DNA of 59,588 nucleotides, taken from the NCBI GenBank assembly GCA_028876065.1, contig JAGWTI010000009.1:1-59588 (forward strand), written 5' to 3'. The DNA comes from Nitrospirota bacterium (lineage in GTDB: Bacteria > Nitrospirota > Nitrospiria > Nitrospirales > Nitrospiraceae). The position numbers were made by a program, and so were the translations under genes. Shown piece after piece: positions 1 through 59,588 of the stretch. Below the pieces are notes generated by a model, which had not been told where the DNA came from, did no database searches, and saw only the letters and a program-made list of their open reading frames with translations. Numbering within the stretch: position 1 is the first letter of the stretch; every line of letters begins with the position of its first letter.

Positions 1-137
1 GACTGGGGTATCTCTCACCGGCAGCTTTTGCACAACAGTGTTATCGGCAGCAACAGGCCGCATGATGCGGCCACGTATGGCGTCTACTATTGACGACCGA
101 CCTCACCCAGAAGAAGGCGGGAAAGAGAGGACAGGCC

Positions 138-377
138 ATGACGCACTCCTATTCGGATTGTTTCTTTTGCAGAGGCCGTGTCGAGGAAAAGCTCGTCCAG
201 CGAGAGGTCTGGTGGGAAAATCGGTTGTTCATCGTGGAGAATGTTCCGGTCGGCGTGTGCAAGCAATGTGGGGAGAAGGTGGTGCTACCCGACGTGGCAA
301 AAAAGATTGACGGACTCTTGAAGAGCCCGGGATCGCCCGACAAAGTCATCAGCGTACCGGTGTTTTCTCTTGCGTAG
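138..377 (+). CDS. YgiT-type zinc-finger protein (MqsA-like N-terminal domain)
   Basis: A 79-residue protein with two CxxC pairs (CFFC near residue 8 and CKQC near residue 45) that fit a single zinc site, as in YgiT/MqsA N-terminal domains. In this family the gene usually follows a small DUF4258-type toxin-like gene and acts as its antitoxin or partner. The start at 138 is preferred because GAGAGG lies just upstream and the zinc module begins directly after it; a longer in-frame start at 90 adds unconserved residues. No recognisable partner could be read in the 137 bases before it, so the partner may lie outside the window or be lost. The C-terminal helix-turn-helix of full MqsA is absent. 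The domain call is firm; the antitoxin role is inferred. Confidence 0.75.
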   Translation: MTHSYSDCFFCRGRVEEKLVQREVWWENRLFIVENVPVGVCKQCGEKVVLPDVAKKIDGLLKSPGSPDKVISVPVFSLA

Positions 378-432
378 GACGGAGCGACTGTACCGGGATT
401 CAGTTTCGGCTTGGAAAGGCTTGCCGCGATAA

Positions 433-1371
433 TTAATTCCCCTGCTTACGCTTCTTCAGCTCCTTTTCATATTCCTTATTGAAATCGAACCCCGCCGGGG
501 CCTTCAATGGGTCCCACTCCAACAACATCTTTATTTTTAATGTGGTCTCCAGCAAGTAACACCCGCCTTGATCTCCCAACTGGCAGGCTTTCTGGCAATC
601 CAGCATGGCCTTCTCGGATTGCTTCTTCGCATTATAGGCCGCGCCACGAAGATAATAGGCCTTGGCATGATTCGGGCTTAACCCGATGGCCTTGGTGTAG
701 GCCTCGATGGCCGCATCGGCTTGGTCGTTCAGCCAGGCCTGCTCCCCCTTCTCAAGCCACTCATTGGCCTGAAACGATCGTTCCTCATCGGTGATCCTGG
801 CCTCCACCTTGGCCTTTTCCTGTTCGGTTTTGGCCCGTGCCAGTTGGCGTTTTAATACCTCGATCTCCTTCTGGCTGTTGTCGTAGGCCTCCTGCACTTT
901 CTTGTAATCCCCCGCAATCGATTTCTCTTTGACTCTCTTGACCATCTCCTCCACCTTGTCGGGATGCACGATCGCCCGGATCTTCACGGAGAAGTTGAAG
1001 CCGTCCCCCGCAATGGACCGTTTCTTGTCGAGGATCGTCACCTCCATCAAGCCCGAGGCCAGCACCTGTATCTCATCTTCCGTCAATTGCAGGTGTTTGA
1101 CTTTCGAGTAGCTCTCCACATAGGTGCCTGCCTGCTCAACCGCTACTCTCTTCGCCCGCAGCAAGGCCCGGCTCTCGGCCACGCTCGGCGTCTCCCCGTC
1201 GCCCATGTGGTAGGCGCCCTCGGCCACAATCTCTTTGGTCTCCGAGAAGCCGACGGAGGGCAGGCACAGCAGCGTCACGACCGTAATCAGACGTCTGATG
1301 TTCAATCTCGCGTTGACTGGCCCATGAATCAAGGCTGGCGCAAGGAGTGTGGCTGCGGTGAAAGGTTTCAT
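433..1371 (-). CDS. Secreted LPP20/FlgT-N-like protein with TPR repeats
   Basis: A signal-peptide protein of about 312 residues. After the hydrophobic leader (ending VGFSETKE) comes an alpha/beta domain of about 90 residues resembling the N-terminal domain of FlgT and LPP20 lipoproteins (RALLRAKRVAVEQAG is the typical helix). A charged coiled-coil stretch near residues 165-205 and one or two TPR units (AIEAYTKAIGLSPNHAKAYY) follow. Probably a periplasmic scaffold; no catalytic residue is seen. The start is uncertain: ATG at 1371 follows AAGAGG, ATG at 1395 is upstream, and TTG at 1305 would give the cleanest signal peptide. The gene is divergent from the HtrA-like protease, with about 200 bases between them for promoters. 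No flagellar genes are nearby, so a flagellar role is not implied. Confidence 0.7.
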   Translation of the reverse strand: MKPFTAATLLAPALIHGPVNARLNIRRLITVVTLLCLPSVGFSETKEIVAEGAYHMGDGETPSVAESRALLRAKRVAVEQAGTYVESYSKVKHLQLTEDEIQVLASGLMEVTILDKKRSIAGDGFNFSVKIRAIVHPDKVEEMVKRVKEKSIAGDYKKVQEAYDNSQKEIEVLKRQLARAKTEQEKAKVEARITDEERSFQANEWLEKGEQAWLNDQADAAIEAYTKAIGLSPNHAKAYYLRGAAYNAKKQSEKAMLDCQKACQLGDQGGCYLLETTLKIKMLLEWDPLKAPAGFDFNKEYEKELKKRKQGN

Positions 1372-1571
1372 GGGCCTCTTGCTGAACCTGCCCACAAGTA
1401 CGCCGAACGGCGAAATAAATCAACCAGTTCGGCGGCTGTGCCACCGGCGCCCTCACTCCTCCTATTCCCCTTCCCCGCGAACTACTTGAACAATTCCATA
1501 AACAGGCATTGACTCGACTCCACCTGGCAAGCCAGACTGATCTGTCACACGAACGAAAAGGGGAACCCATC

Positions 1572-2753
1572 ATGCCTACACTCGGCACGTGGCATCGGCT
1601 CTCAGGGCTGGCGATTTTCTTGGCGATGAGCTTGCTCTCGGTCGCTTCGTACGCCTCGTCTCCCGACCAGGAGGCCACCGTCCAGGTCTATAAAAAGGTG
1701 GCCCTCTCCACGGTGTTTATCACGTCCTCCTACCTGACCAGCGAACACCTCCCCCAAGGGGAAAACACCGGGATCGGGTCGGGCATTCTTCTCGACCAGG
1801 ACGGCACGATCCTCACCAATTCGCACGTGATCTACGGCGCCACCAAGGTAACCGTGATGCTGCAAGACAACCACCGTTTGTCGGCCGATCTGGTCGGGAT
1901 CGACCCGGTGACCGACCTGGCGGTCCTTCGCGTCTCGCTCCCCAAGGGACGCTACACCCATGCCCAGCTCGGGGACTCGGACCGCGTCGAAATCGGCGAG
2001 AAGGTCCTCGCCATCGGCCATCCGTTCGGTCTGGGCTATGCCCTCACCACCGGCGTCGTCAGCGGGTTCGGCAGCACGCCCGATTCCGGGGAGGTGTTCC
2101 ATGAGCGGATCATCCAGACCAGCGCCGCCATCAATCCCGGCAGCAGCGGGGGCCCGCTGGTCGACCTGGAAGGCCGCGTCATCGGCATCAACACGGCCCT
2201 GCTCGTCGGGGCGCAGAACATCGGCTTTGCCATCCCCGTCAATACGGTGAAGGAGGTCCTGCCGCAGTTGCTCAAACATGGCCGGGTGATTCGACCCTGG
2301 CTGGGCTTCATGGGCAAGCTCCTCACCGAGGAGGTCATGAATCTGTTCGCGCTCCCCATGCGACCCGGGGTGCTCGTGCAAGGGATCGAGCCGGGAAGCC
2401 CGGCCGACCGGGTCGGGTTGCGCAGCGGGAAATTGCGGGTGACGATCGAAGGGGAGCCCTGGGTCCTGGGCGGGGACATTATTCAAGAGGTCAACGGCCA
2501 GGACATCAAGTCGCCGCAGAAATTTTCCAAGGTCATGCAGGCGCTCAAAGTCGGCCAGTCGATCGAGCTGAGCATCGTCCGGGACGGGACCGCCAAACGC
2601 ATCCATGTGACGCTGGAAGAGCGCCCGCGGCCCCTCCTGCCTCCGGGCAGGCCGGACGCGCAACGCAAGATCGAGGTGCGGCCCCTCAAATCGGAGACGG
2701 ACGCCGCTGGGGCGTCACGGCAGGGGTTTCGGGCGGGCCGGCTTGTTTTTTGA
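1572..2753 (+). CDS. HtrA/DegP-like periplasmic serine protease with PDZ domain
   Basis: A 393-residue exported protease. A signal peptide (hydrophobic core AIFLAMSLLSVASYA) precedes a trypsin-like domain with the triad His in TNSHVI, Asp in DPVTDLAVL and Ser in NPGSSGGPL. One PDZ domain follows from about residue 250 (GVLVQGIEPGSPADRVG and GDIIQEVNGQDI). This is the DegQ/DegS-like layout with a single PDZ. It should degrade or chaperone misfolded envelope proteins. The start at 1572 is chosen because the signal peptide begins there and AAAAGGGGAA lies upstream; in-frame codons back to 1509 are unlike an export signal. The last residues run into a duplicated fragment read on the opposite strand, so the C-terminal tail after about residue 375 may be a rearrangement product. 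Confidence 0.88.
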   Translation: MPTLGTWHRLSGLAIFLAMSLLSVASYASSPDQEATVQVYKKVALSTVFITSSYLTSEHLPQGENTGIGSGILLDQDGTILTNSHVIYGATKVTVMLQDNHRLSADLVGIDPVTDLAVLRVSLPKGRYTHAQLGDSDRVEIGEKVLAIGHPFGLGYALTTGVVSGFGSTPDSGEVFHERIIQTSAAINPGSSGGPLVDLEGRVIGINTALLVGAQNIGFAIPVNTVKEVLPQLLKHGRVIRPWLGFMGKLLTEEVMNLFALPMRPGVLVQGIEPGSPADRVGLRSGKLRVTIEGEPWVLGGDIIQEVNGQDIKSPQKFSKVMQALKVGQSIELSIVRDGTAKRIHVTLEERPRPLLPPGRPDAQRKIEVRPLKSETDAAGASRQGFRAGRLVF

Positions 2754-2991
2754 CCGCGCCTGGGCCTTGAGCTTGGCGAGTTCCGCGTCCTGTTCGGCGA
2801 GGCGGCGTTTGAGCTGCTCGATCTCCCCTTGCAGTTGCTTGACCGTCGCGTTGACCGCGTCGCCGGCCGGCTCGCCAGCCGCCTGGGGCGGAGGAGTGAC
2901 GGCCGCGGCCGGTTTTGCGGGAGCTGCGGAAGTTTGCTTGAGCGACGCCAGGAACTTCCGGTGGTCCAGGATCACTTCGCTCGCCGCGGCG
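2715..2991 (-). pseudogene. Truncated duplicate of the 3' end of the downstream lipoprotein gene
   Basis: The minus-strand frame encodes only the C-terminal ~90 residues of the lipoprotein at 4034-4906: SEVILDHRKFL, SLKQT, QAAGEPAGDA and the coiled coil EIEQLKRRLAEQDAELAKLK are shared. Similarity starts abruptly at 2991 (corresponding to 4322) and fades at about 2762. The fragment has no signal peptide and no start of its own. It overlaps the 3' end of the HtrA-like gene on the other strand. Interpreted as a partial gene duplication, most likely non-functional. Confidence 0.85.
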
Positions 2992-3168
2992 GAAGCGGTC
3001 ACGGATGGCTTTGGCTTACGGCGTCATCGCCTGCCAGGGCAGGCGGTTGGCATCTTCGAGCCATTGCAGTTTGACTTCCGGCGGCAACGCCCGTCAGCGT
3101 CGAATCTGATCGTCCGTCACACGGTATGAAAACCCGCCTCTGCGCTTCCGAGAAGGCTGCACGCTCAT
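2992..3168 (-). pseudogene. Decayed small gene (frameshift and in-frame stop), family unknown
   Basis: Reading from ATG at 3168 gives FSYRVTDDQIRR and then TGA at 3096-3094. A one-base frame change continues it as LPPEVKLQWLEDANRL, then a TAA at 3018-3016, then AKAIRDRFRR. Together these read like one small helical protein of about 60 residues broken by a frameshift and a nonsense mutation. Such small proteins are often found beside toxin-antitoxin genes, but no function can be given. The remnant runs straight into the duplicated lipoprotein fragment, marking a rearrangement junction at 2991/2992. Confidence 0.6.
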
Positions 3169-3238
3169 CTCCGTCTCACTCGGTCAGCCGCTGGATTTGC
3201 CGAGTATCTACTAAGTCGATGGCATGGAGAAGATACCC

Positions 3239-3601
3239 TTATCGATGAGTTTCTGGGGGGAGCGGCGGGATCAGCGGCTCCAGGCTTGCCGCAAGCTCGG
3301 GGATATATGTGACAACGGTTTTCCAGACCAGCGTCGGAACGATCTCGCCATATTCATGGGCCAAGACGTTTCGCTGAGCAATGATTTGCCGCCAGGGGAT
3401 TTCGGGGTGAGCCTGTTTGAGCGGTTCGGATACACGCCGGGCGGCCTCGCCGAGAATTTCCAGCTGTCGCTCGACCGCTGACCGGACCATGTCTTCCTTG
3501 AGGTATTGCTCGAGCGTCAGGCCGGCTGTGTATCGCCGGATGTGTCGCACCGCATCCAGCATGTCCCACAAATGGGCAGGATCGCGCCCTTCAGGCTGCA
3601 A
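3239..3601 (-). CDS. hepT: HepT-like (DUF86) HEPN toxin
   Basis: A 120-residue all-helical protein with the HEPN signature Rx4HxY (RNVLAHEY) near residue 78 and the usual DUF86 pattern (RSAVERQLEILGEAARRVS). HEPN toxins of this family act as RNases, and the partner nucleotidyltransferase inactivates them by adding AMP to the Tyr of this motif. The gene overlaps the last 11 bases of the mntA-like gene, so the two are translationally coupled. The length is typical for the family and no damage is visible. GC content is close to the surroundings. Confidence 0.9.
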   Translation of the reverse strand: MQPEGRDPAHLWDMLDAVRHIRRYTAGLTLEQYLKEDMVRSAVERQLEILGEAARRVSEPLKQAHPEIPWRQIIAQRNVLAHEYGEIVPTLVWKTVVTYIPELAASLEPLIPPLPPETHR

Positions 3602-3899
3602 AAATCACCTGCCGCGTGCGGAGAATTTCATATCGCCTGAAGGGGTTGTGCAACCCGGATTTCTCGACAAGATCGATTTTCCTTCCGAACAGGCGGCCAA
3701 GTTCCTCTTGCATCCGGACAAAGTCGAACAGCGAGTGTCCGGCATGTGGCTCAAAGTCCACCAGCACATCGACATCGCTGTCCGGACGAACGTCACCGCG
3801 CAGCACGGACCCGAAGAGGGCCAGCTCTTTAATCTTATTCCGCCGGCAGAACGAGACAATGTCCTCTTGAGAAACGCGCAGCGTGGCTGCCACCGTCAT
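3591..3899 (-). CDS. mntA: MntA-like minimal nucleotidyltransferase antitoxin
   Basis: A 102-residue protein with the GSx10DxD motif (GS at LFGSVLRGD, then DSDVDVLVDF), the hallmark of minimal nucleotidyltransferases that pair with HEPN toxins. These antitoxins AMPylate the toxin Tyr and silence it. ATG at 3899 is preferred over 3953 because GGAGG sits nine bases upstream and the conserved fold starts there. It is the first gene of the hepT/mntA operon. The module lies between a truncated and a complete copy of the same 230-base sequence, so it could be lost by recombination. Confidence 0.9.
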   Translation of the reverse strand: MTVAATLRVSQEDIVSFCRRNKIKELALFGSVLRGDVRPDSDVDVLVDFEPHAGHSLFDFVRMQEELGRLFGRKIDLVEKSGLHNPFRRYEILRTRQVIFAA

Positions 3900-4033
3900 G
3901 ACCGCGCTCCTCCGATCTATTGACTCAACATGAAATCGAAAAGATGGTAGCACTGCACACCGGCAAAGTCACGCTGCAACGATGCCGTGACCGGCGATCA
4001 AGGCAGAGACGCCGACAGGACTCCAGGAAGCAC

Positions 4034-4906
4034 CTACTGAGCCGGTGGTTTGGGAGCGGATTTCTTTTTGGCCGGGCCAGCGCCAGCGCGGGCCTTGAGC
4101 TTGGCGAGTTCCGCGTCCTGTTCGGCGAGGCGGCGTTTGAGCTGTTCGATCTCCCCTTGCAGTTGCTCAACCGTCGCGTTGATCGCGTCGCCGGCCGGCT
4201 CGCCAGCCGCCTGGGGCGCAGGCGGCGCGTCGGCCTGAGCCGGCTTGGCGGGAGCCGGCGCAGTTTGTTTGAGCGAGACCAAAAACTTCCGATGGTCCAG
4301 GATCACTTCGCTCGCCGCGGCGTTGTCGTACCCGCTCATCCAGCTGTTCCGCGAGAAGATCACGTAGACCGACGGGTCGAAGGTGAGCGTGCGGCCGCGC
4401 ACTTTCAGCGCGCGCAGCGGATTGAGTTTCAGCTTCTGGGCCTCCTCGCCGACCGGCATGGCCTCCCGGTCGTTGGCCACGATCACGTGCAGCTGTTGCC
4501 CGTCCACGTAGAGGGCTCCTGAAGTAACCTCCTCCCCCTGCCCGACCTGATGCGTCAGGAAAAACGTCACCCATTCGTTCGGCTGGGCCAGCCGAAAGGC
4601 CTCCTGGACGGCCGGCGCGAGCCGGGCGACGTCCTCCGGGGAAAAGATGGGCCGGGGGGCCGGCTTCTGATCCAACAGGCCGACCTGCTCGGTCAAATAG
4701 AGCCCCGACAGGATGGCCTTGAGGTCCGACTCGCTCCAACTCGCCGGATGGTTGTGCTGCACGTCGCCGGCTTTGCCCGCCTGGGCATAGGTCTGCAGCC
4801 GGACGAGCCAGGGATTGTCCTCGCGGACCGGCCGCGAGACGAACGAGATCCCGGTGCAGCCGAGGCTCAGGGCGAGCAGGGTGGCGGTCAGAATGAGTGT
4901 CCGCAT
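4034..4906 (-). CDS. Envelope lipoprotein with C-terminal coiled coil, function unknown
   Basis: A 290-residue protein with a lipoprotein signal (LLALSLGCTG, Cys at about residue 16). The middle is a globular domain of about 170 residues that I do not recognise (conserved-looking WVTFFLTHQVG and VYVIFSRNSWMSGYD). The C-terminus has a Pro/Ala-rich linker and then a coiled coil with Lys and Pro at the end. The start at 4906 is chosen because the lipobox follows directly; upstream in-frame codons are Pro-rich and unlikely. A copy of its last 90 codons lies at 2715-2991. Probably a periplasmic-facing outer-membrane lipoprotein; no enzyme motif is visible. Confidence 0.7.
   Translation of the reverse strand: MRTLILTATLLALSLGCTGISFVSRPVREDNPWLVRLQTYAQAGKAGDVQHNHPASWSESDLKAILSGLYLTEQVGLLDQKPAPRPIFSPEDVARLAPAVQEAFRLAQPNEWVTFFLTHQVGQGEEVTSGALYVDGQQLHVIVANDREAMPVGEEAQKLKLNPLRALKVRGRTLTFDPSVYVIFSRNSWMSGYDNAAASEVILDHRKFLVSLKQTAPAPAKPAQADAPPAPQAAGEPAGDAINATVEQLQGEIEQLKRRLAEQDAELAKLKARAGAGPAKKKSAPKPPAQ
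4090..4322. repeat. Direct repeat, second copy at 2762-2991
   Basis: About 230 bases of the lipoprotein 3' region recur in the same orientation at 2762-2991 with scattered substitutions and a small length difference. The copies share a sharp boundary at CTCGCCGCGGCG (4322 and 2991). They flank the hepT/mntA module and the decayed small gene, about 1.3 kb apart, and could support deletion of the intervening DNA by homologous recombination. Confidence 0.85.
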
Positions 4907-5059
4907 AGGGATCACACGTAGCGCGGGATTGAGACTCGTGTTATACACGGATTCGATTGATGCGGCAACGGGCAAGGACACGCCAGGACGCGGCGGCTGA
5001 AGCACGCCCGGCCGCGGACGCGCGCCCGGGTGGGCGCATCCCACGACCGCACACGCCTG

Positions 5060-5088
5060 TTGGTGAATGTCCCGCTCTTGTGTATGAT
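5060..5088 (+). promoter_or_regulatory. Putative sigma-70-type promoter for thiD
   Basis: TTGGTG at 5060-5065 and TATGAT at 5083-5088 are separated by 17 bases, a good match to housekeeping -35/-10 boxes, about 95 bases before the thiD start. No thiamine-pyrophosphate riboswitch consensus was recognised in the leader. Confidence 0.45.
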
Positions 5089-5181
5089 ACGGGGAGAGAC
5101 GGCGTTCGGGCCGCCTTGAACAGGACGGCGGCCGCGATCCCTCACGATTACCACGGAGTCGAACACACGGTGGATAGAGTC

Positions 5182-5970
5182 ATGAAACAAGTCCTGACCA
5201 TTGCCGGCTCGGATTCGGGCGGAGGCGCCGGCATCCAGGCGGACATCAAAGCCATGTCCGCCAACGGGGTCTACGCCATGTCGGCGATCACCTCCATCAC
5301 CGCGCAAAACACCAACGGGGTGGTGTCGGTCCACGACCTGCCGATCAAGGTCATCGAGGCGCAGATCGACGCCGTCTTCGAAGACTTCGACGTGGCGGCG
5401 GTGAAGACCGGCATGTTGTCATCCGCGCAGATCGTGGATGCGGTCAGCCGCCGGTTAAAACAGTATCAGGCGGCCAACCTGGTGGTGGACCCGGTGATGG
5501 TGGCCAAGAGCGGCCATCCCCTCCTGCAGCAGGACGCGGTGGACCATCTGAAAGCCTCCTTGATCCCGCTCGCCTTCCTGGTCACGCCCAACATCCATGA
5601 GGCGGAGAGCCTCGCGGGCCTCTCGATCGCATCCCTGGCCGACGCGCGGCAGGCCGCCAAGGCCATCCATAAGCTGGGCTGCCGCCATGTGCTGATCAAG
5701 GGCGGCCACTTGCTCGCCGAAAAAGGCACGGACCTGCTGTACGACGGCAAGTTCTTCAACGTCTACAAGGGCGAGTTCATCGACACGCCCCACACGCACG
5801 GGACCGGCTGCACCTACGCCTCGGCCATCGCCGCGCACCTGGCCAGGGGGAAACCCCTGCCCGAGGCGGTCCAGTTGGCCAAGACTTACGTGACGGAAGC
5901 GATCCGCCACCATTTGGCCATCGGCCACGGCAAGGGGCCGACGAACCACTTTTACTTTCTCCCGCAGTGA
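5182..5970 (+). CDS. thiD: Hydroxymethylpyrimidine/phosphomethylpyrimidine kinase
   Basis: A 262-residue ribokinase-fold enzyme. The N-terminus [16 protein letters not shown] is the ThiD substrate-binding signature, DPVMVAKSG is the conserved central motif, and [15 protein letters not shown] near residue 212 carries the GTGC anion-hole with the catalytic Cys-region. It phosphorylates HMP and then HMP-P to HMP-PP for thiamine synthesis in the cytoplasm. Length is normal. ATG at 5182 begins exactly at the family start (a GTG at 5170 is possible). It heads a run of four same-strand genes with gaps of 10, 31 and 9 bases; the others have no obvious link to thiamine. Confidence 0.93.
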
Positions 5971-5980
5971 GGTCGCATCC

Positions 5981-7273
5981 ATGCACATCCGTCCTCCGCT
6001 GTTCCTGCTGACCGGCTTCTTCTGGCTGTTTCTATCGGGGCTGCTCGGCGTCGCGTTGTTCGTCGGCATCATCAGCGGCAGTCCCCTGCCGCCGCCGTGG
6101 CGCCTCGTGCACGTGCACGGCGCGCTGGTCGGGGGCGTCGCGCAGATGATCCTCGGCGCGATCCTGGCCTTTGTGCCGGCCCTGCTGATGACCGGCAAGG
6201 ACCGGCCGGAATCGCATCCGGTGCTGTACAGCCTGATCAACGCGGGGGCCGTCGGCATGGCGGCCGGCTTCGCCGTCGGCCAGCCGACCCTCGTGGCGGC
6301 CGCCGGCCTGTTGGTCGTCCTGGCCTTCCTCGCCGTCGTGAAAGAGGGGCTCGGCCAGGTCCGCAGCAGCCTGGTCTCGCCGCCGCTGAACCTCTGGTTT
6401 TACGGCGTGGCCCTGGCGGCGCTGCTCGTCGGACTGGGTCTGGGCGAAGCCATGGCCTCGCGGCTGATCTCCCCCGCGCAGCACGGCCAGATCCGCCTGG
6501 CCCACATCCACCTGAACTTGCTCGGGTTCGCGACCCTCGCCATCGTCGGCACGATGCACAATCTGTTTCCGACGGTCGTGGGCGCGCCCCTCTATAGCCC
6601 CAAGCTCGCCCGCTGGACCTTCGCCCTGCTGCCGACCGGCATCGCCTTGCTGATCGCCGGATTCTTACTGGGCCAGTTGTACGTCGAGATGGCGGCCGGA
6701 ACGATCATCATCGCCGGCTCCCTCCTGTACGGCTACAACGTCGCGCAGACCTGGACCGCGGCGGGCCGGCCGGGCCGCATCGCCTCGGACCATTTCATGC
6801 TGGCGACGTTCTTCCTGGTCTTGACGGCCATCGTCGGCCTGGGTGTCGCCGTCAACAACCTCTGGGACCCGACCTATGTTCCCATCGGAAAACTCCATCT
6901 GGTGGCTTACACCCACCTGGCCCTGATCGGCTTCATTCTGCAGACCATCGTCGGCGCCCTGTCGCACCTGCTGCCGATCATGCTCGCGGTCAAGCGGGTG
7001 AAGAGCCACAAGAAGCGGGGCCCTTATCTGGAGGAGCTCACCGGCATCGTCGAGCAATGGCGTCCGCTCCAGGTCGGCGCCTTCAACATGGGCACGGTGG
7101 CGCTCCTGTTTACCGCCGGGCTGGTCTGGCAATACAGCCTGCGCGTGCCGGCCGTGCAAACCGCCGCCTGGATCAGCGCCGGCCTTCTGACCGTCGGCCT
7201 GCTCGTGTTCGGGGTCAAAGTGGTCCGGCTCCTCCGGTGCCAGCCGCCGGAGAAGACGCACCAGGACGACTGA
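5981..7273 (+). CDS. Haem-copper-oxidase subunit I-like 12-TM membrane protein
   Basis: A 430-residue protein that is hydrophobic throughout, with about 12 membrane helices. Histidines sit at helix ends in patterns that recall the haem/metal ligands of haem-copper oxidases and NO reductases: VHVHGALVGG, AHIHLNLLGF, GTMHNLFPTVVG, AYTHLALIGF and LSHLLPIM. It lacks the full canonical set needed to call it an active oxidase subunit, and no partner cytochrome c subunit is adjacent. It may be a relative used for haem or NO handling, or a minimal respiratory subunit. Follows thiD by 10 bases. Family-level call only. Confidence 0.65.
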   Translation: MHIRPPLFLLTGFFWLFLSGLLGVALFVGIISGSPLPPPWRLVHVHGALVGGVAQMILGAILAFVPALLMTGKDRPESHPVLYSLINAGAVGMAAGFAVGQPTLVAAAGLLVVLAFLAVVKEGLGQVRSSLVSPPLNLWFYGVALAALLVGLGLGEAMASRLISPAQHGQIRLAHIHLNLLGFATLAIVGTMHNLFPTVVGAPLYSPKLARWTFALLPTGIALLIAGFLLGQLYVEMAAGTIIIAGSLLYGYNVAQTWTAAGRPGRIASDHFMLATFFLVLTAIVGLGVAVNNLWDPTYVPIGKLHLVAYTHLALIGFILQTIVGALSHLLPIMLAVKRVKSHKKRGPYLEELTGIVEQWRPLQVGAFNMGTVALLFTAGLVWQYSLRVPAVQTAAWISAGLLTVGLLVFGVKVVRLLRCQPPEKTHQDD

Positions 7274-7304
7274 CCGTCGAAATCTTTGTCGGAGCCGTGA
7301 CCGT

Positions 7305-8090
7305 ATGGAACACACGCTGACCTTCCAGGACCGGGCCGGCCATCGGGTGGCCGCCGTCCTGGCCACGCCGGATCGACCGACCGATTTGGCCGTGGTCCTG
7401 CTGCACGGTTTTCTGTCGAACAAGAACAGCACGACGAACAAGACCCTCACCCGCGCCTTCCTGGAACAGGGCTTCGCGACGTTTCGATTCGACTTTTTCG
7501 GACAGGGCGAGAGCGAAGGGCCCTTCGAACGCATCACCGTCACCACGGCGCTGGACCAGGCGCAAGCCGCCATCGCCCTGGTGGCCTCGCGCGGCTACCG
7601 CCGGATCGGCCTGATCGGCTCCAGCTTCGGCGGGCTCATCGCCCTCCTGGCGGCCGCCGAGCCGGCCAACCGGACACCCCTCGCCAGCCTGGCGCTGAAG
7701 TGTCCCGTGCCGGACTTCGAAGAAATGCTGCGGCTGGAGTTCGGCCCGGAGGGGATCGTGGAATGGAAGCGCACCGGCACCATTCCCAACGTGACCGGCG
7801 GAGGCGAGCGCGTGCCGCTCCACTATGCCTTCTATGAAGATTGCGGGCGCTACCGGGGCTACGACGCAGCCAAGACCATCGCGGTGCCGACCTTGATCGT
7901 CCAGGGCGACCAGGACGAATTCGTCCCGCTCCACCAAAGCCGGCGCCTGCTGGACGCCTTGCCGGAGCCGAAACGCCTGGACATTCTCCCCGGCGCGGAT
8001 CATGGCTTCTCGAAGGCCGAGGATTTTCGCGCCATGGCCGGCAAGCTGGTCGAGTGGACGGTGACGCACGTGCGGGCCTCAGCCTCATAG
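7305..8090 (+). CDS. Alpha/beta hydrolase (serine esterase/aminopeptidase-like)
   Basis: A 261-residue cytosolic alpha/beta hydrolase. The oxyanion strand VVLLHGFLSNK is followed by the nucleophile elbow GSSFGG (Ser near residue 107), the acid in VQGDQDEFVP and the catalytic His in GADHGFSK near residue 229. These complete a Ser-Asp-His triad in the expected order. Substrate unknown; the closest general type is the short S33/lysophospholipase-like esterases. Same direction as the upstream membrane protein and nine bases before the next gene, so likely co-transcribed. Confidence 0.85.
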   Translation: MEHTLTFQDRAGHRVAAVLATPDRPTDLAVVLLHGFLSNKNSTTNKTLTRAFLEQGFATFRFDFFGQGESEGPFERITVTTALDQAQAAIALVASRGYRRIGLIGSSFGGLIALLAAAEPANRTPLASLALKCPVPDFEEMLRLEFGPEGIVEWKRTGTIPNVTGGGERVPLHYAFYEDCGRYRGYDAAKTIAVPTLIVQGDQDEFVPLHQSRRLLDALPEPKRLDILPGADHGFSKAEDFRAMAGKLVEWTVTHVRASAS

Positions 8091-8099
8091 GAGACGCAT

Positions 8100-8567
8100 A
8101 TGACGGAACTGCACAGTTTGCGGGACGCGCAACTGGAAGTCCTGAAAGTGCTTTACCCTTGGTATAAGGAAGAGGTCTTTCGCCGGCGCGAGCAGATGAT
8201 GCGGCTGACGGCCTTCGCCAGCGCCTTTCTCGTCCTCTTGCTGGTGACGATGCTGGCCGTTCCTTCGGCGGCCCATTCCGGCCCGACCGGCGGGCTGTTC
8301 GCCATCACGGGCATCGCGCTCTTCACGGCCATCTTCGCCTACTTGATCTTGCAGCAGCGCGACCGCCACCGAATGGCGAAAGAGGCGTTGATCGAGATCG
8401 AACGGGCGATGGGGCTCTTCGAAGAAGGGTTCTACACGGAAGGGAAAAGCCTCTATCCGGACGAATGGCAAACCGACTGGCACCGCGACCGCAGCGTGAC
8501 CGTGTATTTGACCGTCCTCACCGCCCTCACGGTCCTCGTCATCGCCGCGGTGTTACTTAGGCCCTAG
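8100..8567 (+). CDS. Small membrane protein of unknown function
   Basis: A 155-residue protein with three predicted membrane helices: about residues 36-54, 60-80 and 133-152. A charged cytoplasmic-looking segment (QQRDRHRMAKEAL and LIEIERAMGLFEEGF) lies between helices two and three. No domain is recognised. The gene closes the thiD-led run and converges on the AbiV-like gene with only one base between the stops. Confidence 0.6.
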   Translation: MTELHSLRDAQLEVLKVLYPWYKEEVFRRREQMMRLTAFASAFLVLLLVTMLAVPSAAHSGPTGGLFAITGIALFTAIFAYLILQQRDRHRMAKEALIEIERAMGLFEEGFYTEGKSLYPDEWQTDWHRDRSVTVYLTVLTALTVLVIAAVLLRP

Positions 8568-8568
8568 C

Positions 8569-9120
8569 TCAACGGCCAGTGTCTTGTTGCGGAGTGAATG
8601 TTCTGCGTTTCAATACCGACTGCACAAGCCCAAAAATCTCCCTGCATTCTTCCTTTGTTGCCATCTTAGGCCTTTCAACGTCTCCATTACAGATATCGAC
8701 GTAAGCAACCTTTTCTCTCAAGCTATGGATTTTCTTCGTGGTGCGATCGAGATACTTCAATAAATCTTCTTTTTTAACTCCACTTGCTCGGGCGATAAGC
8801 GAAACCCCTGCGTTAAAATTAGCAAACCATAGTTTGGGCTCGTGCAAATAAAAGGCCCTCCAAAACTCTGTCCATTCCTTCTCTGACTCTAGGCTTAGAG
8901 TCTGTGCCCATTTGAGTAGACCCGCTTTGCCTACTTCGTCGAATGCAAAAATTCCAAGCAGCGCCGCAGACTGATACCGTCCTTGTGCATATAGGGTTTT
9001 AGCGTCCTGCAAGAATCGTTGAGCATTCTCAACTGATGCCCACATAGCTTTGGCGCACATGTCTTTCTCAAGAGAATCGCTTCTCCCACGCTTCATGTGC
9101 TTACCCATGGCGATAGCCAT
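8569..9120 (-). CDS. AbiV family abortive-infection protein
   Basis: A 183-residue helical protein with the AbiV pattern: AMWASVENAQRFLQDAKTLY followed by a Tyr/Ala-rich helix and the core AFDEVGKAGLL near residue 60. AbiV in lactococci blocks phage translation, and homologues elsewhere are presumed defence proteins. The coding DNA is clearly lower in GC than its neighbours, which supports transfer. The start is uncertain between ATG at 9120 and 9108. It stands alone, converges on an unrelated membrane-protein gene, and has a palindromic repeat just upstream. Confidence 0.78.
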   Translation of the reverse strand: MAIAMGKHMKRGRSDSLEKDMCAKAMWASVENAQRFLQDAKTLYAQGRYQSAALLGIFAFDEVGKAGLLKWAQTLSLESEKEWTEFWRAFYLHEPKLWFANFNAGVSLIARASGVKKEDLLKYLDRTTKKIHSLREKVAYVDICNGDVERPKMATKEECREIFGLVQSVLKRRTFTPQQDTGR

Positions 9121-9146
9121 CAATGCAGGCTAAGGCAGCATCTTCT

Positions 9147-9272
9147 CAGGATGCTCAAAATGGTTCCCAACGAGGCCGCAGGGAGGCTCGGACCCCGAGG
9201 CGTACGCGGGCAGGGTACGTTGAGGGGGACGAGCGACCGAGAACGAAGTTGGGGGTCATTTTCAGCATCCTG
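9147..9272. repeat. Palindromic repeat element, copy A
   Basis: A 126-base element with perfectly complementary ends: AGGATGCT then AAAATG on the left, CATTTT then AGCATCCT on the right, plus an inner CCCAAC/GTTGGG pair. The interior shares GAGGCCGCAG, GCGTACGC, GGTACGTTGAG and CGAGAACGAAG with copies at 34718-34840 and 37438-37546. It lies between the 5' end of the AbiV gene and the 3' end of the large hybrid kinase gene. Confidence 0.85.
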
Positions 9273-9283
9273 CCACAGCTCGA

Positions 9284-12200
9284 TCATCTCCTCGGCCGAT
9301 CCAGCACGTCGCGGATTTTGCGCGTCAAGTCATCGGGCAGGAACGGCTTGGCCAGAAACGCGACGCCGTCGTCCGAGACGCCGTGACGGAGCATCACATC
9401 GTCCGTATAGCCGGACATGAGCAGCACCTTCATCGCCGGCCGGAGGACGACCGCCTGTTCGGCCAGGGCGCGCCCGCTCATGCCGGGCATGACGACGTCC
9501 GTCACCAGCAAGTGAAAGACCTCTTGGCTCGTCCGGCACAGCCGCAACGCTTCCTCGCCATTTGCCGCCTGGAACACCTGAAAGCCTTCTCGCACGAGGT
9601 ACCCGTGGAGAAATTCCCTGACCAGCGGGTCGTCCTCGACCAGCAACAGGGTTTCGGTATGGCGTGTCTTGTGCGCGGACCCGCCGGCCGACTCGTCGGC
9701 CGGCAGGGTCCCCTCCACGCGGGGCAGGAAGATCCTGAACGTCGTGCCGCGGCCTGGCAGGCTGTCCACTTCGACGGATCCTCCGTTCTGCACGACGATG
9801 CCGTACACCGTCGCCAGCCCAAGCCCCGTGCCCTTGCCCAGTTCTTTCGTGGTGAAAAACGGCTCGAACACATGAGCGCGCGTGTCCGCATCCATGCCGC
9901 AGCCGTTATCGGACACCGTCAGCCTCACATAGTCGCCCGGCGGCAACCGGCCCGGACAGGATGCCCCGGTCGTTTCCCCCTCCACCAGCGAGGTGCCGAT
10001 CGTCAGCGTCCCGGTCTCCGGCATGGCATCGTGCGCATTGGCCACCAGGTTCATCAGGACTTGCTCGACCTGTCCCGGATCGGCGTTGATCAGGCACGGC
10101 CCAGGCGCCAAATCGACCACCAGCCGGATATGCTCGCCGATCAACCGCCGAAACATATCCGCCGTCTCGGAGACCGTCTTGTTCAGATCCAGCAGCGTCG
10201 GCTGGATCACCTGCTTGCGGCTGAACGCCAGCAGCTGCCCCGTCAAATGCGCCGCCTGGCTGCCGGCCTTCTTGATTTCTTCGGCATGGCGATGCGACGA
10301 GTCTCCGGCGGCCAAGCGCCGCAGCAGCATGTCGCTGTGGCCCAAAATCACGGTCAAGAGGTTGTTGAAATCGTGCGCGATCCCGCCGGCCAGACGTCCC
10401 ACCGCCTCCATCTTCGCCGCCTGCTGGAGCCGCTGCTCCATCTGCTTCCGGTCGCGAAGATCCCTGGCGATCGTGGAAAAATACGCGATTGCCCCTTCGG
10501 GTGTCTTATGGCTGAGTATCACCTGCGACACCGGAATCTCCGCACCCCCTCTCGTTTGCAGAGCCGTCTCGCCGCTCCACACCCCGTCGCGCACGGCGGC
10601 CGGCAGCCCTTCGGCGGCAACCAGTCTGGCCGCCCATTCCGGATGAAAGTCGGGAATCCTGGCCCCGGTGAGATCCTCGTCCTCGCCGATCCCCAACAGC
10701 CGCCGGCCCGCCCGGTTTACGAAGAGGGCCCGGCCTTCCCGGTCCGCCGTGCCGACGAAATCGGTGGTCGCTTCGAGAATGGCCGCGAGCTGCCTTCGCC
10801 CCTCTTCCGCGCGCTTGCGCTCGGTCACATCCTGGACCGTGCCCACCATCCGCACGGGCCACCCCGCGTCATTCCTGGTGACTTCGGCCTGTTCATGCAC
10901 CACGCGCACCGTCCCATCGGTCAATTGGATGCGGTGGTCGATGCTATAGGGTTTGCCGTCGACCAGGGCCGCCTGCACCGACCGCTGGACGAACGCGCGG
11001 TCGTCCGGATGCACGCACGCGAGGAACGCGTCGTAGGTCGCGCCGAATTGCTTCGGCGACAGACCGAACATGCGGTAAATTTCGTCGGACCAGCGCAATT
11101 CGTTGGTCACGATGTTCCAGTTCCAATTGCCGAGACAGGCGATGCGTTGCGCCTCGGCCAGGCTGGCCTCGCTCCGCTGCAGCGCCTCTTCGATCCGCTT
11201 CCGCTCGGTAATGTCCGTGGTAATCCCGCCGATCGCGTAGATCTCCCCCTGTCCGTTGTAGAGCGGGAACTTGACGACGATGCTGGTATGCGGCCCGTCG
11301 TCGTGCATCGCCACTTCCTCGAACTCCATCGGCGCCCCGCCCTGCAACACCCGGCGGTCGTTGGCGATGAAGGCCGCCGCCTGTTCGGACGGAAAGAGCT
11401 GGTGATCGGTTTTGCCGAGGACCGTCCCGCGTTCCAGATGGAAGGTCCGCTCGAACTGCCGATTCGTGAGCAGGTACCGCCCCTCCCGATCCTTGAGAAA
11501 GACCATGACCGGGCTGTGGTCCAGGATCGCCTGGAACGTGGCCGCGCTCTTCCGCAGCACGTCCTCCGCCTGCAGGCGTCCGGTGATATCGCGGATCACC
11601 GCGCACAGCACCGTCCGGCCCTTCCAGGTGAACGGACCGCAGGAGATTTCGACGGGAAAGGGCGTGCCGTCCTTTTTCCGGTGCCAGCGCAGCTGCACGT
11701 ACAGCCCGCCGCTCTCGGCGGCCTGTTCGAGCGCCACGGAGCTCTTCTCCGGCTCGGCGCTCACGTCCGGCACCCTGAGGCGTGTCAATTCATCCCGGCT
11801 ATACCCATACAGGCCGACGGCCACATCGTTGACGTCGAGAAATCGATAGCCGTCCATGTCGATCAGCGCCACGGCGTCCATCGCCCGTGAAAACAACAGC
11901 CGGTATTTTTCCTCGCTTTCCTTGAGCGCCTCGACCAAGCGCAGGCGGCGCAATTCGGCGCCTGCACGGGCGACATAGACGTCCAACAGCGCATGGGCCT
12001 GAGAATCTTCGACCATCGGCGCGTCATGGACGACCCCCACCAGGCCCATCACGTCACCGGTCTCGCCGATCAGGGGGAACCCCAGGTAGCTTTCCATGCC
12101 GGCATCCGCCAGAAACCGATCGTCGGGAAACAGGCGCCGGACATCGCGCGCAACAAACCGCATGTGCCGGCCCGTCACGATCTGTTCGCACGGGGTGCCC

Positions 12201-12517
12201 GCCAGCGCATATTCGACATTCCCGCTCAGCTCTCCATCCATCCACAGAGCCAGCGTCCGCACATACCCCGGACGATCGTCGAGGACCTCCGCCACAAACG
12301 CACAACGGACCCCGAGCGTCGCCGTCAGACTGGCCACCAACGAGCGGAAGAACTCGTCGCCCGTGGCAGACCCCGTGTTCACCATGACGGTCCGCAACAG
12401 GGAGGTCTGGTCTCCGTCCCGTTTCGGCCCTGCGCCGGACCGTCCCGCGCGCGACGTAGCCTTCGGCCGGCGCGCCTTCTGCCGGGTCAATGCCTTCCGG
12501 GATTTCTTGACGCCCAT
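9284..12517 (-). CDS. GAF/multi-PAS hybrid sensor histidine kinase with C-terminal receiver
   Basis: A soluble 1077-residue kinase with no membrane helix. Order: basic N-terminus, GAF domain (about 30-200), four or five PAS domains (about 205-680), HisKA with GGIAHDFNNLLTVI (His about 705), HATPase with NLVANAHDAM, DNGCGMD and GTGLGLATVYGIV, then a receiver with LLVEDDPLV and phospho-Asp in LLVTDVVMPGMSG. The layout suits cytoplasmic sensing of redox or small molecules and phosphorelay to an unlinked protein. The start at 12517 leaves 11 bases after the upstream methyltransferase gene; an alternative at 12556 would overlap it. A palindromic repeat follows the stop. Confidence 0.88.
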   Translation of the reverse strand: MGVKKSRKALTRQKARRPKATSRAGRSGAGPKRDGDQTSLLRTVMVNTGSATGDEFFRSLVASLTATLGVRCAFVAEVLDDRPGYVRTLALWMDGELSGNVEYALAGTPCEQIVTGRHMRFVARDVRRLFPDDRFLADAGMESYLGFPLIGETGDVMGLVGVVHDAPMVEDSQAHALLDVYVARAGAELRRLRLVEALKESEEKYRLLFSRAMDAVALIDMDGYRFLDVNDVAVGLYGYSRDELTRLRVPDVSAEPEKSSVALEQAAESGGLYVQLRWHRKKDGTPFPVEISCGPFTWKGRTVLCAVIRDITGRLQAEDVLRKSAATFQAILDHSPVMVFLKDREGRYLLTNRQFERTFHLERGTVLGKTDHQLFPSEQAAAFIANDRRVLQGGAPMEFEEVAMHDDGPHTSIVVKFPLYNGQGEIYAIGGITTDITERKRIEEALQRSEASLAEAQRIACLGNWNWNIVTNELRWSDEIYRMFGLSPKQFGATYDAFLACVHPDDRAFVQRSVQAALVDGKPYSIDHRIQLTDGTVRVVHEQAEVTRNDAGWPVRMVGTVQDVTERKRAEEGRRQLAAILEATTDFVGTADREGRALFVNRAGRRLLGIGEDEDLTGARIPDFHPEWAARLVAAEGLPAAVRDGVWSGETALQTRGGAEIPVSQVILSHKTPEGAIAYFSTIARDLRDRKQMEQRLQQAAKMEAVGRLAGGIAHDFNNLLTVILGHSDMLLRRLAAGDSSHRHAEEIKKAGSQAAHLTGQLLAFSRKQVIQPTLLDLNKTVSETADMFRRLIGEHIRLVVDLAPGPCLINADPGQVEQVLMNLVANAHDAMPETGTLTIGTSLVEGETTGASCPGRLPPGDYVRLTVSDNGCGMDADTRAHVFEPFFTTKELGKGTGLGLATVYGIVVQNGGSVEVDSLPGRGTTFRIFLPRVEGTLPADESAGGSAHKTRHTETLLLVEDDPLVREFLHGYLVREGFQVFQAANGEEALRLCRTSQEVFHLLVTDVVMPGMSGRALAEQAVVLRPAMKVLLMSGYTDDVMLRHGVSDDGVAFLAKPFLPDDLTRKIRDVLDRPRR

Positions 12518-12528
12518 CGCGAGCCTCG

Positions 12529-13188
12529 TCAGTAGAGCCGGCCGACGACCACCCAATGCCGGTCGTCCGGCACGTCGATCAACAGGCGGCTGAGGTTCAG
12601 CTCGGCCAGCTGCGCCGCCACTTCGTCTTCCGTGAACGCCGCCAGGAGGGAGTTGTAAAAGTCGCGCCGGAGCACGGGCGGCTCCCCGGCCGCATACCGG
12701 TCCACGATCGCCTGGGCCGCCTCCGGCGACTCGGGCCGGAGCAAGTCCATCACCAGGACGCAGGAGCCGGGCTTCACCAGCCGCTTGAGCTGATGCCAGA
12801 ATTGGAACGGATTGGGGAGGTGATGCACGAGGCTGTTGGACATCACCGCGTCGGCCGGCTCAGGGAGCTGGAGCGACTGGAACCGTTCGCACCGTAACGT
12901 CACGCGATCGGCCACCCCGGCCGCCTGCACGGCGGCTTCCGCCAGGTGGATCATGGCCGCCGAGGCATCCACGCCGGTCACCCGGCAGCCGGGCAGCGTC
13001 CGCGCGAACCGGATGGGAATGTCGCCCGGTCCGCAGCCCAGGTCCAGCACATGGCCCTCGGTCATTTCCGGGTAGGAGTCCCGAAAGAGGGTCACGAAAC
13101 TCTGATTTTCTTCTTCAAAATCCGCCTTGGCATAGGCCAAGCACTGGGCTTCATCCTCCATCAACTCCGGCTCAAGCGTTCGTTTCAT
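12529..13188 (-). CDS. Class I SAM-dependent methyltransferase
   Basis: A 219-residue enzyme with the SAM-binding motif I LDLGCGPGDIPIRFA near residue 50, motif II VTGVDASAAMIHLA and a motif IV-like AVMSNSLVHHL. The fold is the UbiE/BioC type, but the substrate is not evident. Upstream, toward the MOSC gene, lies a 7-bp repeat array. Eleven bases separate its stop from the kinase gene, suggesting co-transcription. Confidence 0.82.
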   Translation of the reverse strand: MKRTLEPELMEDEAQCLAYAKADFEEENQSFVTLFRDSYPEMTEGHVLDLGCGPGDIPIRFARTLPGCRVTGVDASAAMIHLAEAAVQAAGVADRVTLRCERFQSLQLPEPADAVMSNSLVHHLPNPFQFWHQLKRLVKPGSCVLVMDLLRPESPEAAQAIVDRYAAGEPPVLRRDFYNSLLAAFTEDEVAAQLAELNLSRLLIDVPDDRHWVVVGRLY

Positions 13189-13200
13189 TTACGTTGCCCG

Positions 13201-13335
13201 TATCTCGTCGTTCATATCTCGTCGTTGGTAGAGAGGTCCTCTTTCTTCACGCTTCACGCTTCACGCTTCACGCTTCACGCTTCACGCTTCACGCTTCACG
13301 CTTCACGCTTCACGCTTCACGCTTCACGCTTCACG
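13201..13335. repeat. Heptanucleotide tandem array (CTTCACG x13 plus related heptads)
   Basis: Positions 13245-13335 are 13 perfect head-to-tail copies of CTTCACG. Before them, 13201-13228 reads as four related 7-mers (TATCTCG, TCGTTCA, TATCTCG, TCGTTGG). The array fills the gap between the MOSC gene and the methyltransferase gene. The last unit supplies the MOSC stop codon (13333-13331). Confidence 0.95.
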
Positions 13336-13819
13336 CTTCTTCCACCGTCACCGGGTCCCCGACGCGCACGAGCCCTTCCGCCAGCACTTTCGCGTAGAGG
13401 CGGCTCCAGCCTGGATGGAGGTCCTGCGAGATGCGCTTGAAATTGCCGTTATGGAAGTAGCACGTGTTCAGCGAACAAGGGGCCGTGTAGCTCATGATCT
13501 CCAGCCGGACCTCCCGTCCCACCGAGAGCCGGGACCCGGGCGTGAGGACCGACCAGTCCACCCCGGCCAAGGTCAGATTGTCGCCGGTCGCTCCAGGCGT
13601 GATCGGATGGCCTTCGGCCTGCAGCGCCTCGATCAACTCCAGCGAAAACAGACAGACGGCCCGGTCCGGCCCTCCATGCAGGAGGGTATTCCGCTGACGG
13701 TCACCCTCCACGCCCAGCTTGGTGATGCGCGCCTGTGCGACAGACAGCTTGGGCAAGCCGCCGTTGGACCGGCTGATCTGATGCACACAAGCCTGCGGAC
13801 GAATCGGCACCGTCGCCAT
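13331..13819 (-). CDS. MOSC domain protein
   Basis: A 162-residue single-domain MOSC protein. Typical features are GVEGDRQRNTLLHGGPDRAV near residue 37 and a Cys in APCSLN near residue 113 in the conserved sulfur-carrying position. MOSC domains are fused to Moco sulfurases or act alone in molybdenum-cofactor or sulfur-transfer reactions; YiiM-type stand-alone forms help detoxify N-hydroxylated bases. Which applies here is unknown, though two molybdoenzymes lie 30 kb away. Three bases separate it from prmA. The final codons and the stop are made by the heptad array, so the C-terminus may differ from relatives. Confidence 0.82.
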   Translation of the reverse strand: MATVPIRPQACVHQISRSNGGLPKLSVAQARITKLGVEGDRQRNTLLHGGPDRAVCLFSLELIEALQAEGHPITPGATGDNLTLAGVDWSVLTPGSRLSVGREVRLEIMSYTAPCSLNTCYFHNGNFKRISQDLHPGWSRLYAKVLAEGLVRVGDPVTVEEA

Positions 13820-13822
13820 GGA

Positions 13823-14698
13823 CTACCCTCCCTCGCACGATTCCGGGCGGATCACGTGCAGCGCCAGCCATCCCTCCGCTTCGCGGGACTCCTGCACGGC
13901 GCCTCCCACTGCCTCGAATGCCGCGGCAATCTCCGCCCGATCCTCGATCAACAGGCCGGACAGCAGGAGGCGCGCGCCCCGTTCAAGATAGGGCGCCAAC
14001 AGCGGGGCCGCCTCCACGAGCGTGCGCCGGTCCAGGTTCGCCAGGATCAGCGTGACGTCCCGAACATCCGGTTCGGGCAGGTCCCTCAGGGTGGCGACGC
14101 GCAGGTCCAGTTCGTCGCCGAACCCGTTCACCTTGGCATAGTCCTTGGCGCACTCGACGGCCACCGGATCGCAATCCACCGCCAGAGCCGACGCGGCGCC
14201 GAGTTTCAGCGCCGCCATCGCCAGGATGCCGCTCCCCGTGCCCACGTCCAGGATACGTTCGCCGCCATGGATCAGGCCCTCCAGCCATTCCAGCAACAAC
14301 CGCGTCGTGGCATGGTGGCCGGTCCCGAAGGCCTGTTTGGGGTCCAGGACCACCTCGATCTCGCCCGGCCGCACCGTCACCGCTTCCCAACTGGGCCGGA
14401 TCACGATCCGCCGCCCGATCCGAATCGGTTTGACCGACCTGGCCCACTCCTCGTTCCAATCCCGATCCGGGACCGTCGCACAGGAGATGCGATCGTTCGC
14501 CGGCCCCGGCTCCATCCGCCGGAGCAAGGCCGTGAGGGCGTCCAGTCTCTCCGCGCTCCAACGGTCCGCCGGCCAATAGAGGCGCACGACGCCTTCGTCT
14601 TCCCAGGCGCCGGTCACCGCCGGATCGTCCAGCATGCCGAGCAGCTCCCCGGGATCCAGCGCACAGGCCACCTTCACTTCGACCCAGTCACGCGCCAT
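13823..14698 (-). CDS. prmA: Ribosomal protein L11 methyltransferase
   Basis: A 291-residue protein. The N-terminal substrate-recognition region is followed by the PrmA signature KQAFGTGHHATTRLLLEWLE, SAM motif I ILDVGTGSGILAMAALKLGA and the Asn motif LILANLDRRTL. PrmA trimethylates L11 in the cytoplasm. Length is normal. The assignment is strong because the FGTGHH region is specific to this family. It is divergent from the MutS-like gene with 61 bases between them. Confidence 0.92.
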   Translation of the reverse strand: MARDWVEVKVACALDPGELLGMLDDPAVTGAWEDEGVVRLYWPADRWSAERLDALTALLRRMEPGPANDRISCATVPDRDWNEEWARSVKPIRIGRRIVIRPSWEAVTVRPGEIEVVLDPKQAFGTGHHATTRLLLEWLEGLIHGGERILDVGTGSGILAMAALKLGAASALAVDCDPVAVECAKDYAKVNGFGDELDLRVATLRDLPEPDVRDVTLILANLDRRTLVEAAPLLAPYLERGARLLLSGLLIEDRAEIAAAFEAVGGAVQESREAEGWLALHVIRPESCEGG

Positions 14699-14759
14699 AT
14701 ACTCCGTACCATGTCAGGCCCGGTTGACGTAAATTGAGGGAAGCAGGTAAGGTCCCGCC

Positions 14760-16652
14760 ATGTCCACCGACCGCTTTTCCTCTTCTCCACCGGACCGGGA
14801 ACGAGCCTTGCGGCGGCTGATCCGGCGCGCGGACCGGCTCAAGGACCGGGCTGAGCGGGCCAGCGCCTCCTTCAGCCGCTGGCGCCTGGCCCTGTTCCTC
14901 GTCGGCGCCGTCGTCTCCGTGTCGGCCTACAAACAAGCCTGGTACCACCTCGGCAACGGCTTGCTGGCATTCTTTGCGATCCTGTTCGCCCTCGTGGTTC
15001 GGTATCATAACAGGCTGGAAGACCGCTTGCATCAGCTACTTAGTTGGCGCGGCATCAAACGCGCGCACCTGGCTCGTCTCGCGTTGGACTGGCCGGCCAT
15101 TCCCGCTCGTCCGGTCCAGGCTCCCGAGGGCCACCCCTACGCCAGAGACCTCGATCTCGCCGGCCCCCATTCGCTGTTGCACCTTCTCAATACGACGGTG
15201 CTCTCGGCGGGTCGCGAACGGTTGGCGACCTGGCTGCTGAACCAGGCGGAGCAGGTACCGGATCACGCCACCTGGCAGACCAGGCAAACCTTGGTCAAAG
15301 AGCTGGCGTCGCTCCCGCTCTTGCGGGACCGGCTGGCCCTGGCCGCCCGGCCGGTCGGCCACAAGACCGACTCGGACATCGATTGCGCCAGAATTCATGC
15401 CCTGCTCGACATCCCCGCCGGGTTCCCCGGACTCACGCCGCTGCTGTCCGTCATGGGCGGACTGGCCGCCGTCACCCTGACGCTGGCCTTGGCCTCGGCG
15501 CTGGGTTTGGCGCCGAACTACTGGCTTCTCTCCTTCGCCGCCTATGCCTTGCTCCAATTATTCACATCGGGACGGACCGCTCCGGTGTTCGGTCGCGCCC
15601 TCTCCCTGCAGCTCGAACTGGACTGTCTGGGAGCCCTCTGCCGATACCTGGAAGGCAGGAGCTTCGCCAAGGCCCCGACCTTGCGCCGCCTCTGCGAACC
15701 GATTCTTCGCGGTGCCGACAAACCCTCCGCAGCCCTCGCCCAACTGGCGCGCATCAGTCAGGCGCTCAGCTTGCGCGCCCATCCCCTCGTGCACCTGGCC
15801 GCCAACGTCCTCGTTCCCTGGGATCTCTGGTTCACGCACCGGCTGGAAGCGATCCGGCACCACTTGTCGCAACGCCTGCCGGCCTGGGTGGATCGGCTGG
15901 CCGAATTGGACGCGGCGGCGGCGCTCGGAACCTTTGCCTACCTCCATCCCGGATACCACTGGCCCACCCCCCTGACGCCGACGTCCGGCAACGGACGTCC
16001 GGCCGCGGTCCTGGCCCGTTCGCTCGGCCATCCCCTGCTGCCCCGGGCGAAACGGGTGACGAACGATCTCGATCTCTTGGGCCTCGGCCGGATTCTGCTG
16101 ATCACCGGCTCGAACATGTCCGGCAAGAGCACGTTTCTCCGCACGATCGGCATCAACGTGTGCCTGGCGCAAGCCGGCGCGCCGGTCTGCGCCGCCTCGT
16201 TCGACTGGAGCTGGGTCAGGCCGGTCTGCTGCATTCGGGTGGACGACTCGCTCGAGGCCGGTCTGTCCTACTTCTACGCCGAGGTAAAGCGGCTCAAGCG
16301 GTTGCTGGACGCGGCAAACGAGCGGGCCGCCCCCCCGGTCCTCTTCCTGATCGACGAAATTTTCAAAGGCACGAACAACCGCGAGCGGCTCGCCGGCAGC
16401 AAGGCCTTCATCCAGGCGCTGGCCGCGGGCAACGGGCTGGGCCTCGTGACCACGCACGATCTGGAGCTGGCGCAGTTGGAACGGGAGTTGCCGGCCGCCA
16501 CCAACGCCCATTTTCAGGAAACGGTCGAAGCGAAGACGCTCACGTTCGACTACCGTCTGCGCCCCGGCCCCTGCCCGACGACCAATGCGCTGCGGATCAT
16601 GGAGATGGAAGGGCTGCCGGTGCCGAAACCGGACGGCGCGCCGCCCGCTTGA
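14760..16652 (+). CDS. Membrane-anchored MutS-family ATPase
   Basis: A 630-residue protein with the C-terminal MutS ATPase: Walker A ITGSNMSGKSTFLRT near residue 449, Walker B LFLIDEIFKGTN near 528 and the VTTHD switch near 560. The N-terminal mismatch-recognition domain of MutS is missing. Instead there are two hydrophobic helices near residues 40-75 and another pair near 215-260, pointing to membrane attachment. Such MutS-like proteins are widespread but poorly characterised, and a role in mismatch repair should not be assumed. It is divergent from prmA and followed by a small lipoprotein gene. Confidence 0.85.
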   Translation: MSTDRFSSSPPDRERALRRLIRRADRLKDRAERASASFSRWRLALFLVGAVVSVSAYKQAWYHLGNGLLAFFAILFALVVRYHNRLEDRLHQLLSWRGIKRAHLARLALDWPAIPARPVQAPEGHPYARDLDLAGPHSLLHLLNTTVLSAGRERLATWLLNQAEQVPDHATWQTRQTLVKELASLPLLRDRLALAARPVGHKTDSDIDCARIHALLDIPAGFPGLTPLLSVMGGLAAVTLTLALASALGLAPNYWLLSFAAYALLQLFTSGRTAPVFGRALSLQLELDCLGALCRYLEGRSFAKAPTLRRLCEPILRGADKPSAALAQLARISQALSLRAHPLVHLAANVLVPWDLWFTHRLEAIRHHLSQRLPAWVDRLAELDAAAALGTFAYLHPGYHWPTPLTPTSGNGRPAAVLARSLGHPLLPRAKRVTNDLDLLGLGRILLITGSNMSGKSTFLRTIGINVCLAQAGAPVCAASFDWSWVRPVCCIRVDDSLEAGLSYFYAEVKRLKRLLDAANERAAPPVLFLIDEIFKGTNNRERLAGSKAFIQALAAGNGLGLVTTHDLELAQLERELPAATNAHFQETVEAKTLTFDYRLRPGPCPTTNALRIMEMEGLPVPKPDGAPPA

Positions 16653-16737
16653 CAGACAGAAAGGCGGCTGCTAGCTTGCTGCCGCGGCTGGAAACGGTCC
16701 GCACCGGATCGACGACGAGAACAATGGAGGGTACCCG

Positions 16738-17175
16738 ATGAGATGCTCCAACGCTTCGATTGCGCTGTTCGGCTCCGCCATCATACTCCTGTTGACCTTG
16801 CCCGCTTGCACGACCAAGGGCACCATCAAGGCGACGACCGATCCCACCACGGACATCCTGTCCAGCACCTCCGGCAAGACCTGGTTCACCGAGGATGGGC
16901 TGGTGAAAGACGAGTTCAAGGTGGATGCTTTTACGGCGTTGAACTTCGAGAACGTGAAACAGGACATGGCCCAGGGCCAGGGGGAATATCTCACGTCGCT
17001 GGGCTCGCTGCTGGGAGTCCCGCAAGATCGGCAGGCGGCCTTCTTCCAGTTGACCCGGGAGAAGTACCCGCAGCTCGTGCCGACCGACCGGACCACGCCG
17101 GCCGAATTGGTGGCCGCTCTGCAGAGCGAGATGGCCGCCGATCCCCGGCTGACCAGGGCCCCGGCAGGCCACTAG
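16738..17175 (+). CDS. DUF3015-like small lipoprotein
   Basis: A 145-residue protein with a lipoprotein signal (LLLTLPACTT, Cys about residue 22). The mature part has the pattern QGQGEYLTSLGSLLG followed by a helical tail, resembling DUF3015 proteins of unknown function. ATG at 16738 follows GGAGGG at good spacing. The gene converges on the Lhr-type helicase gene with a 4-base stop overlap. The family call is moderate. Confidence 0.6.
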   Translation: MRCSNASIALFGSAIILLLTLPACTTKGTIKATTDPTTDILSSTSGKTWFTEDGLVKDEFKVDAFTALNFENVKQDMAQGQGEYLTSLGSLLGVPQDRQAAFFQLTREKYPQLVPTDRTTPAELVAALQSEMAADPRLTRAPAGH

Positions 17176-20100
17176 TCGCGTCGCGGCAGAGCGATCACGT
17201 CGCCCGGGGACCGGTCGCTCTGCCTGTCCGCAGCCTCCCCGGCCCGCTGATACGAACCGGAGCGGATCGGGACCCCGTCGCGAAAGACGACATAATTGGA
17301 CGGCAGGGCCGGCACGCGAGGACCGGGCAGGATGATGCCGGCCAGGTTGAGCGGGTCCGCCCCCGACAGTTTGATCTCCGGTCCCCCCGATGCCCCCCCG
17401 GCTCTCCGCAAGGCCCTGAGCGACTCCACCGCCTCCGGCAGCGCGAACTGTTCCCCGACGAACCCGGCCACGAAGCGCCCGCCCCTGATTTCGCCGCGGG
17501 ATTCCATCCGGCGGTATTGCACGAGCAAGTCGCGCCAGGGTTGGCCGAGCGATTCGCGACTCAGGAGATCGCGAAAAACCACCCCGTAGCGGCGCAGGAA
17601 CTGTCTCGCCAGCGGCTCCGCGGCGTCGGCGGCCGGCGGCCGATCGTCGCTCGCCTGCCGTAACAGGGACCAGCGGCCGGCGCTGCGGGCCGGACGTTTC
17701 GCTTTGCCCCGCCCCTCGGCCCTCCGCCGTTTGGGATCCAGCAGCGCCCGCAGGTTGTCGAACCCGTCGGCCGTGACGAGGCCGGCCGCGGCCAGCTCCC
17801 ACAGGCCCCCCTCCACTTCCGTCTGCAGATGGCCCGTGCCCGTCACCAAGTCGGCGAAGAAGCTGGCGCCGCGCGACCGCAAATACCGGTGCAGGTCTTG
17901 CGCGACCGGCCCCAGGTTGGCTATGGCTGCCGGCACGGGCGTCTCCGCGCCGGCGCGCAGCAACCAGCCCGCGTCCTCTCGCGGGAAGACACTGATCGGC
18001 GCGACGCTGGTCGGCATGATGCGTCTGGTGCGCGACGCTTCGTCCATGCCGAGCGTCGGCCCGTCGAGACGAGGATGGGGGCTGAGCCGCCCCCAGACCG
18101 TCGTTCCGCCCAGGCACAGCCGGTCGAGCCAGCCCGGATCGTACTTGGACAGACGGCACGGCAGGAGAAACCGCTCCCAGGCCGAGGCGGCCGCTTCGTA
18201 CCCGGCCAGTTGCCCGATCACTTCCTGCAAGCCTGCCTCGCCGTGCAGGCGGGAACCGGGCGTCACGTGCTGCCATTGGAACAAAAACTTCATGAAGTCC
18301 GCCGCCGTGACCGGCTCGATTTCCTTCCGGAGCATGCCGATCGTCAGACGGTGGATACGCGCCAGCAACCGCCGGTCGCACCACTCCGGCGCTGCCGCGC
18401 CGGAATGGTGAATGATGAATTGTGAATTTTGAACTGGAACAGGCCGGAAGTGCCCGCGGAGGACTTGTCCTGCCGCTTCCAATTGCAGCAGCGCCCCATC
18501 CACGGCCTGTGACGACAGACACAGGGACGTCGCCAGCTCCGCAGCCGTCGTGGGCCCTGTGCTTTCCATCCAGCCTTGCACGACAGTGCGAACCGCCTCC
18601 GCCTGTTCCGGCACCGCGTCGCTCGACTCATGGGGCGCCGAAGGAGCGACGGAGGCATCGGGAAACAGGGCCTCGATGACGGCGAGCCGCTCGACGGCCG
18701 CCCAGCCGGTGACAGCCTGTCCGTCCTGGCCGGACAGGGAGAGGGAACAAGCCCGGCCGGTCTGGATCAAGGGAGGCAGGAAGGAGGCCCATTGGCCGGC
18801 TTGCACTCGGCGCTCGCCGGCCGGCACCCAATACAGCGTCAACAGCGCATCGTGGAGCTCGTCGGCGCTTCGCACCACCGGCCAGGCTTCCTCCTCCACT
18901 TCGGCGATCGCCTCCGCCGAGAGCGAGCCGAGGCCGCCCGAGAGATCCGCCGGCAGGCTGCGGCGCATCTCCACGGCCCTGGCCCGCCGTTCTTCCAGCG
19001 GCGCATCGTCCAGGAAGGCATAGGGATTCGCGTTGAGGATTTCATGGCAGAAGGGCGAGGGAGCCGGCGTGTCCCTGGCCAGGCATCGGACCTCGCCCGA
19101 TTCGATGCGGCGCAGCAGGGCTTCGAGCCCGTCGAGATCCATGGCCTCGGTGAGGCAATCCCGCAAGGTCTCCCCGACCAGCGGATGGTCCGGCACCGCG
19201 CGCGGCCCATGGATGTTCTCCTGGCAGGCGGTGGCATCGGGAAACACGGATGCGAGCAGATCCTCCGCCCTCATCCGCTGGATCTGCGGCGGAACTTTTT
19301 TGCCGCCGGTGAAGCGCGGCAGAGCCAGGGACCGCTGGGCGTTCCAGCGCCAGCGGGTCATGAACATCGGAGCCTGGAGCACGGCCTGAATCAGCACCTC
19401 GCGGACCGATTCGGCGCGGAGGAATCCGAAAACCGATTCGAGGGGGAAACTGTGCCGTTCCCCCAGCGACAACACGATGCCCTCGTCCGTGGCCGCCGCC
19501 TGCAATTCGAAGTCGAACGTGGCGCAGAACCGTTTTCTCAGGGCCAGCCCCCAGGCCCGATTCAACCGACCGCCGAAGGGCGCGTGCAGAACCAATTGCA
19601 TCCCGCCCCCCTCGTCGAAGAATCGCTCCGCCACGATCGTTGCCTGGGTCGGAACGACTCCCAAAGCCTCCCGCCCGGCCAGGACATAGGCGACCGCCTG
19701 CTCCGCGCCCCGCCGGTCGAGGCCACAGTGTTCCTGAAGCCACTTCAAAGCTGACGGCTGAATGCTGATGGCTTCCCTGACCGCCGCGACTTCCGCCGAC
19801 AGTTCCGCCGTACGGGCCGGAGCTTCGCCGCGCCAAAAGGGAATGGTGGGCGGCGCCCCATGGGCATCCTCGACCCGCATCTTTCCGGTTTCGATGCCGC
19901 GAATGCGCCAGGACGTATTGCCCAACAGGATGATGTCCCCGGCAAGGCTTTCGACCGCGAAATCTTCGTCCACCGAGCCGACCACGGTCCCCTCCGGTTC
20001 CGCGATCACCGCATAGTTGGCCGTATCCGCGATCGCGCCGCCGGACGTGATGGCCACGAGGCGGGCGCCGCGCCTGGCTCGTATCCGGCGGTTGATCCGG

Positions 20101-21518
20101 TCGTGGTGCAGGTAGGCGGTGGCTCGTCCTCTGCTCCTGGCCATGCCCTCGGCCAACATGCGCAGGACTGCCTCGAAATCCCGCCGCGACAGATCCCGAT
20201 AGGGAGCGGCCTGCCGACAGAGGGCATAGAGCCCCTCTTCCGTCCATTCCTGCACCGCCACCGCCGCCACCATCTGCTGGGCCAGGATGTCGAGCGGGCC
20301 GGGCGGCACGGTGAGCCGGTCCAACGTTCCGGCCCGGATCGCCCGCATGAGCGCGGCACATTCGATCAGTTCGTCCCTGGTCGTGGCGAAGAGCCGCCCC
20401 TTGGGCATGGCGCCGACCCAGTGGCCGGACCGGCCGACCCGTTGCAAAGCGACCGCGATCGAGCGGGGCGACCCGATCTGGCAGACCAAATCCACCGTGC
20501 CGATATCGATGCCCAGTTCCAACGAGGCGGTCGCGACGACCACGCGCGTCTCCCCTCGTTTGAGCCGCTCCTCCGCCGAGAGCCGGATATGCCGCGACAA
20601 GCTCCCGTGGTGCGCCGCCACCGCCTGCTCGCCCAGCTCTTCGCGCAGCCGTTCCTCCAGATGATGCGCCACCCGCTCGACCAGTCTCCTGGTGTTGACG
20701 AACACCAGGGTGGAGCGGTGCGCGCGGACCAGCTCGGCCACGCGATCGTACAGATCGCTCCAGATCGCGTTGGTCGCCACCGCGCCCAGTTCGTCCTTGG
20801 GCACGTCCACCGCCAGGTCCATCCGGCGGCGATGGCCGACGTCGACGATCGCGGGAGGGGGCCCATCGCCCGCCAAAAACGAGGCCACGGCCTCGATGGG
20901 CCGTTGCGTGGCCGAGAGGCCGATGCGCACCGGCTTCACCGTCGCCACCGCATCCAGCCTGGCCAGGGACAGGGCCAGATGGGCCCCGCGTTTGTTCGGC
21001 GCAACCGCATGAATCTCGTCTACGATCACCGTCCGCACATCCCGCAAGATCTGGCGGCTCTTCTGGGACGTCAGGAGCAGATAGAGGGACTCGGGCGTGG
21101 TGATCAGGATGTGCGGCGGCCGGCGCAGCATCTGCAGCCGGTCCCAGGCCGGCGTATCGCCGGTGCGGACCGAGACGCGGAGCTCCGGCATCAGGAGGCC
21201 GGCGGCCAGCGCCGCGTCGGCGATTTCCGCCAGCGGCTCCTGGAGATTTTTCTGGATGTCGTTGCCGAGCGCCTTGAGGGGCGACACGTAGAGGACTTGC
21301 GTCCGGTCTGTCAGCTCGCCGCCCAGGGCCTGTTTGAACAAGGTATCAAGGCAGGCGAGGAAGGCCGCCAGCGTTTTCCCGGAGCCGGTGGGCGCCGCGA
21401 TCAGGACCGGCGAGCCGGACACAATGACCGGCCAACTCTTGGCTTGGACCTCGGTGGGGGCTCCAAACCGGCTTCGAAACCAGTCGGCAATGACGGGATG
21501 AAAGGGCGTGAGCGGCAT
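17172..21518 (-). CDS. lhr: Lhr-type large ATP-dependent helicase
   Basis: A 1448-residue superfamily 2 helicase. Q-motif region and Walker A APTGSGKT near residue 42, DEIH box VDEIHAVAPNKRGAH near 167, SAT motif LSATQRP near 200, and motif VI ALQRVGRSGHW. A long C-terminal region typical of bacterial Lhr follows (LVLHAPFGGRLNRAWGLALR, LESVFGFLR and CDRRLLARIHR with the C-terminal winged-helix segment). Lhr is a 3'-5' DNA/DNA-RNA helicase linked to DNA repair. Two stretches are written by heptad repeats: residues near 1030 (NSQFIIHHS) and near 585 (AISIQPSAL). The frame is intact throughout. Confidence 0.9.
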   Translation of the reverse strand: MPLTPFHPVIADWFRSRFGAPTEVQAKSWPVIVSGSPVLIAAPTGSGKTLAAFLACLDTLFKQALGGELTDRTQVLYVSPLKALGNDIQKNLQEPLAEIADAALAAGLLMPELRVSVRTGDTPAWDRLQMLRRPPHILITTPESLYLLLTSQKSRQILRDVRTVIVDEIHAVAPNKRGAHLALSLARLDAVATVKPVRIGLSATQRPIEAVASFLAGDGPPPAIVDVGHRRRMDLAVDVPKDELGAVATNAIWSDLYDRVAELVRAHRSTLVFVNTRRLVERVAHHLEERLREELGEQAVAAHHGSLSRHIRLSAEERLKRGETRVVVATASLELGIDIGTVDLVCQIGSPRSIAVALQRVGRSGHWVGAMPKGRLFATTRDELIECAALMRAIRAGTLDRLTVPPGPLDILAQQMVAAVAVQEWTEEGLYALCRQAAPYRDLSRRDFEAVLRMLAEGMARSRGRATAYLHHDRINRRIRARRGARLVAITSGGAIADTANYAVIAEPEGTVVGSVDEDFAVESLAGDIILLGNTSWRIRGIETGKMRVEDAHGAPPTIPFWRGEAPARTAELSAEVAAVREAISIQPSALKWLQEHCGLDRRGAEQAVAYVLAGREALGVVPTQATIVAERFFDEGGGMQLVLHAPFGGRLNRAWGLALRKRFCATFDFELQAAATDEGIVLSLGERHSFPLESVFGFLRAESVREVLIQAVLQAPMFMTRWRWNAQRSLALPRFTGGKKVPPQIQRMRAEDLLASVFPDATACQENIHGPRAVPDHPLVGETLRDCLTEAMDLDGLEALLRRIESGEVRCLARDTPAPSPFCHEILNANPYAFLDDAPLEERRARAVEMRRSLPADLSGGLGSLSAEAIAEVEEEAWPVVRSADELHDALLTLYWVPAGERRVQAGQWASFLPPLIQTGRACSLSLSGQDGQAVTGWAAVERLAVIEALFPDASVAPSAPHESSDAVPEQAEAVRTVVQGWMESTGPTTAAELATSLCLSSQAVDGALLQLEAAGQVLRGHFRPVPVQNSQFIIHHSGAAAPEWCDRRLLARIHRLTIGMLRKEIEPVTAADFMKFLFQWQHVTPGSRLHGEAGLQEVIGQLAGYEAAASAWERFLLPCRLSKYDPGWLDRLCLGGTTVWGRLSPHPRLDGPTLGMDEASRTRRIMPTSVAPISVFPREDAGWLLRAGAETPVPAAIANLGPVAQDLHRYLRSRGASFFADLVTGTGHLQTEVEGGLWELAAAGLVTADGFDNLRALLDPKRRRAEGRGKAKRPARSAGRWSLLRQASDDRPPAADAAEPLARQFLRRYGVVFRDLLSRESLGQPWRDLLVQYRRMESRGEIRGGRFVAGFVGEQFALPEAVESLRALRRAGGASGGPEIKLSGADPLNLAGIILPGPRVPALPSNYVVFRDGVPIRSGSYQRAGEAADRQSDRSPGDVIALPRRD
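18407..18434. repeat. Heptad repeat inside the Lhr-type helicase gene
   Basis: Four consecutive 7-mers GGTGAAT, GATGAAT, TGTGAAT and TTTGAAC lie in the coding sequence. On the minus strand they encode part of VQNSQFIIHHSG in a linker before the conserved CDRRLLARIHR. The reading frame is preserved. A second set, GCTGACG, GCTGAAT, GCTGATG, is at 19750-19770 in the same gene. Confidence 0.8.
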
Positions 21519-21600
21519 AGGACCTGAATTTTACCATGTGTGGCGCGATGGCAACAGCCGGCCGATCGGGTACAATGGCCGTCGCTCCCGCTGAAGCAGC

Positions 21601-22431
21601 ATGACCATCATGGACCAGCCAGCCCCCATCGTGATCCTCGGCGCCGGGTACACCGGCTTGGTCGTCCATGCCCTCGGCACCGCCCGAGGGCTGACCGTCC
21701 TGGCCGGCAGCCGGGCCCCGGACCAGCATCTGGCAACGATACCCATCGCGCAGCGGTTGCGCTTCGACTTGGCGCAGCCAACCACCTGGGCGAACATTCC
21801 GGATCGGGCCCGGCTCATCTGGTGCTTTCCGGCAACCCCCGAAGCCCTCGTCCGTGGCTTTGCCGAGCAGGTCGCCCCACGGATCGCCAAGCTGGTGGTG
21901 TTGGGCAGCACCAGCGCCTACGACCAGGCTGCGTGGCACCAAGAAGGAGCGGCCGCGCCGCTGATCGACGAAGACTCGCCTCTCGACATGACGCTCCCCC
22001 GTGTGCGCGGGGAGGAATATCTGCGGTTTCATGGCCGCGCCCTCATCCTTCGCAGCGCCGGCATCTACGGACCGGGCCGCCACGTCTTGGATTGGATCAG
22101 ACAGGGACGAGTCGCGGCTTCCGCCCGCTACGTGAACCTCGTCCATGTCGAAGACCTGGCCGGAATCTGTTTGGAGGCCCTGGATCGAGGCAGAGACGGC
22201 TCCGTCTACAACGTCAGCGACGGCCGGCCCAGACAATGGGCCGAGATCGTCCGGACCGCGCGCGACCGTTGGGGCGTGGCACCGCCGGACGGGCAAGCGC
22301 GTGGCCAGACGACCGGACCGGGCAAGCGCCTGTCCATCGCCAAGCTGCAGCGGGACCTCGGCTATACGTTTCGCCATCCGGATCTGTACGACGCGCTGGC
22401 CGCCATCGAGGCAACGATGAATGCACAATGA
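21601..22431 (+). CDS. NAD(P)-dependent epimerase/dehydratase-like protein
   Basis: A 276-residue Rossmann-fold protein of the atypical extended SDR group. The N-terminus VILGAGYTGL is a GxGxxG nucleotide site, the middle has VVLGSTSAYD and ILRSAGIYGPGRH, and VNLVHVEDLAG is typical of epimerases. The full YxxxK dyad is not clear, so the activity is uncertain. Its C-terminal codons (TMNAQ) and stop come from a heptad array. It converges on the CPBP protease gene. Confidence 0.75.
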   Translation: MTIMDQPAPIVILGAGYTGLVVHALGTARGLTVLAGSRAPDQHLATIPIAQRLRFDLAQPTTWANIPDRARLIWCFPATPEALVRGFAEQVAPRIAKLVVLGSTSAYDQAAWHQEGAAAPLIDEDSPLDMTLPRVRGEEYLRFHGRALILRSAGIYGPGRHVLDWIRQGRVAASARYVNLVHVEDLAGICLEALDRGRDGSVYNVSDGRPRQWAEIVRTARDRWGVAPPDGQARGQTTGPGKRLSIAKLQRDLGYTFRHPDLYDALAAIEATMNAQ

Positions 22432-22532
22432 TGAGCGATAAATAGCCATCCGGCGCAGACGCGCCGCGGTCCGTATTGCAACCTCCCTTCCTCACGTTCA
22501 TCGTTCATCGTTCCGCATTCATCATTCAGCAT
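22414..22532. repeat. Heptad-phased repeats between two convergent genes
   Basis: ACGATGA, ATGCACA, ATGATGA, GCGATAA at 22414-22441 contain the epimerase stop. TCATCGT, TCATCGT, TCCGCAT, TCATCAT, TCAGCAT at 22498-22532 end three bases before the CPBP stop. The two sets have roughly opposite polarity, so they could pair. No other feature was seen in the gap. Confidence 0.75.
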
Positions 22533-22535
22533 TGG

Positions 22536-24035
22536 TTAGCGAAGCAGCGCCATCACCGTCGCACAAACCAGCAAGTTGTTCAGCATGTGGGCCGCCATGC
22601 CCGGCAAGAGGCTGCCGGTCTTCTCATAGGCCCAAGCCCAGAGCATCCCGCTCCAAAACACGCTGATCGTGCCCAGCAGGCCATAGCCGTGCGCCAAGGC
22701 AAAGATCCCCGCGCTGATCGCCCCAGCCGTGCCCCATCCATACTTGCGCCTGAGCGTGGCGAAGAGCAGACCCCGAAACACCAGTTCCTCGAACAGCGGG
22801 GCGAACACCACATATTCGACGAGGCTGACCGCCAGCAGAAGTCCGGAGCCCCAGACCAAGTCCCCGTCGAACCATTCGGTCCAATGGCTGGACAAGTCCC
22901 AGGCTTCCGCTATCCGCCCCAACCCCCATTCGCCCAACAAGGCCGCCGCGAGTAAGGCCATCAGCATCTGCCCCAACCGGCCCCAGGCTCCCGGCAAGGG
23001 ACGGAGTCCCAGGCCTTGCAACCATCCGACCCCCGACGGGCCCAATAGATAGCGTTGCGCCAGGAGCAGCAGCGGCAGATTCGTGAGGGGGATGGCGAGC
23101 GCGCGCACCGGCAAGCTGTCGGTCTCCATCGACAACAAGGCCACGGTCACCAGCGCGCTGAGCGCGCCTCCCCTGATCAAGACCACCGTGCCAAGACGTC
23201 CGCGCCAGAGAGGCGGAACCGGCGCCGCGCCCACGCGCAGCTTCCGAGGGTCGGCCCTGGATTTGACGATGGCACCCAGCACGAACAGGCCGGCCGCCAT
23301 GCAGAACAACTGCAGGCCCGCCAACACACGGGCCCGTTGCACGAGCGGCTCGGTTCGGCTGATCTGCGCGTCCTTGGTCGCCGAGCGAAGGGATCGATCG
23401 CCGGCCTTGGCCGCCATCTGGATGGCCATCCGGTCGTAGAACCAATCGGTCGGCAGTTGCTCCGCCAATGAGGCCTGCAGCGCGAGTTCCTCCTCCCGCC
23501 CGATTCGAGGCTCCAGGTAGGCGGCGCTCAGCAACCGGGCATAGAGCGGGAAGGGGACCTGCTCGTGAGCCCAGGCCTGGACCGAGGCGCGTACTCGGTC
23601 GATCTTGCCTGCTTCGCCTTCCAGGATGGCCAGGCGCAATTTGACCTGCGGGTCCGGAAACGAGTCGGCCAGTTCCTCATACCAGACGACGGCCAGCGGC
23701 AACGTCTCCGCGCTGTCGCTCATCGTCAGCGCAAAGAGCCATTGCTCCCAATCAGGCGCCTGGGCGAAGACCTCCTCCAGATCCATCGAGCGGCCGACCA
23801 TCAAGGCCAGCGCGCGCGCCGGCTCATCCACCCGGCTGAGGTGGGGCACGGTCAGTTGCAACCAGACAAATAGGAGAACCGATCCCAGAAGGATGAGGGC
23901 GGAGAGACTGGTCAGGAACGGAGAAAAGTGCGGGTCCTGCGGCCCGGCGGCAGGCGGAGAGTCAGGCTGGTTCGGCGGCACGGACACGAGCGGCTCTGCG
24001 TCGCCCTGTCCGGAAGACGCGGTCCTCTGCCCCAT
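22536..24035 (-). CDS. CPBP family intramembrane metalloprotease
   Basis: A 499-residue protein. One membrane helix near residue 35 is followed by a long soluble helical region (about 60-230) and then seven or so membrane helices. The C-terminal CPBP (Abi/Rce1) core has EELVFRGLL with the EExxxR motif near residue 420, LAHGYGLLG with the second-motif His, and MAAHMLNN. Homologues cleave CaaX-like peptides or protect against bacteriocins; the target here is unknown. The extra N-terminal soluble domain is unusual. ATG at 24035 is preferred because the residues before it are Pro-rich and unconserved. Confidence 0.82.
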   Translation of the reverse strand: MGQRTASSGQGDAEPLVSVPPNQPDSPPAAGPQDPHFSPFLTSLSALILLGSVLLFVWLQLTVPHLSRVDEPARALALMVGRSMDLEEVFAQAPDWEQWLFALTMSDSAETLPLAVVWYEELADSFPDPQVKLRLAILEGEAGKIDRVRASVQAWAHEQVPFPLYARLLSAAYLEPRIGREEELALQASLAEQLPTDWFYDRMAIQMAAKAGDRSLRSATKDAQISRTEPLVQRARVLAGLQLFCMAAGLFVLGAIVKSRADPRKLRVGAAPVPPLWRGRLGTVVLIRGGALSALVTVALLSMETDSLPVRALAIPLTNLPLLLLAQRYLLGPSGVGWLQGLGLRPLPGAWGRLGQMLMALLAAALLGEWGLGRIAEAWDLSSHWTEWFDGDLVWGSGLLLAVSLVEYVVFAPLFEELVFRGLLFATLRRKYGWGTAGAISAGIFALAHGYGLLGTISVFWSGMLWAWAYEKTGSLLPGMAAHMLNNLLVCATVMALLR

Positions 24036-24139
24036 GTCCGTGAGATCGCTCACCCAGACTCCTGCTGGGACGGCAGTATAGCACGGAGTCCGGACGGGAG
24101 GGGGCCGCTCGGTCACGACGCGCCGATGCCGGCGCGGAG

Positions 24140-26257
24140 TTAGGCCTCGTCAAGAATGCGGCGGACTTTGACGGCCAGTTCTTCGATCGTGAACGGTTTG
24201 GGAATGCACACAGGGGCCGTTCCCTCCAGCCCGTGGCTGGCCAGAATCTCGCCGCTGTACCCGGAGACATAGATGGTTTTGATCCCCGGTCTGGCCAGGG
24301 TCAGCCGTTGGGACAGTTGCCGCCCGTTCATCTCCGGCATCACCACGTCGGTCAGCAGCAGGTGAATGTGCCCCGGATGCCGCTCGGCCAGCAGGAGGGC
24401 GTTCTCGGGAGACCCGGATTCCAACACCTGATACCCCTGCTCGGTGAGGGTCTCCTGGATCAGCAGGCGCACATCCCGGTCGTCATCCACCACCAGGATC
24501 GTCTCGTCGCCCCGCGGCATGACGTTCGAAATCGCCGCCCTCTCCGATTCCACCGCGGCCTGCTGGAACGGCAGCGCGATCGTGAAGGTCGTGCCCTGCC
24601 CCGGCCGGCTCGCCACCTCGATCGTGCCGCCGCTCTGCTCCACGATCTTCTGGACCGTGGCCAGGCCGAGACCGGTGCCATGCCCCGGATCTTTGGTGGT
24701 GAAGAACGGTTCGAAGCATTGCGCGCACAAGGCCGGGTCCATCCCCTCTCCCGTGTCGGACATGTCCAGCCGCACCGTGGGCTTGACGCCCAGGCCGGCC
24801 AGTCCCTGGTCAACACCGGGGTCGCCGAGCGACCCGGCCACCCTGGTGGCCAGGGTGAGCGTGCCGCCCTTGGGCATGGCATCCCGCGCGTTCATGGCCA
24901 GGTTGGTGATCGCCTGTGGGAATTGGCCGGGATCCACCAGAACCGGGCAGGCGGTCGGAGCCAATGTCGTTTCGACGCGGATCGCCGGCCCCACCAGCTC
25001 CTGAACGATGGCGACCTGATCGGCCACGAGCTGATTCAGATCCACGCGCCGGAGCTGCATCGGCTGCTTCCGGCTGAACATGAGCAGTTGTCGCGTGAGC
25101 ACCTCGCCCCGCTCCGACGCTTTCTTGATCGCGGTCAGCCGTTTGAACAGCGGATCGCCTTCGTCCCGCCCCCTGAGCAACATCTGGCTGGACCCCTGAA
25201 TGACCTGCAGCAGTTGGTTGAAGTCGTGGGCCACTTCCGCCGCCAGGCGGCCCAGCGCTTCCATTTTTTGCTTCTGGCGAAGCTCGGCCTCCTTCTGACG
25301 GGCCAACGCATCCATCCGTTTGCGTTCCGAAAGATCGCGGAGGATCGCGCCGAAATACATCTCGCGCTCGCCCCTCCAGGCCACCAGCGACAGCTCGACG
25401 GGGAATTCGGTCCCGTCCCGCTTGCGTCCCTCATATTCAAGGGGCTTCCCGACGATGTCGCTCTGTCCGGTCCGGACGAAACGCTCGAGCCCCTCGCTAT
25501 GGGCGGCTCGATGCCGTTCCGGCATCAACAGGCCGACCGGCCGGCCCAACAGCTCCTGCTCGCCGTATCCGAAGAGGGACTGCGCCGCCTTGTTCCACCA
25601 GATCAAACATCCCCGACTGTCCGCCTGGATGATGGGGTCGCGGGCGGATTCAACCAGGGCTCGAAACGAGCGGCCCGATTCCTGGACGAGCTGCGTCGTC
25701 TTCCGATGCAGCCGGCGGACCGTGTCCGCCGACACGCCGTAAAACACGGCCATGATCAGCAGCATCGGCAGTTCCAGCAGTTCGCTGACGGACAAGGTTC
25801 TGACTTGCGAAGGGCCCAGATAGAGCAAGGCCGCGTACCCCGCACAAAGCATCACGGAGAGGCCGATCGCCTGGTGCAGCGTGGGGGCCGAAGCCGCGAC
25901 CAGGATGATGAGGAAGAACGTGACGTGGAAGCCGGAGGCGGCGTTGGGCGAGAAGTAAATCAGGCTGCTGGTCACCGTCGTATCGACCATGACCAGGGCG
26001 CCGACGAACCAGTTGGACTCCCAGATCCTGCCCGGGAAGACCATCACGCCCGCCACCAACAGCAGCAGGCCCAACACCACCCATTCCTTCAGGTCGTAGA
26101 GGCCGTGCGTCTCCGGGCTGAACAACAGGTGGTAGGACAGGACGATCGCGACGAGAATCTGGAGCAGCAGGAGCTCGGCCCGGCGGCCCGGGCCAGGAGC
26201 CGGCGGTCTCGGAGGAAAGGCCGGAGGACCGTCCTGTGGGGAAGCTTCACCGCTCAT
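24140..26257 (-). CDS. Membrane PAS hybrid histidine kinase with receiver
   Basis: A 705-residue kinase. Six membrane helices fill about residues 25-210, then a PAS domain (about 225-330), HisKA with VAHDFNQLLQVI (His about 350), HATPase (NLAMNARDAM, DTGEGMD, GTGLGLATVQKIV) and a C-terminal receiver with LVVDDDRDV and LLLTDVVMPEMNG. The membrane part has no large periplasmic loop, so it may sense membrane state or a hydrophobic ligand. HDFN is followed by Gln where the two sister hybrid kinases of this window have Asn. No response regulator gene is adjacent. Confidence 0.88.
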   Translation of the reverse strand: MSGEASPQDGPPAFPPRPPAPGPGRRAELLLLQILVAIVLSYHLLFSPETHGLYDLKEWVVLGLLLLVAGVMVFPGRIWESNWFVGALVMVDTTVTSSLIYFSPNAASGFHVTFFLIILVAASAPTLHQAIGLSVMLCAGYAALLYLGPSQVRTLSVSELLELPMLLIMAVFYGVSADTVRRLHRKTTQLVQESGRSFRALVESARDPIIQADSRGCLIWWNKAAQSLFGYGEQELLGRPVGLLMPERHRAAHSEGLERFVRTGQSDIVGKPLEYEGRKRDGTEFPVELSLVAWRGEREMYFGAILRDLSERKRMDALARQKEAELRQKQKMEALGRLAAEVAHDFNQLLQVIQGSSQMLLRGRDEGDPLFKRLTAIKKASERGEVLTRQLLMFSRKQPMQLRRVDLNQLVADQVAIVQELVGPAIRVETTLAPTACPVLVDPGQFPQAITNLAMNARDAMPKGGTLTLATRVAGSLGDPGVDQGLAGLGVKPTVRLDMSDTGEGMDPALCAQCFEPFFTTKDPGHGTGLGLATVQKIVEQSGGTIEVASRPGQGTTFTIALPFQQAAVESERAAISNVMPRGDETILVVDDDRDVRLLIQETLTEQGYQVLESGSPENALLLAERHPGHIHLLLTDVVMPEMNGRQLSQRLTLARPGIKTIYVSGYSGEILASHGLEGTAPVCIPKPFTIEELAVKVRRILDEA

Positions 26258-26493
26258 GTTCGCTCCCGCTCGACGGGGTGTCGGCTCTGCGCGCCCCGCT
26301 CGGCTAACCTAGTGCGCCCCCCTCAAGCTGTCAAGCCACCCGACGCTCTCCGACAGCCAGGGGAGAGGGCCTGTGGCGGAACCAGAGGGGTTTCGCTATA
26401 CTAGCCGGCGCAAGAGACCGTCTGCGGATCGCGCCGAACCAACACGCGAAGGCTTCCGTGACCCACGCGACCTCCCAACCGTGCGGGGAGTTC

Positions 26494-27711
26494 ATGCCCT
26501 CCCCCAGGCTGCTGCTCGGCCCAGGGCCCAGCCTGGTGCATCCGCGCGTGCTGCGGGCGATGGCCGCGCCGCTGCTCGGACATTTGGACCCGGCCTTCCT
26601 GCAGCTGATGAACGAGATTCAGACGATGCTCCGGTCGGTGTTTCGGACCGACAATCGGTTCACGATCGCGCTCTCCGGCACCGGCTCCGCCGGCATGGAA
26701 GCCCTGTTGGTCAACCTGGTGGAACCTGGAGACGCCGTCATCGTCGGAGTCAACGGCGTGTTCGGCTCCCGGATGGCCACCGTCGTGGAACGGTGCGGGG
26801 GCACGCCCATCCGCCTCGAGGCGCCCTGGGGCCGGATCATCGAACCGGATGACGTGAAAGCGGCGCTCGCCCGGTCCGGACCGGTCAAAGCCGTCGCCCT
26901 GGTCCACGCGGAAACGTCCACGGGCGCCTGGCAGCCCTTGGAGCCGATCGGCGCGCTGTGCCGCGAATACGGCGCGCTGTTCATCGTGGACGCCGTCACC
27001 TCGCTGGCCGGCTTGCCGCTCAAGGTGGACGCCTGGGGCATCGACGCCTGTTACAGCGGCACGCAGAAATGCTTGAGCTGCCCGCCGGGCTTGGCTCCGT
27101 TGACGCTCAACGAGCGCGCGCTGGCCGCCATCCGCCGCCGCGCGACGGCCTGCCGGAGTTGGTACCTGGACCTCTCCCTGATCGCGGACTATTGGGAAGA
27201 GGGCACCAGGGCCTATCACCATACGGCGCCGATCTCCATGCTCTACGGGCTGCGGGAAGCCTTGCGCCTGGTGGCAGAAGAGGGGCTGGAGGCCCGGTTC
27301 GCGCGGCACCGGTTGCACAGTCAGGCGCTGGGGGCCGGACTCGAGGCGCTGGGCTTGCGTCCGTTCGCCCAGGAGGGCCATCGCCTCCCCAGCCTCACCT
27401 GCGCGACCCTGCCGGCCGGCCTCGACGACGCCGCCGTTCGGACCGCGCTCCTGCAACGTTTTCAGATCGAAATCGGCGGCGGCTTGGGGCCGCTTCGCGG
27501 CCGGGTCTGGCGGATCGGACTCATGGGCGAATCGGCCCAACGCAGCCACGTGTTGACGCTGCTCGCCGCCTTGGAAGAACTGGCGCTCGAACAAGGGGGG
27601 CCGGCGCAGCCCGGGACAGCCCTGGCCGCCGCCGCGCGCGTCTATGCCGGATGCGGCGAGCCGGCCCCCTCGACGCGGACGTCCGGGGAAAGGGAGAAGG
27701 CTTGCTCATGA
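26494..27711 (+). CDS. Class V aminotransferase (alanine/serine-glyoxylate type)
   Basis: A 405-residue PLP enzyme. The N-terminus LLLGPGPSLVHPRVL is the signature of the alanine-glyoxylate/serine-glyoxylate group, SGTGSAGMEA binds the cofactor phosphate, DAVTSLAG holds the Asp and GTQKCLSCPPG carries the PLP Lys near residue 191. It likely transfers an amino group to glyoxylate or pyruvate. ATG at 26494 sits behind GGGGAG; a GTG at 26458 is possible. Its stop overlaps the start of the haem-protein gene by four bases (ATGA). Confidence 0.88.
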   Translation: MPSPRLLLGPGPSLVHPRVLRAMAAPLLGHLDPAFLQLMNEIQTMLRSVFRTDNRFTIALSGTGSAGMEALLVNLVEPGDAVIVGVNGVFGSRMATVVERCGGTPIRLEAPWGRIIEPDDVKAALARSGPVKAVALVHAETSTGAWQPLEPIGALCREYGALFIVDAVTSLAGLPLKVDAWGIDACYSGTQKCLSCPPGLAPLTLNERALAAIRRRATACRSWYLDLSLIADYWEEGTRAYHHTAPISMLYGLREALRLVAEEGLEARFARHRLHSQALGAGLEALGLRPFAQEGHRLPSLTCATLPAGLDDAAVRTALLQRFQIEIGGGLGPLRGRVWRIGLMGESAQRSHVLTLLAALEELALEQGGPAQPGTALAAAARVYAGCGEPAPSTRTSGEREKACS

Positions 27712-28304
27712 AACCACCGGTCATTTGGGGAATGGTCCTGGTCCTGCTGCTGCTCGTCGGCATCGGCGGCTACTGGGGCTTATCCGCCTTGCTCAAAGAT
27801 TCCGAGACCCAGGTCACGATCGCGCCGGAAGTCGTCGCCGATTACGTCCATGCCGTCATCCAGGCGAACCGCACGGTCTATACCACGAACGTCGTGGACA
27901 AGATGCAAGAAAGCGGCATCGTAGCCGCGGCCGAGCATTGGAAAGGCGAGAACGCGCTGCCGCTGCCGGCCCAATTCCTGATGGAAACCGGCCGGCTGGT
28001 CGCCGAGAGCGGCAAGGGCATCAAATACAAACTGGTCAGCCTCTGGCCGATTTACGTGTGGAACAAACCGGAAACGGAATTCGAGCGGAAGGGGTTGGAG
28101 GCGGTGGCCAAGAGCCCGGAACGGCCGTTTACCGGATTCGTGCGGATCGGGCGGGAACGGTACTTCCAGGCCATCTATGCCGACGTGGCGGTGTCGCAAG
28201 CCTGCGTGACCTGCCACAACCAGCACATCAACAGCTCCCGCCGCGACTTCAAGCTCCACGACGTCATGGGCGGCATCGTCATCACGATTCCCGTCGCCCC
28301 CTAG
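27708..28304 (+). CDS. DUF3365 (Tll0287-like) exported haem c protein
   Basis: A 198-residue protein anchored by one N-terminal helix (residues 5-28), with a periplasmic sensor-like domain. A single haem c motif CVTCHN lies near residue 166. DUF3365 domains have a PAS-like fold that holds one c-type haem and often sense redox state or gases. It is translationally coupled to the aminotransferase, an unexpected pairing. It converges on a histidine kinase gene with 13 bases between the stops. Confidence 0.82.
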   Translation: MKPPVIWGMVLVLLLLVGIGGYWGLSALLKDSETQVTIAPEVVADYVHAVIQANRTVYTTNVVDKMQESGIVAAAEHWKGENALPLPAQFLMETGRLVAESGKGIKYKLVSLWPIYVWNKPETEFERKGLEAVAKSPERPFTGFVRIGRERYFQAIYADVAVSQACVTCHNQHINSSRRDFKLHDVMGGIVITIPVAP

Positions 28305-28317
28305 GCTCGGCCGCACG

Positions 28318-29649
28318 TCAGCCCCGCACGCCCGCCGCCGGTTTGGACCGCTTTCGCTCCGACGACGAAGCCGGGGGCTGCACCGGCAGCCACAGATGGA
28401 AGGCCGTGCCGACCCCTTCCTGACTCTCCACGTTGATCTGGCCTCCGTGGGCCACGACCACGTCCTTGACGATCTTGGTGCCCAGACCGGTGCCTCCCGC
28501 CTTGCGGCTGATCGCGCGCGAGGAAAACAGGCTCGCCTGCACGTCGGGCGACATCCCGCGCCCCGTGTCGATGACCGACACCATCACCCGGCGGCCCTTC
28601 GGCTCCCAGGCCCCCCGGACCGTGATGGACCCGCCGGGCGGCACTTCGGAAATCGCGTTGTTGATCAGGTTGTAAAAGGCCAGATAGAGCCGCCGTTCGT
28701 CCGCCAGGATCGGCGGGAGCCCGGCCAACTGCTCCCGCCGCAATTCGATGTGGTGTTCGTTGGCCAAGAGACTCAGCGTATGCTGGGCCTGCTCGACCAC
28801 GGACTCGATCCGGCAGGGCAGGAACTGCGGCTCCGTGCTCAAGCCTTTGACGCAGTCGGCCATCTGCTTGACCTGGTCCTGAATCCGGCGCGCGCTGGTC
28901 TTCAGCAACCCCAGCACCTCCCGGCTCAGCCGGCGCATCTGCATCGTCTCCGCCGACTCCTGATCCTTCAACCCGTCCAAAAACTTTTCCAGCTGAGGGC
29001 CCAGCAGGTCCACGCTGCAGAGCACGGGCGTCAGGAGGTTGCCGACATCGTGCCCGATGTCGCCCAGCAACCGCCCGACCTCCGCAAATTTCACTTCCTC
29101 GTAGAGTCGCGCCTGCATGATCGCCGCCGACATCAAGGCGGATATAATCGTGAGGATCGACAAATCCTTCCGGCCGAGGCGGCCGCGGCGCTTGTTGAGC
29201 ACCTGCAGCACCCCGATCGGCTTGCCCTCCCAGGGTTTCAGCGGGAGCGTGATCATGTCCTTGGTCTGATAGCCGATGCTGGCATCGACCCGGGTCAAGT
29301 GGCGGCGGTCCTTCGACACGTCCGCCGACAGGTGCGGCTTGCCGGACTTGAACACGACGCTCGCGATGCCCTGATCCCAGGGAATCGCCGTGCCGCGCAG
29401 CCGCTTGGCCTTCTGTCCGATCACATGGCGAAACACCAATTGTTTGGAGGCCGGATCGGCCAGCAACACCGAGGCCGCATCGGCCCCCACCACCTCCAGG
29501 GCCGTGCGGAGGGCATGGCTGATCAGGGAATCGACGTCGGTCTGTCGCGAGAGGGCCTGGCTGATGCGGCGCGCCGCCTCCAGCTCCTTGGCGAGTTGTG
29601 CGGGGCGGCTCCGGCGCGGCTCCGCCTGTGGTCGGATTCGTGCAGGCAT
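28318..29649 (-). CDS. GAF-domain sensor histidine kinase
   Basis: A 443-residue soluble kinase. A GAF domain (about 20-170; GADAASVLLAD, IGVLQVLNKR) is followed by a HisKA-like dimerisation helix with LGDIGHDVGNLLTPV (His about 203) and HATPase motifs NLINNAI, DTGRGM and GGTGLGTKIVK near the end. The His box GHDVGN differs from the AHDFNN of the other kinases here. There is no receiver domain. ATG at 29649 begins a plausible protein; the longer open frame upstream is Arg/Pro-rich and looks non-coding. Divergent from the amidohydrolase, with 160 bases between. Confidence 0.82.
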   Translation of the reverse strand: MPARIRPQAEPRRSRPAQLAKELEAARRISQALSRQTDVDSLISHALRTALEVVGADAASVLLADPASKQLVFRHVIGQKAKRLRGTAIPWDQGIASVVFKSGKPHLSADVSKDRRHLTRVDASIGYQTKDMITLPLKPWEGKPIGVLQVLNKRRGRLGRKDLSILTIISALMSAAIMQARLYEEVKFAEVGRLLGDIGHDVGNLLTPVLCSVDLLGPQLEKFLDGLKDQESAETMQMRRLSREVLGLLKTSARRIQDQVKQMADCVKGLSTEPQFLPCRIESVVEQAQHTLSLLANEHHIELRREQLAGLPPILADERRLYLAFYNLINNAISEVPPGGSITVRGAWEPKGRRVMVSVIDTGRGMSPDVQASLFSSRAISRKAGGTGLGTKIVKDVVVAHGGQINVESQEGVGTAFHLWLPVQPPASSSERKRSKPAAGVRG

Positions 29650-29809
29650 GCGCGGGTATGGTAGCGTATCCCCTGAGACAGGACAAGTCGGCGCGCCCGG
29701 ACGGCTCCGGCGCGCCGGGAGACGGCGGGGCGGCACGTTTTCTGATGCAGGAGCCGCCGCCGATGTGTTACTTGAATACGGACTGCGAGCGGAACGGGAG
29801 ACGTTCGTC

Positions 29810-31042
29810 ATGGCGGTGGCCATCAGGAACATACGGATCATCGATGGGCTCGGGCAGGTCATCGAACGGGGCACGGTGCTCGTCCGCGGAGACCGGATCG
29901 CCGCAGTGGGAGCGGCACGGGACGTCGCCGTGCGGCGCGGCACCCCCGTGGTGGACGGGCGCGGCCTCACCGCCCTGCCCGGGCTGATCGACTGTCATGT
30001 CCACCTCTGCCTGGGCGGCGAGGCGGACGTGGTGAGGACGGTCCGCGACGAATCCCCGGCCCTCACGCTGCTGAAGGCCGCCCGCTTCGCCGGCCTGACG
30101 CTGGCCGCGGGTGTCACGACGGTCCGCGACCTCGGGGCGAGGGACCATCAGATCTTCGCCCTCAAGCAGGCTCAGGCCGACGGCCTGATTCCGGGCCCGC
30201 GTATCCTGGCGGCCGGCCTGGCCCTGTGCATGACCGGCGGGCATGCCCGTTTCATCGGACGCGAAGCCGACGGGCCGGAGGAAATCCTGCGGGCCGTCCG
30301 GGAACAGGTGGCGGCCGGCGCGGACGTGATCAAATTCATCGCGTCCGGCGGCGTGCTGACGCCCGGCACGTCTCCCGACCTGGCCCAGCTGACCCAGGAG
30401 GAGTTGGCCGCCGGGATGGACGAAGCGCGGCGCGCCGGCCGGCGCGTGGCCGCCCATGCGCATGGGGCCGAAGGTATGAAAAACGCCGTTCGCGCCGGCG
30501 CCCACTCGATCGAACATGCCACGCTGCTGGACGACGAAGCCGGCGAGTTGATGCGCGCCCACGGAGTCTTTATGGTCCCGACCCTCTCGGCGCTGGCCAC
30601 GACCGCCGCCTGCGGGTCCGGCTGCGGCGTGCCGGAATCGGCCGTGACCAAAGCCCGGTCCATGAAAGTCCGTCACGAGGCCAGTTTCAAACAGGCCCTC
30701 CGGTCCGGCATCCCCATCGCGATGGGCACCGATGCGGGCACCCCCTTCAACTATCACGGGGAAAACGCTCAGGAGCTGACGCGGATGGTGGCGCTGGGCA
30801 TGAGTCCGATGGACGCCATTCGGTCCGCCACGGCCTCGGCCGCCGAACTGCTGGGCCTCACCCAACTGGTCGGGACGCTCGAACCGGGGAAACTCGCGGA
30901 TCTGCTGCTCGTGGAGGGGAATCCCTTGAAGCGGATCGAGCTGCTGCGGGATCGGGGTCGTCTGGCGGGAGTGATGCAGGCGGGCCGGTTCGTCAGCGGC
31001 CCTCTGGCCGATTCACAGAAGGCAGCAGGCAAAAGGCAGTAG
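29810..31042 (+). CDS. Amidohydrolase family protein (prolidase/imidazolonepropionase-like)
   Basis: A 410-residue metal-dependent hydrolase. The HxH motif is IDCHVHL near residue 62, followed by TTVRDLGARDHQIF, the carboxylated-Lys region DVIKFIASGG, His residues in VAAHAHGAEG and SIEHATLL, and the metal Asp in MGTDAGTPF near 307. It fits the Xaa-Pro dipeptidase-like branch of the superfamily; the natural substrate is unknown. The last codons (SQKAAGKRQ) and the stop are produced by a heptad repeat, so the native C-terminus may have been replaced. Confidence 0.85.
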   Translation: MAVAIRNIRIIDGLGQVIERGTVLVRGDRIAAVGAARDVAVRRGTPVVDGRGLTALPGLIDCHVHLCLGGEADVVRTVRDESPALTLLKAARFAGLTLAAGVTTVRDLGARDHQIFALKQAQADGLIPGPRILAAGLALCMTGGHARFIGREADGPEEILRAVREQVAAGADVIKFIASGGVLTPGTSPDLAQLTQEELAAGMDEARRAGRRVAAHAHGAEGMKNAVRAGAHSIEHATLLDDEAGELMRAHGVFMVPTLSALATTAACGSGCGVPESAVTKARSMKVRHEASFKQALRSGIPIAMGTDAGTPFNYHGENAQELTRMVALGMSPMDAIRSATASAAELLGLTQLVGTLEPGKLADLLLVEGNPLKRIELLRDRGRLAGVMQAGRFVSGPLADSQKAAGKRQ

Positions 31043-31047
31043 GCGGC
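31020..31047. repeat. Heptad repeat at the 3' end of the amidohydrolase gene
   Basis: Four 7-mers AGGCAGC, AGGCAAA, AGGCAGT and AGGCGGC run in phase. The amidohydrolase stop TAG lies across units three and four. A pyrimidine-rich complement (TTTTTGCCTTCTGCTTTC) follows at 31052-31069, so the transcript could fold into a U-rich hairpin acting as a terminator. Confidence 0.75.
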
Positions 31048-31080
31048 CCGCTTTTTGCCTTCTGCTTTCTCTCCTTTCTC

Positions 31081-31719
31081 TCACCGTCTCACGTAAAACA
31101 ACTCCAGCGCGTTTCTGAACCCGCTGAGCCGGCCGCGGTGGAAGGTCGTCTCGAACCGGGTCCGCACATCGGCGACACCCCGCTCGTCTCCCTTCCGAAT
31201 CACCCCCTGGGACGCCATCATTTGCAGGGCCACGTCCAGCAACCGCTTTCGCCTGGCCTCCATCTCGGGCGTGACCAATTCGTCCATCACCTCGGCGGCC
31301 CGGTCAAAGACCAGCGGTTCCTTGAAACTGTCGTACCCCTGCTTCTCCACCGTCCGCTCACGAACCACGGCTAGCTCCCGCTTGATCCTGGGGATGTCTT
31401 TCACGAGCTGGGCGAACAGTTCTTTTTGTCCCTCGTCGTGCAGCTTGTGCTCCATCGCCTCCAGGATGATCGCGGGATCGGGGGCTTTCTCCGCGACATC
31501 GTCCGGCCCGAATTGCAGCCGCTCGTAGCTCCGGCGAGCCTCCGGATCGCCGATGACTTCGTAGGCGGCGTTGAGCTCGCGGATCTTGGCCTCCGCCTCT
31601 TTGTCGTCGGGATTGCGATCCGGGTGAGACTCGAAGACGCGCTTCCGGTAGGCTTTCTTGATCTCTTCGTCCGTGGCGTTTCGGGTGACGCCCAGGACGG
31701 CGTAATAATCGAGCGGCAT
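31081..31719 (-). CDS. J-domain protein (DnaJ-like co-chaperone)
   Basis: A 212-residue protein with an N-terminal J domain (residues 3-68) containing the essential HPD in [10 protein letters not shown] and the helix [17 protein letters not shown]. The remaining 140 residues are helical and charged, without the Gly/Phe region, zinc fingers or substrate-binding domains of DnaJ. It is therefore a class III (type C) co-chaperone that should stimulate a DnaK ATPase at a specific site. Convergent with the amidohydrolase gene. Confidence 0.85.
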
Positions 31720-31818
31720 AGTGCGCCGATGATAGCATCAGGCCCCGCCGCCCGCAATTGCAGGCCCCTTGTCCTCCACTTGACAGACACGGCAAACCTC
31801 CGTAGCCTGCACGGCACG

Positions 31819-33123
31819 ATGGCATCCGCCCAGCAACCGCCACAAGACCCCTGGTACGAAGGGATCACGCCCTACCAATGGCTCGTCCTCTTTGTCGCCT
31901 GGCTGGGGTGGGTCTTCGATTCCATGGACGCCACGATCTACGCGATCGTGCTCCACCCGGCCCTGGACGAACTGCTGAGCCACGCGGGAAGCGGCCCGGC
32001 CACCAACGAAATGATCGGGTGGTACGGCGGCCTGATCCTTTCCATCTTCCTGATCGGCTGGGCCATCGGCGGGGTCCTGTTCGGCGTCCTGGCGGACTAT
32101 TTCGGACGGACCAAAACCCTCGTGGCCACGATTCTCATCTACGCCCTGTTTACCGGCCTGGCCGCCCTGGCGCAGGACTGGTGGCATCTGGCCATCTACC
32201 GCTTCCTGACGGCGTTGGGGATCGGAGGGGAATGGGCCGCCGGCGCGGCCATCGTCGCGGAGGTCTGGCCGGAACAGAAGCGGACCAGGGCGGCGGGCAT
32301 CCTGCAATCGGCCTGGGCCGCGGGATTTTTTCTGGCCGCCGCCATGAACTTGCTGCTGAAAGGCTACGGCTGGCGAATCCTCTTCCTCGTCGGCATCGTC
32401 CCCGCCTTCGTCGCCCTGCTCGTGCGTCTCTGGGTCAAGGAACCGGACCGGTGGGTGCAAGCCCAGGAGCGCGAAAAAGCCCTGGGCCTCGACCGCACGG
32501 TCCTGCTCCACGACCTGTTCCACGCGCCGCTCCGCCGCTCGACCTTGGCTGGCTCCACGCTGTCCTTCGTCGCGGTATTCGGTCTGTGGGGCACGGGCAA
32601 TTGGACGCCCACGCTGATCGGCGCCTTACCGGATATGCAGGCACTCAGCCGGGCCGACCTGGCCGGCAAGGTGAGCTACGCGATCATGCTCTTCAACCTC
32701 GGCGCCCTGCCGGGCTACCTCAGTTTCGGTCCCTTGGCCGACCGGTTCGGACGACGCCCGATCTTCGCCCTGATGTGCGTCGGCAGTCTGATCATGGTGC
32801 CGATCACCTTCTTCACGCCGCATGCCTATGCGCACGTCCTGCTGCTCCTGCCGATTCTGGGATTCTTCAGCAGCGGCATCTTCAGCGGATTTCCCATTTA
32901 CCTGCCCGAGCTCTACCCGACCCGCCTGCGCGCAACCGGCGCCGGCTTTTGCTTCAATGCCGGTCGCGTGCTGGCTTCCGCCGGCCCCTTCCTGACCGGC
33001 TCGCTGGTCGCCGCCTTCGGCAGCTTCGGCCAGGCGGCCAGCGCCGTCGCGCTCGTGTACCTGCTGGGACTGGCGGTCCTGCCCTTCGCCCCGGAGACGA
33101 TGGGCCGCCCGTTGCCGGACTGA
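31819..33123 (+). CDS. MFS transporter (metabolite:H+ symporter type)
   Basis: A 434-residue, 12-helix transporter. The loop 2-3 motif is GVLADYFGRTK and its pseudo-repeat in loop 8-9 is GPLADRFGRRP. The first helix contains WVFDSMDATIYA, where acidic residues match the aromatic-acid/sialate symporter groups. The substrate cannot be assigned. ATG at 31819 is preceded by a possible promoter (TTGACA at 31780 and a weak TAGCCT 17 bases on), which would leave a very short leader. Divergent from the J-domain gene. Confidence 0.85.
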   Translation: MASAQQPPQDPWYEGITPYQWLVLFVAWLGWVFDSMDATIYAIVLHPALDELLSHAGSGPATNEMIGWYGGLILSIFLIGWAIGGVLFGVLADYFGRTKTLVATILIYALFTGLAALAQDWWHLAIYRFLTALGIGGEWAAGAAIVAEVWPEQKRTRAAGILQSAWAAGFFLAAAMNLLLKGYGWRILFLVGIVPAFVALLVRLWVKEPDRWVQAQEREKALGLDRTVLLHDLFHAPLRRSTLAGSTLSFVAVFGLWGTGNWTPTLIGALPDMQALSRADLAGKVSYAIMLFNLGALPGYLSFGPLADRFGRRPIFALMCVGSLIMVPITFFTPHAYAHVLLLLPILGFFSSGIFSGFPIYLPELYPTRLRATGAGFCFNAGRVLASAGPFLTGSLVAAFGSFGQAASAVALVYLLGLAVLPFAPETMGRPLPD

Positions 33124-33358
33124 GCGCCGGTTCCCGCCTCGGACGGCGCGCCGGCGCAGAGGCCCCGACATTTTCCTTGACGCCAGAGCCCCACTATGGT
33201 TTTCTCTCTTACGTTGCCTCGTCGTCTGGCGACGATCAGCGAAACCAGAACGGCCGGCTCACAGACCAGCAGATTGAAGCGATTCCCTTGCGTATAGACA
33301 ACTCCGCTCCTGCGTCCCAATCCTTCCCGTCCGTATCCCCCGGTTTCCTATTCATCCG

Positions 33359-34717
33359 ATGGCGGTAACGGATATGTGCTGGAAGCTCTGGATTTTCCTG
33401 GCCTTCGCCGTCGTACTTTCCTCCAGCTTCACGCCGGCTGAGGCGGGGGCGGACAATTCCGTTCCGATCGGTCCCGCGGCTCCTGAGCTGGGTGAGTCGG
33501 CCCCCCTCTCGGAGGAACGGCAAGGGCGGGTCGTCTCGCCGCAAGAACTGGATCTGGCCTCCTTGTTCACCAGCGGAGCCTATACCTATTTCCCCCTCCC
33601 GGCTTTCGGCTACTCCCGCAACGAAAGCTACTATGTCGGCAGCCTCGTGCCGATCCTGAAAGCCAACAAGAAAGGGGAAATCGACGACATTTTCGCGCCC
33701 CAATACCTCTACAACCAGTACGTCGGCAACAGCCTCACGATGAACTACTATGGCTATCGGTCGGATACGGTCCAGTACCGGGCCATCGTCAACTATGCCG
33801 AACGGGTGCAGAAGAATTTCGATTTCAGCTACAAGGATCTGGGCGCCGGGGGCGGGCGGTACATTCTGGGCGGGCAGGTGAATTTCTTCAAGAACCCCTT
33901 CGCCCGTTTCTTCGGCCTCGGCAACGGATCGCGGCTGGACGCGGAAACCGACTACACCGCCCGCGAAACGAACCTCAACGCCTACATCGGGCTCAACCTC
34001 AGCCCGGACTTTTCCGTCATTGTGACCGGCCGGTACCGGGACGTGAGGGTGGAGAACGGGATCATCCCCTCCCTCCCCCAAACCAACGTGGCCTTCAGTG
34101 GGTCCCCGGGCCTCGAAGGGGCGCAGATGACCGGCGGGAAACTGAGCTTCCTCTTCGATACCAGGGACTCGCAGTTGACCCCGACCAAGGGCGCCTACGC
34201 CCTGTTCTCGACCGAGATGGTGTCCAACGTCCAACACAACGACCCGAACCGCTGGGTGCGATTCGTCCTCGACGCCCGACGCCTGTTCCAGCACGACGGG
34301 GACGAGAAAATCTTCCTGGCCCGCTTCATGGTCGACGGGATCGTCCGGACCGACAATACCCGGGGCCGCGACATTCCCTTCTATGAGCGGCCGACGTTGG
34401 GCGGCGAGACGACCTTGCGCGCCTTCGGCTTGAACCGGTACATCAACGATCAGCTCTGGCTGCTCAACCTGGAGGAGCGGGTTCGTGTGAAAAGCGTCAC
34501 GATCATGGACCACAAACTCGAGTTCGAGGTGGCGCCGAATCTCGACCTCGGCCGGGTGTACAACTTGGCGCGTGAACCGTTCACCTTGAATCAGACGCAG
34601 ATCAACCCGGGCGTGGGACTCCGCGTCATGGCGAGACCGCACGTCGTCGGGCGGCTGGACATCTCCTACGGACGAGACGGGAGCAATGCGTTCGTCGGGG
34701 TGGACTATCCGTTCTAG
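33359..34717 (+). CDS. BamA/TamA-like (Omp85 D15) outer-membrane beta-barrel protein
   Basis: A 452-residue exported protein. A signal peptide (core LWIFLAFAVVLSSSF) leads to a region rich in alternating aromatic strands and an Omp85-type C-terminal barrel: FLFDTRDSQLTPTKGAYA is the conserved first strand pair, RPTLGGETTLRAFG matches the conserved (V/I)RGF-type L6 region, and the chain ends with aromatic Phe. No POTRA domain is visible between the signal peptide and the barrel, so it resembles short patatin-associated or orphan 'surface antigen' proteins. Role unknown. A palindromic repeat begins at the base after the stop codon. Confidence 0.78.
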   Translation: MAVTDMCWKLWIFLAFAVVLSSSFTPAEAGADNSVPIGPAAPELGESAPLSEERQGRVVSPQELDLASLFTSGAYTYFPLPAFGYSRNESYYVGSLVPILKANKKGEIDDIFAPQYLYNQYVGNSLTMNYYGYRSDTVQYRAIVNYAERVQKNFDFSYKDLGAGGGRYILGGQVNFFKNPFARFFGLGNGSRLDAETDYTARETNLNAYIGLNLSPDFSVIVTGRYRDVRVENGIIPSLPQTNVAFSGSPGLEGAQMTGGKLSFLFDTRDSQLTPTKGAYALFSTEMVSNVQHNDPNRWVRFVLDARRLFQHDGDEKIFLARFMVDGIVRTDNTRGRDIPFYERPTLGGETTLRAFGLNRYINDQLWLLNLEERVRVKSVTIMDHKLEFEVAPNLDLGRVYNLAREPFTLNQTQINPGVGLRVMARPHVVGRLDISYGRDGSNAFVGVDYPF

Positions 34718-34840
34718 CAGGATGTTGAAAAAGGCTCCCAGCTTCGTTCTCGCATCGCTCAAAACCTCCACGTACAAAACAGAGTACGCGTCGGCTTTTC
34801 GCTTGCTGCGGCCTCGCCGATGGCCTTTTTGAACATCCTG
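34718..34840. repeat. Palindromic repeat element, copy B (inverted relative to A and C)
   Basis: A 123-base element starting directly after the barrel-protein stop. Its ends pair: GGATGTT and AAAAAGGC on the left with GCCTTTTT and AACATCC on the right. The interior matches copies A and C when reverse-complemented. It lies between convergent genes and ends with a G/C stem plus T run on both strands, so it probably also works as a bidirectional terminator. Confidence 0.88.
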
Positions 34841-34846
34841 TAGGGC

Positions 34847-37291
34847 CTACGCCCTTGTGCCGCTGAAGTCCAGGGCTTCCCGGACTTTCAGCGCGAGCTC
34901 TTCCGGCGTAAAGGGCTTCTGCAGCAACAAGGTATCGCGGGCGGCTGAGGCCCGATGGCCGGTAGGGGCTTCGGCATAGCCGGTGAGGTAGAGCGCCTTC
35001 AGGCCGGGCCGGGCGGCCGACAACTGCATGACGAGGTCGGGCCCGCTCATGTCCGGCATCACCACATCCGTTACCAGCAGGTGAATGGTGCCGGGTTCCT
35101 GTTCCGCGAGCGTGAGGGCGGCCGGGCCGGACACGGCGTCCAAGACCGTGTAGCCGTACTGTTCGATCACCTTCCGGATCAAGGTGCGGACCACCGCATC
35201 GTCCTCCACGACCAGCACCGTTTCCGTGCCGCACGGAATGCTGCCCCCATCGGCCGCCGCCGCTTCGGCTCCGGCTTTGGCGTCCCACTGCCGAAGATAG
35301 ATCGTCACGGTCGTGCCTTGCCCCGCTTTGCTCTGGAGATCGATCGCCCCCTCGCTCTGCTTCACGATGCCGTACACCGTCGCCAGCCCCAACCCCGTGC
35401 CTTGCCCGCTCGGTTTGGTGGTAAAAAACGGCTCGAAACAATGGGCCAGGGTCTTGGCATCCATCCCGATGCCGGTGTCCTTGACCGAGAGCCGGATATA
35501 CCGGCCGGGTTTCGTGCCGGGATGTTTCCGGCTGAAGACCTGGTCCAATTCCACCTGGGCCGTCTCCAAGGTCAGGGTTCCTCCGCGCGGCATGGCATCG
35601 CGGGCGTTGACGGCCAGATTCACGATGACCTGCTCGATCTGAGTCGGGTCTTCCTGAACCACGACGGGGTCCGGCGCCAGGTTGGTGACCAGGCGAATAT
35701 GTTCTCCGAGCAAACGCCGCAACATCCTGGTCAAATCGGTGACCACGTCGTTGAGGTCCAAGGCGGCCGGCTGGCGGGACTGCTTCCGGCTGAAGGCCAG
35801 CAACTGCTGGGTCAGCGCGGTCGCCCGTTTCGTCGCCTTGCGAATCTCTTCCACGTCGCGGTAGGCCGCATCCTGCGGCGACAACGAGTTCAACAGGAAC
35901 TGGCTGTACCCGCCGATGATCGTCAGCAGGTTGTTGAAGTCGTGCGCCACCCCTCCGGCCAGCTGTCCGATCGCTTCCAGTTTCTGGGACTGCCGGAGCT
36001 GTTCTTCGCTTTCCTTCAGCGCCTTCTCCAACGCCTCCTCGCCCCACTTACGTTCCGTGATGTCGCGGAAGCTCCAGACCCGCCCCAGGATTTCGCCGCC
36101 GATCCGGTGCGGTTGCGAATAGCGCTCGAAGAGCCGGCCATCCTTGAACTCCACCACGTCGTAGCTCTCCGCGTCCGGCTGTCCGTACAGGTTTCGGACC
36201 TTGGAGAGAAACTTGGCGGAATCTTTCACCTGATCCAGCGCGAACGTCAGGACGTGGTTGTCGTTGCGGGTCGCGATGACGGAATCCGGAATCTTCCACA
36301 TTTCGATGAATTTTTGATTGCAGCAGACGATCTGCCGATTGCCGTCCACCACGCACATGCCGTCGCTGGTGGATTCCAGCGTCGCCGACAACAGGGCCTG
36401 GCTGCGGCGGAGTTCCTCTTCGGCTCGTCGCTGCACGGTGACGTCCGCAAGCCCCCACAGCAACGACGGGGTGCCCTCGAACATCAACGGCTGGATGGAC
36501 ACACGGGCCACGATCGCCCCGTGGTCCGCGCCGACGAATCCCGCCTCGTAATCCCGCACGGACCCCTGTCGGCGGAGTTCCGCCAGCAGCGCCTGTCGTT
36601 GCGCCGGCGTCCGGATGTACTCCGCCAGTTTCCGGCGAACCATCGCGTCCACCGGACACCCGAACAGCGCCCCCAACCGCTCATTGCCGAACAGGATGGT
36701 CGTGTCGGCGGCCCGGCAGAGGGCCATGGGGATCGGGCTGGCGCCCGCCAGGGCGCGGAAGAGCTCGTCCTGGTCGCGCGGCATCTCCTCTCCGCGCCGC
36801 CGTTCGGTGGCGATAAACGCCGCCAGCGTATTGGTGTTCTCCATCAAGGCCGCGGTCTGTTCGCGCGCCGTTTTGAGCTGCGCGGCGAGCTCGCTCACTT
36901 CGTCCGTCTTGTGGCCTTCCAGCCCTTTGACGAGACCGGCGATATTGGTCAATTCGGCGGAGAGGACTTGCAGCTGCTGGTCGATCAGGCTTTTTTTGAC
37001 GTCCAATTCTTTGGCGCCGGCCTCGCGCTCGGACTCCAGTTTGGACTTGGTCAGCTTGACGAGCTCCTCGGCCGACTTGGAAAGCAGGTTCGACGCCAGA
37101 TTGCCCACGCTGGCCTGGAGGGTTTCGACCACCGCGGCCATCTGGGCCTTCTGCCCCGTTTCATGCTCGCGGAGCAACCGGGTCGCCAATTCTTCGGCGG
37201 CCTTGGCCTGCTGGCGCCGCAGCGCGAGCGAAACCCCGAGGCCCAGAAGCAAACCGACCAGCAACGCCGCCGAGACGAAGGCCCACAACAT
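34847..37291 (-). CDS. RmuC-like N-terminus fused to PAS hybrid histidine kinase with receiver
   Basis: An 814-residue protein. Residues 1-28 form a membrane helix, and residues 30-170 are a coiled coil strongly resembling the start of RmuC (KKSLIDQQLQVLSAEL, GLVKGLEGHK, QLKTAREQTAAL). RmuC similarity stops at about residue 170 (ATERRRGEE), where its nuclease-like domain would begin. Two PAS domains follow (about 175-410), then HisKA with VAHDFNNLLTII (His about 445), HATPase (NLAVNARDAM, DTGIGMD, GTGLGLATVYGIV) and a receiver (VVEDDAVV, LLVTDVVMPDMSG). The start at 37291 gives the RmuC-like membrane helix directly; the TTG at 37402 adds unlikely residues. Palindromic repeats lie on both sides of the gene. 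Confidence 0.85.
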   Translation of the reverse strand: MLWAFVSAALLVGLLLGLGVSLALRRQQAKAAEELATRLLREHETGQKAQMAAVVETLQASVGNLASNLLSKSAEELVKLTKSKLESEREAGAKELDVKKSLIDQQLQVLSAELTNIAGLVKGLEGHKTDEVSELAAQLKTAREQTAALMENTNTLAAFIATERRRGEEMPRDQDELFRALAGASPIPMALCRAADTTILFGNERLGALFGCPVDAMVRRKLAEYIRTPAQRQALLAELRRQGSVRDYEAGFVGADHGAIVARVSIQPLMFEGTPSLLWGLADVTVQRRAEEELRRSQALLSATLESTSDGMCVVDGNRQIVCCNQKFIEMWKIPDSVIATRNDNHVLTFALDQVKDSAKFLSKVRNLYGQPDAESYDVVEFKDGRLFERYSQPHRIGGEILGRVWSFRDITERKWGEEALEKALKESEEQLRQSQKLEAIGQLAGGVAHDFNNLLTIIGGYSQFLLNSLSPQDAAYRDVEEIRKATKRATALTQQLLAFSRKQSRQPAALDLNDVVTDLTRMLRRLLGEHIRLVTNLAPDPVVVQEDPTQIEQVIVNLAVNARDAMPRGGTLTLETAQVELDQVFSRKHPGTKPGRYIRLSVKDTGIGMDAKTLAHCFEPFFTTKPSGQGTGLGLATVYGIVKQSEGAIDLQSKAGQGTTVTIYLRQWDAKAGAEAAAADGGSIPCGTETVLVVEDDAVVRTLIRKVIEQYGYTVLDAVSGPAALTLAEQEPGTIHLLVTDVVMPDMSGPDLVMQLSAARPGLKALYLTGYAEAPTGHRASAARDTLLLQKPFTPEELALKVREALDFSGTRA

Positions 37292-37437
37292 GGGCGGGAT
37301 TGTATCACTTGGGAAACGGAGGGGCCAGCACAGCGGAAATTTTACCGGCGCCGGACGCCTAGCGGGCTGTTGAAAAACTATTTTGAGCCCTCCGGAAACC
37401 AATCGCTCGACAGTCGAGGATGACAGGGAATTCCTCG

Positions 37438-37546
37438 CAGGATGGTCAAAAAGACCGTCCAGCGAGGAGGCGACGCGTACTCTTTGCCGTACGTGGAGCC
37501 TCCAAGCGACACGAGAACAACGCTGGCGGCCTTTTTCAACATCCGG
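37438..37546. repeat. Palindromic repeat element, copy C
   Basis: A 109-base element in the same orientation as copy A, ending at the base before the stop codon of the tRNA nucleotidyltransferase gene. Left end AGGATGGTCAAAAAGACC and right end GGCCTTTTTCAACATCC pair with a few mismatches. The interior has GCGTACTCTTTG, CGTACGTGGAGCC and CGAGAACAACGCTGG. A shorter similar end (GGGCTGTTGAAAAA) at 37364-37377 may be part of a degraded fourth copy. Confidence 0.85.
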
Positions 37547-40216
37547 CTAGGCCGAGACGAGCCGACTGGCCAAGGCTCGTTCGTCTTCGAGGGTGCGCAC
37601 CTCCCCGTTCAGCCTGGCGTCCAACAGCCGCCGGAGGATGGGCTTGTACCGAGGACCGGGCTTCAACCCCAAAGCCTTGAGATCGATGCCGGACAAGGCC
37701 GGCTTGATCCACCGGTCGGTGGCAAGGAACGCCACGACGAGCCGCTTCACCGACTCCGTCCTGGCTTTCGCGAGGAGGACCAACAGGGTTTCATCGGACA
37801 GGCCGACCAGCAGATGGTAGACCTGCGCCGGGGTCGGCGACGGCCGCGCGGCCAGCCGTCGGAGCAAGCCGTTGACGGAGACGCATCCCGCCCGCACCGC
37901 TTGCGCGACCTGCGCCGGCGCCGTGAGACGCGTGAGGGTATCCTCCACCGCCCGCTCGGGCAGCGGCTCCAGCAACGCCGTCAGGTAGACCATCCAGGGT
38001 GCCGCCCTGTGTCCCTGCGGCCAATCCAGCGCGGCAATGGCGTACCAATCCAGCGTATCCTCCACCGCGCGCACCAGCGCAGCCGTTCGGGCCGACCAGG
38101 CCAGGCGCGGATGGATGAAGCGGAGCAAATCCAATTCGGCGAGGCGTTGCAACGCTCCCCGCGGCTTCTCTTCGGACAGCAGGAGCCGCAGCTCGTCCAG
38201 CAACCGATGCCCCGACAGCCGATGGAACAGATCCATCTTGACGGCGCCCTTGATGAGGGCCAACGTCTCCTTGCCCAGACGGAATCCGAAGCGGTGTTCG
38301 AAGCGGATGGCCCGGAACACGCGGGTCGGATCCTCCACGAAGCTCAAACTGTGGAGGACGCGGATCGCCTTGTCGTGCAGATCCCGTTGCCCCCCGTAAA
38401 AGTCTTCCAGTTCTCCGAACGAGCGCTGGTTCAGCCGGATGGCCAGGGTATTGATCGTGAAGTCCCGCCGGTAGAGATCTTTTTTGATCGAGCTCTGCTC
38501 CACGGTCGGCAGCGCGGTCGGATATTCGTAATATTCCGTCCTGGCCGTGGCCACATCCACTTTCATGCCGTTCGGGAGCAGGACGAGCGCCGTGCCGAAG
38601 CGGTCGTGCGCCTTGATGCGCGCCTGCTCCTGCTTCGCCAGCGCGCGGGCAAAGGCGATCCCATCCCCTTCGATCACCACATCCAAGTCCAGGTTCTCGA
38701 TGCCCAGCAGGAGATCCCGGACGAACCCGCCCACGGCGAAGGCCGAGAGACCGAGCCGATCCGCCAGCAGCCCCGCCTCTTCCAACAGCCGGTAGACGTC
38801 GCCGGTCAGCCGTTCCTTCAGAATGGAGCGCACGTTCCGGCGTCGGGCAAAGGGGGACGGGCCTTGCCCCTCCTGCCCCTTGGCCATGGCACGAGCGGAC
38901 GCCAGCACGTCGTCGTGCAAGGCCCTGAGGAGGTCGGTCCTGGTGATCACGCCGACGACTTTGGGGGCGGCCGCCGGCCCGACCAGCACCGGCACGAACC
39001 GCTGGTTGCGCTCGATCATCTGCTGCTCGATCTCGCGAAAGGGCGTGGCCGGATCGGCCCGATACTGGTCCGTCTGGATGAATTCCCCGACCGGCCTCTT
39101 GGCGAATCCATGGAACAGGGCCTTCTGCACGATCTCTCTCGTGATCAGGCCGCGGAACCGTTCCCGCCCGTCCAGGACCGGCAGGACATTCACGCCGTAT
39201 TTGGTCATCAGGCCTTCGGTTTCGGACACCGTCGCCTCTTGGCCGGCGGCTTTCACCGGCTTCGTCATCACGTCCTGCGCCAACAACGTGGGGCGGAACC
39301 GTTCGGCCAGCAGCTGCGCCAGCCGCTCCCGTATCTCGACGAGCGTCCGGCCCTTGACGCTGGCGGCGGCCGCCACGGCATGGCCCCCGCCCCCGAAGTC
39401 TTGCAGGATGGCTCCCACGTCGATCTCGGGGCTCCGGCTCCGCCCGATGATCTCGACCTTGTCCTCCATCGCCACGGCCGCCAGCACCGCATCCAGCCCT
39501 TCCAGTTCGGCCAGCTTGTGCACCACCTCGTCCAGATCGCCTCGGTACCGGTCGAAGGTGCTCGTGGCCAGGAGCACTTTGCGTCCGTCCAGATAATGGG
39601 GTTCGCCGTGCTGGAGCAGATCGTTCAGGATCGCGATCTGGTCCGGATCGAGCGGATGCCGCAGGGTTCCCGAAACCAGGTTCAGGTCCGCGCCGGAACG
39701 GAGCAGCCAGGCGGCGGCGTCCAGGTCCCGGGGCGTCGTCGAGGCATACGCCAGCGAGCCGGTCTCCTCATAGACCCCCAGCGCCAGCACCGTGGCTTCA
39801 AACGGGCTGAGCGTCAGCTCTTTCTCCCTCAGACGTTCGATGAGCAAGGTCGTGGTCGCGCCGACCGATTCCACCACCTGCAGGTCGGCACGCCAGGGCG
39901 CCTGGTCGGGCGCCCGCCCGCCCCCCTGATGATGATCGTAGACGTGGATCGACAAGCCGGGCCTTCCACAGAGGGCCTGCAACGGGCCGAGGCGAGACGA
40001 CTCATGCGTATCCACCAGGACCAGCCTGGTGACGGCCTCTAGGTTCACCTCCTTCAGCCTGGTCAGCCCGAGGTCATGGACGGCCAGAAAGCTGCGGACC
40101 GCCTCCTGGGCTCCGGCCGGCAAGACCAGCATGGCTCCTGGATAGAGCTTCCGCGCCGCGACCATGGAAGCCAACCCGTCGAAATCCGCATTGAGATGGG
40201 TGGTGATAAGGTCCAC
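37547..40216 (-). CDS. DHH/CBS/tRNA nucleotidyltransferase fusion (CCA- or A-adding type)
   Basis: An 889-residue multidomain protein. A DHH phosphoesterase domain (1-~310) has THLNADFDGLAS, VDTHESS and YDHHQGGG; the usual DHH is altered to NADFD/YDHH, and DHHA1 has GGGGHAVAAAAS. Two CBS domains follow (about 315-440), then a class II nucleotidyltransferase head with GGFVRDLLLG and DLDVVIEGDG (about 495-520) and RRDFTINTLAI, then the tRNA-binding tail (DPTRVFRAIRFEHRFG). Proteins of this layout in deep-branching bacteria are A-adding enzymes for the tRNA 3' end. CBS domains suggest adenylate control. It is last in the long minus-strand run. Confidence 0.9.
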   Translation of the reverse strand: MDLITTHLNADFDGLASMVAARKLYPGAMLVLPAGAQEAVRSFLAVHDLGLTRLKEVNLEAVTRLVLVDTHESSRLGPLQALCGRPGLSIHVYDHHQGGGRAPDQAPWRADLQVVESVGATTTLLIERLREKELTLSPFEATVLALGVYEETGSLAYASTTPRDLDAAAWLLRSGADLNLVSGTLRHPLDPDQIAILNDLLQHGEPHYLDGRKVLLATSTFDRYRGDLDEVVHKLAELEGLDAVLAAVAMEDKVEIIGRSRSPEIDVGAILQDFGGGGHAVAAAASVKGRTLVEIRERLAQLLAERFRPTLLAQDVMTKPVKAAGQEATVSETEGLMTKYGVNVLPVLDGRERFRGLITREIVQKALFHGFAKRPVGEFIQTDQYRADPATPFREIEQQMIERNQRFVPVLVGPAAAPKVVGVITRTDLLRALHDDVLASARAMAKGQEGQGPSPFARRRNVRSILKERLTGDVYRLLEEAGLLADRLGLSAFAVGGFVRDLLLGIENLDLDVVIEGDGIAFARALAKQEQARIKAHDRFGTALVLLPNGMKVDVATARTEYYEYPTALPTVEQSSIKKDLYRRDFTINTLAIRLNQRSFGELEDFYGGQRDLHDKAIRVLHSLSFVEDPTRVFRAIRFEHRFGFRLGKETLALIKGAVKMDLFHRLSGHRLLDELRLLLSEEKPRGALQRLAELDLLRFIHPRLAWSARTAALVRAVEDTLDWYAIAALDWPQGHRAAPWMVYLTALLEPLPERAVEDTLTRLTAPAQVAQAVRAGCVSVNGLLRRLAARPSPTPAQVYHLLVGLSDETLLVLLAKARTESVKRLVVAFLATDRWIKPALSGIDLKALGLKPGPRYKPILRRLLDARLNGEVRTLEDERALASRLVSA

Positions 40217-40273
40217 CGGGACATTCTAACAGGATTGGGCCCGGCCGTTAAGAATCTCCTGGTCCGGTCTGCG

Positions 40274-41035
40274 TCAGCGGACGTCCTGAAAGAACGCGCG
40301 GGGCAGGATGGGCAGTCGGAATTGCACGTGCAGGATGATCAGGAGGACGCGGATAAAGGACCGCCAGACGCCCATCTGCACGAACTTGCGCGAGTCGGTG
40401 AGCACCGGCGGGTCGAGCAGGATCGGCCTCGTCACGCGAAGCAGCCTCTCGCCGAAGGCCACGTCTTCGAGGATCGGCCGATCGGGAAACCCGCCCAACC
40501 GCTCGAAGAGCGAGCGCCGCACGAACAGCGCTTGGTCCCCGTAGATGATGCGGGACCGGAGGCAGCGGACGTTATCCAGGCAGGAGATCAGCGCCAGGCG
40601 CCAGTCCGATCCGGAGAATCGGTGCCGGAACCCACCGGCCTGAACCAGCCCGTCCCGCTCCATCCCGTTGAGCCTGACGATCGCCCCCTCGGGCAAGAAG
40701 GTATCGGCATGGAGAAACAGCAGGATCTCCCCTGCCGCTTGCTTGGCGCCGGCGTTCATCTGAGATGCCCGCCCTTTGGGAGCGGACAGCAACACACGTG
40801 ACGCGCGAAGCGTATCCCGTGAAGCGTCCGGCGAGCGACGAGCGACGAGAGACGAACGACGCGACTCGGACTCGCCCGCGCCGAATCCGAAGGATTCGGC
40901 GATGCTGCGAGTCCGGTCGGTGCTGCCCCCGTCCACCACGATCACTTCATAGTCGCCCGGCTGCCGCACAAGCCGGCGCAACGTCTCCGGCAGGGCCTTC
41001 TCTTCGTTATAGGCGGGGATGATGACGGAGATCAT
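40274..41035 (-). CDS. TIGR04283-type family 2 glycosyltransferase
   Basis: A 253-residue GT2 enzyme. SVIIPAYNEEKALPETL opens the nucleotide-sugar fold, VIVVDGGSTDRT and FLHADTFLP supply the metal-binding acidic motifs, GDQALFVRR and ILEDVAFGERL complete the family pattern. TIGR04283 proteins are annotated for arsenosugar synthesis in some bacteria, but no ArsM or ArsS is seen here. An insert of about 30 residues (FGAGESESRRSSLVARR onward, ending before LLSAPKGRASQMNAG) sits between core strands and is encoded by ten in-phase heptads at 40797-40866. The start codon overlaps the ferritin-like gene stop (ATGA). Confidence 0.85.
   Translation of the reverse strand: MISVIIPAYNEEKALPETLRRLVRQPGDYEVIVVDGGSTDRTRSIAESFGFGAGESESRRSSLVARRSPDASRDTLRASRVLLSAPKGRASQMNAGAKQAAGEILLFLHADTFLPEGAIVRLNGMERDGLVQAGGFRHRFSGSDWRLALISCLDNVRCLRSRIIYGDQALFVRRSLFERLGGFPDRPILEDVAFGERLLRVTRPILLDPPVLTDSRKFVQMGVWRSFIRVLLIILHVQFRLPILPRAFFQDVR
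40797..40866. repeat. Ten in-phase heptads inside the glycosyltransferase gene
   Basis: The plus strand reads CGTGACG, CGCGAAG, CGTATCC, CGTGAAG, CGTCCGG, CGAGCGA, CGAGCGA, CGAGAGA, CGAACGA, CGCGACT. Each unit starts with CG. The frame stays open, adding an Arg/Ser-rich loop. CGTGAAG is the complement of the unit tandemly repeated at 13245-13335. Confidence 0.85.
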
Positions 41036-41694
41036 GGGGCGGCTCTCGGCAACCGGCGTTCGACTGCCAGCCACGCGGGCAGGTAGCGCTTGGCGTCGTC
41101 CGTCCAGGCGGTCGGCTCTTCCCCGATGGACTCGAATAGGTTCTGCAGCGTCGCCACCATGGCTTCGATCAGCGCCACATATTCCAGCGCGCGGGGGCGG
41201 AGCGCCTCCGGGTCCGTGTCCCCTCCTGCAATGGCCCGCTCCAAGGCGCGGCAGCCGAAGGCATAGTGAGCCTCTTCCTGATGGATGAGGATGCGGCGCA
41301 AGCGGCCGAATGGCGCGTCGCGCTTCGCCAGTCCTGCTTCGACCCGCTTGAGGATCGCCTCCCCCAGCCCTTCCAGGATGATCTGCTCCGCCAGCAACGT
41401 TTCCACCCAATCCCGTCTCGCCACCGCGGCCTCCAATCGCCGGCGGTAGGCTTCGAGTGCCGGCAGCAAGGGGCATGCGCCAAGATGTTTGGGAGACAGC
41501 CAGGCAATCGCGCCGTGAAACACGAGGGCATGGGTCGCTTCCTGCCGGGCCTGGCTCAACAGGAACCGCCTCGGACCCGGCTCCGGAGCCAACGTCGCCT
41601 GCCACTGCGCACAGTCCCGCGCGAGCAGTTCGCCGTGCGCCAGAAACTGCAGCAAGCGGGCGATCGGCACCCGTTCGTCAGGGCCCACCAGCAT
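41032..41694 (-). CDS. Ferritin-like di-iron protein
   Basis: A 220-residue helical protein with a four-helix-bundle metal pattern: SQARQEATHAL (ExxH) near residue 52, EQIILEGLGE near 103 and HQEEAHYAFG (ExxH) near 138. These are the spaced Glu/His ligands expected for a non-haem di-iron carboxylate site. It may be an oxygenase or peroxidase-like enzyme rather than a storage ferritin. No signal peptide. Translationally coupled to the glycosyltransferase and 63 bases after the DUF547 gene. Confidence 0.72.
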   Translation of the reverse strand: MLVGPDERVPIARLLQFLAHGELLARDCAQWQATLAPEPGPRRFLLSQARQEATHALVFHGAIAWLSPKHLGACPLLPALEAYRRRLEAAVARRDWVETLLAEQIILEGLGEAILKRVEAGLAKRDAPFGRLRRILIHQEEAHYAFGCRALERAIAGGDTDPEALRPRALEYVALIEAMVATLQNLFESIGEEPTAWTDDAKRYLPAWLAVERRLPRAAP

Positions 41695-41706
41695 GATTCC
41701 CCCTTA

Positions 41707-41774
41707 ACGATGAAGGGTGAATGCGGAATGATGCATGGAAGAATCCGTCACCCTGCATCATTCGGCACTGTGCA
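41707..41774. repeat. Heptad repeats forming a hairpin at the DUF547 gene 3' end
   Basis: ACGATGA, AGGGTGA, ATGCGGA, ATGATGC at 41707-41734, and TGCATCA, TTCGGCA, CTGTGCA at 41754-41774. AATGATGCA (41727-41735) and TGCATCATT (41754-41762) are perfectly complementary, giving a hairpin that contains the DUF547 stop codon. The repeat encodes that protein's last residues. Confidence 0.7.
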
Positions 41775-42561
41775 TTGTTTTCGGGGCCGGACCGTTCAAT
41801 CGCCAGTCGTATTCGAGGAATTCAATGGTATAGGGCGACGATTCCAGGTCGCGCGCGAGGCCCTGGTCCGTCACATACCGCGCCACATAGCCGAGCACCG
41901 AACCGCCCTGGGCGGCAAAGTCTTTCTCGAACCACTTGAAGATCATGGAGAGGGACGCGACCCTGTTCTCCCGGTCGAATCGGTTCCTGGCTGGATCGTT
42001 GATGAACACACGGGCGCTCTCGTCCAGCTGCGCATCCAGGCGGCTTGCGTGATAGGCCTCCGACCGGAGCTTGGGACAGGAGCGAGACGCGCAGACGATC
42101 GCAAAATGCATGCGCGGATCGCGGAAATCCGGGATCAAGAGGTTTCGCTCCAAATCGTAGAGCGTGATTTTCTCCCCGCCCACCAGATAATCCCTCCCGA
42201 GAAAATACTGGTACCGGCCCGCCAGGGTGCCCGGCGAATAGCCGTCCAGGATACCCTTGATGGCGAAGGCGTTGTAGGCATTGATCCAAAAAGCCAGGCG
42301 GGCCTCGCGGGTCGGCAAGCTGTTCGGATCAATCCGGTCCAATTCCCGCAGATAGGCCTCAAGCCGACTATCGGCCGCGATACCAGGATAATTGACTACC
42401 CCGTCCATCACCTGAGCTAGCAGCAGACCATCGAAAGTCTCCTGGGAAAATCCCTGAGGAGAGAGGGGCTCCATCGGATGAAACGAGCGTGGCACTGTGG
42501 AACAGCCGGCCAGCAGGATCAATAGAACAAGGCCCGCCCTCGGAACGATCCAGCGCATCAT
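41758..42561 (-). CDS. DUF547 lipoprotein
   Basis: A 267-residue lipoprotein (LLILLAGCST, Cys about 20). The DUF547 domain covers most of the mature chain: DGVVNYPGI, LAFWINAYNAFAIKGIL, FAIVCASRSCPKL and VYINDPARNRF-like features. The Cys-rich ASRSCP and His residues are conserved in the family, which has a papain-like fold with unproven activity. The start ATG overlaps the radical SAM stop by four bases, so they are coupled. The C-terminal residues PKTMHSAE are repeat-encoded. Confidence 0.85.
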   Translation of the reverse strand: MMRWIVPRAGLVLLILLAGCSTVPRSFHPMEPLSPQGFSQETFDGLLLAQVMDGVVNYPGIAADSRLEAYLRELDRIDPNSLPTREARLAFWINAYNAFAIKGILDGYSPGTLAGRYQYFLGRDYLVGGEKITLYDLERNLLIPDFRDPRMHFAIVCASRSCPKLRSEAYHASRLDAQLDESARVFINDPARNRFDRENRVASLSMIFKWFEKDFAAQGGSVLGYVARYVTDQGLARDLESSPYTIEFLEYDWRLNGPAPKTMHSAE

Positions 42562-43559
42562 GTCGTCACCTGTGCTTGCACCGATCTCGGCGTTAGCAAG
42601 GCCGAAAGTGGGTGACGGAGTACGGATCCCACCACGCGGCTACAGAGCATGTTGCAGGACGAGCGGTTTGAGCAATTGGTGATAGCCAGCCGATCGAAGC
42701 AGGCCAGGATATCATCCAGAGAGGACTGCAACAGATTGCCGGCATGGGCCAGGGCCAGACAGGGCGCCACGTTGCCGGAGGCGTCGATGGCGATGCTGTA
42801 CCGGCCCGCGTCACAGCGATCCAAGGCCCCGCCGCTCAACCAGCGGACATTGTCCCTCAGATAGTCCCGGAAATAGCCCCTCGGCACCAAGCCGGATTCC
42901 AGCACCCGCTCGAAAACACCCGCCAACATCCGGCGATCGTACTGCAATCCCGCCTCGGCCTTCCCATACCGCTCGATGCCCCAATGGTAGGCGCCGACCA
43001 CGGGCATGAATCCATGGGCCTTGGCGAACCGCACCATGGCCTCCACTTCGTCGCGATTGGCTTCGCTGGCGATGATCGTCAGGTACTTCGGATGGGGAAA
43101 GTCTTGCAGGAGGCCGATTCCCTCCACTACATCGACGAGTTGATCCGCCCCCCTGATCCACCGGTATCGCTCCCGGTCCAACGTGTCCAGACTGACCGAG
43201 AGGTTGAGCGGCAACGCAGCCAACCGCCGGATCAACGAGGGGGTCAAGCGCGTGCCGTTGGTAATCAACGTAAGACCGAAACCCAGTTCGTGCAAGTCCT
43301 CCAGAATCTCCGGCAGGTCCCGGCGCAGCAACGGCTCCCCGCCCTGCACGAACAGGAACCGCAAACCCTCCCGGTAGAGACCGGCGAACACCCGCCGGAT
43401 GTCTTCGCGGGTCAGTTCGTACCGGCCCCGGTTCAACGGCAGGTCGCAATAGCCGCAGGCGGAGTTGCACCGGAGCGTGACCTCGAAGACCGCCAGGATC
43501 GGCCGGCCCCGGATCACGTTCAGCACCGGACGGGCGAGCGAGGCGAATGCCGGGGCCAT
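42558..43559 (-). CDS. Radical SAM protein with C-terminal Cys cluster (SPASM-like)
   Basis: A 333-residue enzyme. CNSACGYC near residue 31 is the CxxxCxxC site for the SAM-binding [4Fe-4S] cluster, FVQGGEPLLR is the GGE motif and LSVSLDTLDRERY follows the usual fold. The C-terminal part has several Cys (RCDAGRYS, APCLAL, TNCSNRSSCNMLCS) that suit an auxiliary iron-sulfur cluster as in SPASM/twitch enzymes, which modify peptides or cofactors. The substrate is unknown. Four bases after the molybdoenzyme gene and overlapping DUF547, so part of one operon. Confidence 0.87.
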   Translation of the reverse strand: MAPAFASLARPVLNVIRGRPILAVFEVTLRCNSACGYCDLPLNRGRYELTREDIRRVFAGLYREGLRFLFVQGGEPLLRRDLPEILEDLHELGFGLTLITNGTRLTPSLIRRLAALPLNLSVSLDTLDRERYRWIRGADQLVDVVEGIGLLQDFPHPKYLTIIASEANRDEVEAMVRFAKAHGFMPVVGAYHWGIERYGKAEAGLQYDRRMLAGVFERVLESGLVPRGYFRDYLRDNVRWLSGGALDRCDAGRYSIAIDASGNVAPCLALAHAGNLLQSSLDDILACFDRLAITNCSNRSSCNMLCSRVVGSVLRHPLSALLTPRSVQAQVTT

Positions 43560-43563
43560 GGGA

Positions 43564-44608
43564 CTAGGCCGCCTCGGAGACGGTCACGGTGACCTCATGC
43601 CATCCCGCCGCTCCGTCGGGAAAGGGGGCCTGTTCCGTCGAGGCCTGAAGCTGGCCGGTTCCATCCGTCGCCCGCACCAAGAGGCTATACCGTCCCGGCT
43701 TGGCCGGCTGCCAACGATAGGCCCAGAAACGCCAGGCATAGGGCGAGAGTTCCGGCTCCAACTGCGTCGCCTGCCAGAGCCGGCCTCCGTCCGCGCTGAG
43801 TTCCACCGACTGGATGCCCCGGCTGCCGGCGAACGCCAGCCCTTTGACCGCATGCTCCCCGAACCGGAGCCTATCCCCGTGACCCGGCACGTCGATGCGG
43901 GACATGGTCTTGACCGTCGCCTCCTCGGACCAGCCTGTGCGCTGGTAATAGCCCTTGTAATCCTGCTCCACCACCTCGATCTCCGTCAGCCACTGGACCT
44001 GCTTCATGCCATACACACCCGGCACGATGATCCGCGCCGGAAAGCCATGGGCTTGCGGCAGTGCAACCCCGTTCATCTTCACGGCCAGCAAGACATCCCC
44101 GGCCATCGCCTGCTCCATCGGCAGACTGTCCGAATAGCCGTCCGCCGCCCGGAAGACGACATCCCTGGCCCGCGCCGACACCCCCCGCTTCCGCCAGCAG
44201 GGCTTTCAACGGCACCCCTTCCCACAAGGCCGTGCCGATGGCATCGCCCGCCACGCTGTTGCCCACACATTCCAGCGTCACGGTCTCCGAGACGAACGGG
44301 CGGGCGAGGAGTTCCGGATAACGGAGCGTGACCGGGTTGTTGACCAACCCCTTGATCGCCAGCTCCCACTCATTGAGCCTGATGGCCGGAGGGCTGCGGT
44401 AGGAGGTGACGTAAAACTCGTCGTTGGGCGTCATGGCCGGCGTCGCCCGAGCCGATCCGTGGAACAACTTGTCCAGCACCGTCGCTCCGGCCCTGGCCGG
44501 CCACACCGCCGCCAACGCGAGGCCTCCAGCCCAGCGGAGCCCCTGCCCCAGCGCCTGCCGGCGCGAGATCTTGCCCCTGCGCCCTGTTCGCCGTCCATCA
44601 CCGTTCAC
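43564..44608 (-). pseudogene. Sulfite-oxidase-family molybdoenzyme, frameshifted
   Basis: Two frames together give one Tat-exported molybdopterin oxidoreductase of about 345 residues. The first frame (GTG at 44608) has a twin-Arg leader SRRQALGQG, then VTLECVGNSVAG with the molybdenum Cys ligand and GTALWEGVPLKALLAEAG. The second frame continues as SARARDVVFRAADGYSDSLP, HGFPARIIVPGVYGMKQVQW and an Ig-like dimerisation domain to 43564. The break is a run of six C at 44181-44186 on the plus strand; five would restore the frame. It could be a sequencing error, phase variation or true decay. Lies between the thioredoxin-like and radical SAM genes. Confidence 0.82.
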
Positions 44609-44630
44609 GATTCACCCATCACGCATCACT
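44596..44630. repeat. Heptad repeat at the junction of two operon genes
   Basis: CATCACC, GTTCACG, ATTCACC, CATCACG, CATCACT in phase. The array contains the GTG start of the frameshifted molybdoenzyme and ends at the stop region of the thioredoxin-like gene, leaving the start codon of the former uncertain. Confidence 0.75.
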
Positions 44631-45156
44631 GGCCCGGTTCCGCCAGGAGGGTCTGTATCCACCGCTCCGTTTCCGAATAACCGCCCTCCCCGATCCGCAC
44701 CGTCCGGATGATGCCCTGCTTGTCGATCAGGTACAGGGCCGGCCAGTAGCGGTTGCCGTACCGGTTCCAGGTGGCAAAGTCGTTGTCGATCGGGACGAGA
44801 TACCGGATATCCTTCGCCCTGAGATAGGTCTTCACCTTCTCCACATCTTTTTCATAATTGAACTCCGGCGAATGGACGCCGATGACGACCAGCCCCTGGT
44901 CCGCGTACTTCTGATGCCACGCGCGGACATAGGGCTCCACGTTGCGGCAGTTGTAGCAGCCGAAGGTCCAGAACTCGACCATCACGACTTTGCCCTTGAG
45001 GTCGGCCAGTTTGGTCGGTGCCCCGTTGAGCCAGACCGAGTCGGCGATCTCCGGGGCCGGCATGCCGATGCGGGCATCGGCCGCGCCACCCGCCACGAGC
45101 ATGGCCAAGCCGCAGATCGCCCCCACGAGGGTTCGTGGCATTCCCTGTCGGTTCAT
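44626..45156 (-). CDS. Exported thioredoxin-like (TlpA/redoxin) protein
   Basis: A 176-residue protein with a signal peptide (GAICGLAMLVAGGAADA). The thioredoxin fold has the active site in FWTFGCYNCRNVEP, a CYNC pair near residue 68, and the cis-Pro in YWPALYLID. These proteins reduce or exchange disulfides in the periplasm, for example during cytochrome c or metallocentre assembly. The GCYNCR variant is typical of TlpA-like proteins with broader specificity. Sits between the DUF3047 gene (13 bases) and the frameshifted molybdoenzyme (17 bases). Confidence 0.85.
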   Translation of the reverse strand: MNRQGMPRTLVGAICGLAMLVAGGAADARIGMPAPEIADSVWLNGAPTKLADLKGKVVMVEFWTFGCYNCRNVEPYVRAWHQKYADQGLVVIGVHSPEFNYEKDVEKVKTYLRAKDIRYLVPIDNDFATWNRYGNRYWPALYLIDKQGIIRTVRIGEGGYSETERWIQTLLAEPGQ

Positions 45157-45169
45157 GCTCCACCTCCCT

Positions 45170-45934
45170 TCACTTGGCCTTCTTGAACAGGATATCGCCG
45201 TAGTAGGCGGTCGCCGTCTCGTTCGTATTGTCGGTGTCGGTCATGATGGCGACGCCGGAGATCGGAGACGGCTCTTCGCCGAAGGCCTTCTTGTAGTCCT
45301 CGTAGAGGTTCCGCTCTTCGGTGACCCAGGCGTTGAGTTTGTCCTTCCCGCTCTCCACGACGAACATGACCACCTGGTCCGTGTAGGTGTTGGGCCGCAT
45401 CGTGCCGATGGGCGCTTTGCTCTCCCAGATGTAGTTGATCGCCCCGAGCGGCGGATACCGGCCGTAGAGGAGCTTGACGCCCTCATACTTGGCCTTGTCG
45501 AAGAGGCTGACCCGGCTGGCGTCGTATGCAAAGGTGATATAGATCCGGGCCGGGTAGTCGTCCCCTTCCTTTTTGGACACATCGCCGTTCCTGTACACGT
45601 TCGCCACTTTCCAGCGCCATTGCACGATCGGATATTCCTTGGGATCGATCCTGATCTCCCGGGTCAGCCCCGAGGACGCCGCGTCGCTCACGGCTTTGAC
45701 CACGACCGATTCGCCGTCTTTCACCAGACTATAGCTGGTGTGCCGTGCGATCTTCTTGAAGGTCAGCGGCTCCCAGCCGGCCGGCGGACCGTTGCCTTCC
45801 GCCTCCGCCGAGAACCGTCCCACTTCGAGGACGGACGGTGATTGGGCCTGGAGAGACCCAGTGGCCGCCAGGGCCAGCATCACCCCACAGACAAGGATCA
45901 CCAACACGTCAGGCCTCAAATCCCCGCGTACCAT
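45170..45934 (-). CDS. DUF3047 exported protein
   Basis: A 254-residue secreted protein with an N-terminal hydrophobic leader (VLVILVCGVMLALAATG). The mature part is beta-rich and matches the DUF3047 layout (YPIVQWRWKVANVY, DDYPARIYITFAYD, NAWVTEERNLYEDYK), whose function is unknown; members are often periplasmic. ATG at 45934 is preferred over the TTG at 45955 because GGAGG lies upstream. It overlaps the MsrP-like gene by 19 bases. Confidence 0.8.
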   Translation of the reverse strand: MVRGDLRPDVLVILVCGVMLALAATGSLQAQSPSVLEVGRFSAEAEGNGPPAGWEPLTFKKIARHTSYSLVKDGESVVVKAVSDAASSGLTREIRIDPKEYPIVQWRWKVANVYRNGDVSKKEGDDYPARIYITFAYDASRVSLFDKAKYEGVKLLYGRYPPLGAINYIWESKAPIGTMRPNTYTDQVVMFVVESGKDKLNAWVTEERNLYEDYKKAFGEEPSPISGVAIMTDTDNTNETATAYYGDILFKKAK

Positions 45935-46698
45935 TCGTAGCCTCGATCCTCCCAATAGCCGCCTCTGCCGCCGGCGATGGACTCAACGCTCTCGACGAGC
46001 TCGATTTGCATCAAATACTTGGCCTGCTTGTAGCCAAGCTGTCGCTCGACCCGCAGCCGAATCGGCGCGCCGTGCTGGATGGGAAGAGCTGTATCGTTGA
46101 TCTCGTAGGCGAGAATGGTCTGAGGGTGGTGCGCATCCTCGAAGTCGATGCTCTCATAGTAGGGCTGCCCGTCCTCGTCCGGGTCCGCACAGTGGAACAC
46201 GACATAGCGGGCGGAAGGCAAGGGCCGGACCCGCTCCAGCAACGCGCTGAGCCTGGCCCCCTTCCATTTGGCAATCGCGCTCCAGCCTTCCACACAATCG
46301 TGGCGCGTGATCTGCGTGCGCGAGGGGAACGCGCGCAGCTCGTCCAGCGAAAAGCTGGCCGGGTCGTGAACCAGGCCGCCGATCTCCAGCTTCCAGTCGG
46401 CAAATCCGTTTTTGGCCAGGGCCTGATAGGCCTCGCTCTCCGGATTGCTCGTCCCGTTGGCCGGAAAGACCGGAGACAGGTCATCAGGGGTGAACTCCTT
46501 CGCCATCGCTTGCCTCGGCGACAGGAGGCGCTGGACTTTCTCGCTTGCGTTCTCGGTCTTGCCGAGCAGCTGCGGGAACCAGTCGCTCCGCGAGAGGCTA
46601 TCGCAACCAGCCAGGAGCAAGAAGCCGGTTGCCTGGAGAGCCCGGGTCAGGAACCGTCGCCGGTCAACCGTTGGGGTCTTGGAAAACCTGCGCGTCAT
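45916..46698 (-). CDS. MsrP/YedY-like molybdopterin oxidoreductase, Tat lipoprotein
   Basis: A 260-residue single-domain molybdoenzyme. The leader RRRFLTRALQ is a twin-Arg signal and LLLAGCDS looks like a lipobox, so the enzyme may be exported folded and lipid-anchored. The core has TRHDCVEGWSAIAKWKG, with the molybdenum-coordinating Cys near residue 143, and HGAPIRLRVERQLGYKQAK. It matches the MsrP branch, which reduces methionine sulfoxide with electrons from a haem membrane partner. Its gene overlaps the upstream cytochrome b gene by 35 bases, which supports such a pair. True substrate unproven. Confidence 0.85.
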   Translation of the reverse strand: MTRRFSKTPTVDRRRFLTRALQATGFLLLAGCDSLSRSDWFPQLLGKTENASEKVQRLLSPRQAMAKEFTPDDLSPVFPANGTSNPESEAYQALAKNGFADWKLEIGGLVHDPASFSLDELRAFPSRTQITRHDCVEGWSAIAKWKGARLSALLERVRPLPSARYVVFHCADPDEDGQPYYESIDFEDAHHPQTILAYEINDTALPIQHGAPIRLRVERQLGYKQAKYLMQIELVESVESIAGGRGGYWEDRGYEWYAGI

Positions 46699-47485
46699 CC
46701 GTGCCTCCGCCCTGCTCGATCACGAACCAGCCTGTCACCATGGATCGAAGGTTATTCACCAGACCTGTGGTGGCAACCATCACCAGATGGACGACCGCGA
46801 AGCCCACGAAGGCGAAGCAGGCGAGAAAATGGACGGTGCGGGCCGATTGCCTTCCGCCAAACAAGTCCGGCAGCCAGGGGAAAGCCGCGTCAAACGCCGG
46901 CGACATGGACAGCCCGGTCAAGACGATCAGAGGGCCTATCCCAAAGACAATCCCCGTGTAGGCCATCTTCTGCATCACGTTGTAGTGCCTGGCCTCTTCG
47001 CCCGTCGGATGGTGGAAAGTGAGATGGCGCCACAGATCGCGGCCGATGTGGCGCAGATCGTTCCACTTCGGAACCAGGTCCTTCCAGAAATGGCGGCTGA
47101 AGAGCGCATAGAGCCAGAAGAGCAGGCCATTGACGACGAAGATCCAGGCGAAGAACAGGTGCCAACGACGCCCCATGGCGAGCCATTGCGGACCGGGAAG
47201 CGTGGCCCAGGAAGGGAAGCCTCGCCGCATGCCCGAGGAGTAGCCAAGCACCCCGGTGGTGTCGAAGGGATGCCCCCATACCGTCGTGATTCCTCTCCGC
47301 TCGCCGCTCTCCGTGATCACCGCCCGCATCGACAGGAACGGGCGATCACGATCGGAGCGGTCCCCCCAGTACAGGGCGGGATGAGCGTTGAAAATCTGCA
47401 GCCCGCTCATGATGAGAACGAACAGGCAGAGCAGGTTGAGCCAGTGTCCCAGGCGAACCGGCCAGGTATGGCGGTAGACATGCAT
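46664..47485 (-). CDS. Cytochrome b561-type membrane subunit
   Basis: A 273-residue protein with four to five membrane helices. His residues at helix positions (RLGHWLNLLCLFVL, WHLFFAWIFVVNG, TVHFLACFAFVGFAVVHL) suit two b haems as in formate-dehydrogenase/thiosulfate-reductase cytochrome b subunits. It lies directly upstream of, and overlaps, the MsrP-like gene, so it probably passes quinol electrons to or from that enzyme. This differs from the MsrQ partner of classic systems, which is a shorter flavocytochrome relative. First of the main redox operon. Confidence 0.82.
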   Translation of the reverse strand: MHVYRHTWPVRLGHWLNLLCLFVLIMSGLQIFNAHPALYWGDRSDRDRPFLSMRAVITESGERRGITTVWGHPFDTTGVLGYSSGMRRGFPSWATLPGPQWLAMGRRWHLFFAWIFVVNGLLFWLYALFSRHFWKDLVPKWNDLRHIGRDLWRHLTFHHPTGEEARHYNVMQKMAYTGIVFGIGPLIVLTGLSMSPAFDAAFPWLPDLFGGRQSARTVHFLACFAFVGFAVVHLVMVATTGLVNNLRSMVTGWFVIEQGGGTDDAQVFQDPNG

Positions 47486-47570
47486 GCCGGACCTTTGTCT
47501 TTCCCGACCGGGCCTTGCTACAGGGCACAGGAACGCCGCCGTCAGCCCTGAACAGGCAAGGCCGGCGGCC

Positions 47571-47831
47571 TTACTTCCCCATCTCGCCCATCTTCCCCTT
47601 CATCTCGCCCTGCTGGCTCTTCATCCCATCGCCCATGTGGCCTTTCATCTTATCCTTCTCGGCGGCCATCTTCTCTTTCTTGCTCTCCATGTTGCCGCCC
47701 ATCTTCTCCTTCATCTCGCCCATATCGCTCTTCATCTCGCCCTTCATCTTGCCCATCTCATCGGCAAAGACCATCGAGTTGAACCCGATCAGAGCCATCA
47801 TTGCCGCAGCCGCCACCATCATCTTTGTCAT
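47571..47831 (-). CDS. Small secreted Met/Lys-rich protein
   Basis: An 86-residue protein. The signal peptide (KMMVAAAAMMALIGFNSMVFA) is followed by a low-complexity mature part of Met, Lys, Glu, Gly and Asp in short repeats such as GKMKGEMKSDMGEMKEKM. No Cys or His. Regular Met spacing could bind Cu(I) or act as an oxidisable Met reservoir, the latter fitting the adjacent MsrP-like system, but this is conjecture. ATG at 47831 is chosen because the export signal starts there; AGGA is upstream. It is 85 bases before the cytochrome b gene on the same strand. Confidence 0.65.
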   Translation of the reverse strand: MTKMMVAAAAMMALIGFNSMVFADEMGKMKGEMKSDMGEMKEKMGGNMESKKEKMAAEKDKMKGHMGDGMKSQQGEMKGKMGEMGK

Positions 47832-48032
47832 CGCGTTCCTCCCAGGTGAGAAGTTTGAAGAGCCGCTACCGATTGCACGTAGCCTATGTCTCTCGTCGCA
47901 TCCGAACGTTACAGAATTTTTCGGCTCGTTCCAGGCAACGGCCGGACGCAACGGCCTGGTTCAGAAAACGATGGCGACAGAAAGGTGACGGAACGGGGCC
48001 TGCTTCGCGCAGAGCCGGTTGAACGGGCTGAC

Positions 48033-48314
48033 TTACCGGGACTTCCAGGTCCGAAATCGCCGGAGCAGTTCGTCGCGGACGGCCGGCGGAACCGGCTCTT
48101 CCGGCAACCGGCCCAGGGTGTAGATCGTCTGTCTCATCTGGCGGAGGTAGGTCCGGCAGCCCAGGCAGAGCCCCAGATGCATCTGAAACCGCAGCCAGAG
48201 CAGGAAGCTCTGGCGCCCTTCGAGGTAGTCGGTGACGGCTTCGGTGAATCCTTTGCAGGTCACCTTGCCGGCCAGGTAGTCGATCGCCTGGTTCTTCAGA
48301 TCTTCTCGGGTCAT
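48033..48314 (-). CDS. Zinc-finger anti-sigma factor (short, cytosolic)
   Basis: A 93-residue protein with the His-x3-Cys-x2-Cys motif (HLGLCLGCRTYL) of zf-HC2 anti-sigma domains, and an upstream Cys in VTCKGF. No membrane helix follows, so it is a soluble zinc-binding anti-sigma factor like RsrA/ChrR types, often redox-sensitive. Start overlaps the sigma-factor stop by four bases (ATGA), the usual arrangement for a sigma/anti-sigma pair. Confidence 0.82.
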   Translation of the reverse strand: MTREDLKNQAIDYLAGKVTCKGFTEAVTDYLEGRQSFLLWLRFQMHLGLCLGCRTYLRQMRQTIYTLGRLPEEPVPPAVRDELLRRFRTWKSR

Positions 48315-49012
48315 GGCTGCGGAATCTCTCCGTTCACGTATCGTTCAAGGGCCTGCCGAACCTTGGCGCGGGCTCGGTGCAGCAGGACCCGTTGATTGGC
48401 CTCGCTGATCTCCAGGAAGCCACAGACCTCCTTGGAGCCCAGCCCTTCTACGTCCCGCATGACCAGCACCTGCCGCAGGTGCGGCGGGAGCGCCTGGATG
48501 GCCTTCTCCAAATAGATGCCGCCTTCCTTGGTCAGGAACCGTTTCTCCGGCGTCTCTTCATCCCAGGGGTGCGGCGGCGAGGCCCAGTGATCGACCCAGA
48601 AGCCCGATGCGACGAACCGAGAGGGGTCCACGGCCGGCTCATTGGAATCGTCACCCGGATCGCCGATGGCGGAAAACGACACGTGACGGCTTTCTCGTAC
48701 CCCTCGCGACTTGGCCTTGTTGGTCAGGATGCTGAATATCCAGGTTTTGAGCGAGGACCGACCTTCGAACCGATCCAGGCCCTCCAGGACTCCGATCCAG
48801 GTTTCCTGAACGACCTCCTCGGCCACCGACCGATCGGAGACATAGGCCAGGGCCACCCGGATGAGCGACCCATGATACCGCTCAACCAGCGAGGCAAAGG
48901 CCGCCTCCTCCCCACCCCGAAGCGCCACGAGGAGCCCCTGCTCGTCCCGGGTCGTGCCGGACGAACGGGGCGTGGCTTGGGGCAGAACAGCCCTCTTCCC
49001 TCGTCCAAGCAT
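48311..49012 (-). CDS. ECF-type RNA polymerase sigma factor
   Basis: A 233-residue sigma-70 family protein. Region 2 has FASLVERYHGSLIRVAL, the core-binding AEEVVQETWIGVLEGL and the DNA-melting stretch SLKTWIFSILTNKAKS; region 4 has LPPHLRQVLVMRDVEGL followed by the helix-turn-helix KEVCGFLEISEANQRVLL. The spacer between regions 2 and 4 is longer than usual (about 70 residues). It should drive genes responding to an envelope or redox signal, with the zinc-finger protein as its inhibitor. ATG at 49012 gives a normal N-terminus. Confidence 0.9.
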   Translation of the reverse strand: MLGRGKRAVLPQATPRSSGTTRDEQGLLVALRGGEEAAFASLVERYHGSLIRVALAYVSDRSVAEEVVQETWIGVLEGLDRFEGRSSLKTWIFSILTNKAKSRGVRESRHVSFSAIGDPGDDSNEPAVDPSRFVASGFWVDHWASPPHPWDEETPEKRFLTKEGGIYLEKAIQALPPHLRQVLVMRDVEGLGSKEVCGFLEISEANQRVLLHRARAKVRQALERYVNGEIPQP

Positions 49013-49271
49013 TGTCCAACGATCCGGGCCAAGGCCCCATGAAAGGTGTGATGCGGGAAGCGCGTGAGCGGCGTTATTGTAGGGCAAGCTCATCCATCAA
49101 ATCCATGCTATCGTGCGTCGCTGCCGCAAAACAGACCGGAAGACAGACCCCCTGCTATCGTCACGGTCACCGCGCGATCGTTACATCGGTCCGAAGGGTG
49201 CGGCACGATAGGATGCCGGGCGGGATGATCGACTTTTCCCTGTCTCGGACGGACCGGATGTTGCCCAACCT

Positions 49272-50825
49272 TTACCTTCGCAGCCAGGCAAAGAGCTTCC
49301 TCAACGCCTCCTTCTTGGCTTGGGTGAGAGTAGTCTTGCGCCAGGCATTGGCCGCTCGTTTGACCACTTCTCCCTGCGTGGGATAGGGATGGATCGTGCC
49401 GCAGATCGTGTTCAAACCCGTGCCGGATTGCATCACGACCGAAAACTCGTTGATCAGATCGCCCGCATGGGCAGCCACGATCGTGGCGCCGAGAATCTTG
49501 TCGGTTCCCTTCCGGACGTGGACCCGCGCGAACCCTTCCTCCGCTCCGTCCAGAATGGCCCGATCCACCTCGTCCAACCTGAACGTGAACGTCTCCACTT
49601 CCAGTCCCTTGGCCTGGGCGTCCTTTTCATACAGACCCACGTGGGCGACTTCCGGCTCCGTAAACGTGCACCAGGGCATGATCAGCCGACCGGCACCGGC
49701 ATAGCCCAACCCGAACGGGTGGGGAAAGAGCGCGTTCTGGATCACGACCTGCGCCATCGCATCGGCCGCATGAGTGAACTTGTAGCGCGAACAGACGTCG
49801 CCGGCGGCGAAGATCCGCCGGTTCGTCGTTTGCAAGCGATCGTTGACCGTCACGCCGGCCTTGTCGTAGTCCACGCCGACGGTGTCGAGGCCGAGCCCTT
49901 CCACGTTCGGCTGCCGCCCGACGCCGACCAGAATTTCATCCACCGTCACGTCATACCGGCGGCCGTGGGAATCCACCGTCAACCGTTTGCCGCCCTCCGT
50001 CTTTCCGGCTTGCACGTCTTTCCCGCAACAGAGGAGCGTGACGCCGTCGCGCGCCAGGGCCGCCTGCACGATCTCCGCCGCATCGCGATCTTCGTTGGGC
50101 AGAATGCCGTGCAGGGCTTCGACGAGATAGACCTGGCTGCCGAACCGGGCGAAGGCCTGCGCCAGCTCGCAGCCGATCGGCCCGGCCCCGATGACGGCCA
50201 GCCGCGGCGGCAATTCGGTGAGGGAAAAGACCGTCTCGTTGGTCAGGTAGCCGGCCTCCGCCAGGCCGGGGATCGGCGGGGTGGCCGCGCGGGCGCCGGT
50301 GCAGATCGCCGCCTTGACGAAACGCAGGGTCCGGTCGCCGGCCGGCCCCTCCACCTCAACGGTTTCCGCGCCGGCAAACCGGGCCGCCCCGACGTAGACA
50401 TCCACGCCCAGCTGCTTGTAGCGGTGCGCCGAATCGTTGTGGCTGATGCGGGCCCTGAGTCTTCGCATCCTGGCCATGGCCGCGGCAAAGTCGTACTTCA
50501 CGCCGGGAGGCACGTGGACGCCGAATTCATCCGCGCGCCGCACGTCGGCCCAGGCCCGCGCCGCGCGAAGGAGGCCTTTGGAAGGGACGCAGCCGACGTT
50601 GAGACAGTCGCCGCCCATCAAGTGCTTCTCGATCAAGGCCACCTTGGCCCCCACCGCCGCCGCCACCACCGCCGTGATCAAGCCGGCGGTTCCGGCGCCG
50701 ATGACCACGATGTTGTACCGGCCCTCCGGTTCGGGGTTGACCCAGGCAGGCGGGTGCACGTTCTTGACCAATGTCCGGTTGTACTCGTCGTCCGGCAGGA
50801 CGACGACCGGATTCTGCTCGCTCAT
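49272..50825 (-). CDS. Pyridine nucleotide-disulfide oxidoreductase (mercuric-reductase-like)
   Basis: A 517-residue flavoprotein. FAD-binding IVVIGAGTAGLITAVVAAA near residue 40, the redox disulfide GGDCLNVGCVPSKGLLRA near 75, NAD-binding VIGAGPIGCELAQAFARFG near 210, FAD Asp in FAAGDVCSRY and the C-terminal His-Glu dimer pair TIHPYPTQGE. It lacks the N-terminal heavy-metal domain and the C-terminal Cys pair of MerA, so mercury is unlikely to be the substrate. The 40-residue N-terminal extension is distinctive. Located 37 bases after the TVP38 gene; these two are often neighbours or fused. Confidence 0.9.
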   Translation of the reverse strand: MSEQNPVVVLPDDEYNRTLVKNVHPPAWVNPEPEGRYNIVVIGAGTAGLITAVVAAAVGAKVALIEKHLMGGDCLNVGCVPSKGLLRAARAWADVRRADEFGVHVPPGVKYDFAAAMARMRRLRARISHNDSAHRYKQLGVDVYVGAARFAGAETVEVEGPAGDRTLRFVKAAICTGARAATPPIPGLAEAGYLTNETVFSLTELPPRLAVIGAGPIGCELAQAFARFGSQVYLVEALHGILPNEDRDAAEIVQAALARDGVTLLCCGKDVQAGKTEGGKRLTVDSHGRRYDVTVDEILVGVGRQPNVEGLGLDTVGVDYDKAGVTVNDRLQTTNRRIFAAGDVCSRYKFTHAADAMAQVVIQNALFPHPFGLGYAGAGRLIMPWCTFTEPEVAHVGLYEKDAQAKGLEVETFTFRLDEVDRAILDGAEEGFARVHVRKGTDKILGATIVAAHAGDLINEFSVVMQSGTGLNTICGTIHPYPTQGEVVKRAANAWRKTTLTQAKKEALRKLFAWLRR

Positions 50826-50862
50826 GGCACGACCCTCTTCCTCCGAGGCGGACCGCCAGCCG

Positions 50863-51645
50863 TCATGCGCCGCCCTTGGCCGAGACGTCCCGCGCAGCGG
50901 CCATTCGCTGCCTGGCGGCGAACTTTTGATAGAGCGTCGGCACCAAGGCCAGCACACCCAGCAGGGTAAAGGCCAGCAACACGTTGGGCGAGGCGATCTC
51001 CTTCAGCGAATTGATCGTGCCCAGCTGCCGCCCCGCGTAGGCATAGACGAAGCTGCCGGGGATGATCCCGATGGCCGTCGCCGTCACGTACGTCCTGAGG
51101 CTGACTTTGGTCAGGCCGAACAGGGCATTCACGATGAAAAACGGCGCGACCGGAATGAGCCGGATGGTCATCAAATAACTGAACCCGTTCTTGGCGAACC
51201 CTTCCTGGAACGGGCCGAGCCACCGGCCGAATTTGGCCTCGACCCAATCCCGCAGCAGATAGCGGGACGCCAAAAAGGCCAGGGTCGCGCCGCTGGTGGC
51301 GCCGAGGTTCACGTACAAGGTGCCCCACAGACTGCCGAAGAGCAGCCCCCCGGCCAAGGTGAAAAACACGGCGCCGGGCAACGAGGCCGAGACCAGCAGA
51401 CAATAGGACAGGATGAAGATCGCCACCGAAGCCCCATAGTGTTGATCGGTGAAAACCAGGAGACCGTCGCGGTTGGCTTTGAGCGACTCCAGCGAAAGAT
51501 ACCGGCCCAGATCGAAATAGAAGAACCCGCCGATGGTCGCCGCAAACAGCAGGGCGATGATCAGCTTCCCCTTGTTGAACGAGCCGGCCGCTGGAATCGT
51601 CTCGACGGATGGCTGCATCAGGACATCTCCCTCGATCCGTATCAT
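50863..51645 (-). CDS. TVP38/TMEM64 (DedA-like) membrane protein
   Basis: A 260-residue protein with about six membrane helices. The family core is SASLPGAVFFTLAGGLLFG, ATSGATLAFLASRYLLRDWV with the conserved Gly/Arg turn, and RLIPVAPFFIVNALFGLTKV with IPGSFVYAYAG. Proteins of this VTT superfamily act as lipid scramblases or transporters. ATG at 51645 follows GGGAGG at ideal spacing. Likely co-transcribed with the flavoprotein gene that follows. Confidence 0.88.
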   Translation of the reverse strand: MIRIEGDVLMQPSVETIPAAGSFNKGKLIIALLFAATIGGFFYFDLGRYLSLESLKANRDGLLVFTDQHYGASVAIFILSYCLLVSASLPGAVFFTLAGGLLFGSLWGTLYVNLGATSGATLAFLASRYLLRDWVEAKFGRWLGPFQEGFAKNGFSYLMTIRLIPVAPFFIVNALFGLTKVSLRTYVTATAIGIIPGSFVYAYAGRQLGTINSLKEIASPNVLLAFTLLGVLALVPTLYQKFAARQRMAAARDVSAKGGA

Positions 51646-51745
51646 GGCGACCTCCCTCACCCCTGTCAATGTATGGGTCGCGGGAAGGACGGAATCCTTA
51701 CGGTCACGAAAAAACGAGTCTCGCCTTCGGAGGAGGGCTACGGCG

Positions 51746-52057
51746 CTAGTGCGCCCGCTCTCTCATGACGCGCGCAATCCGCTCACGGGCGTCCGGAGAA
51801 AGGCCGGCGGCGGTCGGACCCTCCGGCTCGTCGGCCAGCCGGTCCGGCCGAGTCCGCACGGCCTGACGTAGAAAGGCAATCTGCCGGAGATATCGCCGGC
51901 ACCAGGTGCAGATCAGGAGATGAAACCGGAGCCCGATCCGGCGGACCATCGGCAGGGGCCGATCCAGCGAGTCGGACCCCCACCTGGTCACGTCCCGGCA
52001 GGATGGCAGGCGAGCCGCCAGATATCGCGCGAAGGTATGGGGCAACAGCGGCATCAT
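51746..52057 (-). CDS. Putative zinc-finger anti-sigma factor
   Basis: A 103-residue protein with His-x3-Cys-x2-Cys (HLLICTWCRRYL) and an earlier Cys (RLPSCRDVTRW), as in zf-HC2 anti-sigma factors. The C-terminal half is charged and probably disordered, with no membrane helix. Its start is fused to the stop of the sigma gene (TGATG-type overlap at 52057). By position and motif it should inhibit that sigma factor. Confidence 0.78.
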   Translation of the reverse strand: MMPLLPHTFARYLAARLPSCRDVTRWGSDSLDRPLPMVRRIGLRFHLLICTWCRRYLRQIAFLRQAVRTRPDRLADEPEGPTAAGLSPDARERIARVMRERAH

Positions 52058-52647
52058 CAGGCCGGCGCGTCGGTGAAATGCTTGGTTTCAAGACAGCGGC
52101 GCAAATGTTTGCGCGCCCGATGCAACAACACCCAGAGGTTGGCCTGGCTGATCTTGAGCGCCGCACAGACCTCGTCCGCGCTCAACTCGTCCACCTCGCG
52201 CAGCGAGAAGACTTGGGCCATCTTCGGGGGCAATTCGCCGAGACATCGCGCGAGCACCTCCCAGAATTGCTTCTGCTCCAGCTCCCGGCTGGGATCGGCC
52301 GGCCAATCCTTGGGTGCCTGCCGGTCCACCCGCCAATGTCCGTCTCGATCGAAAACCGCCTCGTCGGGAAGGTCGTCCGCCATCTGCTCCACGTCCTCGG
52401 TCGGGGTTTCGCGACGACTCTTCCGGAACTGGTCCACCAGCTTATGCTTCAGAATCCCCACGAGCCAGCTCCGTTCGGAGGACCGGCCTGCAAACCGAGC
52501 CTTGGCCTGGAGCGCGGCCACAAACGTCTCCTGCACCAGCTCCTCGGCCAGCCGTTCGTCTCGGACTCTGGCGAGCGCAAACCGGAACAGACAATCCCCA
52601 TGCTGGTCCACCCAGGTTGCGGGATCGGAAAGGGATCGGGCCTGCAT
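52057..52647 (-). CDS. ECF-type RNA polymerase sigma factor
   Basis: A 196-residue sigma factor. Region 2: LFRFALARVRDERLAEELVQ, then ETFVAALQAKARF and RSWLVGILKHKLVDQFR. Region 4: LPPKMAQVFSLREVDELSA followed by VCAALKISQANLWVLLHRAR. The linker contains an acidic stretch and a WPADPSRELEQKQFW segment seen in other sigma factors of this size. The start at 52647 leaves two bases after the debranching-enzyme gene; 52707 would overlap it. It is distinct in sequence from the sigma factor at 48311-49012. Confidence 0.88.
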   Translation of the reverse strand: MQARSLSDPATWVDQHGDCLFRFALARVRDERLAEELVQETFVAALQAKARFAGRSSERSWLVGILKHKLVDQFRKSRRETPTEDVEQMADDLPDEAVFDRDGHWRVDRQAPKDWPADPSRELEQKQFWEVLARCLGELPPKMAQVFSLREVDELSADEVCAALKISQANLWVLLHRARKHLRRCLETKHFTDAPA

Positions 52648-52649
52648 CG

Positions 52650-54707
52650 TCACGAACCGGTCTTCCGTGCCCTGGTCTTTGGAAGAGACTGAGATTGGGC
52701 CTTCCACGAGGCCACACCGCCGTCCGGCGCAAGACCATGGATGTCTTCGACGAGGGAACGGAGCGGCTCCGCCACGGACCAGGCCTGGGCAAAGCAGCCG
52801 CGGGGCCGGTGGGGCGGCTCTCCGTCGAAGATTTCCGAGACCTGGCCCAGGCCCGCTTCGCCCAGATGTCGTTCGAGCCCGTCCAAAAAGGCGCGGGCCT
52901 TGTGCCGGGCGGCCGGCGTATTCTCGTGGGTTTTGATCCAGGCCGCCACAAAGGCTCCCAACAGATAGGCCCAGACCGTGCCTTGATGGTAGGCCCCGTC
53001 GCGGCTGACCACGTCTCCGTCGTAATACGGCCGGTACCGGGGATCGCTCGGCGGCAGGGTCCGCAACCCGACCTGCGTCAACAACTCGACCTCCACGGCC
53101 AGCACAACGTGCCAGGCCTGATCCGCTTCCAGAAGCTGGTCGTCCAGCGCCACGGCATAGAGTTGATTCGGCCGGAGGCTGGAATCGTCTCCTTGCTCCC
53201 CGTCCACCACATCATAGAGATACCCGCCCTCCGCGTACCAGAACCTGGCACGGAAAGATTCGATGGCACGAGCCCGGTCCTCCGCGCAGCGCTTGGCATA
53301 GGCCTTGTCGCCGAACCGAGCGGCCAGCGCTTCCCCGACGGACAGGGCATGGACCCACAGAGCCTGGATTTCCACCGCCTTGCCCCGGCGCGGCGTCACG
53401 ACCCAATCCCCGACCTTGGCATCCATCCAGGTCAACTGCACGTTCGGGGCGCCGCCGGTCACCAGGCCGTCCGTATCCACCCGGATGCCGTATCTGGTCC
53501 CCTGGCGATAGCCGTCCAGCACGGCCCTCACGGCCGGCCAGCCGACCCGTTTCACCGCCGTCTGGTCTCCCGTATAGGCCAGGTACCGGCCGACGGCCCG
53601 GACAAACCACAAGGACGCATCGATCGTATTGTATTCCGGCACCTCCCCTGCGTCGGGAAACCGATTCGGGATCATGCCCTCGGAAATGTGGGCGGCGAAC
53701 GCCGCGATGATCTGCCTGGCTTCCGCATACCTCCCGGTGACCAGGCAAAGGCCCGGCAGGCAGATGAACGTATCCCGCCCCCAGTCGGTGAACCAGGGAT
53801 AGCCGGCCAGCACCGTCTTCTGCCGGCCCCGCTCGACGACATAGGCATCGGCGGCCCGCCACAGGGCATGGACCAGGGGATCGTCGGTCGGAGCTTGCTG
53901 CAGCGCGTCTTCGTGGCGGCGCGAACGCGACCTCCGACGCTGCTCCGTGCGAATCGCCTCCTCCGCATCGGCGGCCGTCACCGCTTCCGTCGTGAAGACG
54001 ATCTGGGCCGGCTGCCGCTCCGTCAGCGTGAACGTGAAGGAGCCGGGCGACCACCAATCCTCCTCGCAATCCAAGCCGCGCTCCTGCTCGATCGGATACT
54101 GGATCCGGCGGTACCAATCAGGCTCGTGCCGGTACGTGCCGTTGTGCAAGGCTTTGACGGCCGGCATAGCCTGGTACGGCTGCCACAGCACCGAGCCTCT
54201 TTTGATCAGGACATCCGGCCGCAGGACCCCGTTCTCTCGATGCAGCTGATGGTGGTCCCGGCCGGTGAGCATGGGCCGGACATTCAATCGGACCGGCTCC
54301 CCGCCCCGGTCGAGGATCGTCCAGCGGACCACGGTCAGGTTGTACCCTTGCGGGCAGAAGATTTCCCTGGTCAGCCGAATACCCTGGCTTTCATAGAGCC
54401 AGGTCGGCCAGGGCTCGGTCGAGAAGCCGACGCAGCGGCTGCAGCCGTCGGGATGGACCGCGCCTGGATAGAGGTTCGTGGACAAGGCGCAGGTTTGCCC
54501 CCCGACCTCCCACTGTTCCTCCAGATGATTCACCAGGACGACTCGATCCACCGGAGGGCGGCGCGCGATCAGGAGCAAGCCGTGGTAGCGGCGCGTGTTG
54601 GCCCCCGCGACCGTTCCGGAGGCATAGCCGCCCCGGCCGTTGGCTTCCAGCCATTCCAGACTCAGCGCGCGGCCGAGGTCCTGGCAGTCTGTCGCGGGAA
54701 TCTTCAT
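52650..54707 (-). CDS. Glycogen debranching enzyme (amylo-alpha-1,6-glucosidase)
   Basis: A 685-residue enzyme of the bacterial/archaeal GDE type. The N-terminal domain starts SLEWLEANGRGGYASGTVAG and NTRRYHGLLLIA, the standard signature. The C-terminal (alpha/alpha)6 GH133-like catalytic domain has YPWFTDWGRDTFICLPG near residue 305 with the conserved Asp, then EYNTIDASLWFVRAVG and QGTVWAYLLGAFV. It hydrolyses alpha-1,6 branch points of glycogen in the cytoplasm. Gaps to the neighbours are 6 and 2 bases, so it belongs to the AKR/CoA-binding/sigma run. Confidence 0.92.
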   Translation of the reverse strand: MKIPATDCQDLGRALSLEWLEANGRGGYASGTVAGANTRRYHGLLLIARRPPVDRVVLVNHLEEQWEVGGQTCALSTNLYPGAVHPDGCSRCVGFSTEPWPTWLYESQGIRLTREIFCPQGYNLTVVRWTILDRGGEPVRLNVRPMLTGRDHHQLHRENGVLRPDVLIKRGSVLWQPYQAMPAVKALHNGTYRHEPDWYRRIQYPIEQERGLDCEEDWWSPGSFTFTLTERQPAQIVFTTEAVTAADAEEAIRTEQRRRSRSRRHEDALQQAPTDDPLVHALWRAADAYVVERGRQKTVLAGYPWFTDWGRDTFICLPGLCLVTGRYAEARQIIAAFAAHISEGMIPNRFPDAGEVPEYNTIDASLWFVRAVGRYLAYTGDQTAVKRVGWPAVRAVLDGYRQGTRYGIRVDTDGLVTGGAPNVQLTWMDAKVGDWVVTPRRGKAVEIQALWVHALSVGEALAARFGDKAYAKRCAEDRARAIESFRARFWYAEGGYLYDVVDGEQGDDSSLRPNQLYAVALDDQLLEADQAWHVVLAVEVELLTQVGLRTLPPSDPRYRPYYDGDVVSRDGAYHQGTVWAYLLGAFVAAWIKTHENTPAARHKARAFLDGLERHLGEAGLGQVSEIFDGEPPHRPRGCFAQAWSVAEPLRSLVEDIHGLAPDGGVASWKAQSQSLPKTRARKTGS

Positions 54708-54713
54708 CCCACC

Positions 54714-55151
54714 CTATTCACTGGTTCGCTTCTTCCACTCTTTCTTCCAGCAGCGATCCATGACGACCAGCAGGCCGGCCCGCTGGGCGCGTTGCGCGGC
54801 ATCCTCGTCGATCACCCCTTCCTGAAGCCAGACGGCCTTCGCGCCGACTTTGATTGCCTGATCCACCACCCCGCCGGCTTCTTCGGACTTCCGGAAGACG
54901 CTCACCAGATCGACCCGACCGGGCACGGCGGCCAGCGACGCATAGGCCGTCTGACCGAGGACCGGTATTTCGAGCGGATTGACGGGAACGATCCGGTAAC
55001 CCTGCTGCTGCATGGAGGAGGCCACGTCGTAGGCAGGGCGCGTCGGATTGGCCGAAAGGCCGACGACGGCGATCGTGCGACATTCGTCGAAGATGCGCCG
55101 GATCGTCTCAGGACTGAATTTGATGCTGTTCGCGCCCGATGCGTCCGTCAT
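54714..55151 (-). CDS. CoA-binding domain protein (YccU-like)
   Basis: A 145-residue Rossmann-fold protein. TIAVVGLSANPTRPAYDVA near residue 28 is the CoA-binding loop, YRIVPVNPLEIPVLGQTAY and KAVWLQEGVIDEDAA complete the pattern of single-domain CoA-binding proteins of unknown role. ATG at 55151 is chosen for length; it overlaps the 3' end of the aldo/keto reductase gene by 44 bases, an unusually long overlap for genes that look co-transcribed. Confidence 0.85.
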   Translation of the reverse strand: MTDASGANSIKFSPETIRRIFDECRTIAVVGLSANPTRPAYDVASSMQQQGYRIVPVNPLEIPVLGQTAYASLAAVPGRVDLVSVFRKSEEAGGVVDQAIKVGAKAVWLQEGVIDEDAAQRAQRAGLLVVMDRCWKKEWKKRTSE

Positions 55152-56142
55152 AGGCCCTCGAGGATTTAAAGAGTTCAAAGCGTCCGTCGGCCGCGTAGGC
55201 GGCGACGCGGGTCCTGAGCGCGACCCGCTCGTCCTGGCTCATGGGCACGAACCGACGGACGATATCGAGGTTTTGCGTGAGGACTGCGCGCGAATCGATG
55301 CCGCTCACCACCGTGGCCACGGGCAGGCTGAGGACGTACCGCAAGGCCTCTTCGGGGGTGATCACCCGCTGCTTGATCGGCTCACCGTTGCCGCTCAACG
55401 TCTTCATGGCCAGAGGCGCAATGCCCCGGCGCGTCAATTCCGGCAACACGTCCCGTTCGAAGCTCCGAAACGTCCCGTCGAAGACGTTCAACGGCAGTTG
55501 GCAGGTGTCGAAGGGGAAGTTCCGCGCCAACATCTTCAAATGGATGGTCGGGTCCTTGTGGCCGGTGAAGCCGATGAACCGGACCTTGCCTTGTTTCTTG
55601 GCTTCGACCAAGGCCTCGACGGCCCCGCCCGGCGCAAAGTGCCGGTCCGGATCGTCTTCGTAGATCACTTCGTGAATCTGCCAGAGGTCCAGATAATCGG
55701 TGCGCAACCGTCGCAAGGATTCCTCGAGTTGCTGCATCGCCACGTGCTTGTCCCGGCCGTGGGAGCAGACCTTGGTCATCAGGAAGACCTTGTCGCGCCG
55801 TCCGACCAACGCCTTGCCCATCCATTCCTCGGCCCGGCCGCCCGCGTACTCCCAGGCGTTGTCCATGAAATCGATCCCTGCGTCGATCGCTTCATGCACG
55901 AGGCTGACGGCTTCCGCCTCGCTCCCGAACCGCGACAAATGCGCTCCGCCCAGGCAGAGAGCCGACACCTCAACGCCTGTCCTGCCGAGCGGCCGACGCG
56001 GCACCGTACCGGTTGACGCCTGCGCACCGACCTCGTCGAGAGCCCTGGCCCAGTCCAAGGGGCCGGTCAGTGCCACCGTGGCTCCGGCCAGCCCCAGGGC
56101 CTTGAGGAGTTCCCTCCGATTCAACCGACGGGAGAAAGCCAT
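55108..56142 (-). CDS. Tat-exported aldo/keto reductase
   Basis: A 344-residue protein. A twin-Arg leader (LNRRELLKALGLAGAT) precedes the aldo/keto reductase barrel: FMDNAWEYAGGRAEEWMGKAL with catalytic Asp and Tyr, LMTKVCSHGRDK with Lys and QIHEVIYEDDP with the active-site His. The NADPH-binding end has VVSGIDSR. Export of a folded cofactor-containing oxidoreductase fits the Tat route. Substrate unknown. First of the minus-strand run leading into the debranching enzyme and sigma factor. Confidence 0.87.
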   Translation of the reverse strand: MAFSRRLNRRELLKALGLAGATVALTGPLDWARALDEVGAQASTGTVPRRPLGRTGVEVSALCLGGAHLSRFGSEAEAVSLVHEAIDAGIDFMDNAWEYAGGRAEEWMGKALVGRRDKVFLMTKVCSHGRDKHVAMQQLEESLRRLRTDYLDLWQIHEVIYEDDPDRHFAPGGAVEALVEAKKQGKVRFIGFTGHKDPTIHLKMLARNFPFDTCQLPLNVFDGTFRSFERDVLPELTRRGIAPLAMKTLSGNGEPIKQRVITPEEALRYVLSLPVATVVSGIDSRAVLTQNLDIVRRFVPMSQDERVALRTRVAAYAADGRFELFKSSRAYDGRIGREQHQIQS

Positions 56143-56282
56143 GGCCGGTCCTCGCGCAACAAATGAGCCGCTCTGCGTCGAAGCTTAGCAAAGGTGGACG
56201 CAGAAGGCCAGCCGCGGAACTTAACCCGTCAGGAAAGACGCCGGACCACCCAAACCGTTGTCCCTTCTTCCCGGCCCTCTCT

Positions 56283-56310
56283 TATCATGATATAGTCATA
56301 ATCCTGATAT
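56283..56310 (+). promoter_or_regulatory. Putative operator of the Phd/ParE module
   Basis: TATCATGATA at 56283-56292 is a perfect 10-base palindrome, and a related half-site ATCCTGATAT follows at 56301-56310, ending 17 bases before the antitoxin ATG. AT-rich dyads in this position are typical autoregulation sites for Phd/YefM antitoxins. GGGAGG at 56318-56323 is the ribosome site. Confidence 0.5.
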
Positions 56311-56327
56311 CTCTTCAGGGAGGTCCC

Positions 56328-56603
56328 ATGCCCACCATCAAGCCGATTTCCGACTTGCGGAACAAAGCCAACGAAATCTCGGACCTCGTGCACAAGCACA
56401 AAGAACCGGTCTTCATCACGAAGAACGGCGAAGGCGACATGGTCGTCATGTCGTTGACCCACTATGGGGAAATGCAGAAGCGGCTGGAACTTTACGGCAA
56501 ACTCGCCGTCGCCGAGTCTCATGCGAAAGCGGGAGACAAGGGCCGGGCATTGCACCGGGTCGTGGCCGACCTGAGGAAACGCATCCGTGAGTCCAAAGCT
56601 TAA
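56328..56603 (+). CDS. Phd/YefM family antitoxin
   Basis: A 91-residue protein. The N-terminal DNA-binding half has KPISDLRNKANEISDLVHK, followed by EPVFITKNGEGDMVVMSL, the core of the Phd/YefM fold. The C-terminal half (residues 55-91) is charged and helical, and would wrap the toxin. It should repress its own operon and neutralise the ParE-like toxin. ATG at 56328 lies behind GGGAGG. Its end overlaps the toxin gene by 17 bases. Confidence 0.88.
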   Translation: MPTIKPISDLRNKANEISDLVHKHKEPVFITKNGEGDMVVMSLTHYGEMQKRLELYGKLAVAESHAKAGDKGRALHRVVADLRKRIRESKA

Positions 56604-56907
56604 ACGCAGCGTTCGCCTCCTCTCGATTGCGGAGCAGGACCTTCAGGAGCTCCTGCTCTATGTCGCCGCGGAGAACTCTACGGCTGCACTGGTCTTGGCA
56701 GACAAGATCGAAGCGGAGCTAGCCAAGCTCGGAACCTATCCCTACCTGGGGAAAATCCCGCAGGATACCCATCTGGCCCAACTCGAGTATCGAGTCTTGG
56801 TGGTCGGGGACTATCTGCTCTTTTACAAGATCAAGGGCCGGACGATCCTGATTTATCGGATACTCCACGGCGCCCGAGACGTACCAAGATTATTGGAGGA
56901 TGCGTAG
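56587..56907 (+). CDS. RelE/ParE superfamily toxin
   Basis: A 106-residue protein starting at GTG. LLSIAEQDLQELLLYVA and AALVLADKIEAELAKLGTYP are the ParE-type helical hairpin, and YRVLVVGDYLLFYKIKGRTILIYR with HGARDV gives the terminal beta-strands and Arg typical of the fold. ParE members poison gyrase, RelE members cut mRNA on the ribosome; the motif set suits the ParE side, but activity is not proven. Overlaps its antitoxin gene. Confidence 0.87.
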   Translation: MSPKLKRSVRLLSIAEQDLQELLLYVAAENSTAALVLADKIEAELAKLGTYPYLGKIPQDTHLAQLEYRVLVVGDYLLFYKIKGRTILIYRILHGARDVPRLLEDA

Positions 56908-57145
56908 CCTGCGTGGGTTTTGTTGTGAAAGCATTTTCTGGTCAGAGAGTAAGTTAGCGAAGCAAATTGGCACGACGCCCGTGGTGCTCCCGGAACGCGC
57001 ACCCAAGAAGGACCTCGCTCGACGGCCGTAGTAGGACCAACACGGGTGCCATTTCAGAAGCTTGCGCAGAGCAGAAATGTTAGAAAAAATGAAGAGCGCG
57101 TATTTGAGTTGAGGCGGTAGCAGGTATCACGGGCAACCACCCAGC
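56908..57145. other. Gene-free spacer before the GIY-YIG gene
   Basis: About 240 bases with no convincing gene. One plus-strand stretch (56950-57030) reads as SKLAKQIGTTPVVLPERAPK and then stops; it might be a remnant of a transposase-like gene, but this is too short to call. GC content drops toward the right as the GIY-YIG gene is approached. No copy of the missing PIN-gene part was found here. Confidence 0.4.
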
Positions 57146-59350
57146 GTGGCCTCTCAGAGGGTGAAGATATTGAGTCGTACAAAAGCGAAGCCTCCTGGAT
57201 TCTGGACACCAAGGGCAATAAAGGAAGAAGCCAGGCGCTTCACACATAGGTCTGATTTCAAAAGGCTTGCTTCTGGGGCTTGGAGGGCAGCCAAAGACAT
57301 TGGCATTTATGAGACCGTAGTTTCGCATATGACTGCAAAACTAACACGAAGGCTCTGGACCAAGGAAGAAGCACTCGCTGAGGCTAAGAAGTACAAGCAC
57401 AAGTCTGAATTCAGACGGGAATATCCAGGAGCATACGACGTCGTTCTCCGTCTAAAGCTTATGCCCCTCCTTGAAGATCATTTTGTCCGCCCCTCTGCCG
57501 AGAGCAAGTGGACATATCCTAAGATTCTCGCTGAGGCACGGAAATCCAGTGCGCGAACCGAGTTCTTCAAAAAGTCGAAAGCAGCGTATCGAGCAGCCCA
57601 AAGAACAGGCGTTCTCTCCAAAGTCTGTCAACACATGATCGAACATGCCAAACCTGCCGGATATTGGACTGAGACAAGAATACTAAGCGAAGCAAAGAAG
57701 CACAAAACCAGAACGTCATTTATAAAGAGGGCGCCAGGCGCCTATAGATGTGCCGTCCAGCTAGGAATTTTAGAGCAGGCATACTCGCACATGCCAAGAG
57801 TGGGCTCAAAGTATAAGAGAGCGATTTACGCATTTGAGTTCCCTGACAAAACCGTATACGTAGGTCTTACTTTCAACTTCGAGCGACGTTACCGGGAACA
57901 CATGGGGAAGAGTGGGCTCCTAAAAGAGAAAACAAGGCAGCTCGGACATACGTTCGTTAAATTCGACAGATGGTATGAAAAGGACATTGCGGCTATAAAA
58001 GAACAGGAACAAATTGAGGAATATCTCCGACAAGGATGGACGGTCCTAAATAAGGCAAAAGCTGGGGGTCTTGGGAAGGATAAGTTTTGGACGATCGAAA
58101 TGATTGAACGCGAGGCAGCAAAATATTCTTCTATTTATGACTTTCGCACTAAAGCGCCGAAAGCCTATTCTGCAGCCTCTCGGATGGGCATTCTTAAGAA
58201 GATGACTAAAAATCTGACCGCGAGAATGCGGCCTCATGGCTATTGGAATCTTACCGCCATCGCCAAGGAAGCAAAGAAATATACGTCGCGATCATCTTTT
58301 CAAAAGGAATCGCCGTCAGCCCACCAAGCAGCAAAACGACTCGGAATTTTCGAGCAAGTGTGTAAGCATATGATCCGGAAAAGTGTTCCGGTGGGTTACT
58401 GGACCAAAGAACGCATCCTCAGTATCTCCCGAAAATACCCAACACTCAGTGATTTTCTGAAGAATGAAGACAGGGCAGCGAAGGCTGCGAGAAGGCTTGG
58501 CGTTTATCAAGAAGCCCTATCTCACCTGCAACGAACTCGCACTCCTCCAGGCTTTTGGACGCCAGAAAAGATTCGTGTCGAGGCAAGCAATTTCAAACAC
58601 CGAGCAGACTTCTGGAAGAACTCACCAGGTGCCTATAAAGCTGCCGGCGATTTTGGGATCAGAGACGAAGTGTGTACGCACATGAAACCGAAGGAGGTGC
58701 GGCGAGGAGCGGCGGTTGAAGTTAACGGGAAACAATACTCTTCGATTACAAAAGCGGCGAAAGCATTTGGGCTCGATGGCCAATTAGTTGCACACCGGCT
58801 GCGGATGGGGTGGCAACCAGAGGAGGCATTCGAGTTGGTTTCTCGAGAAAGGCCCACGCCAGGAATCGCAATTTCGTTTCGGGGAAAACATTATCGAAGT
58901 CGAAGTGCTTTAGCACGCGCCTATCATGTTGATATTAAACTACTAGAGCAACGGCTCAAGTTCGAATGGTCGCTTGAAGAAGCACTTGGACTGGTCCCAA
59001 GGAATAACTTTAAAGGTCCCAAAGCTATTACTGTCAACGGGACAAAATATAGATCTCTTGCTCAAGCAGCCGCGGTCATTGGTAAAAAGCGAGCCACTAT
59101 AGCCGCACGGCTAAAATTTGGTTGGACACTAAAGCAGGCATTTGGTCTGGAACCGCCACCCCAACGGCTCGTGAAGGGCCGCGAGATCACCGTGGAAGGA
59201 AAAACCTTTGAGAGTATCGGACAAGCAGCCAGATATTACGGATTGAATCCGAAGATCGTAGACGCGCGGCTAAGAAGCGGCTGGAGCATCGAGGAAGCAC
59301 TTGATATCGTTCGAAGGCCAAGAAGCTTAAAAGGAAGAATCGGTCCATGA
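57146..59350 (+). CDS. GIY-YIG nuclease flanked by multiple DNA-binding-like repeat modules
   Basis: A 734-residue protein. A GIY-YIG domain (about 224-310) has AIYAFEF and VYVGLT in the motif position, the Arg in ERRYREHMG and the catalytic Glu in KEQEQIEEYL with NKAKAGGLG. On each side are four copies of a ~45-residue module of pattern GYWT-I-EAKKY-SF-AYKAA-GI-HM (about 18-215 and 315-513). The C-terminus has four copies of another module (NGKQYSSITKAAKAFGLD type, ending R-GW-EEA-L; about 518-725), NUMOD1-like. This is the plan of homing-type or phage nucleases with stacked DNA-recognition helices. Start uncertain (GTG at 57146 or 57161). Strikingly low GC for the window. Its stop lies in the flanking PIN gene sequence. 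Confidence 0.85.
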   Translation: MASQRVKILSRTKAKPPGFWTPRAIKEEARRFTHRSDFKRLASGAWRAAKDIGIYETVVSHMTAKLTRRLWTKEEALAEAKKYKHKSEFRREYPGAYDVVLRLKLMPLLEDHFVRPSAESKWTYPKILAEARKSSARTEFFKKSKAAYRAAQRTGVLSKVCQHMIEHAKPAGYWTETRILSEAKKHKTRTSFIKRAPGAYRCAVQLGILEQAYSHMPRVGSKYKRAIYAFEFPDKTVYVGLTFNFERRYREHMGKSGLLKEKTRQLGHTFVKFDRWYEKDIAAIKEQEQIEEYLRQGWTVLNKAKAGGLGKDKFWTIEMIEREAAKYSSIYDFRTKAPKAYSAASRMGILKKMTKNLTARMRPHGYWNLTAIAKEAKKYTSRSSFQKESPSAHQAAKRLGIFEQVCKHMIRKSVPVGYWTKERILSISRKYPTLSDFLKNEDRAAKAARRLGVYQEALSHLQRTRTPPGFWTPEKIRVEASNFKHRADFWKNSPGAYKAAGDFGIRDEVCTHMKPKEVRRGAAVEVNGKQYSSITKAAKAFGLDGQLVAHRLRMGWQPEEAFELVSRERPTPGIAISFRGKHYRSRSALARAYHVDIKLLEQRLKFEWSLEEALGLVPRNNFKGPKAITVNGTKYRSLAQAAAVIGKKRATIAARLKFGWTLKQAFGLEPPPQRLVKGREITVEGKTFESIGQAARYYGLNPKIVDARLRSGWSIEEALDIVRRPRSLKGRIGP

Positions 59351-59588
59351 GTTCGAATGCGCGCTCAAGCCCCGCCATATCCATCGCCCAGATAGACACG
59401 CCTCCTTGCAGGATAAAATCCTGAAGCCGGCGGACGCCGAGACTCCCCGGCGTCAGCAAATGGCAGGCCTCGGTGAGAACCGGAATCGTCGTGCTAAGCG
59501 GTTCGCGAAGGGAACGGAGGGTTTCTTGACAGCGAGCGTGGAAGGTATCTTGAGGATCGAAGAGGGCGATGAAAGGGCCGGTGTCGAC
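59341..59588 (-). pseudogene. PIN-domain (VapC-like) gene, truncated; 5' end outside the window
   Basis: The minus strand from the window edge encodes VDTGPFIALFDPQDTFHARC (first acidic residue of the PIN site), TTIPVLTEACHLL (conserved Glu) and AGLERAFELMDR. There the sequence should continue with the second acidic cluster (usually MDLADA), but the GIY-YIG gene begins and the frame runs on 51 codons into its antisense, stopping at 59187. So the gene is cut at about 59341. PIN toxins are RNases that need all the acidic residues, so this copy should be inactive. Confidence 0.8.

Follow-up and report, generated by a model that had tools for sequence, protein, structure and literature searches.

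A conserved gene cassette of Nitrospirales, possibly derived from an arsenosugar-associated gene set

Analysis of the genes around a minus-strand block in the window (the whole stretch of DNA analysed, 59,588 nucleotides) reveals a conserved core made of a VTT membrane protein, an FAD oxidoreductase, a DUF3047 protein, a radical SAM protein, a DUF547 lipoprotein, a diiron protein and a TIGR04283-family glycosyltransferase (GT). The first-pass annotation had proposed an undescribed operon, and that a gene set of this kind exists stands, its order being kept in 71 loci that are essentially all from Nitrospirota. The conserved block looks like an undescribed small-molecule pathway, not a protein-repair operon; the explanation that it represents an offshoot, specific to Nitrospirales, of the genes accompanying arsenosugar biosynthesis in other bacteria has, in our judgement, about an even chance of being right. 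The features concerned, all on the minus strand, are the following.

37547..40216, minus: DHH/CBS/tRNA nucleotidyltransferase fusion (CCA; Pfam domains)
40274..41035, minus: GT2-family glycosyltransferase, TIGR04283 paralog, core (TIGR04283, 211 bits, above the cut-off of 182 bits)
41032..41694, minus: diiron (ferritin-like) protein, FERR, core (invariant ligands and predicted fold)
41758..42561, minus: DUF547 lipoprotein, core (PF04784; lipobox LAGC)
42558..43559, minus: radical SAM/SPASM protein, rSAM (PF04055 and PF13186)
43564..44608, minus: sulfite-oxidase-family Tat protein, SUOX (PF00174 in two pieces and PF03404)
44626..45156, minus: TlpA/ResA-like thioredoxin-fold protein with CxxC (PF00578)
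45170..45955, minus: DUF3047 secreted protein (PF11249, 1e-80)
45916..46698, minus: Tat-lipoprotein of the sulfite-oxidase superfamily, MsrP-like (PF00174, 3e-37; RRRF and LLAGC motifs)
46664..47485, minus: cytochrome b of the b561/Ni-hydrogenase type, CYTB (PF01292, 3e-21)
47571..47840, minus: small Met/Lys-rich secreted protein (signal peptide-like start)
48033..48314, minus: putative anti-sigma factor (4-base overlap with the sigma gene)
48311..49093, minus: ECF sigma factor (Sigma70_r2/r4_2)
49272..50825, minus: FAD/NAD(P) disulfide oxidoreductase, PRK06370 subfamily, "mercuric reductase"-like (NF004991, 784 bits against a cut-off of 620)
about 50863..51669, minus: VTT (TVP38/TMEM64/DedA-type) membrane protein (PF09335, 100 bits)

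The nine minus-strand genes previously listed at 40274-47485 are all present, as is the tRNA nucleotidyltransferase next to them at 37547-40216, a flanking housekeeping gene outside the cassette that adjoins it in some loci only. The tight spacing described for the block agrees with the measured values, namely overlaps of 35 bases between CYTB and MsrP and of 4 bases both between rSAM and DUF547 and between FERR and GT, and gaps of 13 (DUF3047-TlpA), 17 (TlpA-SUOX), 4 (SUOX-rSAM), 63 (DUF547-FERR) and 57 bases (GT-CCA). The family calls (PF01292, PF00174 twice, PF11249, AhpC-TSA/redoxin, radical SAM with SPASM, PF04784 and GT2) are likewise correct, and both the predicted fold and the invariance of the ExxH motifs support the ferritin-like call, although a Pfam search with the window protein matched no family. 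As to the proposed nine-gene operon, the genes are real but the second molybdoenzyme is not one open frame: alignment to two intact orthologs locates one extra G (+1) in the G6 run 44181-44186, which breaks the SUOX gene. Nor is cytochrome b the first gene of the unit. The conserved partners FAD oxidoreductase and VTT protein, both outside 40274-47485, sit further upstream, an ECF sigma/anti-sigma pair and the small secreted gene lying between CYTB and the FAD oxidoreductase gene. A scan of the region for promoters and terminators gave results no better than chance level.

Among the 71 loci surveyed, GT lies immediately 3' of the diiron gene in 65/68 and DUF547 immediately 5' of it in 56/67; the DUF547-FERR-GT linkage exceeds chance, and the adjacency is near-invariant down to about 46% protein identity. 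These three are the invariant genes, usually accompanied by rSAM, the FAD oxidoreductase and VTT, the position of the last, an upstream member, being kept in most Nitrospira loci. Nitrospira moscoviensis (L072) carries most of the cassette. Matches assigned to Verrucomicrobiota and Nitrosospira probably reflect mis-binned contigs or bin labels. The gene-order comparison suggested as a check on the first-pass annotation thus gave a divided answer: order is conserved in Nitrospirales, but the core differs from the genes stressed earlier. In the 50 loci with enough sequence upstream of the diiron gene, rSAM is found in 42 and DUF3047 in 30. The presence of rSAM changes 8-10 times on the diiron-protein tree, so that no single fixed pathway is required.

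This variable make-up, with rSAM lost or gained repeatedly, would also be expected if metal, arsenic and redox genes had merely been gathered under common regulation as a stress-gene neighbourhood without a common pathway, and the VTT-FAD genes are indeed flanked by two ECF sigma/anti-sigma pairs. The tight gene overlaps and the near-invariant adjacency of DUF547, FERR and GT argue against such a gathering, which we regard as rather unlikely. The ECF sigma factor of the window is a probable regulator, having a 69% ortholog adjoining the cassette in a relative genome (G016), where the putative anti-sigma factor, for which a Pfam search found no match, has a 73% ortholog that is likewise sigma-paired.

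The first-pass annotation had considered that two molybdoenzymes and a disulfide protein repair oxidised periplasmic material. In such an envelope redox operon, the cytochrome b/MsrP-like, TlpA-like and SUOX-type enzymes would repair or modify oxidised periplasmic proteins and the remaining genes would support them. The Tat-lipoprotein and Tat signals, the CxxC protein and the b-type cytochrome are all there, and the order CYTB-MsrP-(...)-TlpA-SUOX-DUF547-FERR-GT is found again in G025, the one other genome in which the CYTB-MsrP pair was met in the same gene order; in about 20 loci a molybdopterin oxidoreductase of another kind is encoded upstream of the VTT gene, on the other strand. The redox modules are, however, missing from most loci that retain the core: on the same strand 5' of the diiron gene, SUOX occurs in 4/50, TlpA in 3/50 and MsrP/cytochrome b in 0/50 loci, TlpA and SUOX being found together in G001, G005, G023 and G025. 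Moreover, the core is made up of enzymes that are cytoplasmic or belong to the arsS-island type, and the SUOX frame is broken in this record. With MsrPQ, the periplasmic methionine sulfoxide reductase, the window Tat molybdoenzyme has in common its superfamily and the pairing with a cytochrome of b type, but it is a lipoprotein scoring 105 bits against the MsrP equivalog cut-off of 207 and therefore fails as MsrP, and its partner is a PF01292 cytochrome b, not an MsrQ-type protein. The repair explanation is accordingly improbable in our view, and TlpA with SUOX, and cytochrome b with the MsrP-like enzyme, are accessory modules of a minority of genomes.

The diiron protein was found in 53/296 sampled Nitrospirota genomes, all 53 of them Nitrospirales. 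Its ligands E22, E52, H55, E108, E140 and H143 are invariant across 58 sequences and form the E, ExxH, E, ExxH set which, within a predicted helical bundle, is also that of aldehyde-deformylating oxygenase (ADO) and R2-like ligand-binding oxidases (R2lox). Comparison with PDB folds places the predicted structure near both, the best ADO structures aligning over some 210 residues with a TM-score of 0.71-0.77, whereas sequence identity is 16-21% and the Foldseek E-value only about 2e-3. The ADO family PF11266 did not match the window protein and matched 1/58 members weakly (E 0.0027), and the cassette is without the acyl-ACP reductase partner of ADO. The modelled fold and the ligand set argue for a diiron protein of the ADO/R2lox-type ferritin-like kind, one that is new and specific to Nitrospirales.

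Gene sets that resemble the cassette accompany arsS, whose product adenosylates arsenic during oxo-arsenosugar biosynthesis (PMC12159101), in other bacteria; these contexts outside Nitrospirota come from plasmid records only. The Acinetobacter portensis island (L175) reads arsS - VTT/FAD fusion - DUF547 - TIGR04283 - TIGR04282, and that of Cupriavidus KK10 (L184) arsS - FAD - VTT - TIGR04283 - MTA-phosphorylase-like - rSAM - DUF547. A Burkholderia glumae plasmid (L181) carries DUF547-rSAM, arsS, thioredoxin-CcdA, ECF sigma/zf-HC2, TIGR04283/TIGR04282, VTT/FAD and a bufferin operon. Part of the set is found in Pseudanabaena (VTT - FAD - arsM - VTT - arsS) and in Hymenobacter (arsS, TIGR04283, DUF547), and some external contexts (Legionella, Variovorax) are without arsS. 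The cassette thus holds the TIGR04283-family glycosyltransferase of an arsenosugar cluster together with its accessory genes for VTT, a PRK06370-type FAD oxidoreductase and the DUF547 lipoprotein, and shares with Cupriavidus and Burkholderia the rSAM gene adjoining DUF547. Identities between cassette and island proteins amount to 39-55% for the FAD enzyme, 33-37% for DUF547 and 33-38% for GT. On the other hand, the cassette has no arsM, no TIGR04282 GT and no arsS (TIGR04167), the window rSAM being of a different family and only distantly related to its Cupriavidus/Burkholderia counterpart (28-30% over some 170 residues); it adds the Nitrospirales-only diiron protein and DUF3047; and its GT is paralogous to the copy that is canonical in Nitrospira. 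In the genome from which the window comes, an ArsM-like gene and arsS are adjacent at C148, outside the cassette, and the canonical TIGR04283 GT is at a separate site (G000:C153). The best reading of the Nitrospirales cassette is a relocated variant of the arsS-island set, arsM-arsS and the canonical GT being located at other genomic sites. Since the canonical arsenosugar GT is encoded separately, the cassette GT may have another substrate. Co-occurrence of cassette and arsS is uninformative, since arsS is nearly universal in the order (49/61 relatives). A search for cassette paralogs in the canonical arsenosugar loci of Nitrospira was negative in that GT alone is shared.

The window FAD oxidoreductase shares 55% identity with the protein encoded next to arsM-arsS in Pseudanabaena. 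It resembles the mercuric reductase MerA in the redox-active CLNVGC pair but differs from it in scoring 384 bits against the TIGR02053 cut-off of 454 and in having neither the N-terminal heavy-metal domain nor, in the translation, the C-terminal vicinal Cys-Cys. In the radical SAM protein, CxxxCxxC and the SPASM-region Cys are invariant in 8 orthologs. The DUF547 model is confident (pLDDT 88.7) and had no match among PDB folds; sequence searches of the PDB with DUF547 and DUF3047 found no homolog, and a literature search on DUF547, DUF3047 or TIGR04283 in operon context found nothing useful.

From this gene content, a small glycosylated, possibly organoarsenic, product appears likelier than periplasmic protein repair, in line with the earlier suggestion of a small-molecule or peptide product. 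The cytoplasmic radical SAM protein, diiron oxygenase and GT would tailor a small metabolite, probably organoarsenic or otherwise metalloid- or metal-related, while the FAD enzyme would supply or reset the thiol/metalloid redox state. The VTT protein may translocate this metabolite in lipid-linked or glycosylated form, to be handled on the far side of the membrane by the DUF547 lipoprotein and the DUF3047 protein. Optional periplasmic redox add-ons would be provided by the TlpA/SUOX and cytochrome b/MsrP-like modules, and envelope or metal stress probably induces the unit through the ECF sigma/anti-sigma pair. The most specific version is an undescribed Nitrospirales organoarsenical/metalloid pathway: ArsM/ArsS, encoded elsewhere in the genome, would make an arsenosugar-like precursor, which the SPASM rSAM and the new ADO-fold diiron oxygenase would then modify, and VTT would export the glycosylated or lipid-linked product. 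We put it forward tentatively and give it a low probability.

Alternatively, rSAM and the diiron enzyme could modify a peptide much as MNIO enzymes modify bufferins, RiPPs that chelate excess copper (PMC12452194), and the cassette would then serve copper homeostasis. Genes for BufA2, the MNIO BufB and a BufC-like protein do lie within the cassette of a second Nitrospirales branch, and a bufferin operon is part of the Burkholderia island, but the window has no MNIO, BufC, RRE or precursor-like peptide gene; most Nitrospira loci likewise have no MNIO, RRE or gene for such a peptide, and the small gene F3 is antisense and its product secreted. We consider this RiPP or copper-buffering explanation of the cassette unlikely.

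In soils, water and treatment plants Nitrospira, some of which are complete ammonia oxidisers, dominate nitrite oxidation. If the derivation from the arsenosugar set is true, a clade-specific cassette with a new diiron family would indicate metal or arsenic chemistry not yet recognised in Nitrospira, as would the built-in copper-peptide module of some members. It would also offer a first clue to the function of DUF547 and the VTT/FAD pair, and whether nitrifiers produce organoarsenicals could be tested directly in cultured N. moscoviensis.

Three further observations concern single genes. For TIGR04283 the arsenosugar label comes from annotation, and for the window GT, assigned to the family by model score, it is putative. 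An insert in the GT gene (40785-40885) was considered as a dispersed repeat and rejected, having only two weak partial matches in the genome. The gene for the small Met/Lys-rich secreted protein is found immediately 5' of CYTB-MsrP in G025 also.

The nine minus-strand genes that the first-pass annotation placed at 40274–47485 (cytochrome b, MsrP-like, DUF3047, TlpA/thioredoxin-like, SUOX-family, radical SAM (rSAM), DUF547, ferritin-like diiron protein and glycosyltransferase (GT)) were all recovered with the spacings it had described, and the tRNA nucleotidyltransferase announced next in line is present as a DHH/CBS/tRNA nucleotidyltransferase fusion (37547–40216). The upstream boundary, on the other hand, has to be moved, as the natural unit extends to an FAD oxidoreductase and a VTT protein. 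Between these and the nine genes lie a small secreted gene and a sigma/anti-sigma pair:

50863–51669, minus strand, VTT membrane protein, upstream of the nine genes
49272–50825, minus strand, FAD oxidoreductase, upstream of the nine genes
48033–49093, ECF sigma/anti-sigma pair

A second ECF sigma/putative anti-sigma pair (51746–52707) is located upstream of the VTT gene and adjoins a glycogen-debranching enzyme (52650–54707); in Pseudanabaena a glycogen-debranching gene also adjoins arsS. The GT carries, between conserved blocks, a low-complexity insert of approximately 30 residues (40785–40885), to which the rest of the genome has just two matches, both weak and partial. The SUOX-family enzyme, previously taken for one gene, is split into two pieces (44608–44180 and 44181–43564) by a single additional G within a G6 run (44181–44186), as revealed by comparison with two intact orthologs (genomes G001 and G005); this may be a sequencing error or a real mutation creating a pseudogene.

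Clear full-length rSAM orthologs (59–84% identity) occur in 7 of 60 relatives. Scanning one genome per species with the diiron protein yielded 71 loci, nearly all from Nitrospirota and including N. moscoviensis, the commonest order being VTT - FAD oxidoreductase - DUF3047 - (small antisense gene) - rSAM - DUF547 - diiron protein - GT. Of 68 testable loci, 65 have GT as the next gene after that for the diiron protein; DUF547 immediately precedes the diiron gene in 56 of 67. Counts among the 50 loci with sufficient upstream sequence are rSAM 42, DUF3047 30, FAD enzyme 27, MNIO maturase 6, SUOX 4 and TlpA 3; none of the 50 contains the cytochrome b/MsrP pair. That pair recurs in identical order in one relative (G025), and SUOX, with or without TlpA, in further genomes, sometimes ones lacking rSAM. 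Presence of rSAM requires 8–10 changes on the diiron-protein tree, part of its absences being contig ends. Order, module counts and rSAM changes thus describe a stable core with exchangeable modules. On the gene-order check proposed by the first-pass annotation, order is conserved, but the redox genes it emphasised are modules beside the core. Molybdoenzymes are still recurrent neighbours, since about 20 loci encode a different molybdopterin oxidoreductase upstream of VTT, on the opposite strand. In most Nitrospira (L072:8605–9006 and 46 loci), DUF3047 and rSAM are separated by the small antisense gene F3, which is secreted and has no Pfam match. A 408-residue unclassified lipoprotein (GCLSPIAMHRAV...) recurs within the cassette beside TlpA/SUOX (L039:10822–12048, L157, L161).

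The diiron protein of the window has no match in Pfam; its relatives weakly match several diiron families, best the RNR small chain. E22, E52xxH55, E103, E108 and E140xxH143 are conserved without exception across 58 sequences. Its AlphaFold2 model (pLDDT 83.9, pTM 0.81) matches first cyanobacterial aldehyde-deformylating oxygenases (TM up to 0.71–0.77, 16–21% identity), then RNR R2 and R2lox, with Foldseek E-values of only about 2e-3. It is present in 53 of 296 sampled Nitrospirota genomes, all from two families of Nitrospirales; an additional match, covering 68 residues at E 7e-5, seems fortuitous, and plasmids gave none. It is a new diiron family restricted to this order.

With DUF547, the FAD enzyme and GT as queries, searches of annotated plasmids converge repeatedly on the same arsS-bearing places (product names in Cupriavidus derive from homology and sequence inspection):

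Acinetobacter portensis: arsS - VTT/FAD fusion - DUF547 - TIGR04283 - TIGR04282
Cupriavidus KK10: arsS - FAD - VTT - TIGR04283 - MTA-phosphorylase-like - rSAM - DUF547, then arsenate-reductase-like genes
Burkholderia glumae plasmid (L181): DUF547 - rSAM near arsS, thioredoxin-CcdA, ECF sigma/zf-HC2, TIGR04283/TIGR04282, VTT/FAD, bufferin operon
Pseudanabaena (L182): VTT - FAD (55% identical to the window's) - arsM - VTT - arsS
Hymenobacter: arsS, TIGR04283, DUF547

Legionella and Variovorax matches have different neighbours and depart from this pattern. ArsS reportedly adenosylates arsenic during the biosynthesis of oxo-arsenosugars (PMC12159101). The cassette has a gene set in common with these islands but not arsS itself, the defining gene, and is therefore classed as a related variant and not as a member of the arsenosugar clusters. 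In the window's genome arsS and an ArsM-like gene (contig C148) and the canonical TIGR04283 GT (C153), a paralog 41% identical to the cassette GT, lie outside the cassette, and no other cassette genes were found at these loci. The cassette of a second Nitrospirales branch contains bufferin genes (L101:3646–5802; also L097–L099, L103, L111, L166), namely a BufA2-type precursor and an MNIO maturase, both exceeding NCBIfam cut-offs, and a BufC-like protein. Bufferin genes are likewise part of the Burkholderia glumae island, and this link supports a metal-stress setting.

The cassette is a real and conserved gene set, apparently undescribed so far. The comparative evidence does not support the repair operon proposed earlier; a small-molecule function, at which the first-pass annotation also hinted, or a metalloid-related one is more likely. 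Beyond the directly established gene content, order, lineage restriction, ligand conservation, predicted fold and gene set common with arsS islands, a scheme may be proposed in which rSAM, the diiron protein and GT would tailor a small molecule in the cytoplasm, the VTT protein would provide its route of export, and DUF547 and DUF3047 would handle it in the periplasm. Redox support could come from the FAD enzyme and from the TlpA/SUOX and cytochrome b/MsrP-like modules, which are optional, and the ECF sigma factor may control the cassette; orthologs of the sigma/anti-sigma pair (69–73%) flank the cassette in another relative (G016).
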